Shown: positions 1 to 64,000 of the stretch, one piece after another
How positions within the stretch are numbered: the first letter of the stretch is position 1
How the letters are laid out: each line of letters opens with the position of its first letter
DNA from: Candidatus Poribacteria bacterium
GTDB lineage: Bacteria > Poribacteria > WGA-4E > WGA-3G
NCBI GenBank assembly: GCA_958295945.1
Contig: OY282386.1
Location: 3,404,204-3,468,203, forward strand
Length of the DNA stretch: 64,000 nt
Reading direction: 5' to 3'
Program-made: the position numbers and the translations under genes
Notes under the pieces: generated by a model
What the model saw: only the letters and a program-made list of their open reading frames with translations
The model's database searches: none
Told to the model about the DNA's origin: nothing

Positions 1-1
1 A

Positions 2-889
2 GAAGTCGCTGTTTCATCTTTCTACACAAAGGTGAGTGAACCTATTCTTGTCAATTTGGATTTAGAGATAGAAAATATCAAAACCAAGAATCTCTATCCA
101 CATAAGTTACCACACCTGTTTCGCGGTTCTCAGTTGACTGTACTTGGCAGATATGTAGGCAGCGGAAAATCAGAACTGACATTGCATGGAGACATCAACG
201 GAGAAAGAAAGGAATTCTCTAGTCCTGGAAAATTCCCAAAGAATGAGTCCGATCACCAGTTTCTCCCAAGGTTGTGGGCACAACGGAAGGTGGCATACCT
301 TGTTGACGAAGTTAGGTTAAACGGCGAAAATAAGGAATTGGAAGAGGAAATTGTTCGACTCAGCGAAAAGTACGGGATCATGACGCCTTACACGTCATTT
401 CTTGTAACAGAAGAACAGAAACAGAATCCAGTTTTAAGTCGCTCACAAAGAGGGAGATCAGATCTTTCTGCAAAAATGGCACGATCTGTTAGTGCTCGAA
501 GTGCTCCACAGGCCAGTGAAACAGGAGTGAGTGCTGATGTCGTACAATTTGAAATCGCACCAAGCGCAAGAGAAATGGTGGTTCTAGAAAGTATAGAGTT
601 ACAAAAACTCCAGAAAGGTGAGCAGTTAGCAGAAACGCCAATTACAATTAAGCAGGTGAAAAATAAAACCTTCCATCTTAAAGATGGTGTTTGGGTTGAT
701 ACCACATATAAATCTGAGACAAAAACGACGAAGATTGAGTTCGGTACCGACGCATATTTTGATCTCCTAAAGAAAGAAGCTGATATCTCAAAATATCTGG
801 CAATAGGAAAACATGTGATTGTTTCTTACAAGGGAAAAAGTTATGAAATCCATCCTGCAAAACAACCGAAGGATGAGGATTCTGACTAA
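2..889 (+). CDS. VIT/vWA-domain protein, C-terminal part (5' truncated by window)
   Basis: The reading frame is open to the left edge, so the GTG at 32 is internal and only the C-terminal part is present. The stretch FYTKVSEPILVNLDLEIE, then LFRGSQLTVLGRY and FLPRLWAQRKVAYLVDEVRL, ending GIMTPYTSFLV, is the characteristic tail after the vWA domain of inter-alpha-trypsin-inhibitor-like VIT/vWA proteins. These are usually exported, metal-binding adhesion or scaffold proteins. About 130 poorly conserved residues follow the family tail. The VIT domain and MIDAS residues lie outside the window, so the role cannot be refined. The stop overlaps the stop of the convergent methyltransferase by 4 bp. 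Confidence 0.75.
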   Translation, partial: EVAVSSFYTKVSEPILVNLDLEIENIKTKNLYPHKLPHLFRGSQLTVLGRYVGSGKSELTLHGDINGERKEFSSPGKFPKNESDHQFLPRLWAQRKVAYLVDEVRLNGENKELEEEIVRLSEKYGIMTPYTSFLVTEEQKQNPVLSRSQRGRSDLSAKMARSVSARSAPQASETGVSADVVQFEIAPSAREMVVLESIELQKLQKGEQLAETPITIKQVKNKTFHLKDGVWVDTTYKSETKTTKIEFGTDAYFDLLKKEADISKYLAIGKHVIVSYKGKSYEIHPAKQPKDEDSD

Positions 890-1545
890 TTCCTTTGAAT
901 CGTGTAAAGGTTAACCTGTCTTTCCTTATTGTCTAAAGTAACAACGCAGGTGGATTTTTCAAAGGTAAATCCGTTTTTACGAATATCTTTGAAAAATCCA
1001 CCTGCGTTTTTGCGATTCGGTTCAGAGAAAAGCGCAATGCCATCAGGTTTAAGATAGTTCTTCAGTAAATCAATGACGGGGTGCCAATTCTGTTCCTCAT
1101 ATATCACATCAGATGCAAGTATGACATCAAACTGACTTTGAAAGCACGGTGTATTCCAATCCATCTGAACATAATCTGCAGAACGCATACCATTTTGCTG
1201 TGCATTGTGTTTCGCAAATACAATGGCATCATATTCAAAATCTGAAAAAACCACCTCTGCTCCCACTTGGCTGGCAACTATTCCTGCAAGTCCAAAACCA
1301 CAACCGATCTCAAGAATACGTTGTCCTGCAATTGTATTACCCAACTCAGACACGTGCCGTGCCAATCCTATAGCAGACTCCCACAGATATGTCCAGTAGG
1401 GAAGATACAATCTCCCATCACAATCTTCACGACTCAATGTATCCAAGAATCGATCTGGATCATCAACAATCGTTAGCTTTATTTGTCTATCACCTATCTG
1501 AATTTTAGTGTCTGTTATGGGGTAATCAAACAAAAGGTTGTTCAT
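886..1545 (-). CDS. Class I SAM-dependent methyltransferase (METTL/lysine-methyltransferase-like)
   Basis: A 219-residue protein with a Rossmann-type SAM site. Motif I is ILEIGCGFGLAGIVAS near residue 80, followed by the acidic loop VVFSDFEYDAI. The motif IV region is FDVILASDVIYEEQNWHPVI and the post-motif segment is LKPDGIALFSEPNR. The DVIYE block and overall length match the Methyltransf_16 group, which includes nicotinamide N-methyltransferase-like and ETF-beta/protein lysine methyltransferases. The substrate is probably a protein lysine or small amine, but it cannot be read from sequence. It is convergent with the vWA gene and appears monocistronic. Confidence 0.75.
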   Translation of the reverse strand: MNNLLFDYPITDTKIQIGDRQIKLTIVDDPDRFLDTLSREDCDGRLYLPYWTYLWESAIGLARHVSELGNTIAGQRILEIGCGFGLAGIVASQVGAEVVFSDFEYDAIVFAKHNAQQNGMRSADYVQMDWNTPCFQSQFDVILASDVIYEEQNWHPVIDLLKNYLKPDGIALFSEPNRKNAGGFFKDIRKNGFTFEKSTCVVTLDNKERQVNLYTIQRN

Positions 1546-1620
1546 CTATATCATATACCTAATAGGAAATTATATCACTGTTTACTGCATTTTTCACCTA
1601 CATCTGTATCTCTGAGATTA

Positions 1621-1732
1621 TACCATTTCTAATAGAAAACGCCGCATTTTTGTACCACAAACTGCCAGTTTGTGCAGTCCTTCAAGACATTCTTAACAAA
1701 TGCTAATGGGATATACATTTATAGAAATGGTA
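1621..1732. mobile_element. 112-bp MITE, copy A (TACC...GGTA, TSD TTA)
   Basis: A non-coding 112-bp unit that begins TACCATTTCTA and ends TAGAAATGGTA (perfect 11-bp terminal inverted repeats). The direct target duplication TTA lies at 1618-1620 and 1733-1735. An internal perfect palindrome, CACAAACTGCCAGTTTGTG, sits in the left half. Three more copies of exactly the same length occur at 4988, 6624 and 11888. It encodes nothing and must be moved in trans. Three-base TWA target duplications are known for IS5/IS1031-type and Harbinger-like transposases; that link is an inference. Confidence 0.9.
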
Positions 1733-1749
1733 TTACTTCCACTTTCTGC

Positions 1750-1778
1750 TTGACATCCATCATACAAACCATTAAAAT
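1750..1778 (+). promoter_or_regulatory. Sigma-70 promoter for the sulfatase pair
   Basis: TTGACA at 1750-1755 and TAAAAT at 1773-1778 are separated by exactly 17 bp. The -10 box ends 38 bp before the sulfatase ATG and lies 17 bp after MITE copy A, so the element sits just upstream of the core promoter. Confidence 0.6.
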
Positions 1779-1816
1779 AACATTAGTCAAACTGAACAGA
1801 GAGGAAAAACAGAGAT

Positions 1817-3175
1817 ATGCCACAAACCGACAAAAATCAACCGAATGTCATCGTATTTTTCACTGACCAACAGAGATGGGACACATCAGGATTGCATGGC
1901 AACCCGCTTGACTTGATGCCGAACTTTGACCGAATGGCACAGCAAGGCACACATGTCCGCCGCTCATTTACATGCCAACCCGTGTGTGGACCTGCCCGAT
2001 CCTGCCTGCAAACTGGATTATACGCCACAACAACTGGATGTCACCGAAACGGAATTCCACTATCGCCAAACCTAAAAACACTTGCACATCACTTCGGAGA
2101 TGCAGGCTACAATACTGGATACATAGGCAAGTGGCATCTCCATACAGGTAGCACTGGTGCTGTTCCACAAGAAAATCGCGGGGGATACGATTATTGGTTA
2201 GCCTCCAATGTTTTGGAAATGACTTCTGATGCATACCAAACAAGACTATTTGATAATGACGGTGAACCTGTTGACTTGCCCGGCTACCGTGTAGATGCGT
2301 TAACAGATGCTGTGATAAGGTATGTGGACCGAAACAAAGACGATCCTTTCTATCTCTTTACATCTTACATTGAACCACATCACCAAAACCATCTTGACGA
2401 TTATCCTCCGCCAGATGGCTATAGAGAAAGGTATACGGGGAAATGGATTCCACCTGACCTTGCCGCTCTGGGTGGATCAACACACCAGCATTTAGGCGGC
2501 TACTACGGCATGGTGAAAAGACTTGACGAAGCACTCGGTAGACTGTTGGACGCACTGAAAAGCTTGGACCTTCTTGACAATACCATTATCCTGTTTACCT
2601 CTGACCACGGATGCCATTTCAAGACTCGCAATAGTGAATATAAACGTTCTTGTCACGAAAGTTCTATACGCGTTCCGACTGCATTTCACGGCGCAGATTT
2701 CACAGGAGGTGGACAGGTCCAACAACTTGTAAGTCTTGTTGACCTTCCTCCCACACTTCTGGATGCAGCAGGATTAGAAGTGCCTGATGAGATGCAAGGT
2801 CGTTCTATTCTTCCACTAATACGTGGAGAAACAGACGATTGGCAAGAGGAGGTGTTTGTCCAAATTAGTGAAGCACAAATCGGACGGTCAGTGCGAACAC
2901 AACGATGGAAATACTGTGTGGATGCCCCCAAAGGAAGTGCTACTGGTGCTGGTTCTGATGTATATGTTGAACAATACCTCTATGATCTGCAAGCCGATCC
3001 GTATGAGTTACGAAATCTCATCGGATTGCGTTCACATGAAACAGTATCAGAGATGATGCGTGAAAGATTGATACGCAGAATGGTTGAAGCAGGGGAGGAT
3101 GCACCGACTATTGAACCCGTACCACAACAAGGTAGCGGACAACGCAGAGTTACGGAAGGAGAAGCGAGAAGTTAG
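1817..3175 (+). CDS. Sulfatase (type I, formylglycine-dependent)
   Basis: A 452-residue arylsulfatase/alkaline-phosphatase-superfamily hydrolase. Metal-binding residues sit in the opening NVIVFFTDQQRWD. The modification motif is CGPARS (C-x-P-x-R) near residue 57, whose Cys should be oxidised to formylglycine. GYIGKWHLH and the later LFTSDHGCHF are the further conserved active-site blocks. No signal peptide is visible, so it may act in the cytoplasm or use another export route. The natural sulfate ester is unknown. The stop codon is immediately followed by the ATG of the next gene, so the two are one transcription unit, which suggests desulfation and dehydration of the same sugar-like substrate (inference). 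A start at MPQTDK follows GAGGAAAAACAG. Confidence 0.9.
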   Translation: MPQTDKNQPNVIVFFTDQQRWDTSGLHGNPLDLMPNFDRMAQQGTHVRRSFTCQPVCGPARSCLQTGLYATTTGCHRNGIPLSPNLKTLAHHFGDAGYNTGYIGKWHLHTGSTGAVPQENRGGYDYWLASNVLEMTSDAYQTRLFDNDGEPVDLPGYRVDALTDAVIRYVDRNKDDPFYLFTSYIEPHHQNHLDDYPPPDGYRERYTGKWIPPDLAALGGSTHQHLGGYYGMVKRLDEALGRLLDALKSLDLLDNTIILFTSDHGCHFKTRNSEYKRSCHESSIRVPTAFHGADFTGGGQVQQLVSLVDLPPTLLDAAGLEVPDEMQGRSILPLIRGETDDWQEEVFVQISEAQIGRSVRTQRWKYCVDAPKGSATGAGSDVYVEQYLYDLQADPYELRNLIGLRSHETVSEMMRERLIRRMVEAGEDAPTIEPVPQQGSGQRRVTEGEARS

Positions 3176-4321
3176 ATGAAAATCACAGATGTTATTACCC
3201 TTGTCATGGGAACAAGTTGGCGAAATCTGACCTTTGTAAAAGTTGAAACTGACGAAGGTTTAACAGGTATCAGTGAAGTGCGAATGAATAACCGTACAGA
3301 CGCACTTGTGGCTTATATTGACGGTGCCAAACGCAGGCACGTCATCGGAAGTGACCCGTTTAATACAGAAGACCTCTATCAACGCATGTTTCGCGACGAC
3401 TATGGGCGCGCGGGTGAAATCGTTGCGACAGGCATAAGCGTCATTGAAATTGCGTGTTGGGATATTATCGGTAAAGCATTGAATCAACCGGTATATCGTC
3501 TGCTTGGGGGGGCTTGCCGTGATAAAATCAAAGCGTATGCCAACGGTTGGTATCGTGTTGAACGCACACCAGAGGAGTTTCACGATGCCGCCAAAAAAGT
3601 GATAGAAAAAGGATATAAAGCACTCAAATTTGATCCATTCGGAGCGGGGTATTATGAACTCTCCTATGAGGAAAAACTGAAAGCTGTTTCTCTTGTGGAA
3701 GCCGTGCGCGATGCAGTTGGACCAGATGTTGAAATACTGGTTGAGATGCATGGACGCTTTAGTCCATACACAGCAATAGAAATCGCAACAGAATTGGAAC
3801 AATTTAAACCGAGTTGGGTTGAAGAACCTGTGCCACCCGATAACATCGCAGCACTCGCAAAAGCATCCGATAGTATCAACCTACCAGTTGCCACAGGTGA
3901 GCGACTCCACAATAAATACGAGTATCGTGAATTGATTAACCTTCAAGCTGCAGACATCCTACAACCCGATATTACACAGACGGGAGGATTCTTAGAAACG
4001 AAGAAAATCGCTGCAATGGGAGACATGTGTTATATGACTGTCGCACCACATAACGTCGGAGGTCCTGTATCTACTGCTTCCGCCTTGCACTTCGCCGCCT
4101 GCACCACGAACTTCAAAATACAGGAGCATTTCAACGATTTCTCTGAAGCATGGGTAAAAGAAGCAGCAACGGGCTGTCCCGAAGTCATTGATGGATACTT
4201 TAGCCTACCCAATGGTCCAGGTCTTGGAATGAAACTGAATGAGGATCTCATCGCGCAACACCCCTATCGCGAAGGTTCTTTCAACCTATGGGAAGACGAT
4301 TGGCATAAACGCGAATATTAA
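3176..4321 (+). CDS. Mandelate racemase/muconate lactonizing enzyme family protein (sugar-acid dehydratase-like)
   Basis: A 381-residue enolase-superfamily protein. The N-terminal capping domain is followed by a TIM barrel carrying a basic residue in ALKFDPFG. Acidic metal ligands lie in EILVEMHGRF, WVEEP and VATGER, and the conserved segments DILQPDITQTGG and VAPHNVGGP follow. The MHGRF and APHN histidines resemble galactonate or related sugar-acid dehydratases. The exact substrate is not assignable. Translation starts at the base after the sulfatase stop (TAG|ATG), so expression is tightly coupled. Confidence 0.88.
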   Translation: MKITDVITLVMGTSWRNLTFVKVETDEGLTGISEVRMNNRTDALVAYIDGAKRRHVIGSDPFNTEDLYQRMFRDDYGRAGEIVATGISVIEIACWDIIGKALNQPVYRLLGGACRDKIKAYANGWYRVERTPEEFHDAAKKVIEKGYKALKFDPFGAGYYELSYEEKLKAVSLVEAVRDAVGPDVEILVEMHGRFSPYTAIEIATELEQFKPSWVEEPVPPDNIAALAKASDSINLPVATGERLHNKYEYRELINLQAADILQPDITQTGGFLETKKIAAMGDMCYMTVAPHNVGGPVSTASALHFAACTTNFKIQEHFNDFSEAWVKEAATGCPEVIDGYFSLPNGPGLGMKLNEDLIAQHPYREGSFNLWEDDWHKREY

Positions 4322-4375
4322 GTGCAAACAGTGAGTTTCATCTTGAACTTCAGATACATTTCCTGGTATCTGTAA

Positions 4376-4465
4376 TACCAAATTAACCTAAATCGTCCGG
4401 GCAGGGTTCCCCTGCCCGCCCGTGTTCTCAGCATCAAAAACAATACAGATCTCGTTAATTGGGTA
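4376..4465. mobile_element. 90-bp MITE of a second interior type (TACC...GGTA, TSD TAA)
   Basis: The element begins TACCAAATTAAC and ends GTTAATTGGGTA (inverted repeats with one mismatch). It is flanked by TAA at 4373-4375 and 4466-4468. The centre holds the perfect stem GGGCAGGG-TTC-CCCTGCCC. The outer four bases and the 3-bp target duplication are the same as in the 112-bp family, but the interior is different. It occupies most of the gap after the dehydratase-like gene. Confidence 0.7.
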
Positions 4466-4540
4466 TAAAATATGGATCGCATGCATTACAACTCAAATAT
4501 AAAAAATAACACTTGATTCAGAAAACACATAAGGTGAAAA

Positions 4541-4954
4541 ATGAGACATACGACAGAAATTGAACTTACAAATTTAGCAGACCTAACATTAGCAAATCAA
4601 GGTGTCATTGATTATAAAGATGTTAGACAGGTTACTGTTAAAGACGCACTCGTTGATACTGGTGCAACGCGGTTATCTTTACCGAAACCGATCATTGAAC
4701 AACTCGGTTTGACACACTTTGGCACAGCAAAGGCGAAAACTTCTAACGGTATCGTTGATCGCATCATTTATTCCGAGGTCCGATTTACGATATTGGAAAG
4801 AGAAGGTTCTATTCCTGTCACATATCTACCTGCTGATGCTCCGGTCCTTGTCGGACACATGGTCTTGGAACAACTTGATCTCTGTTTGGATATCAGGAAA
4901 GGACTCATCTATAATCCTGACCATGATAACGAATGGATAGAAGAGTCTTGGTAA
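4541..4954 (+). CDS. Clan AA retropepsin-like aspartic protease
   Basis: A 137-residue protein with one aspartic-protease half-site: ALVDTGATRLSLP near residue 37 holds the catalytic D-T-G-A, and VLVGHMVLEQLDLCLD is the downstream hydrophobic-hydrophobic-Gly block. The single lobe implies an active homodimer. This fits the small bacterial clan AA proteases that resemble gag-polyprotein retropepsins. No signal peptide or membrane segment is seen. AAGGTG precedes the ATG. The target protein is unknown, and the neighbours give no clear clue. Confidence 0.75.
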   Translation: MRHTTEIELTNLADLTLANQGVIDYKDVRQVTVKDALVDTGATRLSLPKPIIEQLGLTHFGTAKAKTSNGIVDRIIYSEVRFTILEREGSIPVTYLPADAPVLVGHMVLEQLDLCLDIRKGLIYNPDHDNEWIEESW

Positions 4955-4987
4955 CAACCAAAATCAACCTAAAATTAATCTATGTTA

Positions 4988-5099
4988 TACCATTTCTAAT
5001 AGAAAACACCGCATTATTGTCCCACAAACTGCCAGTTTGTGCAGTCCTTCAAGAGATTCTTAACAAATGTTAATGGGGCAAACATTTATAGAAATGGTA
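4988..5099. mobile_element. 112-bp MITE, copy B (TSD TTA)
   Basis: Same ends and internal CACAAACTGCCAGTTTGTG palindrome as copy A. It is flanked by TTA at 4985-4987 and 5100-5102. It ends 40 bp before the lysA ATG, so it has inserted in the lysA leader. Confidence 0.9.
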
Positions 5100-5115
5100 T
5101 TACAACCCTACATAA

Positions 5116-6381
<1,266 letters not shown>

Positions 6382-6623
6382 GATATGCTGAAGTAATTAT
6401 ATACGTTCAAATAATGAGACTTAAATATTATCACTGTAACCTCAAATCCCAAAGAGTTCATCTGAACATTTTCTCATTGCCTTTTATAGGTACATTCATA
6501 AGTTTCAGGGTCAGAAAATTCAATTCCGCACTTCCAAAGTAGACACAATTATTCATTTGCTAATCTTACGACTTCTGGTAGTTTTTCCCAGAATTCTTTT
6601 TTCTCCACTTCAGCTTCATATAA
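6382..6623 (-). pseudogene. Gene remnant interrupted by MITE copy C
   Basis: No complete gene lies between lysA and MITE copy C. On the minus strand, a charged tail YEAEVEKKEFWEKLPEVV... ends at a TAA near 6554. Joining the flanks of copy C with one TAA target copy extends the same frame upstream through IGYTEYDAAL, giving about 37 codons without a stop. I do not recognise the family. A chance open frame of this length is possible. Confidence 0.35.
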
Positions 6624-6735
6624 TACCATTTCTAATAGAAAACGCCCCATTTTTGTACCACAAACTGCCAGTTTGTGCAGTCCTTCAAGAGATTCTTAAC
6701 AAATGTTAATGGGATAAACATTTATAGAAATGGTA
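6624..6735. mobile_element. 112-bp MITE, copy C (TSD TAA)
   Basis: Same ends, length and palindrome as copy A, here flanked by TAA at 6621-6623 and 6736-6738. TAA is the complement of the TTA seen at copies A and B, so all four insertions used the same target in one or the other orientation. Confidence 0.9.
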
Positions 6736-6943
6736 TAATGCTGCGTCATATTCGGTATAACCAATTGTCAAGGTCCTTTAGTTTTAAGGATGTATCAACA
6801 TGGAGATTTACTGAAAGTTAATACCGATAACGGCATTTAGCAGGAGTTAAGAAAACTCAAAACTAAATATCACTGTTAACCATTTGATAACGGGTATGTA
6901 AAGTTTTTGTCACTAACTTCTCACCAACCATTGCAGAGACCCC

Positions 6944-7010
6944 GCACTACAATAGATTACAGGTTTTTCACTTGAATTGACATCTACGGTGACAAAAACT
7001 TTAAACACCC
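6944..7010. repeat. 67-bp direct repeat, copy 1 of element right end
   Basis: The segment from GCACTACAATAG to the terminal CACCC recurs at 8073-8139 with 64 of 67 bases identical. It marks the internal right end of the 119-bp unit. Confidence 0.85.
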
Positions 7011-7176
7011 AGATTGACAGAGGTGTGTAAAGCTCTTAGAAAAATATTACATTAACCCTATAGTCTTGTTCGTATATTCGTAGCACATGCTGCCAGCTTG
7101 TGCATGCAAAACTATGCCAAAAAACCAGAAAAAGAATTAAAAGAATACAAATTTCGCTAAAATTGTAAAAAAATAC

Positions 7177-7205
7177 TTGACTCACGTTATTTATTCGGTT
7201 ATAAT
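7177..7205 (+). promoter_or_regulatory. Near-consensus sigma-70 promoter inside the composite element
   Basis: TTGACT at 7177-7182 and a perfect TATAAT at 7200-7205 are spaced by 17 bp. It points into the passenger region of the element. The first ATG downstream, at 7243, opens a 143-codon frame of unconvincing composition, so the transcript may be non-coding. Confidence 0.6.
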
Positions 7206-7569
7206 ACATGTCACATAGATTTTAATTTCAAAGCAGTAAATTATGAAAACAAGACATTTTATGCAAAGAACAATGATTAACCTACAAGCAATCTCTTCAT
7301 TACATAGAAACACATTACACAAAAGTGAGAATGCACAAACATTCAATATTAAACGCATTCACATAAACGCCAAACCCTTAGGCATCACACCACTTTTGAC
7401 ATTTAGAAACATTCTATCTGCATTCGTCCAATGCTGGACAAGTATGATGCTCAGTCTACCAATCTCACACAACAAAAGACGAATAGTGAAAGTGTACAAA
7501 ATAAAAATTTTTTGTTTTTTTATAAATCCTTTACCAATCCTTATAGCAACTGCTCTGAAAGCACTAAAA

Positions 7570-7616
7570 AAAACTGTACAGATGTACGAAATAATGTACA
7601 ATTTCTGTACAGTTTT
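7570..7616. repeat. Inverted repeat with clustered TGTAC motifs
   Basis: Arms AAAACTGTACAGA (7570-7582) and TCTGTACAGTTTT (7604-7616) are perfectly complementary over 13 bp. The 21-base loop contains TGTACG and TGTACA. In the plus-strand transcript this could form a strong hairpin followed by a short U run. As DNA it is a cluster of four TGTAC half-sites. Confidence 0.6.
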
Positions 7617-7917
7617 GAGAAGCGAAAATTCCATAAAATTAGAAGGAAATCACAGAGAATATATTCTCAGATGAAACACAGAATTCATGAACACTTCAAC
7701 TGCTGTCAATCAAACCGCACAATTCATTGCGCCTCTTACATTGTTGGAGCGGTTTTCAACCGCGATTACCCACCGTCCATTGTAGCGCGAGGTCTCCGTG
7801 CCTCGCACTTGATTGAGATGGAACATGGCGGGGCACAGAGACCCGGGGAATCATGGCGAATACCACACGCGTATTCGTCTAATGGCATTCATACCGTTGA
7901 TTTGGCGTTGATTTGGG

Positions 7918-8050
7918 GAACGCCTAATGAAGATTAATTTATTAAACGGGTAATTTTCATTTTCTCAAACCGGGTAGGAGCGGTTTCCTAACCGCTCCGG
8001 ACTTCACAAGGAAATTACCTGATTTTTTTCCTAATCTTCATCAGGCGTTC
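7918..8050. repeat. Long hairpin/MITE-like inverted repeat nested in the composite element
   Basis: GAACGCCTAATGAAGATTA (7918-7936) pairs with TAATCTTCATCAGGCGTTC (8032-8050) with one mismatch. A second stem, GGAGCGGTTTCCTAACCGCTCC, lies in the loop near 7978-7999. The segment interrupts a stretch that is otherwise similar to the interior of the element at 9122-9310. Confidence 0.6.
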
Positions 8051-8072
8051 ATACCGTTGATTACTTGATTTG

Positions 8073-8139
8073 GCACTACAATAGATTACAGGTTTTTCAC
8101 TTGAATTGATGTCTACGGTGACAAAAACTTTACACACCC
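8073..8139. repeat. 67-bp direct repeat, copy 2 of element right end
   Basis: The outer right end of the composite element; see the copy at 6944-7010. It is followed directly by the target duplication TTTGATAAC. Confidence 0.85.
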
Positions 8140-8270
8140 TTTGATAACTTTGGACTTGCAAAACTATAAGTTAATGCATTACAATAGGATATGGAACAAG
8201 AGCTAACAACCCCAGAAACGTTCAGTGGGTTGGTGATTCAAAAGAAAGGTTACAGGCTTTCCCGGAGCAG

Positions 8271-8552
8271 GTGCGTAAGGATATTGGACACGCCTTGTAT
8301 CGTGTGCAAATTGGTGAGAACCCGTCGTCGACAAAACCCATGAAGGGTATAGAATCTGGGGTGTTTGAACTTGTTGATACCTACGCTACGGATACTTATC
8401 AAGTCGTTTACTCGGTTAAAATTGGACGAAGCATGTATGTACTGCACTGTTTTCAAAAGAAATCAAAACGTGGAATTAGAACCTCAAAAAAGGATATTGA
8501 CTTGATTAAACGTAGATTAAGACGAGCTAAGGAGATGGAGAAAGAATTATGA
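8271..8552 (+). CDS. HigB/Gp49-like toxin (start codon uncertain)
   Basis: A RelE-fold phage-derived Gp49-like toxin, predicted to cut mRNA on the ribosome. Diagnostic segments are VFELVDTYATDTYQVVYSV, YVLHCFQKKS and the C-terminal KKDIDLIKRRL. The family's N-terminal block (VQWVGDSKERLQAFPEQ) is readable in the same frame from about 8220, upstream of the GTG at 8271. That frame contains no ATG, GTG or TTG back to the stop at 8172. The ATG at 8191 is in another frame. Either the start is unusual (ATT or ATA) or a frameshift has damaged the gene. The 3' end overlaps the antitoxin by 4 bp. Confidence 0.7.
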   Translation: MRKDIGHALYRVQIGENPSSTKPMKGIESGVFELVDTYATDTYQVVYSVKIGRSMYVLHCFQKKSKRGIRTSKKDIDLIKRRLRRAKEMEKEL

Positions 8553-8878
8553 GCAGTAACATTAAAGTTGAAGAAGGCAGCGGTAATATCTTCAAGGATT
8601 TAGGTTTTTCTGATGAGGTCTCGGAGAAAGAACTCCTAAAAGCTCAGTTGGGAACTGAGATTTTCCGCATTCTGAAGGAACGCAAACTCACTGAGGCCGA
8701 GGCGGCGAAACTACTTGGCATTAAAAACACTGATGTTTCTCGCCTTAAATCCGCCAAACTTTCTGACTACAACGTTGAGCAATTGATGAGGTTTCTTAAT
8801 CAGTTGAATCGCGATATTGAGATTCGGATTATTCCTTCAGAGAATAGAGAAGGACAGCAGCGAGTGGTTGCTGTTTAG
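8549..8878 (+). CDS. XRE-family antitoxin (HigA-like)
   Basis: A 109-residue protein with a helix-turn-helix: EIFRILKERKLTEAEAAKLLG then KNTDVSRLKSAKL, near residues 44-75. The C-terminal segment FLNQLNRDIEIRIIP is typical of the short XRE proteins paired with Gp49-like toxins. The ATG overlaps the toxin stop in an ATGA arrangement, so the pair is translationally coupled. It should neutralise the toxin and repress the operon. A clear paralogue without an intact toxin lies at 27353-27679 in the restriction island. Confidence 0.85.
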   Translation: MSSNIKVEEGSGNIFKDLGFSDEVSEKELLKAQLGTEIFRILKERKLTEAEAAKLLGIKNTDVSRLKSAKLSDYNVEQLMRFLNQLNRDIEIRIIPSENREGQQRVVAV

Positions 8879-9121
8879 TTCAAGGTATGCTTCAATCATG
8901 GCAAGGCACATGGTAATTGCTTCCTGCCTCCAGTTAGCTAAGGCGCGCTGCGTAATGTGATAGGGTTATTACATCCGAAGATAAAATCACGATTCATGCC
9001 CCTTTCCAGATTGAGGGTTAAGCCATGAGACTTAACCATTAACCAGAAACCCATTCGTTGTATATCAACTTGTCCAAGCAATGTGTAGAAAGTCAGGAGA
9101 TTTCCGAAGGCATCACTCTTA
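8879..9121. other. Non-coding gap
   Basis: I see no gene here. The last base abuts the ISKra4-like miniature element. Confidence 0.5.
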
Positions 9122-9310
9122 GGGTTTGTAAAGTTTTTGGCATGAACATCACATTAACCATTGTCCTGCGGGGTCTTTGTTCTCCGCCATCTTTCAATCT
9201 ACCAACAATTGCGAGACACAGAGACCCGGGGAATGCCACAAGGGTATTCATACCGTTGATTTCGCCCTACAATGGATGGTAAAAGTTAGTGCCAAAAGTT
9301 TTACATATTC
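9122..9310. mobile_element. Degenerate ISKra4-related MITE
   Basis: The left end GGGTTTGTAAAGTTTTTGGC differs by one base from the end of the intact ISKra4 element at 45096. The right end, TTAGTGCCAAAAGTTTTACATATTC, is its imperfect complement (given as the end of the unit at about 9310). The interior shares the segments ACAGAGACCCGGGGAAT and TTCATACCGTTGATTT with the composite element at 6892-8139. No target duplication is recognisable, so it is an old insertion. It carries no gene. Confidence 0.6.
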
Positions 9311-9326
9311 GCTAATCCCTAAATCA

Positions 9327-9355
9327 TTGACTCTCACTCAAAAGAATGTTATAAT
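9327..9355 (+). promoter_or_regulatory. Sigma-70 promoter for the TonB-dependent receptor
   Basis: TTGACT at 9327-9332 and TATAAT at 9350-9355 with a 17-bp spacer, ending 35 bp before the ATG at 9391. It lies just after the degenerate MITE. Confidence 0.65.
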
Positions 9356-9390
9356 TTACACGTCTTCATTTCTGATAGTTAGGTTACAAG

Positions 9391-11415
9391 ATGTCCACCA
9401 TCAAATCTCTCGTTTTCCTTATCCTCTTTATACACATCACAAGTTTTCTTTGGGTGCATGCACAAGAGAACCAAAAACCGATTGAACTGGACCCAATTGT
9501 TGTCACACCTGGACGTTTTTCGATATATGACGGTCCCACACCACAACTCTCACTTTCAAAACAAGAAATAGAAAGGTTTCCGTTAGTAGATAACGATATA
9601 ATGCGATCAGGACATAATTTGCCGGGAGTGATAGCAAGCGATTATAGCGCGCGTTTCAGTGTGAGAGGCGGCGAAAAGGACGGTGTCTCCGTTAGGTTGG
9701 ACGGCATGGAACTCTATGACCCGTATCATCTTCAAGATTTCGGGGGTGCTATTTCGTTGATTGGACTCGGTCTAATCCAGCGCGCAGACCTGTTGATGGG
9801 TGGATTCCCCGCAGAATACGGACAGAAAATGTCTGGTGTGTTTGACATTACAACAAAGATGCCAAATTCCGAAAAGGTATCTGCTAACTTTGGCATTGAC
9901 CTAATAAACGCAACTGCAATGGTGGAAGGTCCCCTTACTGATAAAGGTGGATGGCTGCTCTCCGCACGTCGAGGTTACATTGACATAATTCTTGCACTGA
10001 TGGATATTGACGAAAACTACAAACCGCAATATGCCGATGTCTACGGAAAAATGACTTACCAGTTATCGGAAGCAGACACACTCACGTTAAACGGTATATA
10101 TGGATGGGATAAGAATCTGATACGCATAGATGATGTTGATAACAACTTGGATTCACTCTATGACAATTCAACGGTGTGGTTGAAGTGGCGGCATGCATTT
10201 GGAACTGCATATCTGACAGATGTTTATATGTTCGGTGGCACTTCAAGCCGAGAAAGGATGTCTGGTGAAGCAAATCGTGATATCCGTGATTTCCGTTTTG
10301 TAGGGACAAAAGCAGAACTAACCGCAAATGTCTGGGATAAACATACATTCCGTAGCGGCATAGAGTGGCGTTGGTCGGCTACACAATACGATTACTTTGT
10401 CCGAGAGAGAAGGGCGGGAATTAACAACTATAGCGACCCAATACTTGCTGAAATTGACGATAGTGGCAGTGACATCAGATTGTTTCTACAAGATGAGTGG
10501 CAGATTCATCCGAAACTTGCTGTCAACTTAGGTGGACGTTATGTCGTTCAAAACTATAGGGATTCGGATATTCAAAACTACGAGATTGGTCCACGCGTCG
10601 CACTTGCATTCCGTCCAAAGGATTACCTTATCCTACGAGCAGCATGGGGTCTTTATCATCAACCTGTTGACATGATGTCTATTCCTGTGGAAGATGATAT
10701 TCAGACCGTTGGACGGGCAGAACAAGCAACTCATTACATTTTCGGTGGTGAATATAGCCTCAAAAACAATTTCCTCATTCGACTTGAAGGTTACTACAAG
10801 AAATATGATCATCTGGTAGGTAGGTTAAGAGAATTCGGACGACAAATGCAGATTTTCACACCTGCTGAATCAGCGGAAGCAAAAGGATTTGATATCTTCG
10901 CTACACAAGCAGTCTCATCTCGGTTGACATGGGGACTTGGCTATGCTTTCGGAATCGCAGAAGAAACATCTGAAAACCAGACAATCTATCGCCAGTATGA
11001 TCGACGGCACTCCATCTTTTTGAGCTGCAGTCAACAGATCACCTCAACGTGGCATCTCTATTTCAGTTGGCGTTTCCATACAGGTGATCCAAGAACACCT
11101 TTGGAACACAAAAACGTGCTATCAGATGATGGTAATACCATCATCGCTTGTGACCGACAATTTGGTGAAACACATACGGAACGATTACCATCTTATCACA
11201 GTCTTGATTTTCGGATTACAAAACGGAGTCCTTATAGACGATGGACACTCACATGGTATTTTCAAGTCTTGAATTTATATAATCACACCAATGTGGATCA
11301 ATACGCTTTCGGTGAAGTGCGGGATGAAGAAACAGATGCCATTACAGATTGTGTGATTGAAGAAGAACCCCTATTTCCTATTGTTCCAACTTTAGGTATA
11401 ACAGTTACATTTTAG
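9391..11415 (+). CDS. TonB-dependent outer-membrane receptor
   Basis: A 674-residue receptor. A signal peptide occupies about residues 1-25, ending at VHAQE. A TonB-box-like DPIVVTPG follows, then a plug domain (VRGGEKDGVSVRLDGMELYDPYHLQDFGGAIS) and a 22-strand-type barrel rich in alternating aromatics. The last residues TLGITVTF end in Phe, as expected for BAM-dependent barrels. The plug resembles those of the three receptors at 55-62 kb. The ligand is unknown. The rhodanese gene follows 28 bp later and may be cotranscribed. Confidence 0.88.
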   Translation: MSTIKSLVFLILFIHITSFLWVHAQENQKPIELDPIVVTPGRFSIYDGPTPQLSLSKQEIERFPLVDNDIMRSGHNLPGVIASDYSARFSVRGGEKDGVSVRLDGMELYDPYHLQDFGGAISLIGLGLIQRADLLMGGFPAEYGQKMSGVFDITTKMPNSEKVSANFGIDLINATAMVEGPLTDKGGWLLSARRGYIDIILALMDIDENYKPQYADVYGKMTYQLSEADTLTLNGIYGWDKNLIRIDDVDNNLDSLYDNSTVWLKWRHAFGTAYLTDVYMFGGTSSRERMSGEANRDIRDFRFVGTKAELTANVWDKHTFRSGIEWRWSATQYDYFVRERRAGINNYSDPILAEIDDSGSDIRLFLQDEWQIHPKLAVNLGGRYVVQNYRDSDIQNYEIGPRVALAFRPKDYLILRAAWGLYHQPVDMMSIPVEDDIQTVGRAEQATHYIFGGEYSLKNNFLIRLEGYYKKYDHLVGRLREFGRQMQIFTPAESAEAKGFDIFATQAVSSRLTWGLGYAFGIAEETSENQTIYRQYDRRHSIFLSCSQQITSTWHLYFSWRFHTGDPRTPLEHKNVLSDDGNTIIACDRQFGETHTERLPSYHSLDFRITKRSPYRRWTLTWYFQVLNLYNHTNVDQYAFGEVRDEETDAITDCVIEEEPLFPIVPTLGITVTF

Positions 11416-11443
11416 GAACTTGCATTTTGGATGAGAATAGGTC

Positions 11444-11887
11444 ATGGTTAGACGTATCAGAGAAATGTTACATAAAATGTGGGATTCCTTCCACATAACC
11501 TCACGTTACGGAGCATTACCAAAAGCAGCACCCAGCGTAGAAGAGGCTATCTTTCCCTATGATCCTGAAGAATACACCATCCACCCCAATGAGTTAAAAT
11601 ATATGATTGATTCAGGCAGGGATTTTGTGTTGCTTGATGTCAGGGAAGCATGGGAATATCAACTTGTGCATATTGAGGGGGCAGTGTCTATTCCTCTCGG
11701 GGAACTGCCGAAGCGGTTTGGTGAACTCTCACCAATAGATGAGATCGTTGTTTATTGTCATCACGGTATGCGGAGTCTGGATGCTGCATATCTGCTACAA
11801 CAACTCGGATTCAAGTCTGTGCTGAGTGTTGTCGGTGGGATTGATCGATGGGCAAGTGAGATTGCCCCAAATTTGGAGCGTTACTAA
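11444..11887 (+). CDS. Rhodanese-like sulfurtransferase domain protein
   Basis: A 147-residue single-domain rhodanese. The domain spans about residues 45-147: FVLLDVREAWEYQLVHIEGAVSIPLGEL and the active-site loop VVYCHHGMRSLDAA, in which Cys would carry the persulfide. About 40 N-terminal residues precede the domain with no clear signal peptide. The stop TAA (11885-11887) is itself the left target duplication of MITE copy D, so the gene now ends exactly at the element without loss of coding sequence. Confidence 0.88.
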   Translation: MVRRIREMLHKMWDSFHITSRYGALPKAAPSVEEAIFPYDPEEYTIHPNELKYMIDSGRDFVLLDVREAWEYQLVHIEGAVSIPLGELPKRFGELSPIDEIVVYCHHGMRSLDAAYLLQQLGFKSVLSVVGGIDRWASEIAPNLERY

Positions 11888-11999
11888 TACCATTTCTAAT
11901 AGAAAACGCCGCATTTTTGTACCACAAACTGCCAGTTTGTGCAGTCCTTCAAGACATTCTTAACAAATGCTAATGGGATATACATTTATAGAAATGGTA
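11888..11999. mobile_element. 112-bp MITE, copy D (TSD TAA)
   Basis: Almost identical to copy A. It is flanked by TAA at 11885-11887 (the rhodanese stop codon) and TAA at 12000-12002. It lies between two convergent genes, 9 bp from the end of the response-regulator gene, and its internal palindrome could serve as a bidirectional terminator (inference). Confidence 0.9.
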
Positions 12000-12008
12000 T
12001 AACTAAAC

Positions 12009-13403
12009 CTATTCCTCACCTTTAAAATCCTGGCTCTGCAATCCATAACTCTGCATACGATGCTGAAGTTGACGGCGAGAGATACCTAACAATTCCGCTG
12101 CTTTAGTTTGTGTGCCATTTGTTTTTGTCAAGGCAGCACTCACATATTCCTTGATAATCTCTTCCAAGGAAACGCCACTCTCTGGAATGTCAATCTCAAA
12201 ATCTGTGGTGGGAAGCGAAGTGTCTATTATTTCAGGAGGGAGTTGATCCAAGTCAATAGAAGCGTTTTCGGAGAGAACATAGATACGATGAAGATAGTTT
12301 TCCAATTGACGCACGTTTCCTGGCCAATCATATCGGCATAGAGCAGACATTGCACGTTGTGAAACCTGTTTCGGTTCAGCATCCACATACTCATCACTGA
12401 ACTTTTGTATTAGGTAATTCACGAGAATCGGAATGTCCTCAACGCGTTCACGAAGCGGTGGCAGATGAAGCGGAATAACGTTCAACCTGAAGTAGAGATC
12501 AGAACGAAAAGTGCCGTCTTTCACTGCTTCCACAAGGTTTTTATTGGTTGCGGCGATAACGCACACATCAACATTTATAGTTTGACTGCCACCAATTCTC
12601 CGAATCTCATGTTTTTCCAATACATGCAGCAGTGTGCTTTGCATTTGAACAGAGATATCTCCGATTTCATCAAGGAATAACGTGCCAGTATCCGCAATTT
12701 CAAAAATACCTTTCTTCTGCTGCACGGCATCAGTAAATGCTCCTTTCTCATGTCCAAATAGTTCACTCTCTATTAAGGTTTCTGCAATGGCACCACAATT
12801 AATAGACACAAAAGGTTTATCTTTGCGACTTCCGAATTCGTGGAGTGCGCGCGCAACAAGACTTTTCCCACTACCTGTCTCACCTGTGATGAGCACTTGT
12901 CTAACCCTTCTGTGAATGACACGAGACATATTTTTGAAAAGTTGTTGCATCTTGTCGCTTTCACCTACAATATAGTCGACCTTAATTTCTGAAGGAGCAT
13001 CATGCGTATCAGGTTCACCTTCAGCAAAGGCACCGCGAGTTTGCAGAGCACGATTAACCTCTCGTTTCAACACATCAATATCATCAATCGGTTTTTCGAG
13101 ATAGTAGAATGCCCCTTCATGAGCGACGAGATTGACTGCATCGTTCAATTCTGCATAAGCCGTGATAATCAAGACAGGCAACGCAGGATCAACCTTTTTT
13201 ATTTCTCGTAGTAGGTCGCGTCCCTCAAATCGTGAGGACATCCACATGTCGCTGATGACGACATCAAACATCTGTTCCTTTATTTTTTCAAGTGCCGATG
13301 TGCTATCTTCCACCGTATCAACATCATATCCTTCGCGTTGTAAGATTCGTTGCAGAATGGTGAGTTGTGCTTTGTCATCGTCTACAATCAGTATTGATGG
13401 CAT
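12009..13403 (-). CDS. Sigma-54-dependent response regulator (NtrC family)
   Basis: A receiver-AAA+-Fis regulator that should open sigma-54 promoters after phosphorylation. The receiver (ILIVDDDKAQ, phospho-Asp in VVISDMW) is followed by the AAA+ domain with Walker A GETGSGKS, the loop GAFTDA in place of the usual GAFTGA, Walker B TLFLDEIGDI and the arginine-finger region. A Fis-type helix-turn-helix closes the protein (TKAAELLGISRRQLQHRM). I start at the ATG at 13403 (MPSILIVDDD), preceded by GGAG. The TTG five codons upstream would place that GGAG inside the gene. Its partner kinase is immediately upstream. Confidence 0.9.
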   Translation of the reverse strand: MPSILIVDDDKAQLTILQRILQREGYDVDTVEDSTSALEKIKEQMFDVVISDMWMSSRFEGRDLLREIKKVDPALPVLIITAYAELNDAVNLVAHEGAFYYLEKPIDDIDVLKREVNRALQTRGAFAEGEPDTHDAPSEIKVDYIVGESDKMQQLFKNMSRVIHRRVRQVLITGETGSGKSLVARALHEFGSRKDKPFVSINCGAIAETLIESELFGHEKGAFTDAVQQKKGIFEIADTGTLFLDEIGDISVQMQSTLLHVLEKHEIRRIGGSQTINVDVCVIAATNKNLVEAVKDGTFRSDLYFRLNVIPLHLPPLRERVEDIPILVNYLIQKFSDEYVDAEPKQVSQRAMSALCRYDWPGNVRQLENYLHRIYVLSENASIDLDQLPPEIIDTSLPTTDFEIDIPESGVSLEEIIKEYVSAALTKTNGTQTKAAELLGISRRQLQHRMQSYGLQSQDFKGEE

Positions 13404-13420
13404 GTCTATTATCTCCAAAT

Positions 13421-15244
13421 TTATTGACCAATCACTATGTTTTTGACAGGAAAAGTGATTTTAAACGCAGTTCCCATACCGATTTTGCTCCTGAGTTCAA
13501 CCTTACCTTGATGTGCGGTGATTATCTGATGTGAAATTGCAAGTCCAAGACCTATACCGCCATCTTCGTCTTTTGTGGTGAAATACGCATCGTAAATCCG
13601 TTCCTGATTCTCCTCTGGAATGCCGATACCTGTATCTCGTATTTCAAGTGAAACATAAGCCGCTCCATTTATCTCTTCAATGGATGTGGTGAGATAAATA
13701 CTTCCGCCTTTCGGCATTGCCTGAACGCAGTTTTGCACGAAGTTAAAAATCGTTTGTCGCATCAACATTTCATCTAATTGCAAATCTGGGAGTTCATCGT
13801 TGTAAACCTTGTTGATATGGACATTAGCCTCTTCCGCAATCAGGACGAACTCAGATAAGACAGAATCTAAGAGTTCATTTAGATTTACCGTTGTTAGATC
13901 AAGTTTTCGTGGCCGATTCAGTGTCAGGAATTGTTCTGAAGTCTCTTTTAATTCTCCTATTTTCTCATCAACAATGTCTAATAATTCTCTGGCTTCCTCA
14001 ATATCCTCTGGTTTGACATTGGGTTGTGAAAAGATGGATTTAAGGTGTTGTGCTGTCATTCCGATAGAATTAAGCGGATTACGTATTTCATGTGCGACAC
14101 CTCCTGCGAATTGTCCCAGTGCTGCAATTTTTCTCGAATGTGACGTTTTCAACTGGATAAACATACGCACCAAATTACGAGTAGCCTTGCTTATCTCGTC
14201 TGATGCATACGTCCGTTTTAAGTAGGAAGAGAGATTTCCAGTTTCAGCATTTTGGATGATTTCAGTCATTCGTGCAAGCGGTTTAATAATCAGTTTATTC
14301 GTCATCAAATCAAATAGAACCACCAGCAATATACCGACAATGACGATAAAAATTGCGTGCATTAACAGGGATGAACGTATAGATTTTGCGATAGATGGCA
14401 CATCGTATAGCACTCGTATATAGCCATTATTGACGTTTGACATGTGAATCCAGAAGATGTCATCCTCAAGCCAAAAATCGTATATGTGCTTATTCACTAA
14501 ATCTGAAATCTGCCATCGGTTATTTTTCAGATCTATATTCACCGAAGCATCAGGAGATAAATATATCTGATTTGCGATGAACATCCGCCATAATTTGAAT
14601 GAGAACTTGCCTTGATTCAGAAGATCAATCTGGTCTTGTAATTCAGACTTGATTCCCTCAATTTGTACGGATGTATCAGGCGGCAAAACAACATCTTGAG
14701 ACAAAAACATTTGCCAGAATTCCACAGGAATGTCTTCAACTTTCATTGATCTTTGAGCTTCCAGATGCGTAGGTTCTAACTTCTTCGGTGGAATTGTGTA
14801 TGGTAAAATGATATATGTAGCGTTTTTCTCCTCAATCGTATCGGTGATTGCCCCTTTTGTATCAATCTCAAGAAGGTTTTCCTCACCTAAATGTATATGT
14901 GTTGGGATTACGCGTGATAACAAACTGGAACGCACACGCGAATCACCTAAGGTGACTTCCACATTCAACACATCCTTCATATCTGGGTTTTCATCCTTAA
15001 GTTTGTCGATCACTTGATCAATACGGTCTGGATTAAATGCTTGTGACGTAGTAATTTCTTTGACAATTGGGTTCAGAATAGTGTTCTCAGCAATGAGTTT
15101 TATAGCCGCCCCTTGTTCTACTCCTAATGCGTGAAGTGCGCTCATCTCTTTCCGTAATCGATAGCTGTCAAAGAAATAGAAAGCAACAAGGACAGCAATA
15201 ACTGTCAAGTTAATTATCAGAGAGTATTTCCACTGGAGACGCAT
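13421..15244 (-). CDS. Membrane sensor histidine kinase
   Basis: A 607-residue kinase with transmembrane helices near residues 8-25 and 285-308, bracketing a roughly 260-residue periplasmic sensor region with no motif I recognise. A HAMP-like linker (IIKPLARMTEIIQNAETG) leads to the HisKA phospho-acceptor in GGVAHEIRNPLNSIG. The HATPase domain carries the N box (NFVQNCVQAMPKGG), RDTGIGIPEE and GLGLAISHQI. It lies 2 bp after glpK and 17 bp before the regulator gene, so glpK, kinase and regulator form one operon. That arrangement suggests a stimulus linked to glycerol or glycerolipid turnover (inference). Confidence 0.9.
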   Translation of the reverse strand: MRLQWKYSLIINLTVIAVLVAFYFFDSYRLRKEMSALHALGVEQGAAIKLIAENTILNPIVKEITTSQAFNPDRIDQVIDKLKDENPDMKDVLNVEVTLGDSRVRSSLLSRVIPTHIHLGEENLLEIDTKGAITDTIEEKNATYIILPYTIPPKKLEPTHLEAQRSMKVEDIPVEFWQMFLSQDVVLPPDTSVQIEGIKSELQDQIDLLNQGKFSFKLWRMFIANQIYLSPDASVNIDLKNNRWQISDLVNKHIYDFWLEDDIFWIHMSNVNNGYIRVLYDVPSIAKSIRSSLLMHAIFIVIVGILLVVLFDLMTNKLIIKPLARMTEIIQNAETGNLSSYLKRTYASDEISKATRNLVRMFIQLKTSHSRKIAALGQFAGGVAHEIRNPLNSIGMTAQHLKSIFSQPNVKPEDIEEARELLDIVDEKIGELKETSEQFLTLNRPRKLDLTTVNLNELLDSVLSEFVLIAEEANVHINKVYNDELPDLQLDEMLMRQTIFNFVQNCVQAMPKGGSIYLTTSIEEINGAAYVSLEIRDTGIGIPEENQERIYDAYFTTKDEDGGIGLGLAISHQIITAHQGKVELRSKIGMGTAFKITFPVKNIVIGQ

Positions 15245-15246
15245 CG

Positions 15247-16746
15247 CTATTCTCCGTGTGCAGCACTGTTCAACCTTTGTATTGTATTACGCCAGTGTGC
15301 AAGTTTCTCTTGGCGTTGTATGGGGTCCATCAGTGGTGAAAACACACGATCAATTTCTCGGTGTGATTCAAGTGCATCAATGTCTTGCCATACACCCGCT
15401 TTAATTCCAGCAAGATAAGCAGCACCTAGACCCGTTGTCTCAATTTGTGTAGGTCGCTCCACATCTATGCCTAAAATATCAGCTTGAAACTGCATCAAGA
15501 AATTGTTAGCCGCAGCACCACCATCTACACGCAACTTTTTGAGCGGAGTGTCTGCATCTACCATCATAGCAGAGGCGACATCAGCAGTTTGATATGCAAT
15601 GGATTCCAGTGTAGCACGAACGATATGTTCGCGTTTTGTGCCTCGTGTTAATCCAAAGATTGCACCTCTTGCCTCAGCGTCCCAATAGGGGGCACCGAGT
15701 CCAGTAAATGCTGGTACAACGATTACACCTGCTGAATCGTTCACACGGTTCGCAATCCCTTCTGTCTCATCAGCAGATTCTATTATTTGTAGTTCATCTC
15801 TTAGCCACTGGACTGCTGCCCCAGCAATAAACACACTGCCTTCCAACGCATAGACTGGTTTTTCATCTAAACTACAAGCCAATGTTGTCAACAAACCTGA
15901 ATTGGATTCAACTCTATCCGTTCCAGTGTTTAGCATCAAGAAACACCCGGTGCCGTAGGTGTTTTTCACCATCCCCGGTTGCCAACATAATTGACCAAAC
16001 AACGCAGATTGTTGATCACCCGCTATACCAGCAATCGGGATTCCGTCTAATATTGGTATTTTCGTATTTCCAAAGTTGTATGCCGAAGGCGTAACTTCAG
16101 GTAAAATAGCCTTCGGAACATTAAAAATAGATAAAAGGTCATCATCCCAAGTAAGAGTATCTATGTTAAATAGTAACGTTCGTGATGCGTTTGTGTAATC
16201 AGTTTTATGGACGGTGCTATTTGTCAACTTCCATAGCAACCAGGTGTCAATAGTTCCGAAAGCGAGTTCACCACGTTTTGCTTTTTCTCTCACACCACTG
16301 ACGTTGTCAAGGATCCACGCCACCTTTGTTCCTGAAAAATACGGATCAATCACAAGTCCAGTTTTTGCTTTTACTTGTGATGCAACACCCTTTTGAGCAT
16401 TGAGATTGGCACAGACATCTGCCGTTCTTCTGCATTGCCACACAATTGCTGGGTGAATAGGTTTCCCTGTCTTTCGATTCCATACGACAGTGGTCTCACG
16501 TTGATTAGTGATACCAATTGCTACAATACTAGTCTTACTATCCAAGGAATTTAGCACTTCAACGATAGCGTTTTGTGTAGCAATCCAAATCTCATCGGGG
16601 TCATGTTCCACCCATCCTGGTTTCGGATAATGTTGAGTGAATTCCTGATACGATTGTGATACGATGGTGCCTTGAGTGTCTACAAGTAGTATGGTTGATC
16701 CTGTTGTTCCTTGATCTATTGAGAGGATATGTGATGAACGTGACAT
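15247..16746 (-). CDS. glpK: Glycerol kinase
   Basis: An FGGY-family kinase that phosphorylates glycerol to sn-glycerol 3-phosphate. Residues seen include the ATP-binding opening ILSIDQGTTGSTILLVD, the substrate block TNQRETTVVWNRKTGKPIHPAIVWQCRRT, and the C-terminal signature RVDGGAAANNFLMQFQADIL. At 499 residues it is full length. No glpF or glpD is nearby. It heads an operon with a two-component system, which is not the usual glp arrangement. ATG at 16746 is the only plausible start. Confidence 0.93.
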   Translation of the reverse strand: MSRSSHILSIDQGTTGSTILLVDTQGTIVSQSYQEFTQHYPKPGWVEHDPDEIWIATQNAIVEVLNSLDSKTSIVAIGITNQRETTVVWNRKTGKPIHPAIVWQCRRTADVCANLNAQKGVASQVKAKTGLVIDPYFSGTKVAWILDNVSGVREKAKRGELAFGTIDTWLLWKLTNSTVHKTDYTNASRTLLFNIDTLTWDDDLLSIFNVPKAILPEVTPSAYNFGNTKIPILDGIPIAGIAGDQQSALFGQLCWQPGMVKNTYGTGCFLMLNTGTDRVESNSGLLTTLACSLDEKPVYALEGSVFIAGAAVQWLRDELQIIESADETEGIANRVNDSAGVIVVPAFTGLGAPYWDAEARGAIFGLTRGTKREHIVRATLESIAYQTADVASAMMVDADTPLKKLRVDGGAAANNFLMQFQADILGIDVERPTQIETTGLGAAYLAGIKAGVWQDIDALESHREIDRVFSPLMDPIQRQEKLAHWRNTIQRLNSAAHGE

Positions 16747-17145
16747 TTTATGTTGGTAGAGATATGTATTTCCTCAATTCTAACGGAGAGATAGATGTGC
16801 GTCAAGGAAAATCTCTGATGTATTGGGGTAGAACATCTTGTAGACTATTTACGTAACTGGACAATTTAGGTCTATTTGGTGCGGAGAAGATGCGTAGGAC
16901 TATGGCTCAATCACTTTATAGAGGACGATCTGTTCATTGTGGATTATGTGGAGCAACAGACTTTTGACAGGGTGTCTGTTCAATTTATTATTCCTTTGTT
17001 ACACCTCTTTGCTAAGGTTCTATGACTTTGTAAAAATTGACTCTCCCATTCTCTATTTTGTTGATTATGACGTTTTTGACAGGATGCCGTTTAGTGTCGT
17101 AATGAGAGATGATAGATGCCCCTTGATAGTTAATACCCTTCATTT
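16747..17145. other. Intergenic region without recognisable gene
   Basis: About 400 bp between divergent-free minus-strand genes. Only short, atypical open frames occur, and no tRNA or hairpin stands out. It presumably holds the glpK operon promoter at its low-coordinate end. Confidence 0.5.
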
Positions 17146-17691
17146 TTAAACTCCTTTTCTGAAGGTAAAGTTCTCAGCAACAACAAACCGATCATTCGTT
17201 TCTGTGGACCTATAAATCAGTGATAGAGAATCTGCTGAATACTGTATTGGTTTCCACTCATTTTGCAATTTCTGTTGTGCTTTGTCAAGTGAACCGTGTG
17301 CAAATTGCCCAACAGATAGATGAGGATTGAATCCACCGGAAAATCTTGCGGTATCGTCGTAGTCAGGTAGTTGTTGTGTCAATGTTCTGTGCAAATCCAC
17401 AATTGCGTCTTTAGGTTCGGGGACCAGGAAAAGCGTACATGATTTACGATGTTTAAATGCATCGAATGATGCAAATGATATAGAAAACGGATCAGTCTGT
17501 TGAGCAGCTTCTGCAAGTGATGGGATTATATCTTGGAATTCTTGCTGTGGTGCAAATGGATAGAGCAATGTTATGTGCGGCATCCAACGCTCATAGTTGC
17601 GATCATGAATCTTACGTATGGTTTGGATAGGGGGTTGTATCGCTTCGGGTGGGATGAGGACAACGGCTGTGGTATGTGTTTTGTTTGGCAT
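17146..17691 (-). CDS. 2H phosphoesterase / 2'-5' RNA ligase family protein
   Basis: Two HxTx-type motifs, PHITLLYPF near residue 38 and NPHLSVGQF near residue 121, identify the 2H phosphoesterase fold. Members hydrolyse or form cyclic or 2',5'-linked nucleotides. At about 180 residues it has the usual family length. I prefer the ATG at 17691 (MPNKTH). A TTG five codons upstream is also open. The specific RNA or nucleotide substrate is unknown. Confidence 0.8.
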   Translation of the reverse strand: MPNKTHTTAVVLIPPEAIQPPIQTIRKIHDRNYERWMPHITLLYPFAPQQEFQDIIPSLAEAAQQTDPFSISFASFDAFKHRKSCTLFLVPEPKDAIVDLHRTLTQQLPDYDDTARFSGGFNPHLSVGQFAHGSLDKAQQKLQNEWKPIQYSADSLSLIYRSTETNDRFVVAENFTFRKGV

Positions 17692-17755
17692 TTGGCAATC
17701 GGACAATCGGGTTGAAAACCCCTCCTACAATATTCTTATGTTAGAAACTTTCCTG

Positions 17756-18529
17756 CTACGTCTTTGCACTGGCTCCGCCATCAACAAGAAGTGAGGTGCC
17801 AGTTATCCATTCAGCATCATCAGAAGCAAAGAATACAGCGGCACGTCCGATGTCTTTGGGTAGACCTAATCGTTGCATCGGTGTTTTTTCCAATGAGGAC
17901 TCAATCTGTTCAAGTGTAAGATAATCTTGTATTGCAGTCTCAATATATCCTGGTGAGATTGCATTGACTGTGATTCCAAATTTTCCCACCTCTAATGCAG
18001 TGTCCTTAGCCATATTGATGACCGCTGCTTTTGCAGATGCGTAGGCAGGACCCGCGCCACCACGATATGCATGGACAGACGCAATTTGGATAATCCGTCC
18101 ATATTTTGACTTTTTCAGGTGGGGGATAGTCAGTTTAGTAGTTAGGAAAACACCTCTCAGATTTACTCCCACAACTTTGTCCCACTCAGCAATAGATATG
18201 TCTTGTGAACCACCGGGAATGTGGATTCCCGCATTGTTGACAAAAATATCTACTCCACCGAAATGATCAACAGTTTGCTGGACCAGTTCGGTAACCTGAG
18301 ATTCATCGGAGACATCAGATTGGATGAATGTCCCTTGAGCACCTAATTTCTCTATTTCTTGGACGGTGGGTGTAGATGTGTCTTTTTCGTGATATTTGCC
18401 TTGCAGTGGGGATTCTCGTCTGTCAGCGATGACCACGTTAGCACCTTCACGTGCGAATTCAAGCGCGATTCCCCGTCCTATACCTGAACTCCCGCCTGTT
18501 ACAATGCTGATACGATCTTTGAGAAGCAT
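17756..18529 (-). CDS. SDR-family NAD(P)-dependent oxidoreductase
   Basis: A classical 257-residue short-chain dehydrogenase. The cofactor motif is VTGGSSGIGRG, NNAG lies in VDIFVNNAGIH, the catalytic Ser is in IIQIASVHAYRGG, and Tyr/Lys are in AYASAKAAVINM. The C-terminal block WITGTSLLVDGGAS is typical of glucose-dehydrogenase-like or 3-oxoacyl-reductase-like members. The substrate cannot be read from the sequence. It follows hsdR by 12 bp on the same strand, although the functions look unrelated. Confidence 0.9.
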   Translation of the reverse strand: MLLKDRISIVTGGSSGIGRGIALEFAREGANVVIADRRESPLQGKYHEKDTSTPTVQEIEKLGAQGTFIQSDVSDESQVTELVQQTVDHFGGVDIFVNNAGIHIPGGSQDISIAEWDKVVGVNLRGVFLTTKLTIPHLKKSKYGRIIQIASVHAYRGGAGPAYASAKAAVINMAKDTALEVGKFGITVNAISPGYIETAIQDYLTLEQIESSLEKTPMQRLGLPKDIGRAAVFFASDDAEWITGTSLLVDGGASAKT

Positions 18530-18541
18530 GAATGCTTTCCT

Positions 18542-21500
18542 TTAGTTTACAATAGCGTGTGTTTCTGTGTATATGCTATTTCCCTCACCGTAGTACGAGT
18601 CGTAGATGTGTTGATATATTGCTTCTGATTTCTGACCGAACATTTTTGCGTCATAACATTCGGGAAGTCCTTCATCCAAAGTTGTTTGAACTGTGGATTT
18701 AACCTTAGCGCGTAACTGTTGTTGTTTCCGCCAATCTAAAACCAAGTGCGTTTGTTTGAGAGTCTCAAGTAATTCCCTTACAGCAGTTTTTACTTCTTCG
18801 CGCTGTGGTACAGTCAAGTGTGGTTCAGGCTGAGTTAGAAGATCATATAATGCTAATTCCTCCTCTGATAGTTCTTCGTTATCGGCACGTTGTTCCTCTT
18901 CACTGAGTGACTCAAGAAAAGCAAGGATTTCTTGAAGATGTCCATCATCGGTTATATGACCTTCGTTGTATTCTGCGATCATCTGTTCAAATTTCTCTTG
19001 TAGATCAATTCGGGTTCTGTTAAGTTGAATCATTACCTTGAGTTTTCTATTTATTCCACCCTTTAATTTTTCAGCTTGTGTGCGTTTATGCTCTGTGTTG
19101 AATTGTTCTGCCAGTTGTTCAAAGTCAATTTGGCTTAAGTCAATTAGTTCTGTGTCATAAGTTGTTCTGCCGGCATTGATAATATATCCTTCTGGCGCGA
19201 TTGACTGGTCAAGGAGTTCTTCAATCTCGTCTGTGACATCGGAAATGTCAACTGGTTCACTAAGGCTTCTAATCTTTCTTGCAATGATGTTGATTAATGA
19301 ACAAATTCCGCTGAACTCATTCGCTGCTGTGTCAGGTAAAATTGCTTTGAAGAGTTTATAGACATTACGCGCCTGTTCAAGAAAATTCCGTTTAGTCTCA
19401 TCGTTTACAAGGATGAGGTCTATTGCATTGTCAATCAATTGAATCCGCTGTGAACTATCCGCTGCTTCAATAGCTGTCAAGTCTATTCCAAGGTTGTTAC
19501 AAAACTCTGAGATTGCCATGACCGCTTCTCTGAGTTCTTCAATAAGTTTTGACTTATCCGCAATAGGACTGCTGCCATCTCCGTTGGATCCTGTGGCATA
19601 TATAGCGAGTGCTTTTTCAAGGCTCCGAAAAACACCGATATAATCAACAATCAAACCACTTACTTTGTCTTTATACACACGATTGGCTCTTGCAATCGTT
19701 TGCATCAATGTATGGTTACGTTGCGGTTTGTCGAGATAGATTGTTGAACATGAAGGGACATCAAAACCTGTGGTCCACATTGCACAGAGGAAAACGATAC
19801 GGAATGGGTCTTCTGGGTTTTTGAATTTGGAGTCCAAATCCTCCCTGACCATGCGTTGTCGGTGAGGTATGATGTCAACCCCTTTCCCTCTCAGATCGTC
19901 AATTTCGTTTTGTGTTTGTGACACCACCACTGCCATATCGGTTTCTTCCATATACTGAATTAAAGCCTCAAGTTGTTTCTCTTTGTCTCTTGCAACGCCA
20001 CTGTCGAATTCTGATCTCAGAGATTGAAGTTCCTGTTTCCAGTACGTCTGTACTTTGTCGTACATTTTAACTGCAGTAGGTTTATCAATTGAGATAACCA
20101 TCGCCTTACCACGATAACCTCTGCCGATAAAGTGTGAAACGATGTCTTCTGCAACTTTTTCTAACCGTTCATCCCGCGTGATGAGGTGATACTCACGCGC
20201 AAACTCGCGTTCCAGTCTTGCTTCTTGTGCTTCATCCAATGCCGCTTCCTCAAGAATCCGTTCAAGATCGGTATTTAAGTCGTTATTTGTCAATTGCAGT
20301 CTAGGTACGCGGTTCTCATAGTAGAGTGGGACGGTTGCATTATCCTCTATAGATTGCTTAAAATCGTAAACCGACACTTCGTCTCCGAACACTTCACGCG
20401 TCTTTTCTTCACCTGCCATTAGCGGTGTACCTGTAAACGCAATATATGCAGCATTAGGGAGTGCTGTTCGCATGTTCAACGCCAATGTGTCATATTGGCT
20501 GCGGTGTGCTTCATCGGTGATGACGATAATGTCGGATCGATCAGAGAGTACGGGGTGTGGTTCGTTATCTTGTGTCTGAAATTTCTGAATGAGCGTGAAA
20601 ATATATCGGTGATCCTGACTGAGCAGTTGGCGAAGATGTACTATATTTTCTGCATGCCCCTCTTGTTGTGTAAGAACTCCACTTGCACTCGCAAATGTTT
20701 TGTATATCTGATTATCCAATTCTTTTCGGTCTGTCACCACAACGAAGGACCAGTGTCCTTGCATCTTTCTGAGTACTTTCTGTGCAAAGAAGATCATTGA
20801 GACACTTTTACCACTCCCTTGTGTATGCCAAAATACACCGAGTCTCCCATAATCAGATTCGTTTTGTTGAAATGCCTTAATTGCGTTGTTTACACCCAAG
20901 TATTGATGGTTTTTTGAGATTAGTTTAATCGTACCCCCTTGGACCTCCATAAACAACGTAAAATTCTCAATAATATCCAGCAATCTATCCGGTTGGCAAA
21001 CACCACGTAACAGTATTTCCAATGAGGTATTTTGTTGTTCATCTTCACTTTCAATTCGTTTCCATTCGGTGAAGTGTTCCCATTCTGCTGTGAAACTCCC
21101 GACGCGGCTTTTTGAACCGTTAGATACGATAATCAAGGCGTTGGACCAAAAAAGGTGAGGAATTGTGTCTCTGTAGTCCCGGAGGTTGTCATTGTAGGCA
21201 GCATAAAGATTAACGTCGATCCGTTTGAACTCCATTAAGACTAAAGGAATTCCGTTGACGAAACAAATTAGATCGGGAATCCTGTTATGCATCTCGCCTG
21301 TGATTCCAAACTGCGATGCAGCGAAGAAATCATTATTCTCTGGAGTGTCCCAATCAATAACTTTCAAGGTTGAAACGGTTTCTTCTTCAGTGTTGGGTTC
21401 GGTGATTGATACGTTCACACCGTCTTTCAGTAGATTATAGATTTCCCGATTTGCTTCAACAGGATTCATGACAGCGCGAGATTGCGTTAATTCTTCTATG

Positions 21501-21721
21501 GCAGCCTCAATAGCATCTATTGAGGCATCAGGATTGAGACGTACTAATGCTGCACGGAGTCTTTCTGTGAGGACAACATCAGATTTTGCTTCTCTCCCTA
21601 TCGGACTTACGTTACCGTATTGAAATTCATGGGTGCAGTTGTGGTGTTGCCATCCCATATCTTCAAGAATTGAGATTGCTGTCTGTTCAATGAGTCGGTT
21701 TTCACTGTAGGGGTTTTGCAT
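18542..21721 (-). CDS. hsdR: Type I restriction endonuclease subunit R
   Basis: The 1059-residue motor/nuclease subunit of a type I restriction enzyme. The PD-(D/E)xK nuclease residues are D150 in RIPDLICF and E164/K166 in LMEFKR. The SF2 translocase has Walker A HTQGSGKS at about 299-306, the DEAH box in VITDEAHRSQYD, and FTGTPLM. A C-terminal helical region should contact HsdM. The gene looks intact and lies about 3 kb downstream of hsdS; a TA/TnpB cluster separates them, so it probably needs its own promoter. Confidence 0.93.
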   Translation of the reverse strand: MQNPYSENRLIEQTAISILEDMGWQHHNCTHEFQYGNVSPIGREAKSDVVLTERLRAALVRLNPDASIDAIEAAIEELTQSRAVMNPVEANREIYNLLKDGVNVSITEPNTEEETVSTLKVIDWDTPENNDFFAASQFGITGEMHNRIPDLICFVNGIPLVLMEFKRIDVNLYAAYNDNLRDYRDTIPHLFWSNALIIVSNGSKSRVGSFTAEWEHFTEWKRIESEDEQQNTSLEILLRGVCQPDRLLDIIENFTLFMEVQGGTIKLISKNHQYLGVNNAIKAFQQNESDYGRLGVFWHTQGSGKSVSMIFFAQKVLRKMQGHWSFVVVTDRKELDNQIYKTFASASGVLTQQEGHAENIVHLRQLLSQDHRYIFTLIQKFQTQDNEPHPVLSDRSDIIVITDEAHRSQYDTLALNMRTALPNAAYIAFTGTPLMAGEEKTREVFGDEVSVYDFKQSIEDNATVPLYYENRVPRLQLTNNDLNTDLERILEEAALDEAQEARLEREFAREYHLITRDERLEKVAEDIVSHFIGRGYRGKAMVISIDKPTAVKMYDKVQTYWKQELQSLRSEFDSGVARDKEKQLEALIQYMEETDMAVVVSQTQNEIDDLRGKGVDIIPHRQRMVREDLDSKFKNPEDPFRIVFLCAMWTTGFDVPSCSTIYLDKPQRNHTLMQTIARANRVYKDKVSGLIVDYIGVFRSLEKALAIYATGSNGDGSSPIADKSKLIEELREAVMAISEFCNNLGIDLTAIEAADSSQRIQLIDNAIDLILVNDETKRNFLEQARNVYKLFKAILPDTAANEFSGICSLINIIARKIRSLSEPVDISDVTDEIEELLDQSIAPEGYIINAGRTTYDTELIDLSQIDFEQLAEQFNTEHKRTQAEKLKGGINRKLKVMIQLNRTRIDLQEKFEQMIAEYNEGHITDDGHLQEILAFLESLSEEEQRADNEELSEEELALYDLLTQPEPHLTVPQREEVKTAVRELLETLKQTHLVLDWRKQQQLRAKVKSTVQTTLDEGLPECYDAKMFGQKSEAIYQHIYDSYYGEGNSIYTETHAIVN

Positions 21722-21743
21722 GATTCATGTAATAGTCTTGTAT

Positions 21744-22000
21744 CTAACGATAGGCGTTTCGACGATGTTTGATTCGATAAATGTCAACACGCCGATGTTG
21801 ATCGTCTATTTGATATAGAATTCGGTATATCCCAACGCGTATTCGCCAATGGGAACCGCTTTGTCCCGTGAGTTTTACAACTCCACGTGGCCGTGGATTA
21901 TATCTCAATTGCTCGAACACAGCATCAATACGTCTGATAACGTCTTGTGGCAAACGCCGTAATTCTCGTTCCACACGCGGCGTTGCATGGACAGTTTGAC
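21744..22000 (-). pseudogene. RelE/ParE-like toxin, C-terminal part, cut by the TnpB element
   Basis: The reading VHATPRVERELRRLPQDVIRRI, then WRIRVGIYRILYQID and VDIYRIKHRRNAYR, is a RelE/ParE-family mRNA interferase from its first helix to its C-terminus, with the conserved R-x-G-x-Y-R-I-L-Y core. The upstream codons belong to the right end of the TnpB element, so its own start has been removed. The missing beginning (MSTPAIYPFHSV, from a TTG overlapping the antitoxin stop) is found on the far side of the element at 23403-23438. Confidence 0.75.
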
Positions 22001-23400
22001 ATACTCCCCAAGCTAAAGCATGGGGATTCTTTACCCGCTTATAGCGAACTTCCTTGGGTTTAAGCCAAGGCAACTGAGGTGCCAGTTGAATTTGACACCG
22101 AGGGGACTGCCAGGGTCCCGACTAACAGGGGTATTTGTCACCCCAGATACTTTTTTGTGAATGTTTATTGCGCCGACACCATCACGGTGATATTTGAAAT
22201 CACATTTGTTGCAGTGATAGTTTCGGTTGTTTGGTTTCTTTCTATGTCCGCACTTTGGACAAGTTTGTGAGGTATAGGCTTCTGATACAGAAACAACTTT
22301 TATACCAACAAGTTCGGCTTTATATTTGATTTTATCTGCTATTCGTGCGAAAGCCCATTGATGCAGTTTCTGATTAGACTTTTTAGAATACTTGATATTA
22401 TCTCTCATATGCATGAGGTCGCCAATCACAATCGTATCCGCCTTCGCTCTTTGGCAGTCGGATATAAAGCGTGAAGTGATTTTGTGTTCAGCATCTTTGA
22501 TTTGTGCATCAAGTTTATCTAAAGTTCTTTGTTTTGCTTTACGAAGTTTATACCATTTTCGTGATCGTTTCGGACAGGTGTCCATAGCATTCTGTATTTG
22601 TGCTTTGAGTTTGTTTCTGTATCGGACGATAGACCGCAAAAAATGACCATTGTAGATAGTAGTGCGCCTACCATCAAAACTAACAATCGGGTGAATTTCA
22701 CCCATATCAACAGAGACAGTTATACCTGTCTCTTGTTTCGGAGGAACATCAACTTTATAGACAAGTCCGAAGTGGTAGTGTCCACGATGGAAGGACATTT
22801 CAACATACTTCGGTTTTTCTTGCATATTCTCAAGGATTACAGGTGCTCTACCTTTACCGTTAGAAAGCATCAGTTGTCCATCTTTTAGGCGGATCGCACT
22901 TGACTTCCAACGCACTTTGAAATATCTTGGTGTCCGTTTAGGTGGTTTCGCATCAGGATTAGACTTTCTCACTTGAAAGAAACTTTTAAGACTTTCAAAA
23001 TAGGATTCAGCACAAGCCTGTATAGTTTGAGAATGCAATAGATACCCTTTGTTTTTGATGTATTTCTTAACGCCACTTTCAGAAAGCCAAAAACCTTTCT
23101 GTTTGAAAGTCTTTCTAACAAGTGATACTACTTTTGAATAGCAACGACCCGATGCACGAGCAAGATTGTCTAATTGTTGAGTTTTCTTATGTTTCATAGT
23201 TTTTGTGATATACATTGCTTTACCTTTACCTTTACATTGCTTTGCCACTTTCAAGGGGTGTGGTGGCACTCTCAAGCGAGAGGTGAAATCCACCACAGCA
23301 ATGTCTGAAGAATATACCACATTGGACACACAATGTCAAGTGTTTTTCTTGACACAACAAAGGCGGTGTGGACATCCCCGAGCTAAAGCAACGGGGTTTT
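22001..23400 (-). mobile_element. IS200/IS605-type TnpB-only element (IS1341 group)
   Basis: The unit contains tnpB without tnpA. Each end carries a hairpin in the same orientation: CCCCAAGCTAAAGCATGGGG at 22006-22025 and CCCCGAGCTAAAGCAACGGGG at 23376-23396. Such subterminal palindromes are typical of IS200/IS605 ends, which insert without target duplication. The exact borders are uncertain by several bases because TGTCAAA occurs at both junctions. The 3' end of tnpB and the hairpin beside it are where a guide (omega) RNA would be encoded. Without tnpA it needs a transposase supplied in trans. Confidence 0.8.
22031..23215 (-). CDS. tnpB: RNA-guided endonuclease TnpB with non-canonical RuvC-II
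   Basis: Starting at the ATG at 23215 (MYITKTMKHK) gives 394 residues, the usual TnpB size. RuvC-I Asp is D170 in VSVDMGEIHP. The RuvC-II block reads IVIGDLM, with Gly265 where the canonical Glu is expected, and a Glu (E312) precedes the zinc finger in VSEAYTSQTCPKCG. The zinc ligands are C319, C322, C335 and C338. RuvC-III Asp is D345 in YHRDGVGAINI. This pattern fits the TnpB groups described as having a relocated catalytic Glu. The predicted action is omega-RNA-guided DNA cleavage that keeps the element in place. Confidence 0.88.
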   Translation of the reverse strand: MYITKTMKHKKTQQLDNLARASGRCYSKVVSLVRKTFKQKGFWLSESGVKKYIKNKGYLLHSQTIQACAESYFESLKSFFQVRKSNPDAKPPKRTPRYFKVRWKSSAIRLKDGQLMLSNGKGRAPVILENMQEKPKYVEMSFHRGHYHFGLVYKVDVPPKQETGITVSVDMGEIHPIVSFDGRRTTIYNGHFLRSIVRYRNKLKAQIQNAMDTCPKRSRKWYKLRKAKQRTLDKLDAQIKDAEHKITSRFISDCQRAKADTIVIGDLMHMRDNIKYSKKSNQKLHQWAFARIADKIKYKAELVGIKVVSVSEAYTSQTCPKCGHRKKPNNRNYHCNKCDFKYHRDGVGAINIHKKVSGVTNTPVSRDPGSPLGVKFNWHLSCLGLNPRKFAISG

Positions 23401-23402
23401 GA

Positions 23403-23438
23403 CACCGAATGAAATGGATAAATCGCTGGTGTACTCAA
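23403..23438 (-). pseudogene. RelE/ParE-like toxin, N-terminal fragment
   Basis: A TTG at 23438 overlaps the antitoxin stop (TTGA) and opens MSTPAIYPFHSV, after which the frame runs into the left end of the TnpB element. It pairs with the C-terminal toxin fragment at 21744-22000. Confidence 0.6.
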
Positions 23439-23641
23439 AGTTTTCCTTCTTTAATCAAGTCGGCGCGAATATCTTGATAGTCGCGAAACTCTGTTTCGGT
23501 TTCGATCGCAGCGTCCATCTCTAAAGTATCTTCTAAGTCTTCAAGCCGCTGCATGAGCAGTTGGAATTCTTTGATTGTCAGGAGCGCAGCGGTTTTTTCG
23601 CCTTTGTCATCAACAAGATATTGTGGGTTGATTTTGAGCAT
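23435..23641 (-). CDS. Type II antitoxin (Phd/YefM- or RelB-like), orphaned
   Basis: A 68-residue protein beginning MLKINPQYLVDDKGEKTAALLTIKEFQLLMQ, a common opening of Phd/YefM-type and RelB-type antitoxins. The acidic C-terminal half should bind the toxin. AAGGATGG precedes the ATG. Its toxin partner, overlapping by 4 bp, has been split by the TnpB element, so the antitoxin is now without a functional cognate here. It follows the PIN gene on the higher-coordinate side after 30 bp, all on the minus strand. Confidence 0.75.
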   Translation of the reverse strand: MLKINPQYLVDDKGEKTAALLTIKEFQLLMQRLEDLEDTLEMDAAIETETEFRDYQDIRADLIKEGKL

Positions 23642-23671
23642 AAGTATCCATCCTTCAGTTATATTGATATA

Positions 23672-24082
23672 TTATCGTGAAAATTGAGCATAGAAATCCG
23701 CGGCTGTTACAATTTGGATGTTTCGATAGTTTCTCAGTGGTAAAAGGTGCCGACGATCTCCAGTCACAATGTGGGTAGCTGAACCGACAACGGCACATTC
23801 AATTATCTTGTTATCGTCTGGATCTGCATCAACAACCTTGAGTGTATTGTTAATCTGGATTATCCTCAGGAAACCACGGAAATCTTCAAACGTATTTGCC
23901 GTTTCGGTAGACGTAAAATTAAGTTTTGTTGTAAGTTTATCTTCCAATTCGCTCAATATTTCCATGCATGTTAATCCATCAACTTTTCCGTGGCGTGCTA
24001 AATCGAGGCAGTGCCCTGGGATACCTCCCCAACCGATGCTGGATAATAAAATATTTGTATCATAAACAACTATCGGGAACAT
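23672..24082 (-). CDS. PIN-domain toxin (putative ribonuclease)
   Basis: A 136-residue PIN-family protein: the first acidic residue lies in VVYDTNILLSSI, later acidic positions are in VDADPDDNKIIECAV, and ATHIVTGDRRHLLPL carries the last Asp. This pattern matches the PIN-type putative toxin components grouped as COG1569. It should be a metal-dependent ribonuclease. Its ATG lies inside the 3' end of the upstream 183-residue gene (13-bp overlap), with GAGG upstream, so the two are coupled. Confidence 0.82.
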   Translation of the reverse strand: MFPIVVYDTNILLSSIGWGGIPGHCLDLARHGKVDGLTCMEILSELEDKLTTKLNFTSTETANTFEDFRGFLRIIQINNTLKVVDADPDDNKIIECAVVGSATHIVTGDRRHLLPLRNYRNIQIVTAADFYAQFSR

Positions 24083-24621
24083 TCACGATCCTCATGAATG
24101 AGGTCATTAACAAACCTTTCACGATCAGTTTCAGTCATTTCCTCCCAATCTAAACCGCGCGAAGTGCATAACTTCCGAAATTGCGCTTCAGCATAATCCA
24201 TACGTGCTGCCCGGCCGGGGTCTTCAATTCCGAGATGTGCTCTCCGCAGTCGCGACTCAAGCTCCTGAACCCCTGGTGCGAAAAATACTTTGCCAGCGAA
24301 CCCTGGGTCCGTAACTATCTGTTTGATCTGGTTGACGAGTACCTCTAATTCTTGGGGTTGCTGGCACGTTAATATTTGACTATCGCTATCAAGAAAGAAG
24401 ATAACGTAGTCATCCTGCCTAAGGTAATTCCGAATAGTCTTTTTAAGTTGGCCATTCAATGATGTTTTATCTTTCCTATTGGACATCAAAAACCCTTTGC
24501 TATCAACTGCCTGGACAGACAGATCATTCAATTTCAAGTTTGTCGCTATATTATTTACCAAAGTTTTAAGTGCTTCAACATCATAATCGGATTCCACAGT
24601 CCATATTCTCACGTTTACCAT
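24070..24621 (-). CDS. Protein of unknown function coupled to PIN toxin
   Basis: I do not recognise the family with certainty. The 183-residue protein opens with a beta strand (VRIWTVESDYD), has an acidic strand end YVIFFLDSDSQI near residue 76, and finishes with a charged helical region. The strand-acid-loop layout recalls small TOPRIM- or DUF4276-type proteins of defence islands, which is a weak resemblance. GGAGGAATCGAC gives a strong RBS. The 13-bp overlap with the PIN gene puts it in the antitoxin position, but it has no obvious DNA-binding domain. Confidence 0.6.
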   Translation of the reverse strand: MVNVRIWTVESDYDVEALKTLVNNIATNLKLNDLSVQAVDSKGFLMSNRKDKTSLNGQLKKTIRNYLRQDDYVIFFLDSDSQILTCQQPQELEVLVNQIKQIVTDPGFAGKVFFAPGVQELESRLRRAHLGIEDPGRAARMDYAEAQFRKLCTSRGLDWEEMTETDRERFVNDLIHEDRECSR

Positions 24622-24754
24622 GTCGATTCCTCCAATAAGTCTTGTGGTGTGAAAATAGCAATATCAATACTGAAATCTATAATTGAACCGTACGTTCTTG
24701 TTGATATTATACATCTTCACGGTTGTGCTTGTCAATTGCTTTCAGAGTGGCGAA

Positions 24755-25933
24755 CTAAATTGGGTTGTCTCTGTCAATATCAAGGTCGGATACGTCTATT
24801 TCGCCAGAGATGAGCTTGGGGAGGAGTAGGTCGCGGGTTTGGCGGAGGTTGGCGTTTTTCAGTTTTAACGCTGTAATGTTTTCAAAATTGGGTTCAATCA
24901 TTTGGTCAAATTTTTTTAACAATTTTTGTGGAGGCAAAATGACTGGAATTCTATTCAAATTTTGTTGGTTAATCTTTGGCTGTGCGGCACCGGTAACATA
25001 ACCTAAAATGGCTACATTGGACATAAACAAATAAAGGAAATTTGTCGAAATTGGTGCCTCTCCTTGGACAACATGTGTATGATTATTTACCCAGAACTTT
25101 CCAGTTACTAACTGCAGCACAGGTTTTCCATCCTCAGTAACAACGCTACCATCTTCACCAATTAATAAATACCTTCCATCAAATAAATAATCGTTGATAT
25201 GATCCAATACTTTAGCAGCACCATAATATGGATATTCGCCCTGCATAGTTGATCTGACCTGTCCTGATAGTGGTTTACGCATACGATCAAAGTTTAGAGA
25301 GACCTCGCCAAATTTCTTAACCTCCCATCCCTGCGGTATCGGTCCCAACTCTGATTCTACCATCGGCACGTTTTCATGTCCGGGAAATCGGTAGTGAACA
25401 AACCATTCTCGGTAGAGAGTTTGTGCCATGTCTTCAAGGATTTTGATGCGGCGGGTGTTGTTTTCTATGAGGTCGTCGTAGGTGCTGAGGATGGCGGCGA
25501 TTTTATTTCTGGATTCTGGGTATGGAATTGGAAAATTCTTAATTGTGTCAGTTGTTAAATTCGAGAATGTTGATCCACCCGCTAAGTTAAGGAGCCCTTC
25601 AAGTTTCCATTCAAGACAGTAACGTATAAATTTGGTTTCTAGTAAAGTCTTACCGCGAATTGAACAAACTCCACGCCCTAATGAATAGATTTGATCCGCC
25701 CAATTCATTCTCCCTGTCGAACCACGAACACAAAAAATTAAGTCACCAATTTTGCACTCTCTCTTTGAGTCAGTTGTGTAAAGTGTGCAGTGTGGATGAG
25801 TTTCTCCAAATTCGGTTGGACCGTTTAGTAGCGATAAACCGATTCCATCATGATTGTAGGTTGTTCCTTTCGGAGAGAGTCCCATGGTAACATTAGCGAT
25901 CTTACACAAGGCAACTTCAAAATTATCAAACAT
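24755..25933 (-). CDS. hsdS: Type I restriction-modification specificity subunit S
   Basis: A 392-residue HsdS with two target-recognition domains separated and ended by the usual coiled helices. The central helix is KIAAILSTYDDLIENNTRRIKILEDMAQ, followed by LYREWFVHYRFPG. The C-terminal helix is LRQTRDLLLPKLISGEIDVSDL. It selects the bipartite DNA site for both methylation and restriction. The first recognition domain is short, about 130 residues before the central helix. The gene is intact. It lies 25 bp downstream of the DUF2806 gene. Confidence 0.9.
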   Translation of the reverse strand: MFDNFEVALCKIANVTMGLSPKGTTYNHDGIGLSLLNGPTEFGETHPHCTLYTTDSKRECKIGDLIFCVRGSTGRMNWADQIYSLGRGVCSIRGKTLLETKFIRYCLEWKLEGLLNLAGGSTFSNLTTDTIKNFPIPYPESRNKIAAILSTYDDLIENNTRRIKILEDMAQTLYREWFVHYRFPGHENVPMVESELGPIPQGWEVKKFGEVSLNFDRMRKPLSGQVRSTMQGEYPYYGAAKVLDHINDYLFDGRYLLIGEDGSVVTEDGKPVLQLVTGKFWVNNHTHVVQGEAPISTNFLYLFMSNVAILGYVTGAAQPKINQQNLNRIPVILPPQKLLKKFDQMIEPNFENITALKLKNANLRQTRDLLLPKLISGEIDVSDLDIDRDNPI

Positions 25934-25958
25934 ATTGAACTCTTTAAAATCACTTAGT

Positions 25959-27323
25959 CTAAGCTTCGGTCATTGTTAAATTTTGTCCTGTCAAGAACGT
26001 CTTAAGAGCGTTTGTGTATTCTGGCATAGGATTTTGATCAACTATGTGGAATAATTCACGACCTACCTGAGAAAGCTCTATCCCTCTCCATTTAAGCCCT
26101 TGAATTTTATCTCGTTCTCCCGAAGGTAATAATATCCATCTCTGTTCCTGATGCAACAATTCTAAAATAGGGAACCAACTCTTATTATCTACCAACAAAT
26201 TATACTCAAAGGAAGAGTTATAAGCTGAAATAATCAAACCATACTCGTTTAGGATATTAAGTGCTTGGAAACCTAAGCCATACTCACTGAGCTCGTCTAG
26301 CTCCGGATTGCCTCCTAAAGAAGGAACTCTAATGTCAACAATATTTTGTCCATATCCATCCTTGCGGGAGGAAACTCTCATATCAGGGACCTTTTTGGTG
26401 GCTGGAAATTCCATGACAACACATGCTGAACATAGTCTTTTGAACAATATTGCAGCATTTTCACTTAACTCACCAAGTGTTTTTACAGCTTTTATTGAAT
26501 ACGAACCCGGTTTCTCAATTTCACCTGCTAATACACGACCAAAACGCCGTTGCATCTCTTCAGTACTTACCTGCCGAGCTTCGTTTTCAAAGTTGTTAAG
26601 CCAATCATCGTTGATTGCCGTTTCCTTGTTATTATCTGTTTCTTGATTTGTTGCCTCTGCAGATACTTCTTTATTAGGTTCACCAGTGTTTTGATTTGTT
26701 GTCTCTGCAGCTATCGATTTCTTAAGTTCATCTGCAGCAATAGCGGAGATTTTATCAAGATTGATTTGCTCTCTAATTATTTTTCCCGCGAATTTGTGCC
26801 CTGCCCTCCGGGCATACTCAGGATCAACCTTTATGTCTTGAATAATCTGAGAAGTAATCTCCTCTCCAATTTTAATGCGTGCTTTTGATTCTGCCCGAGC
26901 TTCATCAGCTTTTCCTTCAAAATACGCATTATACCACTTACTCGGAGCAGAACATAATTTGCCAAAAGCCTTAGACGCGTTCCGCCCTAACCAAGTAGAA
27001 ATATCCAATCCGGATATAAAATTGGTGACAACCTCAAGCGCGTTTCCCACTGTATCTTCGGGAACAACATCACGAGCCATGCTTGTTTCATCTTCGGTTG
27101 TTTCGGGTAAATCAGGTTTCGTTTCATCAGACATACTTATATCTTTCTTTTGATCTGGTGCACTTGGAGTCGGATTCTGCGTCGATTTGAGATTAACCTC
27201 AAATTCTACTTCGTGGGTTTCGTCCCAATAGTCGGCAAGACTATGTGTATCCCAAAATTCGCCAATTTCCTCTGGGGTTGCATCGGGAGGTGGCATCGGA
27301 TCTCGCTTTTCATCTTCGTGCAT
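25959..27323 (-). CDS. DUF2806-domain protein
   Basis: The core PEYARRAGHKFAGKIIREQINLDKI identifies the DUF2806 family of unknown function, repeatedly seen near mobile and restriction loci. N-terminal to it is an acidic, low-complexity region with VVTNFISGLDIS. C-terminal is an alpha-rich region including EMQRRFGRVLAGEIEKPGSYS. I prefer the ATG at 27323 (MHEDEKRDP), after GAAAGG. A TTG six codons earlier is also open. It lies between an XRE regulator and hsdS on the same strand, probably in the same operon. Function not known. Confidence 0.72.
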   Translation of the reverse strand: MHEDEKRDPMPPPDATPEEIGEFWDTHSLADYWDETHEVEFEVNLKSTQNPTPSAPDQKKDISMSDETKPDLPETTEDETSMARDVVPEDTVGNALEVVTNFISGLDISTWLGRNASKAFGKLCSAPSKWYNAYFEGKADEARAESKARIKIGEEITSQIIQDIKVDPEYARRAGHKFAGKIIREQINLDKISAIAADELKKSIAAETTNQNTGEPNKEVSAEATNQETDNNKETAINDDWLNNFENEARQVSTEEMQRRFGRVLAGEIEKPGSYSIKAVKTLGELSENAAILFKRLCSACVVMEFPATKKVPDMRVSSRKDGYGQNIVDIRVPSLGGNPELDELSEYGLGFQALNILNEYGLIISAYNSSFEYNLLVDNKSWFPILELLHQEQRWILLPSGERDKIQGLKWRGIELSQVGRELFHIVDQNPMPEYTNALKTFLTGQNLTMTEA

Positions 27324-27352
27324 ATATCCTTTCTCAAGCAAATCGGGAATCG

Positions 27353-27679
27353 CTAAGTCGTAACGACTCGCAGGTGTCCGCCTTTTTCGTTTGGAGGGGT
27401 GATACGAATTTCTACGTTGCAGTTCAACTGATTTAGGATTGTAAACAGTTTATCAATTTTAAAATCGAAATCACCGTTCTGTATACGTTCCACATCCGAT
27501 GGATTGAGTCCAAAACGATCCTCTGCTTTTGCTGGCGTGAGTTTTAGTTCCTCAAGTAGGCGATAGATTTTAATTACGAGATTCACCCTTAACTGTTCAC
27601 GCTCAGCTTCTTCTTTAGAAAAACCGATGTCTAAAAACACATTGCCTGAACTTTCTTCAATTTTTATTTCTTCACTCAT
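27353..27679 (-). CDS. XRE-family HTH protein, paralogue of the HigA-like antitoxin
   Basis: A 108-residue protein aligned end to end with the antitoxin at 8549-8878: MSEEIKIEESSGNVFLDIGFS, a helix-turn-helix near residues 40-75, and FTILNQLNCNVEIRITPPNE. No toxin gene accompanies it. A broken copy of its last codons lies at 28452-28525. It may regulate the restriction genes, a common role for XRE proteins in such loci, but that is an inference. Confidence 0.78.
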   Translation of the reverse strand: MSEEIKIEESSGNVFLDIGFSKEEAEREQLRVNLVIKIYRLLEELKLTPAKAEDRFGLNPSDVERIQNGDFDFKIDKLFTILNQLNCNVEIRITPPNEKGGHLRVVTT

Positions 27680-27713
27680 TTTTTTGCCCCATTTCTCAAA
27701 CCCTACCTCAACA

Positions 27714-27911
27714 TTATACCGGACTCTCTAAAATCTTCGCAACATTCTCTGCGATACGTTCTTCAAGTTGGTGTGCCTCTGCGTTTAGGATTTCTAACGC
27801 CTCATTGAGTTCACCGAACCGTTGTGTCCAGTCAAAATCCTCAGTTTTCTGTGTTGCTACACCGACATAACGTCCCGGGTTTAAGCTCCATTCTTGTGCT
27901 TCAATTTCTTC
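27714..27911 (-). pseudogene. Truncated duplicate of the hsdM 3' end
   Basis: The minus strand encodes [20 protein letters not shown] and continues to [20 protein letters not shown] followed by a stop. It parallels the last 64 or so codons of the intact hsdM with only scattered changes. Homology stops abruptly near 27911. A short frame entering from upstream (MPYQESPYFDTPSHTKTLWR, ATG at 27994) runs across the breakpoint in a different frame and ends at 27881, which supports a recombination joint. Confidence 0.85.
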
Positions 27912-28029
27912 TTAAATTTATCTATATGCATGTCCCTCCATAAAGTTTTTGTATGGGATGGAGTATCAAAGTACGGACTTTCTTGATAGGGCATTTTGTC
28001 TTCTTTATTCTCCCAAAATGTATTTATTA

Positions 28030-28371
28030 TCACATTAAGTGATCGTTGAGAGGTGGTTTAAAATGTTGAACTAAAAGTTTCTCAATGTTAGAACGTGATT
28101 CGACTGGGTAAGGCACATAAACAGAAATATGGTTCATTCCATGATGGAGTGCTTCATTCCATTTATGATGACCTGGACCCAATCTATCTCTAAGACCTTC
28201 TGTTTCACCAATATATAAAAATTGGTGATTGTTTCCACATTGTGCATTAGGGAAGCCTTTCGAAAATATATAGACACCTGGAGCATTGTATCCTGGTCCC
28301 TCTAAATCATAAACAACAAATTGGTATGTCTTGTTACCGTCGGTAACATTCATCGGTCCTATCCGTGCCAT
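28030..28371 (-). CDS. GIY-YIG nuclease-like protein
   Basis: A 113-residue protein with GVYIFSKG near residue 32 and FLYIGETEGLRDRL near residue 52. These correspond to the GIY and YIG strands and the following Arg of the GIY-YIG fold. HHKWNEALHHGMNHISVYV and NIEKLLVQHFKPPLN fill the rest of the domain. The latter contains the Glu and the terminal P-x-x-N seen in this family. A strong GGGAGG RBS precedes the ATG. It could be a stand-alone nuclease of the island; catalytic activity is not proven. Confidence 0.72.
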   Translation of the reverse strand: MARIGPMNVTDGNKTYQFVVYDLEGPGYNAPGVYIFSKGFPNAQCGNNHQFLYIGETEGLRDRLGPGHHKWNEALHHGMNHISVYVPYPVESRSNIEKLLVQHFKPPLNDHLM

Positions 28372-28451
28372 TTTAACCTCCCTTTACTCCATTATAAAAA
28401 ATTAGTTATTTCAACTCGACGATAGTAAAACGTTTGGTTCAAGGATAAAAA

Positions 28452-28525
28452 GTTAAGTCGTAACGACTCGCAGGTGTCCGCCTTTTTCGTTGGAAGGCTA
28501 AATATGAATTTCAACTTCAGCAAGG
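28452..28525 (-). pseudogene. Broken duplicate of the XRE gene 3' end
   Basis: The minus strand reads AEVEIHI-stop-PSNEKGGHLRVVTT-stop, matching the C-terminus of the protein at 27353-27679 (NVEIRITPPNEKGGHLRVVTT) with an internal TAG. On the DNA the match is nearly exact over GTCGTAACGACTCGCAGGTG and onward, and then decays. Confidence 0.8.
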
Positions 28526-28539
28526 TGTCGGTGATTATC

Positions 28540-28839
28540 TTACATAGGGATATGTTCCACTTCAATCTCAAGCCATGAATCCCATTGATGTTCAGAGACA
28601 TAAGTTTTGCCAATTTTTTTTATCTTTTCTATGTACATATCTACTTTTTCTAAATCTGAGTCTTTTGGATAGGAAACCATTAGGGTAAGTGTTTTTCCAT
28701 CATCTTTTGGCATATATATACTCTTGAATTTTCCATCATAAGGCACTTCCAGAATTGGCGAAAATGAATTTAATGCAAATGCTAACCATTCTAAACGAGA
28801 TGGAGTGTAATGTTCTAAACCTGGGGCTTTTTCTGCCAT
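28540..28839 (-). CDS. Small protein of unknown function
   Basis: A 99-residue protein with a clear AAAGGAGATC RBS. It has no signal peptide or membrane helix. It contains a central KSIYMPKDDGKTLTLMVSY segment and a C-terminal half with charged helices. I do not recognise the family. It lies 19 bp downstream of the coiled-coil protein gene, so the two are probably cotranscribed. Confidence 0.55.
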   Translation of the reverse strand: MAEKAPGLEHYTPSRLEWLAFALNSFSPILEVPYDGKFKSIYMPKDDGKTLTLMVSYPKDSDLEKVDMYIEKIKKIGKTYVSEHQWDSWLEIEVEHIPM

Positions 28840-28858
28840 GCTGATCTCCTTTGGAGGG

Positions 28859-29266
28859 TTATAGGTACTTGCTAATTAGAGGAACAATAACAGCAGCGAT
28901 TGCTACGGTTGTGCCTATAAACCATCTCAATCCTGATATTCTATCCTTGATGTCATCTCTAACTATTTGAATATCATTCTTTAAGTCTGTTTTAACTTCA
29001 TTTATATGATTTTCGACACCTTTTATATCATTCTTTAAGTCTGTTTTAACTTCATTTATGTTATTCTCTAAGTCTGTTTTGACTTCTCTTATGTTATTCT
29101 CTAAGTCTGTTTTGACTTGGAGAATGTCGCCCTTAAGATCTGTTTTGACTTCATTAATCCGATTTTCAAGGAGAGATTCATTTTTTACGATCTCTATACT
29201 AGTCACTTCTTTGTCAGTCGTATGGACTTGTAGGAATTCAAGTATGTCGTCTTTGGAATCTGCCAT
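28859..29266 (-). CDS. Coiled-coil repeat protein with C-terminal membrane anchor
   Basis: An 11-residue unit NEVKTDLKNDI/REVKTDLENNI is repeated about six times between residues 35 and 105, mirrored by 33-bp repeats in the DNA. A hydrophobic segment FIGTTVAIAAVIVPLIS follows near the C-terminus, so a parallel coiled coil anchored in the inner membrane is expected. The GTG at 29269 immediately precedes the better ATG at 29266, with AGGAG upstream. It resembles short Bdr/DUF1640-like membrane coiled coils. The role is unknown. The repeat could vary in copy number by slippage. Confidence 0.65.
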   Translation of the reverse strand: MADSKDDILEFLQVHTTDKEVTSIEIVKNESLLENRINEVKTDLKGDILQVKTDLENNIREVKTDLENNINEVKTDLKNDIKGVENHINEVKTDLKNDIQIVRDDIKDRISGLRWFIGTTVAIAAVIVPLISKYL

Positions 29267-29448
29267 CACCCACTCCTTATTTGGCAGTTGCTTCTTGTAT
29301 TAAACAAAGTCTATCATATTGAGGCAAAAAAGGCAAGAAAAGTAGAAGCATGGGAATCGGACTTCCCTCCTACTGCGATATGTCGGAAATAGAAATTCGT
29401 TCCTACCTTTGACAAAAACAGATATTAATCGAAAACTAAATAGTCTTG

Positions 29449-31014
29449 TTAAGTCCTATTCTCTAAAATCTCTGCAACATTCTCTGCGATGCGTTCTTCA
29501 AGTTGGTGTGCTTCAGCGTTTAGGATTTCTAATTCCTCATTGAGTTCACTGAACCGTTGCGTAAAGTCAAAATCCTCAGCTTCCTGTGTTGCTACACCGA
29601 CATAACGTCCAGGGTTCAAACTCCATCCCTGTGCTTCAATTTCTTCCACTGTAGCAACCTTACAAAGACCTGGGACATCAACGTATTTTCCATCGGGGAA
29701 TTTGGTATTTTGGAGTTCCTCGCTATTATGTCTATTTTCAGGTGTTTCGTTTCGGTAAAGGCGCGCTATGTTTGCTAAGAATTCGAGTTGCATGGAAGTG
29801 AATTCTCGATGCGCCCGGCTGACTTGTTGATAAAGATGGCGCGCATCAATGAAGAGGACTTTATCGTGTCTGTCGGTGTTCTGTTTGGATTTGTCGAAAA
29901 ACCAGAGGGTACACGGCAGCGTTACAGTGTAGAAGAAATTTGATGCAATGCTAATCATCACATCTACAACACGGGATTCAATAATCTGCTTACGAATTTC
30001 TAATTCCGAAGCGCGCGCGTCTGCAGCGGAGTTTGCCATCACAAAACCCGCTTTACCGGTATCGTTCAGTGAGCTCAGAAACAACTGTATCCAAATATAA
30101 TTAGCATTACCTACGCGCGGCATGCCGAATGGGAATCGTGGATCGTCCTTTATACGATCCATGTCTACTCTATCAACATTAAAGGGAGGATTCGCCATCA
30201 CAAAATCAAATTTACCTAAAGATTTATGCGGGTCTTCGTAATAACTGTTGGCTTGCCTGATGTCCCCTTCATGTCCATGCACTGCAAGGTTCATCTTACA
30301 GAGTCTGATAGTCTCATTTACCCGTTCAACGCCATGAATGCTAATATGTCCTTGATTACCGTTTTGTGTGTGATTCCGAATGAACTCTTCGCTTTGAACG
30401 AACATGCCACCGGACCCACACGCAGGGTCAAGGATACGTCCGTGGAATGGTTGGAGTATTTCAACGATGAGTTTAACAAGTGAAGTCGGGGTGAAGAACT
30501 CACCGCCTTTTTGTCCCTCACTCATAGCAAAATTACCGAGAAAGTATTCGTAGACCTTACCGAAGGTATCGCCTTCAATGTCCATCGAAATTTGTTCCAT
30601 AATGCGTAGCAGTTCTATGAGGGTACTCTTTTCAAGGCGATTGTAGTTTTTGGGCAAAACCCCTTCTACCTGTTTGTTTTCAGCTTCAATAGCTTTCATT
30701 GCGTTAGAGATAGCTTGACCGATGTTATCGCTTTCTGGTAAATTCAGAAGATGTTGGAATCTTGATTCTTCTGGTAAATAAAAGGCACCACGTGCATGGA
30801 ATTGTGTTCTTTCATCAATTTGTCTCCGCGTACCGGATGGTGTTCCAGTGCTGAGTTCTTGTTGTACTTGTTTGAATTTATAGTCCGCGTATTTCAGAAA
30901 GATAAGTCCTAAGACCGGTGTGGAGTATTCAGAACCCTTGAGACTTGAATTGGCTCGCAATTCATCTGCGGCACTCCACAGTTTGTTTTCGATTTGAGTC
31001 AAATTAGTATTCAT
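29449..31014 (-). CDS. hsdM: Type I restriction-modification methyltransferase subunit M
   Basis: An N6-adenine methyltransferase subunit. The N-terminal HsdM helical domain ([20 protein letters not shown]) is followed by the SAM site [15 protein letters not shown] and the catalytic NPPF in [12 protein letters not shown] use the ATG at 31014 because the family begins at this point; an upstream in-frame ATG at 31038 adds eight poorly matching residues. With hsdS it would form the modification enzyme that protects host DNA. Its last 64 codons have a truncated copy at 27714-27911. Confidence 0.92.
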
Positions 31015-31094
31015 ATTCTTTTGAATTCCATTGCACATTAGCGCGTTAAAAGTTCTGATAAGTTACAAGTGTATACACTTCAAATTCAACAACA

Positions 31095-34000
31095 TTAGAA
31101 GAAGGAACGACCCAGTGAATTGCCCGATCCGAACGCGTTATACGGAACACCGGCAGGTAAGGTGTGCATTCCCCATGTATCGGTTGTTGCATCATAACCG
31201 ACACCCATGGAGACTGCTGGTTCACCAATCAAGTTAACCTGAAATGTAAAATCTTGTCGCACAGTGTCAAACGGAGGATCCCGTTTAATACCGACCCGAC
31301 TCCAAGAGACACGCAAGTTCCAATCGTGCAAGTTCCGGTTAAGACTGATGCGCTGTGAGTAAAATTGCCCTTCAATCGGATAATAGATGAGACTGAAATC
31401 ACACTCAAGATCCTTACTAAAACGGTATCTGCCATTAGCCGTAATTGAGCGTGATGCACGTATAGATGTGTGTCGTTTACTGAAAGAATTACCGACACTT
31501 ACATACCACTGTTGCCGTGTGTATCTGATGTTCGTCCGAATACCCACCATCTTGAATTGTTTGCCATCTTTTGGATGCGGATTTGGGTCATGTGTCATAC
31601 GCACAGTCATGTGTAGGTTGCGACTGGGTAGCGGAACGATTGTGAAATCGCTATCAATCGGTTCGAATTTACGTCTATAAAGCGATTCAAATTCAGTGAA
31701 ATCAGCGGTGAACCTTGTATCAAAATAGAAGATACGATGAGCAGATTGGCTGCGGCGCGTTTTTATTTCAATGTTGGTATTGAAGTTGTATGTTAGTCTT
31801 TTGCGTTCATAAAAATAGGTGCTTGGACCAAATGGATAAAGACTGTTATCAGCATCAATAGGTGGTTGATAATCAAACGTCAGTGAGGATTGAATTTCAT
31901 GCCGTAATTTTCTCACTGTGGGTATTAATCTTGTGTTATAGATGCGGAATAAGGTGTTTGTTGCTTGTGCTCTAACATTGTAAACACCTCTTATAATGTT
32001 CCTATTTTTGTCTTGATCTTTTGCATGCCAAATAGCGTTTGTGTTCAGACTTGCATTTAGCTTTATCTCTCGCAATGGCGTTATGAATACATTTGCTTGT
32101 TTACGTAGATCAAAACCTAAATCCAAAGTCTGAAGGAATACATTATTTTCCTCACCATGTTTACCACGATATGTCTGCCTATAAAAGTTCCCGAATTCAA
32201 TATCCATATCAAAACTGGTATCTTCAAGAGTAGGGAAAGCAAAGAGGGAGAGAATCGGCAGATCGGTTTTCATTTTCTCAGAGACGTACACCATTCCATC
32301 GTTAATTGATTCAAAAACAGGCAGCCTACTAAACCGCATCCGTGAAAAGTTGACAGATAATTGGGGCAATTTTTGGAGAGCGGTATTTCCTTCTCCAGAG
32401 AAATCGTGGATATGACGTATTTCCAGTCTGCTGGTGAAGTCACCGATGGTTTCCCTTGAATATCTTAGGTTTCCGTCTTCATCAACGTCTTTATCACTGG
32501 CAGTTGAGAATGCAGTGCCATAGGTGAAAATCCCGAATGAATTCAGCGTAGATTCGTTTATGTACCCCAAATCCTCTTTATAGTGGAGTGCGCGCCATGC
32601 TGTTCGTCCAACGAAACTCAAGGGACGTCGTCCATCCTTGCGACTGTCCCAAGGAGTATAAAAGGATTGCCTGTGTCCCCATCGCATATTCCACCGTCTA
32701 CCGATTCGGGATGCGTTCTGTCTGCTAAATGAATATTCATCTGCACCGTAGAGATAGATGTCACCATAATAACTTCGTTTCTTGTCAACCTTGATGACTC
32801 GAAATGATTTTTTTGTATTTATGACGCGACTGTATTCTCCAGCATATAGACTCTGTGCTTCGGATGCGACTTGCCGCGGGTCTTCCCATCTTCCACGAAA
32901 ACCGTGTTTGCGATGGACCTCAAAGGTTTCCTCCTCTTCACCGTCTTCACTCTCACCAACTTTTTTCATTGATTGTTGTGTAGATGTATCATCTTCAATT
33001 TGTTCAGTTTGTTCTTCTGTCGGCACTGATGGTGAGGTAGTATCTTCTGCAGAGGATGTGTCATTATCATCAGAAGTAGTGGATTTTTCCTCTTCACTGG
33101 GTGTTGAAAGCACTTCCGCTTCAAAGGTTTTCCATTCTGCTTTAAACTGCTCGGCAAGTTCCTCAAATTCAGGTGTTTCATCTTTTTTGATTAATTGGAA
33201 GATATAAAGTCCTTCAGGTGAAAAAACGGGACTTTGTTCAGTAATATCACCAGGATTTTTCAAACGTCGGACAGAATACTGCCATCCCGAATTCATCTCA
33301 TTTAGAGGTAGTCCATTCCCTTCATTTATTTCTGACAATACTGCATCAGGGAATTCATCTGCAAGTTCCTCAAAGGTTTCTCCACCAAGTGCACGTTCAT
33401 GTATTTTATCAGTTACCGTTCGGACTGTCTGTTGAGTCTCAGTGCTTGCTTCTATAGCAATATCTATGCGGCTTAATTTAACCTCTCTTTCACCATAGAT
33501 ATCAAGCACGCGTTCTACTTTGAGGATATGGAATGCGGATTCTGTTCGTAAGACCTTGCTAACTTCACCCTCCTTAAGTGCAAATGCTGTTTCTTCTAAT
33601 ATTGGATCAAGTAATGGATTTTCATCTTTGTCTTTTTCGCCTCGGACGATGAAACCCATATCACCCCCATCATATCGTGTGTCTGTGTGGTCAGATTCTG
33701 ACTGTGCAATCTGCGAAAAGTCAGCAGCTTCTTCTGTCAGTCGTTTGAATATCGCTTCCGCTTCTTCTTGTGCGCGGTCAGCATCTTCGTCAGTTATTTT
33801 GTATTCCAGAAAAAGTTGTTTGAGCCAATAACGGTCATAATCCCCTTCAAGACGATCATATATCTCCTTTGCCTTATCTTCCAATTTTGTGCGTTGTGCT
33901 GGTGTTGCATCTGGTGGAATGGGTATATGTATTTCCTGAAACTGCGTATCTCTGAACCGATATTTTCCTTCAAAACCGTAACCTTGTCCTCTACGTGCAC

Positions 34001-34916
34001 TTCTATCATAAAGCAGCGCGCCATCATACCGTCTCTTACGTGCCACAGGTAGAATGATACTTATATTTGGACCTTGGTAACTATCTGTTCCTACCCTAAC
34101 AATAATCTTCGCTACTTTATCTTTGCGTAAGTCTCTGCGGATAGCGGGAAAATAGAAAAGAGGGATGCCACCGATTCGCAAGACGATGTTCTTTGCTATC
34201 ATCTCTTGGTTCATTTTAATGATTACTTCAGATACACTGAAATGGTAGTGCGGATATTTGAGGGAACATGTTGTGAGTGAGCCACCGCGGATATAAGATT
34301 TCTTATTCTCTATTTTGAAGATTTCACTACCACCGAAGTACCATGGATCACTAAATGTGTAACCATTTCTGGCAATCCCTTTTTTTGTTTCAAGATTGAA
34401 AACAAGTTCATCGGAATAGGTTTCTTCGTTGTCCACTTTCAGATATACATTGCCAGCAGCACGCACAAGATTGTCGTTGAAGTCTGCCCATACATGATCT
34501 GCCCGTAAAATCACATCTTCAAATTTGATGAGCGCATTGCCGTGTATCTGCACAAAGTTATCTTGCAAAATTACCTCATCCCCATCACCGATAACAGTGC
34601 CATCTTCTGGAGTCATCTGCTCAATATCTAATCCTTCTTTAGCAACATTAATCGGTTGTGATTCGTTTTCGGTGGTTTCTGGAGTTGGGGTTTGTTCGCC
34701 TTGTGGTTGTTGCCCCTGAACTGAGGGTATATGCAAAAAAAGACAGGTTAATGCCATTGCTGCAAAGAGTAAGACCTGTATATACCCATTGAGACGATGA
34801 GAATTCTCAATTGATGTGGTTCTTGGATAACACAGATGATACAACTTGAATTTGGAAGAATAATTTTTGGATATAGGTGGGTAATCTTCGTTTTTCTGCA
34901 CAGGTTTATTACTCAA
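31095..34916 (-). CDS. lptD: LptD/OstA-family outer-membrane protein with inserted parvulin-like modules
   Basis: The long N-terminus precedes a hydrophobic signal-type segment at about residues 44-68. An OstA/LptA-like beta-taco follows at about 110-190 (NFVQIHGNALIKFEDVILRA), then the LptD linker IGGIPLFYFPAIRRD at 249-262 and the first barrel strands to about 325. Two parvulin-like segments interrupt the barrel: about 377-475 (ADFSQIAQSESDHTD, GGDMGFIVRGE, ETAFALKEGEVSKVLRTES, FHILKVERV) and a more divergent one at about 480-580. A Glu/Ser/Thr-rich linker (600-665) leads to the remaining barrel, which ends in ...GRSFF. LptD inserts lipopolysaccharide-type lipids into the outer leaflet. The gene follows a SurA-like gene by 6 bp. 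Confidence 0.8.
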   Translation of the reverse strand: MSNKPVQKNEDYPPISKNYSSKFKLYHLCYPRTTSIENSHRLNGYIQVLLFAAMALTCLFLHIPSVQGQQPQGEQTPTPETTENESQPINVAKEGLDIEQMTPEDGTVIGDGDEVILQDNFVQIHGNALIKFEDVILRADHVWADFNDNLVRAAGNVYLKVDNEETYSDELVFNLETKKGIARNGYTFSDPWYFGGSEIFKIENKKSYIRGGSLTTCSLKYPHYHFSVSEVIIKMNQEMIAKNIVLRIGGIPLFYFPAIRRDLRKDKVAKIIVRVGTDSYQGPNISIILPVARKRRYDGALLYDRSARRGQGYGFEGKYRFRDTQFQEIHIPIPPDATPAQRTKLEDKAKEIYDRLEGDYDRYWLKQLFLEYKITDEDADRAQEEAEAIFKRLTEEAADFSQIAQSESDHTDTRYDGGDMGFIVRGEKDKDENPLLDPILEETAFALKEGEVSKVLRTESAFHILKVERVLDIYGEREVKLSRIDIAIEASTETQQTVRTVTDKIHERALGGETFEELADEFPDAVLSEINEGNGLPLNEMNSGWQYSVRRLKNPGDITEQSPVFSPEGLYIFQLIKKDETPEFEELAEQFKAEWKTFEAEVLSTPSEEEKSTTSDDNDTSSAEDTTSPSVPTEEQTEQIEDDTSTQQSMKKVGESEDGEEEETFEVHRKHGFRGRWEDPRQVASEAQSLYAGEYSRVINTKKSFRVIKVDKKRSYYGDIYLYGADEYSFSRQNASRIGRRWNMRWGHRQSFYTPWDSRKDGRRPLSFVGRTAWRALHYKEDLGYINESTLNSFGIFTYGTAFSTASDKDVDEDGNLRYSRETIGDFTSRLEIRHIHDFSGEGNTALQKLPQLSVNFSRMRFSRLPVFESINDGMVYVSEKMKTDLPILSLFAFPTLEDTSFDMDIEFGNFYRQTYRGKHGEENNVFLQTLDLGFDLRKQANVFITPLREIKLNASLNTNAIWHAKDQDKNRNIIRGVYNVRAQATNTLFRIYNTRLIPTVRKLRHEIQSSLTFDYQPPIDADNSLYPFGPSTYFYERKRLTYNFNTNIEIKTRRSQSAHRIFYFDTRFTADFTEFESLYRRKFEPIDSDFTIVPLPSRNLHMTVRMTHDPNPHPKDGKQFKMVGIRTNIRYTRQQWYVSVGNSFSKRHTSIRASRSITANGRYRFSKDLECDFSLIYYPIEGQFYSQRISLNRNLHDWNLRVSWSRVGIKRDPPFDTVRQDFTFQVNLIGEPAVSMGVGYDATTDTWGMHTLPAGVPYNAFGSGNSLGRSFF

Positions 34917-34922
34917 ACAATA

Positions 34923-36254
34923 TTAGTTTTCTTTTGCTTCAGGAGTTGAAATTACATCCTGTTTAATTTTGATAAATGCGTTTTCCATCAGTGTATCGGT
35001 ATATACTATCCATTCTTTCTCAAAGAGTTGTTGACGTAGAATCGCGATAATTTGCTGCTTTTCTTGTTGCGTCAATTCAGGTGTGACGCGTTCATCAACT
35101 TTGTAGATGTATAGTCCTATGTCGGTTTCAATCGGTTTACTATACTTTCCGACTTCAAGAGGTTCAACAACCTCACGTATTTTTGGATTTAACGCTGTTA
35201 GGATGTGCGTGCCGAGGTCGCCACCTTTCTTTCGACTTTCCGTATCATCGGAATGTTCTTTAGCAAGGGCGATATAATCTTCCCCCGCTTCCAATTTTTT
35301 GAATATCTCGTCAGCCTTTTTACTTGCAGCTTTTTTGACTTCATCGCTAATTTCATACTGAACGGTGAAATGTCTCAATGTTATTTTTTCCTCGGAGCGC
35401 GTTTCAACCATGAAAACATGGATGCCATCATCCGCTTTGATTGGTCCGCTGATTTCCCCCGCTTTGAGTTTGGCAAGGACAGTCAGGAATATTTCTGGAT
35501 AGGAAAGTATTTCAGCAGGTGTAGTTTCAATTAATGCCCCCGCTTTAGAACTCGGTTTCTGTTTTGCGGTGATACGTTGTGCAACAGATTGAAATTGCGA
35601 TTTATCCGACTTTATCTCTACAAGTGCTTGATTGACAACATCAGCTGCTGCATTTTTTGCTTTATCACTCGGTTTGATAGCGATGTAGATATGCCGCAAA
35701 CTTACACTATCTGCTTTAGTTGGAAGTTGATCCCTATTTTCTTCAAAAAATTTTTGAACGTCACTTTCACGAACTTGTAAACGTGACAGGATTCTCCCTA
35801 CAACTAATTTCTCAGTCATAAGGTTTCTTTGGAGTTGCTCACGGAATGCTTCAAAATTTAGTCCATCACGGTTTAATATTTTTTTGAACTCTTCATCGGA
35901 TGGTATCCGGTATTGCGTTTTAAACTTTTGTATCTGTTCCTCAATTTCAGCATCAGTGATCTGAATTTTCAGTGTTAATGCAGCCTCTAACAACAACTTT
36001 TGTCGTATGAGTCTATCAAGTAGTTCACCTCGTTCTTTTTCTGCTGTATTTAGTGCTTCACGTTCACTGTATCCTTCAATCTGTTGAAGTTCAAAGGCAC
36101 GTTGATTAACAAGTAGATCAAGACGACGTTTGGTTATGACATCATCGTTGACATAAGCGATAATTCTATCAAATATCCCTGCTGAACTTGGTGTTACGAT
36201 ACAACATATAGCGATCACAATTAACAGTACAGGAATGAATGTATTGGGTTTCAT
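34923..36254 (-). CDS. SurA-like periplasmic peptidyl-prolyl isomerase/chaperone
   Basis: A 443-residue protein with a signal peptide (about 1-25, ending PSSAG). A SurA_N domain opens with IIAYVNDDVITKRRLDLLV. Two parvulin-type domains follow: a degenerate one at about 185-295 and a better one with DYIALAKEHSDDTES-KKGGDLG near 330-350. This is the domain order of SurA, the chaperone that escorts barrels such as LptD to the BAM machine. It lies 6 bp upstream of the lptD-like gene, consistent with dedicated service to that protein. Confidence 0.87.
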   Translation of the reverse strand: MKPNTFIPVLLIVIAICCIVTPSSAGIFDRIIAYVNDDVITKRRLDLLVNQRAFELQQIEGYSEREALNTAEKERGELLDRLIRQKLLLEAALTLKIQITDAEIEEQIQKFKTQYRIPSDEEFKKILNRDGLNFEAFREQLQRNLMTEKLVVGRILSRLQVRESDVQKFFEENRDQLPTKADSVSLRHIYIAIKPSDKAKNAAADVVNQALVEIKSDKSQFQSVAQRITAKQKPSSKAGALIETTPAEILSYPEIFLTVLAKLKAGEISGPIKADDGIHVFMVETRSEEKITLRHFTVQYEISDEVKKAASKKADEIFKKLEAGEDYIALAKEHSDDTESRKKGGDLGTHILTALNPKIREVVEPLEVGKYSKPIETDIGLYIYKVDERVTPELTQQEKQQIIAILRQQLFEKEWIVYTDTLMENAFIKIKQDVISTPEAKEN

Positions 36255-36341
36255 AAGTGCACCTCAGTTGTTGGTATTGTGCGTAGGATGAATGTAGGTG
36301 GAGCCATAGACTCCACCATACAAACGTTGTAAAGTGTGCCA
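36255..36341. repeat. Intergenic hairpin between foldase genes
   Basis: GGTGGAG (from about 36297) pairs with CTCCACC across a short loop in an otherwise gene-free 87-bp gap. It is not followed by a T run on the minus strand, so it may be a processing or repeat element rather than a terminator. Confidence 0.35.
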
Positions 36342-37337
36342 CTATTTCTCAGGAGTGGTTTCTTCTGAAGGTGAAGTTTCTTCTGAAGGTGTTTCAGCTC
36401 CTTCTTCCTCAGGTTTCTTGTCTTCTGGTATGCGGTCAATGAAGGTTTTGACTTCAGCACGTTCTCGGAGTCGCGTAATCCAATCTTGCATCAGAGCCTC
36501 GCGCTTTTCACGTTCAGACCTTCTGATAACATCTTTACGGACATCCTCTTCATCAAAAGGTCGCTGAAATTCATCTCTTGCATCTTTCTTCACAAAAATC
36601 ATGAAATATTTCTCACCTTGAACTTCCACCTCAACCACTGAAGGATGCAGGACATCTATTTCAGCGTTGAAAGCAGCGTCCATAAACGGTTCAGTCCCGG
36701 TTGGATACGAGTTTCTGCCAATGAAGTCGGTGTCGCCTGGTGAAGCAGGATTTGCTCCCGGTCCGACCAATTCGCCTCTATCAGACAGTTCTTGTGCAGC
36801 AACAGCAATATCTTTCCCCGCCTTAAGTTCAGCAAAGACTTCATCGGCGCGTTCTTTGTTCATCAATGTGATGCACATCAGTTTGACCTGTTCAGGACGC
36901 ACATAATCTTCTTTATTTGCATCGTAATAGGTTTGATAGTCCGCTTCACCTAAGATCAGCTTACTTTCTACCTCTTGTTCTGTAATCCTTTCAATCATCA
37001 GATCCTGAAGATAATCTTGCACCTTCTTGAGAATTTCCTGATCCTCATTCAGATTCTTGTCTTTTGCAAGACATAGAATCATTCGGCTTTCCGCCATAAG
37101 AGTCATGTATTCTTCAAGACCTGCTTTGTCTTTGTATTGACGTTGTTTGTACTCTGGTAGTTCGCTGATTTCTTGCATCATCTCTTCAAGCGTGATCTTG
37201 TGTTTTCCATCCCATTCAAACTCAGCGATGACAGTGCCATCTGCACCGATTGCCTTGTCGCCACAACTGTAGACGAAGGGAAGCGTCGCAAGAATTGCAA
37301 AAAATAGTATAAAGCTAATATTTCTATATTTGGACAT
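36342..37337 (-). CDS. PpiC/SurA-like foldase, probable lipoprotein
   Basis: A 331-residue exported protein. The hydrophobic N-terminus ends at FVYSCGD, a plausible lipobox with Cys at about residue 25. A helical SurA_N-like region follows (ISELPEYKQRQYKDKAGLEEYM), then a parvulin-like domain from about residue 150 (VKLMCITLMNKERADEVFAELKAGKDI, GDTDFIGRN, MDAAFNAEIDVLHPSVVEV). Catalytic residues of active parvulins are not clearly kept. The tail repeats PSEET. It is paralogous to the next gene and lies in the same minus-strand run as the lptD-like gene. Confidence 0.75.
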   Translation of the reverse strand: MSKYRNISFILFFAILATLPFVYSCGDKAIGADGTVIAEFEWDGKHKITLEEMMQEISELPEYKQRQYKDKAGLEEYMTLMAESRMILCLAKDKNLNEDQEILKKVQDYLQDLMIERITEQEVESKLILGEADYQTYYDANKEDYVRPEQVKLMCITLMNKERADEVFAELKAGKDIAVAAQELSDRGELVGPGANPASPGDTDFIGRNSYPTGTEPFMDAAFNAEIDVLHPSVVEVEVQGEKYFMIFVKKDARDEFQRPFDEEDVRKDVIRRSEREKREALMQDWITRLRERAEVKTFIDRIPEDKKPEEEGAETPSEETSPSEETTPEK

Positions 37338-37370
37338 TATTCTTCCTCCTTTACATTAAATTTAGTATAG

Positions 37371-38342
37371 TTACTTATCAGGTGTCTCTGATTCTTCTTC
37401 GGGTGTTTCAGGTTCAGGGGTAGGAATGTTCTCAGGATACAGTTTTAGTTTTCCTTGTTGTGAGATTTCTTCAACCCATTCAATGATACGCGCCCGCTTT
37501 GCTGCACGGTCAACTTTACGTTTTACATCAGACTGCACCTCTTCCAGTTCCTTTTGCCGTTCCGATTTGTGTTCCTCTTTACGGAAAATGAGATAATATG
37601 TCTCATCATCTACATCGGTTTCAAATACTGTATCTGTCATTTCTCCGATTTCCATCTCAAAGACAGCCTCAATGAATTCAGACCAGTTCGGAGAAGCAGA
37701 TTGGCTGAATAAACCCGTGTTGCCCGGATTTTCTTCGCTTTTACCAGGGCCATTTGCAATCTTATCTTGTTCCGTGAGTTTCACAGCCATCTCAACTATA
37801 TCTGCCCCAGCTAGAATCTCGTCTAATGTTGCATTCGCCAAGTCTTCATCATCAAGGGGAATACATATTGCACGCACCTTTGCGGCTTCAACATAGTTAG
37901 CCTTGTTTTCCTCATAGTATGCTTTCAAGTCTTCGTCGGTGTATGAAACCTTTGCATCAACTTCCACTTCCGTTAGTTTTTCAACCATGAGTTGATGTGT
38001 GTAGTCCTCCAACTTATCAAGATGATCTTGGAGTTTATCGAAACCGTGTTCAGTTGCTTGAAGTAATTTGAGTTTTTTGTCAATGTAATCTTCTAAAAAT
38101 TCTGCTTTTCCTTCCTTCTTGGAATAATTTCGCTGACGGTAGGATGGTAATTCTGCAATTGCTGCGTCAAGTTCTTCAAGAGAAATCTGTATGAGTTCTC
38201 CGTTCCACTTCATCTCTGCCAATATTATTTGACTTTTGTCCACTTCTTCTTCGGAAACCCCGTGGTTGTCTGAACGGACAAGAGACCAAGTGAGAAGGCA
38301 GGTTGCTACAACTGCAGTAACAACAAAAAATATTTTTTTCAC
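37371..38342 (-). CDS. PpiC/SurA-like foldase, exported paralogue
   Basis: A 323-residue protein with an N-terminal signal segment (MKKIFFVVTAVVATCLLTWS). A helical region with IAELPSYRQRNYSKKEGKAEFLEDYIDKKL is nearly the same motif as in the neighbouring 331-residue protein, and a divergent parvulin-like C-terminal half follows (ENPGNTGLFSQSASPNWSEFIEAVFEMEIGEM). A Pro/Glu tail closes it. It is probably a chaperone-type foldase rather than an active isomerase. Gaps of 33 bp and 57 bp to its neighbours suggest one operon from mfd to the lptD-like gene. Confidence 0.72.
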   Translation of the reverse strand: MKKIFFVVTAVVATCLLTWSLVRSDNHGVSEEEVDKSQIILAEMKWNGELIQISLEELDAAIAELPSYRQRNYSKKEGKAEFLEDYIDKKLKLLQATEHGFDKLQDHLDKLEDYTHQLMVEKLTEVEVDAKVSYTDEDLKAYYEENKANYVEAAKVRAICIPLDDEDLANATLDEILAGADIVEMAVKLTEQDKIANGPGKSEENPGNTGLFSQSASPNWSEFIEAVFEMEIGEMTDTVFETDVDDETYYLIFRKEEHKSERQKELEEVQSDVKRKVDRAAKRARIIEWVEEISQQGKLKLYPENIPTPEPETPEEESETPDK

Positions 38343-38399
38343 TTTAATAATCTCCTTTCAATAAGATTGAGGCGATATTACCTCGTATGAACATATATT

Positions 38400-41300
38400 T
38401 TAGTCAGAAACAACAAACATAGTCAATATTTGTTGCAATTCGGTTAATAATTCTTTGCCAGTTATCTCATCAATACTAATCAAAAGTTGGGCAGGTGGAC
38501 GTAATTCAAGCTGTGGGTTCTCATGAATTGCTTCTACCAACTGAGTTACATCAATCTTCGGATTTCTTTCATCAAATGTCACTTTAATCCTATTCCCACC
38601 AGCAACAATTGCTGATATTCCTAACTTTTGTGATAGTTGTTTAATGGTTGTAATTTCCAATAACATCTCAACGGGTTCCGGTAGGTCCCCAAATCGGTCT
38701 TTGAGTTCTTTGGTCAGGTCATCCTTCTGTGTTTCATTTTTCAGTGCAGATATTTTTTTATAGATAGAAATTTTCTGCCGGCTGTCTGGAATGTAGTCAT
38801 CAGGTAGAAATGCTTCAATCGGCAAATTGATGTTGGTTTCAATTTCTTCCTCAACCTTTTCACCTTTTAACCTACGTACTGCATCATCAAGGAGTTTGCA
38901 ATAGAGTTCATATCCAACATTTGTAATATGTCCATGTTGTTGTGAACCGAGTATATTTCCCGCGCCACGGATCTCCAAGTCTCTCAGAGCAATTTTAAAT
39001 CCTGAACCGAGATCAGTAAATTCCTCAATGACTTGTAGTCGTTTCTGTGCACGTTCAGTAATGGATTTGTCTGGTGGATAAAACAGGTATCCATAAGCCT
39101 GTTCATCTGCACGTCCTACGCGACCACGGAGTTGATATAGTTGTGCCAAACCAAAAGCATCTGCCCGATTGATCATGATGGTATTCACATTTGGGATGTC
39201 CAAGCCAGATTCAATAATCATGGTACAGACCAAGATGTCGTGTTTGTGTCTGACAAACTCCAACATCACGTTTTCCAGTTCACGTTCAGGCATCTGTCCG
39301 TGTGCAATAGCCACACGTGCATGTGGTGCAAGTTCTTGTATATTCTTGGCGATAACAGCGATATCTTGAACTCGGTTGTGGACGAAGAACACTTGACCAT
39401 CTCGTGACAACTCATTCATTATAGCATCTCGTATAACTTTTGTGTTATACGGTAACACCTGTGTCTGAATGGGTAACCGATTAGCAGGTGGCGTGTTTAT
39501 AATACTAAAGTCTCTAATACCAACAAGCGACATGTGTAAGGTCCGTGGAATTGGGGTCGCTGTTAGTGTTAATACATCTACCGTCTCTTTAAATTGTTTG
39601 ATTTTTTCTTTATGTTTCACACCAAAACGATGTTCTTCATCAACAATTAGTAAACCGAGATTGTCAAAAGTAACGCTATCAGAAAGCAAGGAGTGCGTGC
39701 CTATTACAATGTCAACCTTCCCATCTGCCAGTTTCTCTTTGACCGTTTGTATTTCTTTCCTGCTACGAAAACGATTCAGCATTTCAACTTGTATGGGAAA
39801 CGGTTTGAAACGTTTTTCAAAAGTGTCGTAATGCTGTAGTGCCAAAATGGTTGTCGGGACAAGGAGTGCAACCTGTTTTTCTGCCATAACAGCTTTGAAC
39901 GCAGCACGTAATGCCACCTCTGTCTTACCATATCCAACATCACCACAGACCAACCGATCCATAGGTTTATCAATCTCCATATCTGCCTTAACGTCTTCAA
40001 TAGCTTGGAGTTGATCGTCAGTTTCTTGGAATGGAAAGAGTGCCTCAAATTCGCTTTCCCACGGGACTTCTGTCGGAAAACTATATCCTTCATTTGCTTG
40101 TCGCGCTGCATAGAGTTTAAGCAATTCCTCTGCCATCTCCTGAACAGCAGCTTTTGCACGTTGTTTTTTGTTTTGCCAAGATTTCCCACCGAGATAGTCT
40201 ATCCGCGGTTCATAGGACTCATCTTTGTTCCCAATATACTTCTGCACAAGATCTACCTGATAGGTTGGCACATACAGTCTATCTTCTTCCCTATACTTAA
40301 GGATCAGAAAATCCTGTGATTGTCCATCAATATCCATCCGGCGTATTCCTTCGTAAATCGCTATCCCGTGTGAAACATGGACAACATGATCGCCAACTTG
40401 CATATCAATTAGACTCAATAGCGGGGCACCGCTATTGTGTCGTTTGCGGGATACAGTTCGCCGTTGAGGATTTCCAAATATCTCATTTTCTGAGATGAAA
40501 ACGAGTTTAAGTGAATCACTGATGAAACCTTCAGAGATAAAGCCAACAGAAACAGATAATTTCTCAGATGGTAAATCTCGTTCAATCAACATCTCTAATA
40601 CACGTTTGGCTTGTTGCGGAGTCTCACAGAAGACATTGACAAGATAGTCTTTATTTGCCCACCTATTGATGTAATCAATCACCATCTGATAGTTACCTCT
40701 ACCGAGTCCAAGAGGTTTAAAGTCAAAATACGGTTCTAAGTCATTTCCCTCTTGATTGACATCAGCGGATACATTTTCAGTATATTCATCGGAGGCAGTA
40801 GTAGCTAAAGAGATCGGTATGTTTGAATATTGACCTAATTTATTTTCAATCGTCTCAGTCGGCACGAGTATATTATCAATAGTCGGCATCAGTTTTCCTT
40901 CTGCCACGCTCCTTTCGTATATCTCCTGTAGTTGTTCACGCAGCTGTTCAGCTTCATGCATTTGCCAACGAGGTTCTACCGTAAAGACAACTGTTTCATC
41001 TGGTAAATAATCTGTCAACATGTCAGTTTTTGGAAATAACATTGGTAGAAATGCTTCAACACCGTCAATGTCTTGCGGAATATCATCAATTACACTTGGG
41101 TTATTCTTTTGTGTTCTTGCAATAAAATCTTCTAATCCCCGTGTCATCTCTCGTATCGCATTGATGTAATCTGGTGTCTTTGCAGTTTCTTTCATAAGCC
41201 TTTCTGTTTGTGATTTCCAATGAGAAATTGAGATGTCAGCAAGACATACTTCAGACATAGGCGTAATTACAACAGAATCAGTATGAGAAATTGTAACTTG

Positions 41301-42047
41301 TGATGTAGAATCAAATAGACGAATTTCGTCAAGTTCATCACCAAAAAAGTCGAGACGAACAGGTGTGTCAGATGTGAGAGGAAATATATCTATTATATCT
41401 CCTCTATGTGCGAATTCTCCTTTCATTTCCACCAATTCAACTTGACGGTATCCGCTACGATTCAGGAATGTTATCAGATCATAAAACTCTACTTCATCAC
41501 CGACTTCAAGTATGCGACAAGCAGAAGTTAATGTGTCGCGCGGTGGCAGTTTGTAAGATAACCCCCGAACAGTAGTAACAACTACACTTTGTTGTGTTCT
41601 CTCTGGTGTGTTTTCGGAGATAGGTTTGCCATTTTTCGTAATCAGGTTATGCAGGCATCGCATCCGATCAACAGATATATTATTTGTTGGAGAAATGCCT
41701 TCAAAAAGTATATTTTGCCAAGAAGGAAAGAGGAATAGATCGTCCTTATGATTTACATCTGAATCTTGTTCAATGTTTGAATCTTGTTCAATGTTGTGGT
41801 TCCGGAATGCACGCACTTCTTCTAACGCTTGTTCCGCCTCACGATGAGAGGGAAACACGACGAGGAAAGATTTATCCGGAACATCATCAATAATAGTTGC
41901 AAGGAAATAGGAAGTTGATGCGTTACGCATCCCTTTGAGCGACGGAGGGTTTTCACCGTGCTTCAGACATTCAACAAGGTTTTGATAATTCTTCGTTTTT
42001 CGTAAAGACTCTAACACAAACTGTTCCTTATCGTTCAGTGGCACCAT
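38400..42047 (-). CDS. mfd: Transcription-repair coupling factor
   Basis: A 1215-residue Mfd, which removes RNA polymerase stalled at lesions and recruits UvrA. A UvrB-like N-terminal part contains PSWQNILFEGISP. The polymerase-interacting CarD-like domain has IDMQVGDHVVHVSHGIAIYEGI. The RecG-type translocase has Walker A GDVGYGKTEVALRAAFKA, the DEEH box in LLIVDEEHRFGVKHKEK, and LTLTATPIPRTLHMS. The TRCF domain closes the protein. A tandem duplication inside the N-terminal part reads NIEQDSNIEQDSD (18-bp DNA repeat near 41758-41793). It precedes the foldase/lptD run on the same strand. Confidence 0.95.
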   Translation of the reverse strand: MVPLNDKEQFVLESLRKTKNYQNLVECLKHGENPPSLKGMRNASTSYFLATIIDDVPDKSFLVVFPSHREAEQALEEVRAFRNHNIEQDSNIEQDSDVNHKDDLFLFPSWQNILFEGISPTNNISVDRMRCLHNLITKNGKPISENTPERTQQSVVVTTVRGLSYKLPPRDTLTSACRILEVGDEVEFYDLITFLNRSGYRQVELVEMKGEFAHRGDIIDIFPLTSDTPVRLDFFGDELDEIRLFDSTSQVTISHTDSVVITPMSEVCLADISISHWKSQTERLMKETAKTPDYINAIREMTRGLEDFIARTQKNNPSVIDDIPQDIDGVEAFLPMLFPKTDMLTDYLPDETVVFTVEPRWQMHEAEQLREQLQEIYERSVAEGKLMPTIDNILVPTETIENKLGQYSNIPISLATTASDEYTENVSADVNQEGNDLEPYFDFKPLGLGRGNYQMVIDYINRWANKDYLVNVFCETPQQAKRVLEMLIERDLPSEKLSVSVGFISEGFISDSLKLVFISENEIFGNPQRRTVSRKRHNSGAPLLSLIDMQVGDHVVHVSHGIAIYEGIRRMDIDGQSQDFLILKYREEDRLYVPTYQVDLVQKYIGNKDESYEPRIDYLGGKSWQNKKQRAKAAVQEMAEELLKLYAARQANEGYSFPTEVPWESEFEALFPFQETDDQLQAIEDVKADMEIDKPMDRLVCGDVGYGKTEVALRAAFKAVMAEKQVALLVPTTILALQHYDTFEKRFKPFPIQVEMLNRFRSRKEIQTVKEKLADGKVDIVIGTHSLLSDSVTFDNLGLLIVDEEHRFGVKHKEKIKQFKETVDVLTLTATPIPRTLHMSLVGIRDFSIINTPPANRLPIQTQVLPYNTKVIRDAIMNELSRDGQVFFVHNRVQDIAVIAKNIQELAPHARVAIAHGQMPERELENVMLEFVRHKHDILVCTMIIESGLDIPNVNTIMINRADAFGLAQLYQLRGRVGRADEQAYGYLFYPPDKSITERAQKRLQVIEEFTDLGSGFKIALRDLEIRGAGNILGSQQHGHITNVGYELYCKLLDDAVRRLKGEKVEEEIETNINLPIEAFLPDDYIPDSRQKISIYKKISALKNETQKDDLTKELKDRFGDLPEPVEMLLEITTIKQLSQKLGISAIVAGGNRIKVTFDERNPKIDVTQLVEAIHENPQLELRPPAQLLISIDEITGKELLTELQQILTMFVVSD

Positions 42048-42128
42048 TATTTATGTGTTTAAATATGAATTTCAGAAATCTATTCTCTTTAGAAGGTGGA
42101 AAGAGTGTGCCACCTAACGACGAATATT

Positions 42129-42962
42129 TTATTTTACAAATTCAATTTTTTCTAAGTTAGCTTTCATCTTACCCATTTTAACTTCAGCTTCAATTCTGAC
42201 AGGAATATGGCGACGGTTATCTGTTAGCCAAAGACGATATCCGTGTGAAGTGGTCACTACAAGTGTTTTAACACGTCCCAAACCTTTTACTTTTAGCACT
42301 TCTCCTCGTTCTACACTGATGGTAACTTTCAGAACCTTTGCTTTGATAATCAATGGAAAGAAATAAGTTTTTCCTGGTTCTAATTTCTTACAGCGTAGGA
42401 AATAGATCATAGAAAGTTCATCTTGTGTTCCTAACGGTATCTCTAATTCCTTTTTATCACGTTTTTCCGCTTCATTCGGTTTATTCTGTGAGATTTTTTC
42501 ATAATCTGCTTTCCCATCATTAAAGTTGATTTCAACGCGGGCAGAATATTTTTTATCCTGAAGTTGATTCCTGAAACTAATCGGGTGGAATCCTTTTGTG
42601 TTCAGAAAGGTAGACTGACGGTTTTGAAAGCGGTATATTCTTGCTGCTACAGAACTTGTTTTTGCTTCTGAGGTAATATGATATGCACTTTTCCTATTTA
42701 ACAACAGTTTCTTCTCAATATAGTCAACACGTTTTCCAGCGGTTACCGGAACCCAAGATACTTTAATTTTATATGTTAGTTTTTCTCCAACTATTAACGG
42801 TTGCGCAGCTACATTCTCAACATTAACAAGGGGAATTTCTAATTGTGTTGGGTTGTTAGCAGGCTGTACGGATGATTTTGATTCGTCTGATGCAACTTGA
42901 GATAGCGGCGAACCTACTCCTAATAAGAAAAGAATGAGCGACAAGCACTTGACATAATTCAC
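42129..42962 (-). CDS. DUF3108-family exported protein
   Basis: The segments PLIVGEKLTYKIKVSWVPVTAGK, FLNTKGFHPISFRNQLQDKK, DELSMIYFLRCKKLEPGKTY and YRLWLTDNRRHIPVRIEAEVKMGKMKANLEKI follow the DUF3108 pattern. This family of periplasmic proteins has no firm function. I start at the GTG at 42962 (VNYVKCLSLILFLLG) because GGAG lies 8 bp upstream and a signal peptide follows immediately. An ATG 19 codons upstream has no such support. It precedes mfd on the same strand. Confidence 0.8.
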   Translation of the reverse strand: MNYVKCLSLILFLLGVGSPLSQVASDESKSSVQPANNPTQLEIPLVNVENVAAQPLIVGEKLTYKIKVSWVPVTAGKRVDYIEKKLLLNRKSAYHITSEAKTSSVAARIYRFQNRQSTFLNTKGFHPISFRNQLQDKKYSARVEINFNDGKADYEKISQNKPNEAEKRDKKELEIPLGTQDELSMIYFLRCKKLEPGKTYFFPLIIKAKVLKVTISVERGEVLKVKGLGRVKTLVVTTSHGYRLWLTDNRRHIPVRIEAEVKMGKMKANLEKIEFVK

Positions 42963-43042
42963 ACTATCAACTCCAGCGACATCTAAAATAGAGATTGTCT
43001 GCACCTGAAAATCCAACAAATATCATCTAAGCAAGTGCACGC

Positions 43043-43651
43043 TTAAAACCGGTGTGTAAAAATGAACGCGTGCATACCATGATTAGTTTGTTGCATTTGG
43101 ACAGAAATTCTTCGATTATTATATTCTTTTGCAGTTTTTGAAGCATCAACGATATTCCATACGTGCAATCCGATGCCTGTGATTAGGAAAAGTGTGCCAC
43201 GTATACCGTGGTCAGCCATTCTTGAACGGACTTGGTCTTTGTCTAAGAAAGTGTTTGTTCGCTCATCTAAGAAACCTGTCCTGAAGGTGTCATGACTTCT
43301 ATAATGTAAAGCACGTGCGATATTGTAACTTGCCAATGCAAAGACACCTAACTCAGCAGTCAGAAACAGGGATGCTTTGAGATAGTTGTCAGCATACGCC
43401 TGCCCTAAACCTGGCATAGATGCCGATAAAAGTGATGCTTTTCGAGAACTACGCATGGGATAATATTGTGTGGAATGTTGACGGTAGAGAGGGTAAATAG
43501 GTTCTGTATCAACATCTTGAGAGGGGTGCGATTCCTGCCATCTTGAAATACTCTTCTTGTCTGCGGGATTATGTTCAGCTGACAACGCTTCCTTTTGAGG
43601 AAGCACAATAGTACAGAAGACAAAAAACAGTAGTATAATATATTTATTCAC
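43043..43651 (-). CDS. DUF5683-like membrane protein
   Basis: I start at the GTG at 43651 (VNKYIILLFFVFC), preceded by AGGAGAG; the longer frame from 43717 would bury this signal peptide. The motif KASLLSASMPGLGQAYADNYLKASLFLTAELG is typical of the DUF5683 and related PGLGQ proteins of the envelope. A second hydrophobic stretch (GTLFLITGIGLHVWNIVDA) follows. The 202-residue product is probably an inner-membrane or envelope protein of unknown role. It lies 80 bp upstream of the DUF3108 gene. Confidence 0.72.
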   Translation of the reverse strand: MNKYIILLFFVFCTIVLPQKEALSAEHNPADKKSISRWQESHPSQDVDTEPIYPLYRQHSTQYYPMRSSRKASLLSASMPGLGQAYADNYLKASLFLTAELGVFALASYNIARALHYRSHDTFRTGFLDERTNTFLDKDQVRSRMADHGIRGTLFLITGIGLHVWNIVDASKTAKEYNNRRISVQMQQTNHGMHAFIFTHRF

Positions 43652-43717
43652 TATCTCTCCTTTCTCATCTAATAAAATAATGACGGTATAGACAACTGTC
43701 AATACGAAAAGTATCAA

Positions 43718-44048
43718 AATTTCCAGAACAATCCAATTTAATCGTGCTGATAATAAGACAACTCTCCACTTTTACTCCAATCTATGCTCTCACCGTTAAT
43801 CTATATGTATATTATACCTAATTTCGTGCGATAAATCAACAAGACTAATTACGAAGTGTGGAAGAGTTTTACGCATCTGCTAATTCAGACATTTAATGCC
43901 TATTATTAGCGGAGTTGGTTTGTCGTCGCGCTATTCATTACACCTCTTTTTCCGTTGAATGTAAGAAACTCAATATATTGCGCGACGACAAACCAGATTA
44001 TTAGATGATAATGCCAGTATATAACCTTGTTTCAGTTCGTGGGAACCT
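43718..44048. repeat. Intergenic region with a 15-bp long-arm inverted repeat
   Basis: GGTTTGTCGTCGCGC at 43917-43931 and its exact complement at 43980-43994 enclose a 48-bp loop. No gene is recognisable in this 331-bp gap. It could terminate the upstream FN3 lipoprotein gene or be a small decayed element. Confidence 0.6.
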
Positions 44049-44876
44049 TCACTTATTGGGTTGTGCTGGAGCTAATTGGATATTTTCAGGATCAGTCTGG
44101 TAAGCCCAGTCAAATTCTACATCATCATCTGTAAGTCTACGAATGTGAATTTTAGCGAAGTTCCCATCAGGTGTATTAAGAACATAGACATGACCTTCAA
44201 ACAACTCAACAAAATCGGGTGTATAGCCTGATTTTGGCGCGAAATCTACGCCATCAAAAGTTTCATGATAGCCGACATCTTGCATCACAGTATCGTTGTC
44301 TGAATAGAGATAACGTGCATTGATCTCTATATTATCCACACCTACAATGATAGTATCTAACCCAAAATAGACATCAGTTGATCTGTCATCCCAAGGGATA
44401 GCACCTCTACGTGGATTTGAGAAATCAAAACCACTCCGATCAGGTTCGAGTATGTAATCATCTAATATGATATTTCTCCCCTCAGGACGAGGCGTATCCC
44501 ACGCGTTTTCTGGACTGAGTTCACTTTCGTTGCCATCGTTGTCAATAGCAGATACTGCATAGTAATAGGTTCTACCGTTTCGCACATTTCTATCGGTGTA
44601 GACGGTTGAGTCAACGGAAAGTTCAGCAATTGAGTCAAAATCGTTGTTATTTTCACTGCGCCAAACAGTGTAACCATCCAAATCAAATTCGCCATTTGGA
44701 TACCACTCAACTATAACGTACCCATCACCTGTGATTGTTCTGACACCACGAGGAACAGCAGGTGGTTCACGATCTCTTTCGTCATCGTCATCCACATCAA
44801 TATAGCACCCGAATAACGTTACTACGAGGAGTGCACACAGAAATAGTGCTATGATTTCTTTTAATCTTGTCAACAT
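44049..44876 (-). CDS. Fibronectin type III domain lipoprotein
   Basis: A 275-residue lipoprotein: the lipobox LFGC ends the signal segment at about residue 24, followed by an acidic stretch IDVDDDDERDRE. One FN3 domain spans about residues 38-130 (PPAVPRGVRTITGDGYVIVEW, YTVWRSENNN, YYYAVSAIDNDGNESELS). The C-terminal half (GYHETFDGVDFAPKSGYT) is unassigned. It is probably an outer-membrane or periplasmic surface lipoprotein. The A/T-rich upstream region contains tandem TTTATTATAC-like repeats near 44940-44970. Confidence 0.8.
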   Translation of the reverse strand: MLTRLKEIIALFLCALLVVTLFGCYIDVDDDDERDREPPAVPRGVRTITGDGYVIVEWYPNGEFDLDGYTVWRSENNNDFDSIAELSVDSTVYTDRNVRNGRTYYYAVSAIDNDGNESELSPENAWDTPRPEGRNIILDDYILEPDRSGFDFSNPRRGAIPWDDRSTDVYFGLDTIIVGVDNIEINARYLYSDNDTVMQDVGYHETFDGVDFAPKSGYTPDFVELFEGHVYVLNTPDGNFAKIHIRRLTDDDVEFDWAYQTDPENIQLAPAQPNK

Positions 44877-45095
44877 TTTTGTTCTCCTGTTTGGAAGTAT
44901 TTATTTTCAAGTATAACGCTAATTGATTGATGTGTGTTGACATACTTTATTATACTTTATTATACTATCATTAAAAATCATATCTATGCAATATAATTTT
45001 AGAACAGTTCAATTGTAGCTTGAAGTTATTGTTCGAGAAGATTCTAACCCGATATTCAGAATAACGGAAATTGAATACCTCTGAGAATCTCTTTC

Positions 45096-46561
45096 GGGTG
45101 TGTAAAGTTTTTGGCATGAAATTGCCTTGAATGGAGTTCTTGCTCAGAATGTCTACACATGGTATCCTAACCTAATAAATTAAATCACAATTTTAGGAGA
45201 GGATACCAATGTCAAGTATATCATTAAGTGTTCATGAAAGCAACGATTGCGAAGATGATTTTAGAAAGATTGTCGAAGAAGTAAACGATCTCTATGGAGA
45301 CATCAATGTTGACGAGAGTTTATCTTTAGATGATGTTGAAGTTCGTGTTTTTGAAGCATTTCGTTCTTTAGAACAAAAGTTTTTAGAAATGTGTGTCTCT
45401 AAAAAGGCAGGTAAGAAAGAGAGTGAACCTGTTGAATGTCCAGAGTGTCCAGCACCTTGTCGTCCATTACGCAAGCGTGCGAAACATCTAACAACTCTTT
45501 GTGGCAAAATAAGTCCAAGGCGTTGGGTGTATTGTTGTGAACACGGACATAGGCATGCCCCGTGGGAAGTCAAACAGAAGTTATCGGATCAATACACGCA
45601 TCGTGTCGCTGAAGCGATGTGTCGTTTGTCTGCGCGGCTTGACTATAGGGAAGCATCAGAGGAGTTGTCTCATCAAGGTCAAGGTATAGAAGTGAGTCAC
45701 ACGAGACTTCATCAAAGTGTGTGTAAGTGGTCAGAAGATTTGGATGTCCGTGAACAAGTAGAGGCTCAAGAACTTAAGGAAAATCAGCGTTGGTATGTGA
45801 GTTGCGATGGGTGCCACACGAACTCTCCGGATGGGTGGAAAGAGGTGAAAGTGGGGTGTATTTACAGAGATTATCCACAACCTGTTTCGGGTGGAACCCC
45901 GAGTGTGAGAACAGAAAGTATTCGGTATGTTGCGGGTCGTCAAAATGCCGCCGCTTTTGGTAAGAAGTTGTATGCGTTAGCACTAAAAAGTGGCATCTAT
46001 CAAAAAGATATAAATACACAAGTGATTGTATTTATCGGAGATGGTGCTGCGTGGATTTGGAACCTTTGTAAAGAATACTTTCCTAATGCTGTTCAGATTG
46101 TGGATTATCCACACGCCGTATCTCATCTGTCCGATGTTGCTAAACTTGTTTTTGAAGAGACAGAAACGGAGTTGTTTGAAGCGTGGATAAAAGAAACAGA
46201 ATGTTTTCTGCATGATGGGAACATCGCAGAAGTTGCCTCAAGCATTCGTGCCTTAGCCACACAGCACCCAGAAGTGTCAGAGAGTTTAGAAAGAGAAGCG
46301 AGATATTTTGAAAAACATGCAAACCGCATGCAGTCCAAAGCGTTTAGAGAAAAAGGGTATATGATTGGAAGTGGTGTGATTGAAAGTGCATGTAAACATG
46401 TTGTCGGAGAAAGGTGTAAACAAGCAGCTATGAGATGGAAGAAACCGGGCATCAATGCTGTGCTAAAGTGGAGATGTTTGTCAAAGAATAAGGCTTGGGA
46501 CAGATATTGGTATCCAAATACAAAAGCAGCATGATGTTCATGCCAAAAACTTTACACACCC
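45096..46561 (+). mobile_element. Intact ISKra4-family insertion sequence with 9-bp TSD
   Basis: A 1466-bp element bounded by perfect 25-bp terminal inverted repeats that begin GGGTGTGTAAAGTTTTTGGC. The target duplication ATCTCTTTC occurs at 45087-45095 and 46562-46570. A single full-length transposase fills most of it. The perfect ends, target duplication and open frame point to a recent and possibly active insertion. Miniature relatives with similar ends lie at 6892-8139 and 9122-9310. Confidence 0.95.
45209..46534 (+). CDS. ISKra4-family DDE transposase
   Basis: A 441-residue transposase. A zinc-finger-like segment (VECPECPAPC and CCEHGH) lies near residues 75-115. Catalytic residues are suggested by WYVSCDGCHTN, VIVFIGDGAAWIWNLCKEY and IGSGVIESACKHVVGERCK, which match the DDE blocks of the ISKra4 family, as does FEKHANRMQ before the Glu. 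It has a good AGGAGAGG RBS and no internal stop. It acts on the 25-bp ends of its own element and could mobilise the MITEs in trans. Confidence 0.93.
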   Translation: MSSISLSVHESNDCEDDFRKIVEEVNDLYGDINVDESLSLDDVEVRVFEAFRSLEQKFLEMCVSKKAGKKESEPVECPECPAPCRPLRKRAKHLTTLCGKISPRRWVYCCEHGHRHAPWEVKQKLSDQYTHRVAEAMCRLSARLDYREASEELSHQGQGIEVSHTRLHQSVCKWSEDLDVREQVEAQELKENQRWYVSCDGCHTNSPDGWKEVKVGCIYRDYPQPVSGGTPSVRTESIRYVAGRQNAAAFGKKLYALALKSGIYQKDINTQVIVFIGDGAAWIWNLCKEYFPNAVQIVDYPHAVSHLSDVAKLVFEETETELFEAWIKETECFLHDGNIAEVASSIRALATQHPEVSESLEREARYFEKHANRMQSKAFREKGYMIGSGVIESACKHVVGERCKQAAMRWKKPGINAVLKWRCLSKNKAWDRYWYPNTKAA

Positions 46562-46577
46562 ATCTCTTTCAATAATC

Positions 46578-46606
46578 TTGACATATTTATGACATCATGA
46601 TATACT
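46578..46606 (+). promoter_or_regulatory. Sigma-70 promoter beside the ISKra4 insertion
   Basis: TTGACA at 46578-46583 and TATACT at 46601-46606 with a 17-bp spacer. It begins 7 bp after the right target duplication and serves the membrane protein gene at 46640, so the insertion missed the core promoter. Confidence 0.65.
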
Positions 46607-46639
46607 TAATTCACATTAACTTTAGGATCAGGAAATGAG

Positions 46640-47185
46640 ATGTCCCAAAAAGATAGTATCCTGTTAACTCTAATACAAATCGCTGTTGGTGTTTTCATAA
46701 CGCTAATCGGTTGCCTCATATATTATTTTGTTTTTAATAAGTTAATTTGGCAAATATTCATAAATGACAGGATTACACACGGGTTTTGGGTAGGACTATT
46801 ATTGCTAATCTCAATATCACTTTCCTACGGTCTAATCATCGTTTGTGTGACTGAAGGCACCCGTCATGTTGGACGGCATTTCGGATATAATATCCCTTTC
46901 AAACCAGTCTGCTCAGGAGCATTCTTGGGTGCCCCCGCAATCGTTGGACTACTTGCCCTACGAAATGTGCCATGGGAAATTTTTGGCACACAAAATATAA
47001 TTCTTACCATAATTCTTCCAATTTTTAAAACTATTGCTTTCCTTTTGTCGTTACCTATTAGAGTATGGTTATTGCTCGGACTCCCAGTATTAATGTTATA
47101 TGTTTTGGCTATCCCGATAGGAGCTATTTTGGGATATAGATTATCTGACATTGATAACATAGAAGTCAACGCACAAGAAACATAA
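46640..47185 (+). CDS. Polytopic membrane protein of unknown function
   Basis: A 181-residue protein with four predicted transmembrane helices near residues 10-33, 50-72, 90-106 and 125-166 (the last long segment possibly two). No family motif is recognised. AGGAAATGAG precedes the ATG. It lies downstream of the ISKra4 element and is followed 120 bp later by purF, which has its own RBS. No function is inferred. Confidence 0.65.
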   Translation: MSQKDSILLTLIQIAVGVFITLIGCLIYYFVFNKLIWQIFINDRITHGFWVGLLLLISISLSYGLIIVCVTEGTRHVGRHFGYNIPFKPVCSGAFLGAPAIVGLLALRNVPWEIFGTQNIILTIILPIFKTIAFLLSLPIRVWLLLGLPVLMLYVLAIPIGAILGYRLSDIDNIEVNAQET

Positions 47186-47304
47186 AAGCCTAATGTTTCA
47201 TAAAGTCTCGTTTTATTTATTAGTTTCACGATGGTTACCATTAACTGAGGTAATGCATTGTGAATTATCGGGATTCACTCCCATACCGGAGGCATCGCTG
47301 ACCC

Positions 47305-48711
47305 ATGCAGTATGATAAACCAAAGGATGAATGCGGCGTTTTCGGTGTCTTTGGACACCCAAGAGCGGTTGAATTAACCTATCTTGGATTGCGTGCACTT
47401 CAACATCGGGGACAAGAAAGCAGTGGGATCGTCGCATCTGATGGTGAACGATTTACATCCCATCATGGAATGGGATTGGTTGATGCTGTTTTTAACCCTG
47501 ACATATTAGATAATCTAAAAGGTGACATTGCCATTGGTCACAACCGATATTCAACTGCGGGTGAGAGCACACTTGAAAATGCACAGCCTTTGATCAGAAA
47601 TTACAAACAGGGAACCCTTGCCCTTGGACACAACGGCAACTTAATCAACGCACCACACATACGGAACCATCTTGAAAATAGTGGATCTATCTTTAGTACC
47701 AGTTTAGATACGGAAGTCGTTTTCCATCTGATTGCACTATCACGTCAAAGTAATTTAGAAGATAAAATGTTTGATGCGTTTCGAGCTGTAGAGGGTGCGT
47801 ATTCATTTGTTGTGTTGGATAAGACAACGTTGTTAGGGGCGCGTGACCCACACGGTTTCCGTCCATTGTGGATTGGTAAACTCGGTGAGGCTTATGTTTT
47901 AGCCTCCGAAACAGGGGCACTTGATGTCATTGAGGCAGAACCGATACGTGAAGTCGAACCAGGGGAATTGGTAGCATTACGTTCAAAGCATCTCGGTGTT
48001 GAATCTTTCCGTTTCTCTCCGAAACGCCCCAAACTATCCCAATGCATATTTGAATATATCTATCTTGCACGTCCGGATGGTATGATGTTTGGACAAGGTG
48101 TTCATAGTACAAGACGTGAGTTTGGTCGTCAACTTGCACGGGAACATCCTGTTAAAGCGGATGTGGTAATCCCTGTCCCTGATTCTGCAACCATCGCGGC
48201 TCTCGGTTACTCAGAAGAGTCGGGTATTCCTTTTGACCTCGGCTTGTCAAGAAACGCATTTGTTGGTCGCTCGTTTATGAATCCGACACAAGACATACGA
48301 GAACTCATGGTAAAGGTAAAATTGAATCCGATCCGAGAAGTTCTTAAAGGGAAACGCGTTGTCATGGTCGACGATTCAATAATGCGAGGGACAAATAGTC
48401 GGAAACTCGTCAAAATTGTGCGACAAGGGGGTGCAACTGCAATACATCTCCGTATTGCCTCGCCACCCAACAAATTCCCTTGTTTCTATGGGGTTGACAC
48501 TCCTACGCGTGCAGAACTCATTGCAAGTAAACACTCTATTGATGAAATACGAAAATACATTCGTGCGGATAGTTTAGGTTATGTTAGTATTGAAGGTATG
48601 CTACAGGCTGTGAAAAAACCGAACGACTTTTGCACTGCCTGCTTTGATGGGAAGTATCGTATTACGGCAAACGATGGCATACCACGACAATTGCCATTAA
48701 TTGCGGATTAA
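47305..48711 (+). CDS. purF: Amidophosphoribosyltransferase
   Basis: The first committed enzyme of purine synthesis, which makes phosphoribosylamine from PRPP and glutamine. Cys10 in ECGVFGVFG is the glutaminase nucleophile after a short propeptide. GHNRYSTAGES and LGHNGNLINA complete the glutaminase site. The PRPP loop is VVMVDDSIMRGTNSRK. Cysteines in LSQCIFEY, FPCFYGV and DFCTACFDG correspond to the [4Fe-4S] ligands of the Bacillus subtilis type, so an iron-sulfur enzyme is likely. At 468 residues it is full length. Confidence 0.95.
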   Translation: MQYDKPKDECGVFGVFGHPRAVELTYLGLRALQHRGQESSGIVASDGERFTSHHGMGLVDAVFNPDILDNLKGDIAIGHNRYSTAGESTLENAQPLIRNYKQGTLALGHNGNLINAPHIRNHLENSGSIFSTSLDTEVVFHLIALSRQSNLEDKMFDAFRAVEGAYSFVVLDKTTLLGARDPHGFRPLWIGKLGEAYVLASETGALDVIEAEPIREVEPGELVALRSKHLGVESFRFSPKRPKLSQCIFEYIYLARPDGMMFGQGVHSTRREFGRQLAREHPVKADVVIPVPDSATIAALGYSEESGIPFDLGLSRNAFVGRSFMNPTQDIRELMVKVKLNPIREVLKGKRVVMVDDSIMRGTNSRKLVKIVRQGGATAIHLRIASPPNKFPCFYGVDTPTRAELIASKHSIDEIRKYIRADSLGYVSIEGMLQAVKKPNDFCTACFDGKYRITANDGIPRQLPLIAD

Positions 48712-48844
48712 CTAATTTGGTTTAACAAAATCAAGAGTCCGCTTTGGCTTTGTAAATACGTTGGCACTTCAGTTGATTGCATTCATCGGGTGAGAATGAC
48801 GTTACCCAACCCACAAAACTTCTCAACCGGAGTAAAGAAACGCT

Positions 48845-49288
48845 ATGATGTATATACCACCAGATCCACCAAAATCAAAACAAGAACAGTGGAAGGATTC
48901 TGTGAGAAGAGAACAGAAGTTACGAAATAGAAGGTTACGGGATAAACCAAGTCTAAGCAAAATGACGCGGAATCAGTTAAGCACAACGCAAGGTATGTCT
49001 ACGTTAAAACTTGTCCTGATGTTTTCTGTACTGGGTATGGTTCTGAATTGGATTCTGCCAGGTATATTACAAAAGTTGAACCCAGAAATGATGGAAGACG
49101 ATGCAAAATACTATGGAATGCTTTGGGCTATTTGTATAACAGGTTTCTTGCTGCTGATTAGTCTACTCAAAGTGCTCATTCAACGAAACAGAAAATCAGA
49201 GCAAGGACAAACAGAAACACAACCTTCAAACGCTCAACAAATTGATACAAAAAATAGTAGAAATAAAGGATTATTAGATGGGAAATAA
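48845..49288 (+). CDS. Small membrane protein between purF and purM
   Basis: A 147-residue protein. A basic N-terminus (RREQKLRNRRLRDKPS) is followed by two transmembrane segments near residues 55-75 and 95-115 and a polar tail. No family is recognised. Its last codons overlap the purM start by 11 bp, so the two are translationally coupled. The basic N-terminus could lie against the membrane or nucleic acid; nothing in it relates directly to purine synthesis. Confidence 0.62.
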   Translation: MMYIPPDPPKSKQEQWKDSVRREQKLRNRRLRDKPSLSKMTRNQLSTTQGMSTLKLVLMFSVLGMVLNWILPGILQKLNPEMMEDDAKYYGMLWAICITGFLLLISLLKVLIQRNRKSEQGQTETQPSNAQQIDTKNSRNKGLLDGK

Positions 49289-50309
49289 TAAACCTTTGAC
49301 CTATGCGGATGCTGGTGTTTCATTTGAAGCAGAATCAAAAGCAATGCAGCGGATAAAAGGATTGGTGAAATCTACCTATAGACCGGAAGTTCTGAGTAAT
49401 GTCGGAACTTTCGGTGGTCTGTTTGCATTGGGTTCATATCAGAATCCTATCCTTGTCTCAAGTACAGACAGTGTCGGTACTAAGTTGATGGTGGCATTTA
49501 AGGCTAATAAGCACGATACCGTCGGATACGATATTGTCGCACATTGCGGCAATGATATTGTCGTGCAAGGAGCTGAACCGCTTTTCTTTTTAGATTACAT
49601 CGGCATCGGCAAAATGGAACCTGAGGTAATTGAGCAGTTGATGATTGGACTTACATCCGGATGTCAAGATATAGGTTGTGCTTTAATCAGCGGAGAGACA
49701 GCAGAACTTAGCGGCTTATATACACCGGGAGAATACGATTTAGTTGGAACAATCGTAGGTGTCGTGGAAAGAGACGCATTGATAACGGGGGAGAATATCT
49801 CGCCAGGTGACAAAATAATCGCGCTGGAATCAACTGGCTTACATACAAATGGATATTCTCTTGCACGCAAAATCCTGTTTGAGCGATGCAAATATGATGT
49901 TGGGACATATCTCACTGAAATCTCAACAACAGTCGGGGAAGAACTGCTAAGACCACATAGGAGTTATGTCAAATCTGTCTTAAAACTTCGTGAGGTGTGT
50001 GAAGTTAAAGGGATAGCACATATCACTGGTGGTGGATTACCAGGCAACATAGTACGGATTTTACCTGATGGATGTCAAGCCAATCTTCATAAGCAAAGTT
50101 GGGATGTCCCCGCAATATTCAATCTACTCCAACGTGAAGGTGGTGTTGAGGAAGAGGAAATGTTTCGCGTCTTCAATATGGGAATCGGCATGGTCATAGT
50201 TATCGCACCCGATTCAATTCCAGCAGCATTGGAATCACTCATTGCAATTGGTGAGACTGCATTTGTATTAGGAGAGATCGTTTCAGGTGACAAAGGAGTT
50301 GTGTTATGA
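49278..50309 (+). CDS. purM: Phosphoribosylformylglycinamidine cyclo-ligase
   Basis: PurM (AIR synthetase) forms aminoimidazole ribotide by ATP-dependent ring closure. ATP-grasp-like PurM features are LVSSTDSVGTKLMVAFKANKHDTVGYDIV, LISGETAELSGLYTPGEYDLVGTIVG, GLHTNGYSLARKILFER and the C-terminal IAHITGGGLPGNIVRILPDG. At 343 residues it is full length. It overlaps its neighbours on both sides: 11 bp with the membrane protein and 4 bp (ATGA) with the FliG-like gene. Confidence 0.95.
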   Translation: MGNNKPLTYADAGVSFEAESKAMQRIKGLVKSTYRPEVLSNVGTFGGLFALGSYQNPILVSSTDSVGTKLMVAFKANKHDTVGYDIVAHCGNDIVVQGAEPLFFLDYIGIGKMEPEVIEQLMIGLTSGCQDIGCALISGETAELSGLYTPGEYDLVGTIVGVVERDALITGENISPGDKIIALESTGLHTNGYSLARKILFERCKYDVGTYLTEISTTVGEELLRPHRSYVKSVLKLREVCEVKGIAHITGGGLPGNIVRILPDGCQANLHKQSWDVPAIFNLLQREGGVEEEEMFRVFNMGIGMVIVIAPDSIPAALESLIAIGETAFVLGEIVSGDKGVVL

Positions 50310-51103
50310 CTGCATCCTTCTTAAATGAAGAATATCTTCAAGAACTCACTGACATATTTGAAAAAACACCGATGCCTGTGGTGATGAGAGCGTTTGAGGA
50401 TGTAGAAGATACAGATATCGCAGTGTTTTTATTGCTGCTTGATGTTGCTACGAACAAAGCCCAGACAGATAATTCTGAAGAAATACGGAGAACATTGGTA
50501 AGAGGCGATTCATCTAAAGAGGAACCGGAAGGCACACTCACTGCTTATGCACAACAAATCTTCGCGCAGTTTCCCTTTCAGAAACAACTTCGTATTGCTG
50601 AAAAATTAGCAGTCACAGAGATGGTAGACACACAGCAAGCAGAACAGATATGGAGTGATTTTATCACTAAAATGAAAAGCACATTGGAAACGACACTTTT
50701 CTTCGGAAACAGTGCGGAAAACGTTGCTAAATTTCTTGCAAAAGTTGATATGGAACGTCAAAATCAACTAATTGAGGCCTTGGAGAAAAATCAACCGCAC
50801 TTGGTTGAGACAATCTCTGATAGCTTGTTCACCTTTGATGACATTGTGGATTTACCTGATGATGCAATAATAACGCTGCTACAAGTATTAGAGACAAACA
50901 CCTTAGCACTTGCTTTGTACAATACGTCTACTGAAATTCAGAATAGATTTTTTGATAATATGTCGTCAGAAAAAGTGGAAATGATAGAAACAGCAACTGA
51001 GCAGCTCACTTTTGAGCAGCGGCAAATAAGTGAGACTGCTCAGCAATCTGTTGTCAGTCTAATACGCAATTTTGCAGCGAAAGGTATGTTGAAAATTCAA
51101 TAA
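50306..51103 (+). CDS. Orphan FliG C-terminal-domain-like protein
   Basis: A 265-residue protein whose residues 136-265 align without gaps to the middle/C-terminal domains of the flagellar switch protein FliG: NVAKFLAKVDMERQNQLIEALE, LFTFDDIVDLPDDAI, and NTLALALYNTSTEIQNRFF continuing to NMSSE. The C-terminal torque residues of E. coli FliG (K264, R281, D288, D289, R297, placed from memory) are replaced here by Tyr, Glu, Thr, Ala and Gln. No other flagellar gene is in the window. The ATG overlaps the purM stop by 4 bp, and tonB converges from 4 bp beyond its end. It is probably a structural or assembly module, not a motor part. Confidence 0.8.
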   Translation: MTASFLNEEYLQELTDIFEKTPMPVVMRAFEDVEDTDIAVFLLLLDVATNKAQTDNSEEIRRTLVRGDSSKEEPEGTLTAYAQQIFAQFPFQKQLRIAEKLAVTEMVDTQQAEQIWSDFITKMKSTLETTLFFGNSAENVAKFLAKVDMERQNQLIEALEKNQPHLVETISDSLFTFDDIVDLPDDAIITLLQVLETNTLALALYNTSTEIQNRFFDNMSSEKVEMIETATEQLTFEQRQISETAQQSVVSLIRNFAAKGMLKIQ

Positions 51104-51107
51104 GACC

Positions 51108-52058
51108 TTAGTCTTCTAACTTAAATTCAAATGGAATATTGAATCTACCTTCAACTTCTTTACCGTTTTTCTTCGCTGGAAAATACCTTGTCTTTTTCAA
51201 AGCATCAATTGCAGCCTGTTCAAAGCCGAAACCAAGTTCTGTCAAAGCAACAATATCTTTCGGAATTCCATCTAATCCAATAGTCACTTGTAGCACGACT
51301 TTTCCTTCCTTCTGTGCGCGTCTTGCATTTTTGGGATAGGCAGGTTTCACTTGGTTTTTGGCTCGCGGTGCTTCCATTCCTTCTTGTGTCACGTCAATTT
51401 CAGGCACTTTTAAAGTGGGTCCCTCATCGGATTCAGGGACTTCAAGGTCAATAATTGGACCTCCCGGTGAGGTTGGTCTCTCTAATGTAGGTTTTACATT
51501 AGTTTGTGTAGGTTGAATCGGTCGACTCAATCTACCTGAAATGCCTGAAAGTTTAGGTGCGTTATTCAATGAAGGTCCAATAGGAGCTAAATTTGCATCA
51601 GGGGCGTTGGGAAGTGTGGGGCCACCCAATGGATTCGGAATTCTTGCATTTGTTACGACTGCACGTTGAACCGGATTCTCTATTACACGATCTTTTGCCT
51701 CAAATGTCACTTTTTGACGTTTCGTGGCAATAACCCGTTTTTTCTGCGGTAGATCTTGAGGGATTAAAGCTGCTGCTAACTCTTCAGTCCCAGTTGCTAC
51801 TTGATCCTTGATAACAATAATCCCTAAAACAACTGCTATCAGGACATGCAATCCAATAGAAAATGTTAACGCAGCAGAGTTTCGCCCACCTGTTTTCTGA
51901 AGCGTAATCGGTGGGGGTTTATTCTCGCTTGCAGTTGCAAGTCCACTTGCCTGACTCTCAGCAATGCTGACCGTTTTCAACTTCGCGTTGATTTTTGGTT
52001 TCTTCCGATCAGCTCTGCGTTTGTGAATTTGTGATACGATATCGGAACTTCTACTCAT
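51108..52058 (-). CDS. tonB: Energy transducer TonB
   Basis: A 316-residue TonB from the ATG at 52058 (MSRSSDIVSQ), preceded by GGAGAAAAGAG; the ATG 19 codons earlier lacks this signal. A single membrane anchor lies in ALTFSIGLHVLIAVVLGIIVI near residues 65-85. A long proline-rich periplasmic spacer follows. The C-terminal TonB domain is VKPAYPKNARRAQKEGKVVLQVTIGLDG to the end (ALKKTRYFPAKKNGKEVEGRFNIPFEF). It carries proton-motive energy from an ExbBD complex (not in the window) to the TonB receptors encoded nearby. Confidence 0.9.
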   Translation of the reverse strand: MSRSSDIVSQIHKRRADRKKPKINAKLKTVSIAESQASGLATASENKPPPITLQKTGGRNSAALTFSIGLHVLIAVVLGIIVIKDQVATGTEELAAALIPQDLPQKKRVIATKRQKVTFEAKDRVIENPVQRAVVTNARIPNPLGGPTLPNAPDANLAPIGPSLNNAPKLSGISGRLSRPIQPTQTNVKPTLERPTSPGGPIIDLEVPESDEGPTLKVPEIDVTQEGMEAPRAKNQVKPAYPKNARRAQKEGKVVLQVTIGLDGIPKDIVALTELGFGFEQAAIDALKKTRYFPAKKNGKEVEGRFNIPFEFKLED

Positions 52059-52972
52059 CTCTTTTCTCCTTACAGTTATCTCGTGATGTCGATAGCGCGC
52101 TTTCAACGAACACACTTACCGGAGTTTATGAGATAGTTCGTAAAATCAATCGTTTTGGAAATAAGGCTTTTCACATGAAATTATATCATAATTCCGGTTA
52201 ACATGCAATTATATCATTAATAAATTGATATGTCAACTATTTAATTTCTAACGGTAGGTTATTAGTTTTAAGGTTTCTGTTCAATATTATTCACAAACGT
52301 AAAATTCATTATGGGTTTGTATTCCTATTTGTCTGGTTCAGACAAGAATCAATAAATCTAATAAATTTAGTGATGGGACCGATGCGGGGACTTAACAACA
52401 AGTTAACCTCAATATTTGGCAGGTTTTGGTTGCGCCGACATTGTTGATTTTCATGTATCTGTGTGGTATCTGACAGCAAAGTCATTGTGTTTATCCTGTA
52501 ATTTCATGGTTTGTCTCCTTCTTGAAAAGTTACGAAACTGTAAGAAATCTCTTACAGTCCGTAAGACGGGAAAATTGCCTATAAACGTAGTCACTGTATA
52601 GGTTTATAAGGCATGATTTTGTGGTGCTAAAATTTGAATTTTGTAAACTGTAAGATTTTTCTGAGATGCTGACATTTGTCCGTTATTTTTGTATAGAAAT
52701 GTGTGATGAATTGCATGAATATCGTCTTTTATATTCATAATAGTTTCCATTATTTTGCTCATATAAATTTCTTAATTTTGTTATGTTATATAGAACATTC
52801 GTTTTAAAATAAATAGTATGTATATATTAACATATAAATTTACTTATGTCAAGTAAATTTTTGGCAATGGACATATTTTTCATTTTTGTTTGTTTTTGGA
52901 TGCAATTAGCGATTTCCCGAATATTGCATGTATTCATGGAGATTAACTACATTCACTTAAAACTATTTCTAA
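52059..52972. other. A/T-rich intergenic region between divergent-type loci
   Basis: About 910 bp with no convincing gene (the longest frame, 61 codons at 52416, looks spurious). It contains the perfect palindrome CTGTAAGA-AATC-TCTTACAG at 52537-52556 and a very A/T-rich stretch near 52690-52880. tonB reads leftward from its left edge, so regulatory sites for tonB are likely at the low-coordinate end. Confidence 0.45.
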
Positions 52973-55204
52973 CTAAGGATTCCACCAAAACGTCATTTTT
53001 GCTACTACCGTAGAACTCCGCAGCACTGCCTTCGTTGTCGGGTCCGTGTCATAAGATTGATTAAAAACAAAATAGAAATCACTACCAGGACGGTAGATAT
53101 AGTTAATCAGAAGGTTCGTTGAAATAACTTGTGCTTCAGTATTCCACTGAGCAAATAACTTAGCAAATAGTGTTGTTGAAAACGAATAATTGAATCTACC
53201 GGAAAAGAGGTTCGCATCAAAAGAATCATTGGGTAGATTGACGCGATTAAATTCGTAGTCCACATTTATACTGATCCGTCCATTCGGTTTTAGACTTCCA
53301 TCAACAAAAAATTTACGAATTTGTCCATTATAAAAATTCCCAAACTCAAAACCAGTTGTGGAACTGACTATTCGACTATCGCTCGTTGAAAAACGCCCTC
53401 CGATTGTGCTGAATTGATATTCTCCAATTGGGATAATCACATCCTCACGAATTTCAAAATCTTCATCAAGCCGTTCAAACCTACTCCGGACATTAATCAT
53501 GATGGAATCGTTAGTTGTGAACGATGTCCAATGTGTGTATGAAAGATTCCAACGGTCTAATTCATTCTCTTGATTTAGGATATAATTGACTTCAGGTCCT
53601 GACCACATTTCACGAATCCCGTATTTATTCGGGCGTGGTGCCCACCGAAGGTCCGCTCTCATATTCCGCACACCTGGATCTCTAACAAAACCAACCGCAG
53701 GATCAAAATCCTCGTCAATATCCGTGTATGACGCACCAAACCGAAAAACATCGTTTCGCCATCTTGTGCCTAAATACCACGCATTATTCTGTCCTGTCAT
53801 ATCAGGTGTAAATGTTCGTGCCCACATACCCCGTACATCAACACTATCGTTCGGACGAAACTCAAAATCAAATCCACCTGCACGGTTGTAGTATCCAACT
53901 TCATCTTTATTCACCGCAATCAAACCGAACCGTGAACCCGCAGCACCATCCTTTGTTATACGAAGGACAGAATAATTGTTGTAGGGAATATCAATCGGAT
54001 CTTCATCTTCCACTTCCGTATAGAATTCATCGGTAAGCACATTCAAAAATCCGATACCGTAAGAACCCACCTTGCCGCTTGCTTTACCACCGAAGATAAT
54101 CGGAATGGCGTTACCTTCTTCCAATCCTATGCGTCTGCTGTAGAATAGCAGCATTGGGGGTGGACGACGAAAACTTTGCCTCGGTATCCCGAAATCAAAT
54201 AGTCCGGCTCCTTCCAAAAAGAATGGACGTTTTTCTGGAAAAAAGAGATTGAAACGTGTTAGGTTAACCTGTTCCTGATCTGCTTCAACCTGAGCAAAAT
54301 CTGTGTTATAGGTAATATCGCTGATAAGGTTTGGTGTAATAGCATACTTCGCATCAAATCCGAGTTTGAATTGACGAGTCGTCTCATTCACAGCATCATC
54401 ATCGGTATTCTGTGTTATTCCGGGTAGAGCATAAGGCAATAGTTCCAAATTCCGTGACGGAGAAATACCTTCCAAACCGACAAGCGTCCCCAGGTTCGTA
54501 GTACGATACTTCGCTAATCCACCGTAGGAGGCAGGCACAGGAGTCCATAAAACTTCTTCCTTATACCTTTTATGTTGACGTCCAACATTAATTCCCCATA
54601 TAATCTGGTTGCTTTTTTTAAAACGGAGTTGGTTAAAAGGAATGCTCAACTCAGTCGTCCATGATGTCTCATGGATTTTGGACTTACATGCCACAACAGC
54701 ATCCCAATCATCGTTCCGCGAATCACCATTATTCGTTATTGCCCTATCCTGTATGGCACCTAATGCGTTAGCTCGGAAGAAAAACCCGCTACGTTTATCG
54801 TTGTATGTGTCCAACAACACGAATACATTGTCGTTTTCATGTATGCCGCGAGCGTCTCTACGCATCTCGTTAGCAATCAGTTTTGACATCTGTGAATCAT
54901 AACAGATAAAACCGATATAGATATTCTCATCGTCGTAAAGAATCCGTACCTCCATCGGTTCAGAACTGCTTTCACCTTCGTTTGGTTCAATCTGAAAAAA
55001 TTGCGTTATAGCATCTGCTTTCTGCCAATCCGCTTCGTTGAGTTCACCGTCAATTTCAACACTCTCGTAGGTGCGGTATGCTTTAATCTGGTAGTCCGAT
55101 GGTTCGGAAAATACAATAGTTATAGAAAGTAAGAAGGAAATGGAGACAAAAAGGAAAGTTCTAATAAATAAAAAATGTTGGAAAGAAAATATAGATTTGA
55201 CCAA
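52973..55204 (-). CDS. DUF5916 outer-membrane protein with CBM9-like N-terminal domain
   Basis: A 743-residue exported protein. A signal peptide lies at about 1-33. A carbohydrate-binding-family-9-like domain follows (AYRTYESVEIDGELNEADWQ, YDDENIYIGFICYDS, FRANALGAIQDRAITN) at about 40-240, then a long beta-barrel type C-terminal region ending FWWNP, as in DUF5916 proteins. NLFFPEKRPFFLEGAGLFDFG is the characteristic family block. I use the TTG at 55204, with AAGGAG 9 bp upstream. The ligand is unknown. It lies downstream of three TonB receptors on the same strand. Confidence 0.82.
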   Translation of the reverse strand: MVKSIFSFQHFLFIRTFLFVSISFLLSITIVFSEPSDYQIKAYRTYESVEIDGELNEADWQKADAITQFFQIEPNEGESSSEPMEVRILYDDENIYIGFICYDSQMSKLIANEMRRDARGIHENDNVFVLLDTYNDKRSGFFFRANALGAIQDRAITNNGDSRNDDWDAVVACKSKIHETSWTTELSIPFNQLRFKKSNQIIWGINVGRQHKRYKEEVLWTPVPASYGGLAKYRTTNLGTLVGLEGISPSRNLELLPYALPGITQNTDDDAVNETTRQFKLGFDAKYAITPNLISDITYNTDFAQVEADQEQVNLTRFNLFFPEKRPFFLEGAGLFDFGIPRQSFRRPPPMLLFYSRRIGLEEGNAIPIIFGGKASGKVGSYGIGFLNVLTDEFYTEVEDEDPIDIPYNNYSVLRITKDGAAGSRFGLIAVNKDEVGYYNRAGGFDFEFRPNDSVDVRGMWARTFTPDMTGQNNAWYLGTRWRNDVFRFGASYTDIDEDFDPAVGFVRDPGVRNMRADLRWAPRPNKYGIREMWSGPEVNYILNQENELDRWNLSYTHWTSFTTNDSIMINVRSRFERLDEDFEIREDVIIPIGEYQFSTIGGRFSTSDSRIVSSTTGFEFGNFYNGQIRKFFVDGSLKPNGRISINVDYEFNRVNLPNDSFDANLFSGRFNYSFSTTLFAKLFAQWNTEAQVISTNLLINYIYRPGSDFYFVFNQSYDTDPTTKAVLRSSTVVAKMTFWWNP

Positions 55205-55298
55205 ATGCGCTGTCTCCTTGAATACTTTAAAGAGTCTTTATAAAATATATGACGCAATTGGTGGGAAATAGGATTATAGAAAATGAGTTGGTAGAATA

Positions 55299-57398
55299 TC
55301 AGTATTCCACTGTAAACGCAAGGAAGGGAATCAAGGGTAGTTGGGCAACAGGGACCTCTTTTGTATAGTTCTCGTTGTAGCGCACTTGTAGAATGTTTGT
55401 GCGATTATATGCATTCCAGATTTCTGCTGTAAATCCACACTTAAATCTGTTGATTTTCAAGACAGACCAATGAATACGCAAATCTAAACGGTGATAGGGT
55501 GCCGCCCGTGCTAAATCGCCATAGACAGGAATCCAGGTCTCATTTTTGGTAAAGGGATTTGTATAACGTTCTCTGTCTACCAAGGGGGCATATAATATAC
55601 CGCTTTTGTATTGCCAAGTAGCACCGAATTCCAAAGACTCAAAAGTATAGTTTAACCCTACAGACATCACATGCGGTGTGCTGTACATAAAATCTCTTTC
55701 TTTCTCTTTCTGGGAATCGCGCCGTCTTGACAAAGTATAGGAATACGCCAACCATCCGCGAAACACATCTCCTATTTCGTGTTCCAACGAGAATTCAATT
55801 CCTCTCACAGAACCTGTCCGCTGATTTTCGTAACGTTTTTCAGCAAGGTTGAAGGTAATCATGTCCTGCAAGTTTTTGTAATATCCTGCAACCTCAATCC
55901 TTGTTTCAGCAGTCAGTCTTTTCTCTATTGAAAGAACATAATGTGTGGCATTGCTCGGTGCAATATCAGGATTGTCATTGCCAAAAACAACTTGATAAAG
56001 TTGCGGATTCTGAACATATTTGCCGTACATAAAGCGGAGATCAACAGGCAAGAGCGATAATCCGTAAGCAGTTGTCCTTTCAGGTCCCAGAGTTAAGCCA
56101 AATTGACCGCGTGGTTGAATATAAAAACTATCAATCAGGTTATAGTAGGTTGTCCGCAACCCTACGGTGCCAAATAAGTCAACATAACGAGCTGAAAACA
56201 GATCTTGCGTTCCTTGCAAATATCCTTCAAACCGATGCAAGACTTTAGATGATGTGGTATGCACCTTTTCGCCATCCTGTTTCAACCTAAAGTCAAAATC
56301 CCAATCACCTTCTTCAAGTGGTCGTGCCCCGATACTTGTAAGATTTGATGGTACGCTTGAAACATCAAAACCCGATTCTATGAGGGTCTTCGGAAATTCT
56401 ACCCAATATTGAAGATCTCCACGGAGCGAATATACACTATCCGAATCATTATAGATGTAACCATCACCATATTCAAGTTGTGTGCGTGAAAATGACCGGG
56501 TTAGAGAAACAACAGAATTAAATGTCTCTTCTTTCTCAGAATGGAAATGGATGCCTTGGGAATCAAAAGGGTTTTCTGAATTCAGTGGACCGCGCAGATC
56601 GCTTTCAGATACCTCATCTTCAGTAAAACGAAATTTGGCAGAATCGTCTGCTGCAATAGCATTCACAACCAATCTATTGTGCTTACTTAATTGGTAGACG
56701 GCTTTTCCTTGATAACTCCAGAATCTTGGTACTTCTGTAACCAGATCATCGTCTACCTCCAGCAATATCGGTAGCAGTTCAAATAGTGGTCCCATAAAAC
56801 TACGCCGACCAAATATATACCAATATCCTCGATTTCTTCCTATACTCCCTTCAAAAAACGATTGAGAGTAGACAGGGTTCAGATTGAGTTTTCCAGCTAC
56901 ACGTTTATCGGTATTACCGCGCGAATGAATATCAATCACTGCTTGCGAATCGGCACCATACTGCCCACCGTATCCACCGGGATACACATCTATTTTTTGT
57001 AGCACATCTGCATTCACAGTAGAGACGATTCCGTATAGATGATACGGATATCCTAAAGGCAGCCTGTCAAAATAGTAGATATTATCTTCGGGGTCGCCAC
57101 CACGCACGGATAGAATACCGACAAAATCATTGAGTGTGCCAACACTGGGGAGTTGATTTAAGGCACGCAGCGGATCACCACCACTTCCCACAGCACTTGT
57201 AATTGATGTGCCGCCGAGTGTGTGCCGTTGTTTCCTTTCGATCCGCTCTTCTATCTTGACTACGGGTGGAAGCGTGATAACATCTTCAGATGCTTCGTTT
57301 TCAATAGGGGCATCTTCTTGTGCAAAAACAGTGATTGGAAAAATAAGAAGTAATAAGATGAGGCTTAATTTCACTGTTTTAGTCTCAAGAAAATACAT
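55299..57398 (-). CDS. TonB-dependent receptor (tandem copy 1)
   Basis: A 699-residue receptor with a signal peptide (about 1-27, ending VFAQ), a plug (ITLPPVVKIEER, ALNQLPSVGTLNDFVGILSVRGG, DRLPLGYPYHLYG, IDVYPGGYGGQYGADSQAVIDIHSRG) and a barrel ending PFLAFTVEY. It lacks the N-terminal carboxypeptidase-regulatory-like domain of the other two. Its ATG is the base after the stop of the next upstream receptor, so the two are cotranscribed. The ligand is not predictable from the sequence. Confidence 0.88.
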   Translation of the reverse strand: MYFLETKTVKLSLILLLLIFPITVFAQEDAPIENEASEDVITLPPVVKIEERIERKQRHTLGGTSITSAVGSGGDPLRALNQLPSVGTLNDFVGILSVRGGDPEDNIYYFDRLPLGYPYHLYGIVSTVNADVLQKIDVYPGGYGGQYGADSQAVIDIHSRGNTDKRVAGKLNLNPVYSQSFFEGSIGRNRGYWYIFGRRSFMGPLFELLPILLEVDDDLVTEVPRFWSYQGKAVYQLSKHNRLVVNAIAADDSAKFRFTEDEVSESDLRGPLNSENPFDSQGIHFHSEKEETFNSVVSLTRSFSRTQLEYGDGYIYNDSDSVYSLRGDLQYWVEFPKTLIESGFDVSSVPSNLTSIGARPLEEGDWDFDFRLKQDGEKVHTTSSKVLHRFEGYLQGTQDLFSARYVDLFGTVGLRTTYYNLIDSFYIQPRGQFGLTLGPERTTAYGLSLLPVDLRFMYGKYVQNPQLYQVVFGNDNPDIAPSNATHYVLSIEKRLTAETRIEVAGYYKNLQDMITFNLAEKRYENQRTGSVRGIEFSLEHEIGDVFRGWLAYSYTLSRRRDSQKEKERDFMYSTPHVMSVGLNYTFESLEFGATWQYKSGILYAPLVDRERYTNPFTKNETWIPVYGDLARAAPYHRLDLRIHWSVLKINRFKCGFTAEIWNAYNRTNILQVRYNENYTKEVPVAQLPLIPFLAFTVEY

Positions 57399-59624
57399 TT
57401 AGAATTCGGCTGTAATGCCTAAATAAGGAATAATAGGCAATTGATTAATTGCGTTTTTATCGGAATAATCTTCTTCATATTGATAATCCAGCAGATTTTT
57501 CCGATTATAGGCGTTCAGTAGTTCCAAAAAGATGCCAAATCCCCAACTGTTGAATCTGAAGGATTTACTCACCCGCAAATCCAACCGATGATAAGGTGGT
57601 AATCTTGCTGAGTTCGTCTCTCCATATTCTGGGAGATAGATCCATTTGCCGTTCAATCTGGGATCGGGCACCCGTTTTGCACTTTCAACAGGTGTATATG
57701 GATTACCCGTGCGATACTGCCACTTCGCACCGAACTCCCACGTCGGTGTCAAGTTATAACTTCCGGCAATAGTAGCAACGTGTGTTTGATCAAACGAATA
57801 GTAACGATACGGTTCTCCATCACGGTCCCGTCGTTTTGAAAGTGCATAAGCATAAGAAACCCAACCGAAGAACTTATCGCCACTTTGATGTCTTAGAAAT
57901 ACTTCTGTGCCTTGTGCATAACCCTCACCTTGATTGAGAAAAACCGCAATGTCGTCAGATGTCACTAAGTTAATCAGATCTTTGTAATAGGCAGCTATTT
58001 TGATTTCTGTATCGGGAGACAACTCACGTTTAAGCTCAAGGATATAATGACTCGCCTGACTGGATTTTAAATTTGGATTACCAACGCTATCCGAGAGTTG
58101 TGCAGGAATAGGTGTTTGATTGTATATGCCGTAAGCAAATTGAAGTTCCGAACTGTTGGGCAATTCAAGACGTAGACTACCACGGGGTTGTATAGTAAGT
58201 TCATCAATACGGTTAAAATAATCAACTCTTAACCCATAAACAACAGACAAAAACGGTAGGACATTGTACCTATTCTGTAAGTAACTTTCTATGCGTTGTC
58301 CACGAACCGTCTCCTCTATTGTATTCTTTTCTTCAAACCGGATGTCATACTCAACTTCACCTTCATCTGGTATCCGTGTGAAAGTACCAGATACTTCTCC
58401 CGGTTCAAGACCGACAATCAGTCCTGTTTCCAACCGATTTTTCTCGTTTAACTCATAAGTTAAATCTTCACGTAACGTGTAATTGGGAGCATCAATATTA
58501 AGAGAGAGCAAGGGTCCAAAGTTGACATCAAATAAGAAATTTGAACGTGTAAAGGATAAATAAGAGGTAAGTCGATCCGTAAGTGTAGAACGTAGATGGA
58601 CTCCCGCACCTTCAAATCCACTTTCAAAACTGGTATTCCCTCTGAAATCTTCGTCTACGTTTGCCCCATCTAATCGAACAGCAAACTTATCCCCGGAAGC
58701 AAACAGATTAAAAAACAGTTGATGTTTCTCACTCAGGTCGTATCCAGCTTTCAATTGGTAATCCCAAAATCGTGGAAACGCAGTGATTGCACCTGTTGCA
58801 AAAGATAGAGAACCAATGAAAAGATCAATGTAACTTCTACGTCCAGCAGCATACCAATATCCTTTTTCTCCGATTTTTCCTTGGAGTAATCCTTCTGAAT
58901 ATAAGAGATTGAGATTGAACTTTCCGCGTAGGTTTTCTGGACTGCTGTTTTGAGAATAGATGTCTATCACCGCTTGAGAATCTACGCCAAATTCTGCACC
59001 ATAACCACCCGCATAAACATCTATCCGATCAATAATTTCGGAACTCAATGACGAAACAAGTCCACCAAAATGGTAAGGATAGCCGACAGGAACGCGGTCG
59101 AAGTAATACAGATTGTCCTCATCTGAACCACCACGGATATAAAGTGCACCACTAAAATCGTTCGCTACTCCGATACCTGGAATCGCAGGCAACGCGCGTA
59201 GGGCATCTCCCGCTGTGCCAGGAATACGTGTGATTTCCTTGGATTGAAGACTTCTTTTGATAACCGGTTTTGGTTCGCGTTTCGTTTTGATTTCCACACC
59301 CTCAAGATCATACGCAACAGCATCAATGTAAATTGTAGGGGTAATATTTTTTCCTTCCTGAACGATTATTGATATCTTTTCTTCTATTTCAGTGCCAGGA
59401 AAAGTTATTGATAGGGTGTATTCTCCCTTGGGTATATTCATGAACGAAAACGAACCTGTTTCGTCGGTTGTTTTGCTTCCCTCAATTCCAATGATTTGTA
59501 CCTCTGCTCCTGCTAACGGTTCATCTGTTTCACGGCTATAGACAGTGCCATTAATCACACCTATATCAGAAAAGGCAACTGCCGGAATTAGCAGAACCAT
59601 CAGTAGACAGAAAAACTCCTTCAT
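57399..59624 (-). CDS. TonB-dependent receptor with CarboxypepD-reg-like domain (tandem copy 2)
   Basis: A 741-residue receptor. A signal peptide lies at about 1-19. An N-terminal carboxypeptidase-regulatory-like Ig domain (GVINGTVYSRETDEPLAGAEVQIIG) precedes a plug with GDALRALPAIPGIGVANDFSG, IRGGSDEDNLYYFDRVPVGYPYHFGG and IDVYAGGYGAEFGVDSQAVIDIYSQ. The barrel ends YLGITAEF. About 35-40 per cent of aligned plug residues look shared with the copies on each side. It is directly adjacent to copy 1 with no intergenic base. Confidence 0.88.
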   Translation of the reverse strand: MKEFFCLLMVLLIPAVAFSDIGVINGTVYSRETDEPLAGAEVQIIGIEGSKTTDETGSFSFMNIPKGEYTLSITFPGTEIEEKISIIVQEGKNITPTIYIDAVAYDLEGVEIKTKREPKPVIKRSLQSKEITRIPGTAGDALRALPAIPGIGVANDFSGALYIRGGSDEDNLYYFDRVPVGYPYHFGGLVSSLSSEIIDRIDVYAGGYGAEFGVDSQAVIDIYSQNSSPENLRGKFNLNLLYSEGLLQGKIGEKGYWYAAGRRSYIDLFIGSLSFATGAITAFPRFWDYQLKAGYDLSEKHQLFFNLFASGDKFAVRLDGANVDEDFRGNTSFESGFEGAGVHLRSTLTDRLTSYLSFTRSNFLFDVNFGPLLSLNIDAPNYTLREDLTYELNEKNRLETGLIVGLEPGEVSGTFTRIPDEGEVEYDIRFEEKNTIEETVRGQRIESYLQNRYNVLPFLSVVYGLRVDYFNRIDELTIQPRGSLRLELPNSSELQFAYGIYNQTPIPAQLSDSVGNPNLKSSQASHYILELKRELSPDTEIKIAAYYKDLINLVTSDDIAVFLNQGEGYAQGTEVFLRHQSGDKFFGWVSYAYALSKRRDRDGEPYRYYSFDQTHVATIAGSYNLTPTWEFGAKWQYRTGNPYTPVESAKRVPDPRLNGKWIYLPEYGETNSARLPPYHRLDLRVSKSFRFNSWGFGIFLELLNAYNRKNLLDYQYEEDYSDKNAINQLPIIPYLGITAEF

Positions 59625-59717
59625 GATATGTAACTCCTATTCTCAGTATGACATTATAGTTGAATTATACAATTTCTAATGCGATAAATGCCATAAATAT
59701 TGTCAAACATACGCCTA

Positions 59718-62171
59718 TCAAAAATCTAATGTCAAACCGAAATAAATCAGACGTGGTATTTGACCACTTTCACCGACTTCTTGTTCTTCAATTTCGATTT
59801 CCTCACCCTGTATCTCAAATGTACCCTCTTCAAGAATAAATTCAAACGTGTTTTCCCGATTGTAGACATTCAACAGTTCAAGAAAGCCTCCGACCTTCAT
59901 ACCAAAAATGTTCCACTTTCTGCTAACACGAAAATCTAATCTATGGTATGGGTTTAGTTTTGCGCTCAGTGCTTTGTCAAAACCGGCAAACAGGGGATTT
60001 AAGCCACGTGTTACAGGGTCTTGAATAAGAACAATTGTGCTAATCGGTGCTTCAGAGGTCCCACTTAAGTATTGCCATTTCGCGCCTACTTCAAAATCTG
60101 AACTAAAACTATAATTTGCCACAATGCTAACGATGTGGGTATTATCAAAAAGATAGGGTTGATACGAGACATCAGGATTGTCCTTACGTTCTGCATGCGT
60201 ATATGCATAGGAAATCCAACCGAAGAATTTATCTGGCACCCTATGCCGTAGAAATCCTTCTATACCACCAACATATCCATAGCCTTGATTGAGATAGTTG
60301 GAAACTGAATCCTCTGTTATTAATTTACTGGAATCTTTGTAATATGTCGCAAACTTGACTTCTGTTCGAGATGAGAGTTCATGCTCTATCTCCATAATAT
60401 AGTGTTGGTTGAGACTTGATTTTAATGCGGGGTTTCCATTCTCCGATAGCAACTGAGAAAGTAGCGGACTCTGTTCATAATGTCCGTAAGCGAAACGCAG
60501 ATTAGAGCCAATCGGCAGTTTGAAACTGACGCTACCACGCGGTTGAACAGAAACCTGATCAATCAGATCAAGATAATCCAGTCTGAGTCCAAATGCAAAT
60601 GAAAGTATCTCGGATGCGTCGTATCGTGCTTGGAGATAACCTTCAGTACGTTGCATGTCATGTCCAAATTCATAATCGCTTGTTTTCGTCGTCCGTAGAA
60701 AAGCTTTACCATCTTCGTCATACTCTATTTCGGTTGGAGTCGTTCGTTGTAGCTGTTCAATTCTATCTTCTTCAAATAGTTCTTCAAATGCAGGATAACT
60801 GGAATGTTCAGTACTATCAGCAGGACTGAATGCAAACAGAAATCCCGGTTCAAGTTGAAGTGTAGGTGTCAATTTATATGACAGATCTTCACGGAGGGTC
60901 CAAACCGGAACGTCCACTTTCAATTTATATTCAGCCGATTCTGTAGAACTATCAATTAACATACCATCTTCATTATAAGTAGTAGATTGCGAAATTGTAG
61001 CGTATAAGTTTATATCAAGATAATTAAGTGATCGTGTCAGCGATAGATGTGATCTGAGATTCTCACTGAAGTTTGAACGGAGATGGATGCCTTGACCACT
61101 AAAACCGTTTTTGAAAAAGATTGTAGATGTAAAGGGCTCGGATTCTGTAACAGGGGGATCACTTTCATCCAATCCTGAATCAGGACTCTCAATTTCATCA
61201 GTTGACTCTTCAGAGGTAAAGTGAAAGTGGTCTGTCGCTGCGAATGCATTGACTGTCAGGTGATGCTTCTCTGTTAGGGAGTAGGCAAATTTGAGTTGAT
61301 AATCGGAAAAAAATGGGAATTGCTGCTCTGATCCTGATTCTCGTTCAAGTAACGGTCCAACGATAAGGTCAAGATAACTCCTACGTCCAGAAACCGACAT
61401 ATATCCTTTGTCACCGATACTTCCTTCAAGTAGACCTTCTGAATACCATATATTAATGTTAAACTTTCCATCCAACAATTCACCTATACTATCACGTGCG
61501 TGGATGTCAAGTACCGCTTGCGAATCCAATCCAAATTGTGCGCCATACCCACCCGCATAAATGTCAATTGTATCAATCGTTTCTGAACTAATCGTTGATA
61601 GCAACCCACCCCAGTGAAACGGATAGCCGAGAGGTGTCCGGTCAAGGTAGTAGAGGTTTGAACCTGGTTCACTCCCACGTATATACAGCACACCAAAAAA
61701 ATCGTTTGGGATACCGATACTTGGAAGTGTCGTCAATCCTTTGAGGGCATCCGTACCTGCCCCTGCAATACGGAGCAGTTCACTCCCACGGATGTCTTTT
61801 CGGCTTACCGTTGGTGGCACACGTTCCCCTTCTACAACAACTGTTTCTAATTCAAGCACTTCACCGAGTGACATTTTTATCTGTGTTGTATGTCCTGCGG
61901 TTACTGTTACGGTCGTTTTTGTTGGCGTAGTAAAATCGGGATGCGTGATCGTGAGTGTATATGTCCCGGGGGCAACACCTGTGAACCAGACCTTACCTTC
62001 AGTATCACTCTTTTGACGTTCATCGGTTTCAAGGATTTGTACTTCTGCATCTTTTAGTGGTTTTCCGGTTGTTTGATTATAGACTGTGCCTTCAATTGTG
62101 CCTGTCTGTGCAAAAACTGTTAATGGTGTAATAGTTAACAGTAATAGATAAATTAAAATGTGTTTTTTCAT
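59718..62171 (-). CDS. TonB-dependent receptor with CarboxypepD-reg-like domain (tandem copy 3)
   Basis: An 817-residue receptor with a signal peptide ending VFAQ, an N-terminal GTIEGTVYNQTTGKPLKDAEVQ domain, a plug (IGIPNDFFGVLYIRGSEPGSN, DRTPLGYPFHWGGLLS) and a barrel ending YFGLTLDF. A Ser/Glu/Thr-rich loop near residues 300-340 is specific to this copy. The ATG lies 20 bp from the IS630 element, so its original promoter has been displaced by the insertion. An RBS-like AGGAG survives at the element border. Confidence 0.88.
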   Translation of the reverse strand: MKKHILIYLLLLTITPLTVFAQTGTIEGTVYNQTTGKPLKDAEVQILETDERQKSDTEGKVWFTGVAPGTYTLTITHPDFTTPTKTTVTVTAGHTTQIKMSLGEVLELETVVVEGERVPPTVSRKDIRGSELLRIAGAGTDALKGLTTLPSIGIPNDFFGVLYIRGSEPGSNLYYLDRTPLGYPFHWGGLLSTISSETIDTIDIYAGGYGAQFGLDSQAVLDIHARDSIGELLDGKFNINIWYSEGLLEGSIGDKGYMSVSGRRSYLDLIVGPLLERESGSEQQFPFFSDYQLKFAYSLTEKHHLTVNAFAATDHFHFTSEESTDEIESPDSGLDESDPPVTESEPFTSTIFFKNGFSGQGIHLRSNFSENLRSHLSLTRSLNYLDINLYATISQSTTYNEDGMLIDSSTESAEYKLKVDVPVWTLREDLSYKLTPTLQLEPGFLFAFSPADSTEHSSYPAFEELFEEDRIEQLQRTTPTEIEYDEDGKAFLRTTKTSDYEFGHDMQRTEGYLQARYDASEILSFAFGLRLDYLDLIDQVSVQPRGSVSFKLPIGSNLRFAYGHYEQSPLLSQLLSENGNPALKSSLNQHYIMEIEHELSSRTEVKFATYYKDSSKLITEDSVSNYLNQGYGYVGGIEGFLRHRVPDKFFGWISYAYTHAERKDNPDVSYQPYLFDNTHIVSIVANYSFSSDFEVGAKWQYLSGTSEAPISTIVLIQDPVTRGLNPLFAGFDKALSAKLNPYHRLDFRVSRKWNIFGMKVGGFLELLNVYNRENTFEFILEEGTFEIQGEEIEIEEQEVGESGQIPRLIYFGLTLDF

Positions 62172-62203
62172 TTAAGAGCAATAACTCCTATTTATAGTAA
62201 ACT

Positions 62204-62782
62204 TTATATTTTATGATACATGTTTATAACTTCATCAATGGTTCCATCTGCCTTGTCCTCTCTAAGCCGTTTGATATTGGCAAAGTCATGTTCAATCGGA
62301 TTGTCCTCAGGTGAATAAAGTGGCAAAAACAATACCTCTGCTCCCGATGCTTCTATCAACTCACGGGTGCGATGCGTCTTGTGTATCTTGGCATTATCAA
62401 GAACCATCACGTCTGAGACAGACAACCTTGGACATAAATAGGTTTCAAGCCAAGCATTGAAACACGCAGCATCGCAGCTACCATCAAACAAACATGGTGC
62501 CGTAAAAGTGGAATCGATACGCGCAGCGACCAGTGTTGTTGTTCGTGTTCTAGTGCCTGAGATCAAATCTAAAACAGTTTCACCTTTCGGAGCATACCCA
62601 TGCCGTCTATAACTCTCAGCACGAAAACTGCATTCATCAACATAAACTATCTTTTTCCCAGCGTCGTGTTTCTCGGCGAGTGCCTGAAGGTAGACTTGTC
62701 GTTTCTCGTCGCACCGCTCCTTGTATCCGAGTGTCTTTTTTTTCGCGTGATACCGAGTTTTCGGAGTCCATAACCGATACAA
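62204..62782 (-). CDS. IS630 transposase, OrfB (catalytic part)
   Basis: The catalytic DDE domain: KIVYVDECSFRAES holds the first Asp, VMVLDNAKIHKT the second, and LPLYSPEDNPIEHDFANIK the Glu. The frame is -1 relative to OrfA, and expression of the full protein should require slippage on the run of eight A residues at 62736-62743. The ATG at 62782 may serve as a weak internal start. The 3' end lies 14 bp from the left terminal repeat. Confidence 0.85.
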   Translation of the reverse strand: MYRLWTPKTRYHAKKKTLGYKERCDEKRQVYLQALAEKHDAGKKIVYVDECSFRAESYRRHGYAPKGETVLDLISGTRTRTTTLVAARIDSTFTAPCLFDGSCDAACFNAWLETYLCPRLSVSDVMVLDNAKIHKTHRTRELIEASGAEVLFLPLYSPEDNPIEHDFANIKRLREDKADGTIDEVINMYHKI

Positions 62783-63051
62783 AACTCTGAAACACCGAAG
62801 TGTGCAGCACGCTCTTTTTGTGTCAAGTCTGGGAAATCAGCGACATGTTTTCTGAGTGCCTCCTCATCAATCACTCTCATTTTTTTGGGTCCCGTTTTTC
62901 TAATGGCAAACGGGTCGTCAGCTGCTAACCATCTATCAATAGTTGAGCGGGCAACGGAAAACAGACGGGAAGCTTCAGATTTTTTCCCGCCAGCTTCAAC
63001 AAAATCTAAAATGCGTTTTCGCAAATCTGGTGAATGTGCCATGGGAAACAT
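62647..63051 (-). CDS. IS630 transposase, OrfA (DNA-binding part)
   Basis: A 134-residue N-terminal part with two helix-turn-helix units: SPDLRKRILDFVEAGGKKSEASRLFSVARSTIDRW and LTQKERAAHFGVSEFCIGYGLRKLGI. After the A8 run at 62736-62743 the frame continues only in an artefactual tail. A -1 shift there joins ITRKK to KTLGYKERCDEKRQ of OrfB and gives a full-length IS630 transposase. Alternative start M at codon 4. Confidence 0.85.
   Translation of the reverse strand: MFPMAHSPDLRKRILDFVEAGGKKSEASRLFSVARSTIDRWLAADDPFAIRKTGPKKMRVIDEEALRKHVADFPDLTQKERAAHFGVSEFCIGYGLRKLGITRKKRHSDTRSGATRNDKSTFRHSPRNTTLGKR
62736..62743 (-). promoter_or_regulatory. A8 slippery run, programmed -1 frameshift site
   Basis: Eight consecutive A residues on the minus strand, at the point where OrfA and OrfB must be joined. 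The required shift is -1, as in other frameshifted IS630 members. No stimulatory hairpin was checked. Confidence 0.6.
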
Positions 63052-63125
63052 ATTCTAACAAAAAACAAAAAAATGTATCAATAATTCTAAATGTCACTAT
63101 AAATAACCCTGATATGACAACGATA

Positions 63126-64000
63126 TTACTCATTCGGTTTATTTTCTTTAGATGAGACAAGGACGTTGAGACCATTCTTGATGATCTCGATTGTCGCAGG
63201 GGTTTCACACATCGGTTCGCCATCGGCATAAAGCATCACGGGTGGATTGGTTTCAATTTTTAAGCTGCGTGTTTGATGTATTTCAACAGCAGGATGAAAT
63301 GTATGTCCACCCCAAAACAGCGTAACCATCAACCCGAGCACCGTAAAGGATGAGACTGAACGAATGATACAGACATCAAATAGTCCATCGTCAAAACGAG
63401 CATTTGGAACAATCTTAAATCCACCGCCGTAACTACTTGTATTTCCAGTTGCGGTGAGTAGAATTGGACTTTCATATATCCCGAAGTCTCCTTCAATACG
63501 AACAGATGGACATTCATAGTCTTTGAGTGTTACTATTGCGGCGTAAATATATGATGCAGTTCCTGCAAATGGTGTGGAGCGAGATGCCGCAAGACGGCTT
63601 ACTTCAGTATCGTAACCACACGTGGCAATCGTGGTAAAATAGTGTTCACTTCCTTTTTCTGAACGGACATGTCCTAAATCCATACTTTTTATTGTGCCAG
63701 TTAACAAAGTTTGAATGGCTTGCTGAGGCTTTCGTGAAATGTTCATAGCAGTTGCTAAGTCATTACCACGTCCACACGGGAGAACTCCTAAAGTAATATC
63801 TGTATTGCCTGCAATCGTATTGACGACTTCGTGGAGCGTTCCGTCACCTCCACAAGTATATATCCGTTTGATACCGTTTGAGATAGCTTCCTGAGTAAAA
63901 CGTTTGGCATCTCCCATCCCGGTAGTTAGTTTCAACTCTCCTTCACGCCCAGCAGATGTCAGTGTCTTGTGCGCTTGTTCGGCAACAGGTTTGCCTTTAC
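63126..64000 (-). CDS. Diacylglycerol/lipid kinase (YegS/BmrU family), 5' truncated by window
   Basis: The frame runs off the right edge (GKPVAEQAHKTLTSAGREGEL), so the ATP-binding start is missing. The catalytic GGDGT is in IYTCGGDGTLHEVVNTI, followed by LGVLPCGRGNDLATAM. C-terminal RFDDGLFDVCIIRSVSSF and ADGEPMCETPATIEI complete the DAGK-catalytic domain. Such enzymes phosphorylate diacylglycerol or a similar lipid. The TTG at 63935 is an internal codon, not the start. The IS630 right end lies 22 bp downstream of its stop. Confidence 0.9.
   Translation of the reverse strand, partial: KGKPVAEQAHKTLTSAGREGELKLTTGMGDAKRFTQEAISNGIKRIYTCGGDGTLHEVVNTIAGNTDITLGVLPCGRGNDLATAMNISRKPQQAIQTLLTGTIKSMDLGHVRSEKGSEHYFTTIATCGYDTEVSRLAASRSTPFAGTASYIYAAIVTLKDYECPSVRIEGDFGIYESPILLTATGNTSSYGGGFKIVPNARFDDGLFDVCIIRSVSSFTVLGLMVTLFWGGHTFHPAVEIHQTRSLKIETNPPVMLYADGEPMCETPATIEIIKNGLNVLVSSKENKPNE

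Follow-up and report, generated by a model that had tools for sequence, protein, structure and literature searches.

LptD is the outer-membrane protein that brings lipopolysaccharide to the cell surface, and it is a drug target. Elsewhere in bacteria, chaperone-type parvulin domains belong to SurA, a helper protein distinct from LptD. LptD belongs to one of two outer-membrane protein families conserved across nearly all diderm bacteria and is an unusually slow client of BAM (PMC13067283). In E. coli, disulphides linking the beta-taco to the barrel activate the LptD translocon, and the enterobacterial proteins LptM (YifL) and LptE help in LptD assembly or activation (PMC10567701). For SurA, one account still terms the role of its parvulin domains for outer-membrane clients elusive (PMC11366764); E. 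coli SurA is regulated by a parvulin domain of its own, and its core suffices for BAM binding and for complementing a surA deletion (PMC11366764; references in PMC7195389). Known LptDs (4q35, 5iv9, 8h1r; Pfam LptD and LptD_2) share with the protein described here an OstA jellyroll, the linker IPLFYFPAIRRD, 26 barrel strands and a conserved TTC...PHY motif, and here too LptE, LptF/G and LpxC are encoded in the same genome. Unlike them, it has about 370 additional residues that separate barrel strand 4 from strand 5 and contain three parvulins. It is an LptD of a new form rather than a system of a new type.

The window is a stretch of 64,000 nucleotides from a Candidatus Poribacteria genome of one 5.34 Mb contig; Poribacteria are a bacterial phylum associated with sponges. 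The lptD gene (31095-34916, on the minus strand like all features given below) is a single open frame of 1273 codons, and its product ends in Phe-Phe (...GRSFF); the initial annotation had taken it for one gene with a C-terminal Phe, and rightly so. Where translation starts is uncertain: the most upstream candidate is TTG at 34916, and the signal peptide has no preceding in-frame ATG. From sequence reading, the N-terminal extension with the signal peptide occupies 34713-34916 (residues 1-68), the start site being uncertain as stated. Relatives whose genomes were assembled independently have the same full-length frame, at about 49-85% identity, which rules out a frameshift, a sequencing error or the fusion of two genes. 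On one strand, the gene order is mfd, two PpiC-like parvulin genes, surA and lptD: the two PpiC/PrsA-like genes (37371-38342 and 36342-37337, the latter with a Rotamase_2 match) likely belong to the same operon, and surA (34923-36254), encoding a SurA_N core and two parvulins, lies 6 bp upstream of lptD.

Profile searches place the protein at the edge of the known LptD families. LptD_2 scored 22.3 bits on the protein and 24.8 bits in a genome scan, against a cut-off of 22.5, and PF04453 gave no match to the protein; CT351, an outer-membrane beta-barrel family, matched residues 145-331 (E = 4.8e-5). A structure model built from 39 aligned homologues (mean pLDDT 76.8, pTM 0.59) contained an OstA jellyroll (strands at 108-248), the linker at 251-262 and 26 barrel strands, the strand count being the same in a second model. 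The best solved matches of both models by Foldseek were LptDs (E down to 1.5e-20 and 3.6e-17): the best 41 for the window's protein were LptD, with 4q35 at the top (E = 1.5e-20) and a few PPIase structures interspersed, and SurA came next. The models thereby identify the product as an LptD homologue, in agreement with the initial annotation. The OstA domain (34167-34604, residues ~105-250) carries the motif TTC217SLKYPHY; barrel strands 1-4 occupy 33921-34115 (residues ~268-332) and strands 5-26 occupy 31095-32777 (residues 714-1273). A search of the genome for a second LptD found none.

Since LptF/G, LpxC, LptE, a BamA-type Omp85 and Skp are all encoded in the genome, its gene content points to an ordinary LPS pathway as the setting of this LptD. 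The LptE gene (G000:C1:4942158-4942667, beside pnp) was overlooked by the Pfam LptE profile by itself; LptE is encoded in 79 of the 85 poribacterial genomes, this one included. This bears on the plug-like role proposed at the outset, in which the insert would be a luminal plug or a substitute for LptE. By strand count, the insert would emerge below the barrel as a plug might, three strands away from the lateral gate's first strand; however, LptE is encoded phylum-wide, so we rejected the insert as an LptE substitute and hold this reading to be the most improbable of all those considered here. LptM and LptE are separate lipoproteins without a parvulin fold.

In the model, the insert lies between barrel strand 4 (310-332) and barrel strand 5 (704-728). 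The turn joining these strands is probably periplasmic, judging by strand parity and with strand 1 entering from the periplasm as in known LptD. Profile, structure model and Foldseek agree on parvulin-type modules inside the barrel: Rotamase (PF00639) matched the window's protein in three stretches (E = 7.2e-26, the best at residues 375-468), and the structural matches of the insert include SurA, Pin1 and PrsA / PPIase structures. The initial annotation had recognized the parvulin identity but counted two modules. Three parvulins make up the insert: P0, which is outermost and split, and P1 and P2, which are nested between the first and second helices of P0. The first part of P0 (33834-33965, residues 318-361; DSSP strand 310-332, helix 339-357) provides strand 1 and helix 1, and in the model this strand prolongs barrel strand 4. 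It is followed by P1 (33504-33833, residues 362-471), in which the GGDMGF loop is present and the equivalent of Pin1 His59 is gone, and by P2 (33177-33497, residues 474-580), which has neither the GGDLG loop nor the two histidines. P0 then resumes with helix 2 (33105-33173, residues 582-604, FEELAEQF), is interrupted by an acidic disordered linker (32925-33104, residues 605-664, pLDDT < 50) and ends with strands 2-4 (32778-32924, residues 665-713), the last of which passes into barrel strand 5 in the model.

The split nature of P0 is apparent in the outgroups of the window's class: there, the stretch ahead of barrel strand 5 is clearly a parvulin, yet its strand 1 and helix 1 are missing from it and are found instead upstream of P1, where barrel strand 4 ends. 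When the two halves were joined, the PF00639 score rose in four other proteins (from 54.9 to 81.6, 42.9 to 66.4, 38.4 to 57.3 and 50.6 to 68.2 bits) and in the window's protein with its linker removed (from 17.9 to 41.1 bits). Across the five proteins the gain was thus 18-27 bits, and the matches spanned profile positions of about 2-6 through 97. Controls with a shuffled first half scored 56.8, 52.2 and 19.0 bits, and one with a reversed first half 18.6; with randomised first halves, two proteins gained 1-2 bits and a third 9, as compared to real gains of 27, 23 and 24. On the strength of this comparison, the architecture of two parvulins plus a spacer was replaced by one of three parvulins with the outer one split, a nesting that had been missed in the first count. 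The acidic stretch exists as annotated, but it is not a spacer ahead of the barrel: it interrupts P0 as a later insertion, its site holding 50-163 residues in the window's order and 12-13 in both class outgroups for which it was measured.

The parvulin domains are under purifying selection and the acidic linker is under relaxed selection. Median dN/dS over ten pairs, several of them near synonymous saturation so that absolute values are rough, was 0.043 for the OstA domain, 0.028 for strands 1-4, 0.043 for the barrel, 0.089 for P1, 0.113 for P2, 0.045 for the second part of P0 and 0.35 for the linker. The catalytic set of parvulin PPIases (Pin1 His59, Cys113/Asp, His157) is incomplete in P1 and P2 of LptD. 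In alignments, the His59 equivalent was present in 0 of 24 P1 and 1 of 24 P2 sequences; this strand-1 histidine is kept in 17 of 19 P1 domains of poribacterial SurA. Of the 24 P1 sequences, 15 retained the second histidine together with the GGD(M/L)G loop, most P2 sequences lacked both, and in P0 of the window's protein an alignment read by eye places a Glu at the position of the first histidine. An active prolyl isomerase fused to its own substrate, working as an intramolecular foldase, would suit the parvulin fold and the residues that P1 retains; the loss of the first histidine nevertheless makes it a rather improbable reading, and the suggestion that the barrel carries its own foldase finds no support in the enzymatic sense. 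Because this histidine was lost while dN/dS stayed low, it appears from the sequences that the modules are kept as folds rather than as enzymes. Their most likely role would be non-enzymatic, as a SurA-type docking or chaperone module or as a permanent brace. A neutral passenger, in which an insertion of parvulins was tolerated in a periplasmic turn and retained without function, could account for the decayed catalytic residues and the fast-evolving linker; it is very unlikely, however, in view of the low dN/dS over P0, P1 and P2, the presence of the insert in all readable LptDs across two classes and the gain of a further parvulin at a second periplasmic turn. Active isomerase, LptE substitute and neutral passenger are all less likely than an assembly module or a brace.

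Among described proteins, SurA (1m5y) is one of the closest counterparts of the insert, with tandem parvulins P1 and P2 of the same type. LptD differs in having no SurA core, in having lost the first catalytic histidine, in its fusion to the client and in the additional split parvulin that encloses the pair. SurA_N indeed found no match in the LptD chain and was found in the upstream gene. PrsA, PpiD and Pin1 (2jzv, 8zht, 4tns) share the parvulin fold but are stand-alone or membrane-anchored enzymes or chaperones, unlike the barrel-borne parvulins of LptD. Residues ~345-590 of LptD align across both parvulins of poribacterial SurA, in register and at 23-29% identity. In a tree of parvulin domains, the P2 domains of LptD formed one clade (UFBoot 97), and its P1 domains were intermixed, with weak support, with P1 of poribacterial SurA. 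These data only suggest that parvulin sequence of SurA type gave rise to the insert in the phylum's ancestor; plausibly, a SurA-derived tandem was inserted into, or duplicated within, a hairpin that already bore a parvulin.

A clipped SurA occurs in one family, f5 (G038, G044, G045, G046, G048): in all five readable genomes, lptD is preceded by a short SurA (some 225 residues in the cases with an unambiguous frame) that comprises the N-terminal core and the C-terminal segment minus exactly P1 and P2. A Rotamase scan of these genomes matched PpiD-like and PpiC-like proteins and LptD, and found no full-length SurA with tandem parvulins. This pattern would fit a split of work between the SurA core and client-borne parvulins, but it is suggestive only, because some f5 members have a partly degenerate P1 in their LptD, which would weaken a simple transfer of function. 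It could also mean that the parvulins, anchored to the outer membrane by LptD, complete the SurA core for general outer-membrane protein assembly, notably in f5. The exact excision of P1 and P2 and the lack of another tandem-parvulin SurA in the scan speak for such a hub, yet we find it unlikely: the degenerate P1 domains count against it, LptD is present in few copies in E. coli, and in other families, the sister class included, the insert coexists with a full SurA. From this coexistence it also follows that the insert is older than the clipping of SurA.

The reading that we favour, with a probability of roughly 45%, is that the insert is a non-catalytic, client-borne SurA-type module that helps LptD through its slow assembly on BAM and afterwards remains in place as a collar in the periplasm. 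The assembly role is suggested by domain homology, operon position, the lost catalysis and the clipped SurA of f5. In the sequence and the model, the presumably periplasmic hairpin of strands 4 and 5 is extended to form the two central strands of P0, with P1 and P2 nested there. During export and the stay on BAM, P0-P2 might protect or retain the barrel precursor, which folds slowly, and serve to dock it on the SurA core and BAM; the insert would thus act from within the client, taking on part of the work that the SurA parvulins do externally. After assembly, the parvulin module would persist under the barrel as the collar. Several points count against an assembly aid: the helpers SurA, Skp and BamA are all encoded, the strand continuity between P0 and the barrel, as modelled, would suit a permanent structure at least as well, P1 is partly degenerate in f5 genomes with a clipped SurA, and the domain tree supports a SurA origin weakly. 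More tentatively, poribacteria may build the chaperone into the client, so that a self-chaperoned barrel permits a core-only SurA in one lineage and is given a further parvulin in the sister class.

The strongest competing reading is that the insert permanently braces the translocon: with its parvulins, the hairpin of strands 4 and 5 would act as a collar tying the OstA jellyroll or the LptA bridge to the barrel close to the lateral gate. Strands 4 and 5 run on into P0, whose second part is as constrained as the barrel, and both points argue for a brace; on the other side, P1 and P2 are nested and probably mobile, features for which a plain brace has no use. We consider a brace possible but doubtful. 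In a variant of it, the insert may stand in for a disulphide lost in the window's class. The disulphide between N-terminal domain and barrel is characteristic of E. coli LptD and dispensable for the fold, and it should be missing in this class, where the C-terminal LHCW cysteine is replaced throughout (LHDW, LHNW, LRDW or LNVW); the OstA cysteine is also gone in f5 and in two f3 members. The cysteine of LHCW was lost in the window's class only, a loss that speaks for the brace; the sister class has the parvulins while keeping both cysteines. Loss of the disulphide was therefore not the origin of the insert, and we rejected the idea that the insert arose as its replacement.

Whichever role applies, a client with three covalent parvulins, the first histidine of which has been lost, is a natural experiment on what parvulins do: isomerase, docking and shielding roles become separable by removing parvulins from a single protein. 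The poribacterial LptD also illustrates how a barrel hairpin can turn into a soluble fold, a route to periplasmic domains in outer-membrane proteins. Literature searches limited to open-access papers yielded no description of LptD-parvulin fusions or of poribacterial SurA, and the initial annotation had likewise known of no LptD with such an architecture.

To establish the distribution of the insert, we searched 289 genomes, 85 from Poribacteria and 204 from other phyla. Outside the phylum, none of the 16 LptD-type frames listed from the 204 genomes was seen to bear parvulins, further LptDs having scored below this list: 13 of the 16 are of 661-761 aa, too short for the insert, and the three large ones (1090-1384 aa), read or scanned together with three ordinary ones, had no Rotamase match and owe their added length to N-terminal OstA-type sequence. 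Within the phylum, LptD was visible in 82 of 85 genomes, the other three being drafts without any LptD. Looking for the same insertion in relatives, as had been proposed at the start, we found it in 81 of 81 poribacterial LptDs with a readable junction (in G010 the junction is interrupted by contig ends), spanning two classes, and no insert-free LptD was seen in the phylum. Two genomes of the sister class (G040 and G041) have an additional, fourth parvulin between strands 10 and 11, a turn that the model also places in the periplasm; PF00639 matched the G041 protein in four stretches (E = 1.5e-66). This fourth parvulin matches as a circular permutant: when its trailing strand 1 and helix 1 were put first, the Rotamase_3 score rose from 43.1 to 71.9 bits.

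In the poribacterial family f5, both SurA parvulins are precisely absent and the core N- and C-terminal parts are kept. This clipped surA adjoins lptD on the upstream side (f5 loci L059:2365-3042; L111, reverse complement, 2325-3032; L110; L114; and L146, from 2181). Upstream of surA in the window, two PpiC-like parvulin genes lie in tandem (36342-38342); in family f5 and in G040, a sister-class genome, the counterpart of both appears as a single fused frame of 670-740 aa (L107:792-2801 and L059:145-2364).

Throughout the class of the window, the LHCW cysteine of LptD (site at residue 1198, window 31323-31325) is replaced by Asp, Asn or Val. The OstA cysteine (site at residue 217, window 34266-34268) is also missing in two genomes of family f3 (G025 and G028) and in f5 members. 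Because of these cysteine losses, the usual N-C disulphide of LptD cannot form.

Sister-class LptD carries a circularly permuted fourth parvulin in the turn between strands 10 and 11 (L067, G041:C308:1159-1503; L066, G040:C141:787-1134). The same site is occupied in the window LptD by a helix (residues 866-881, window 32274-32321), which may represent either a remnant or the ancestral condition.

As for other genes, those for LptE are duplicated in tandem in three genomes of genus g2 (G050:C173:11725-12769, G054:C703:3448-4490 and G021:C1:78072-79126). Directly downstream of the window lptD lies a Type I restriction-modification locus (18542-31038), comprising HsdR, HsdS-like and HsdM genes with additional genes in between.
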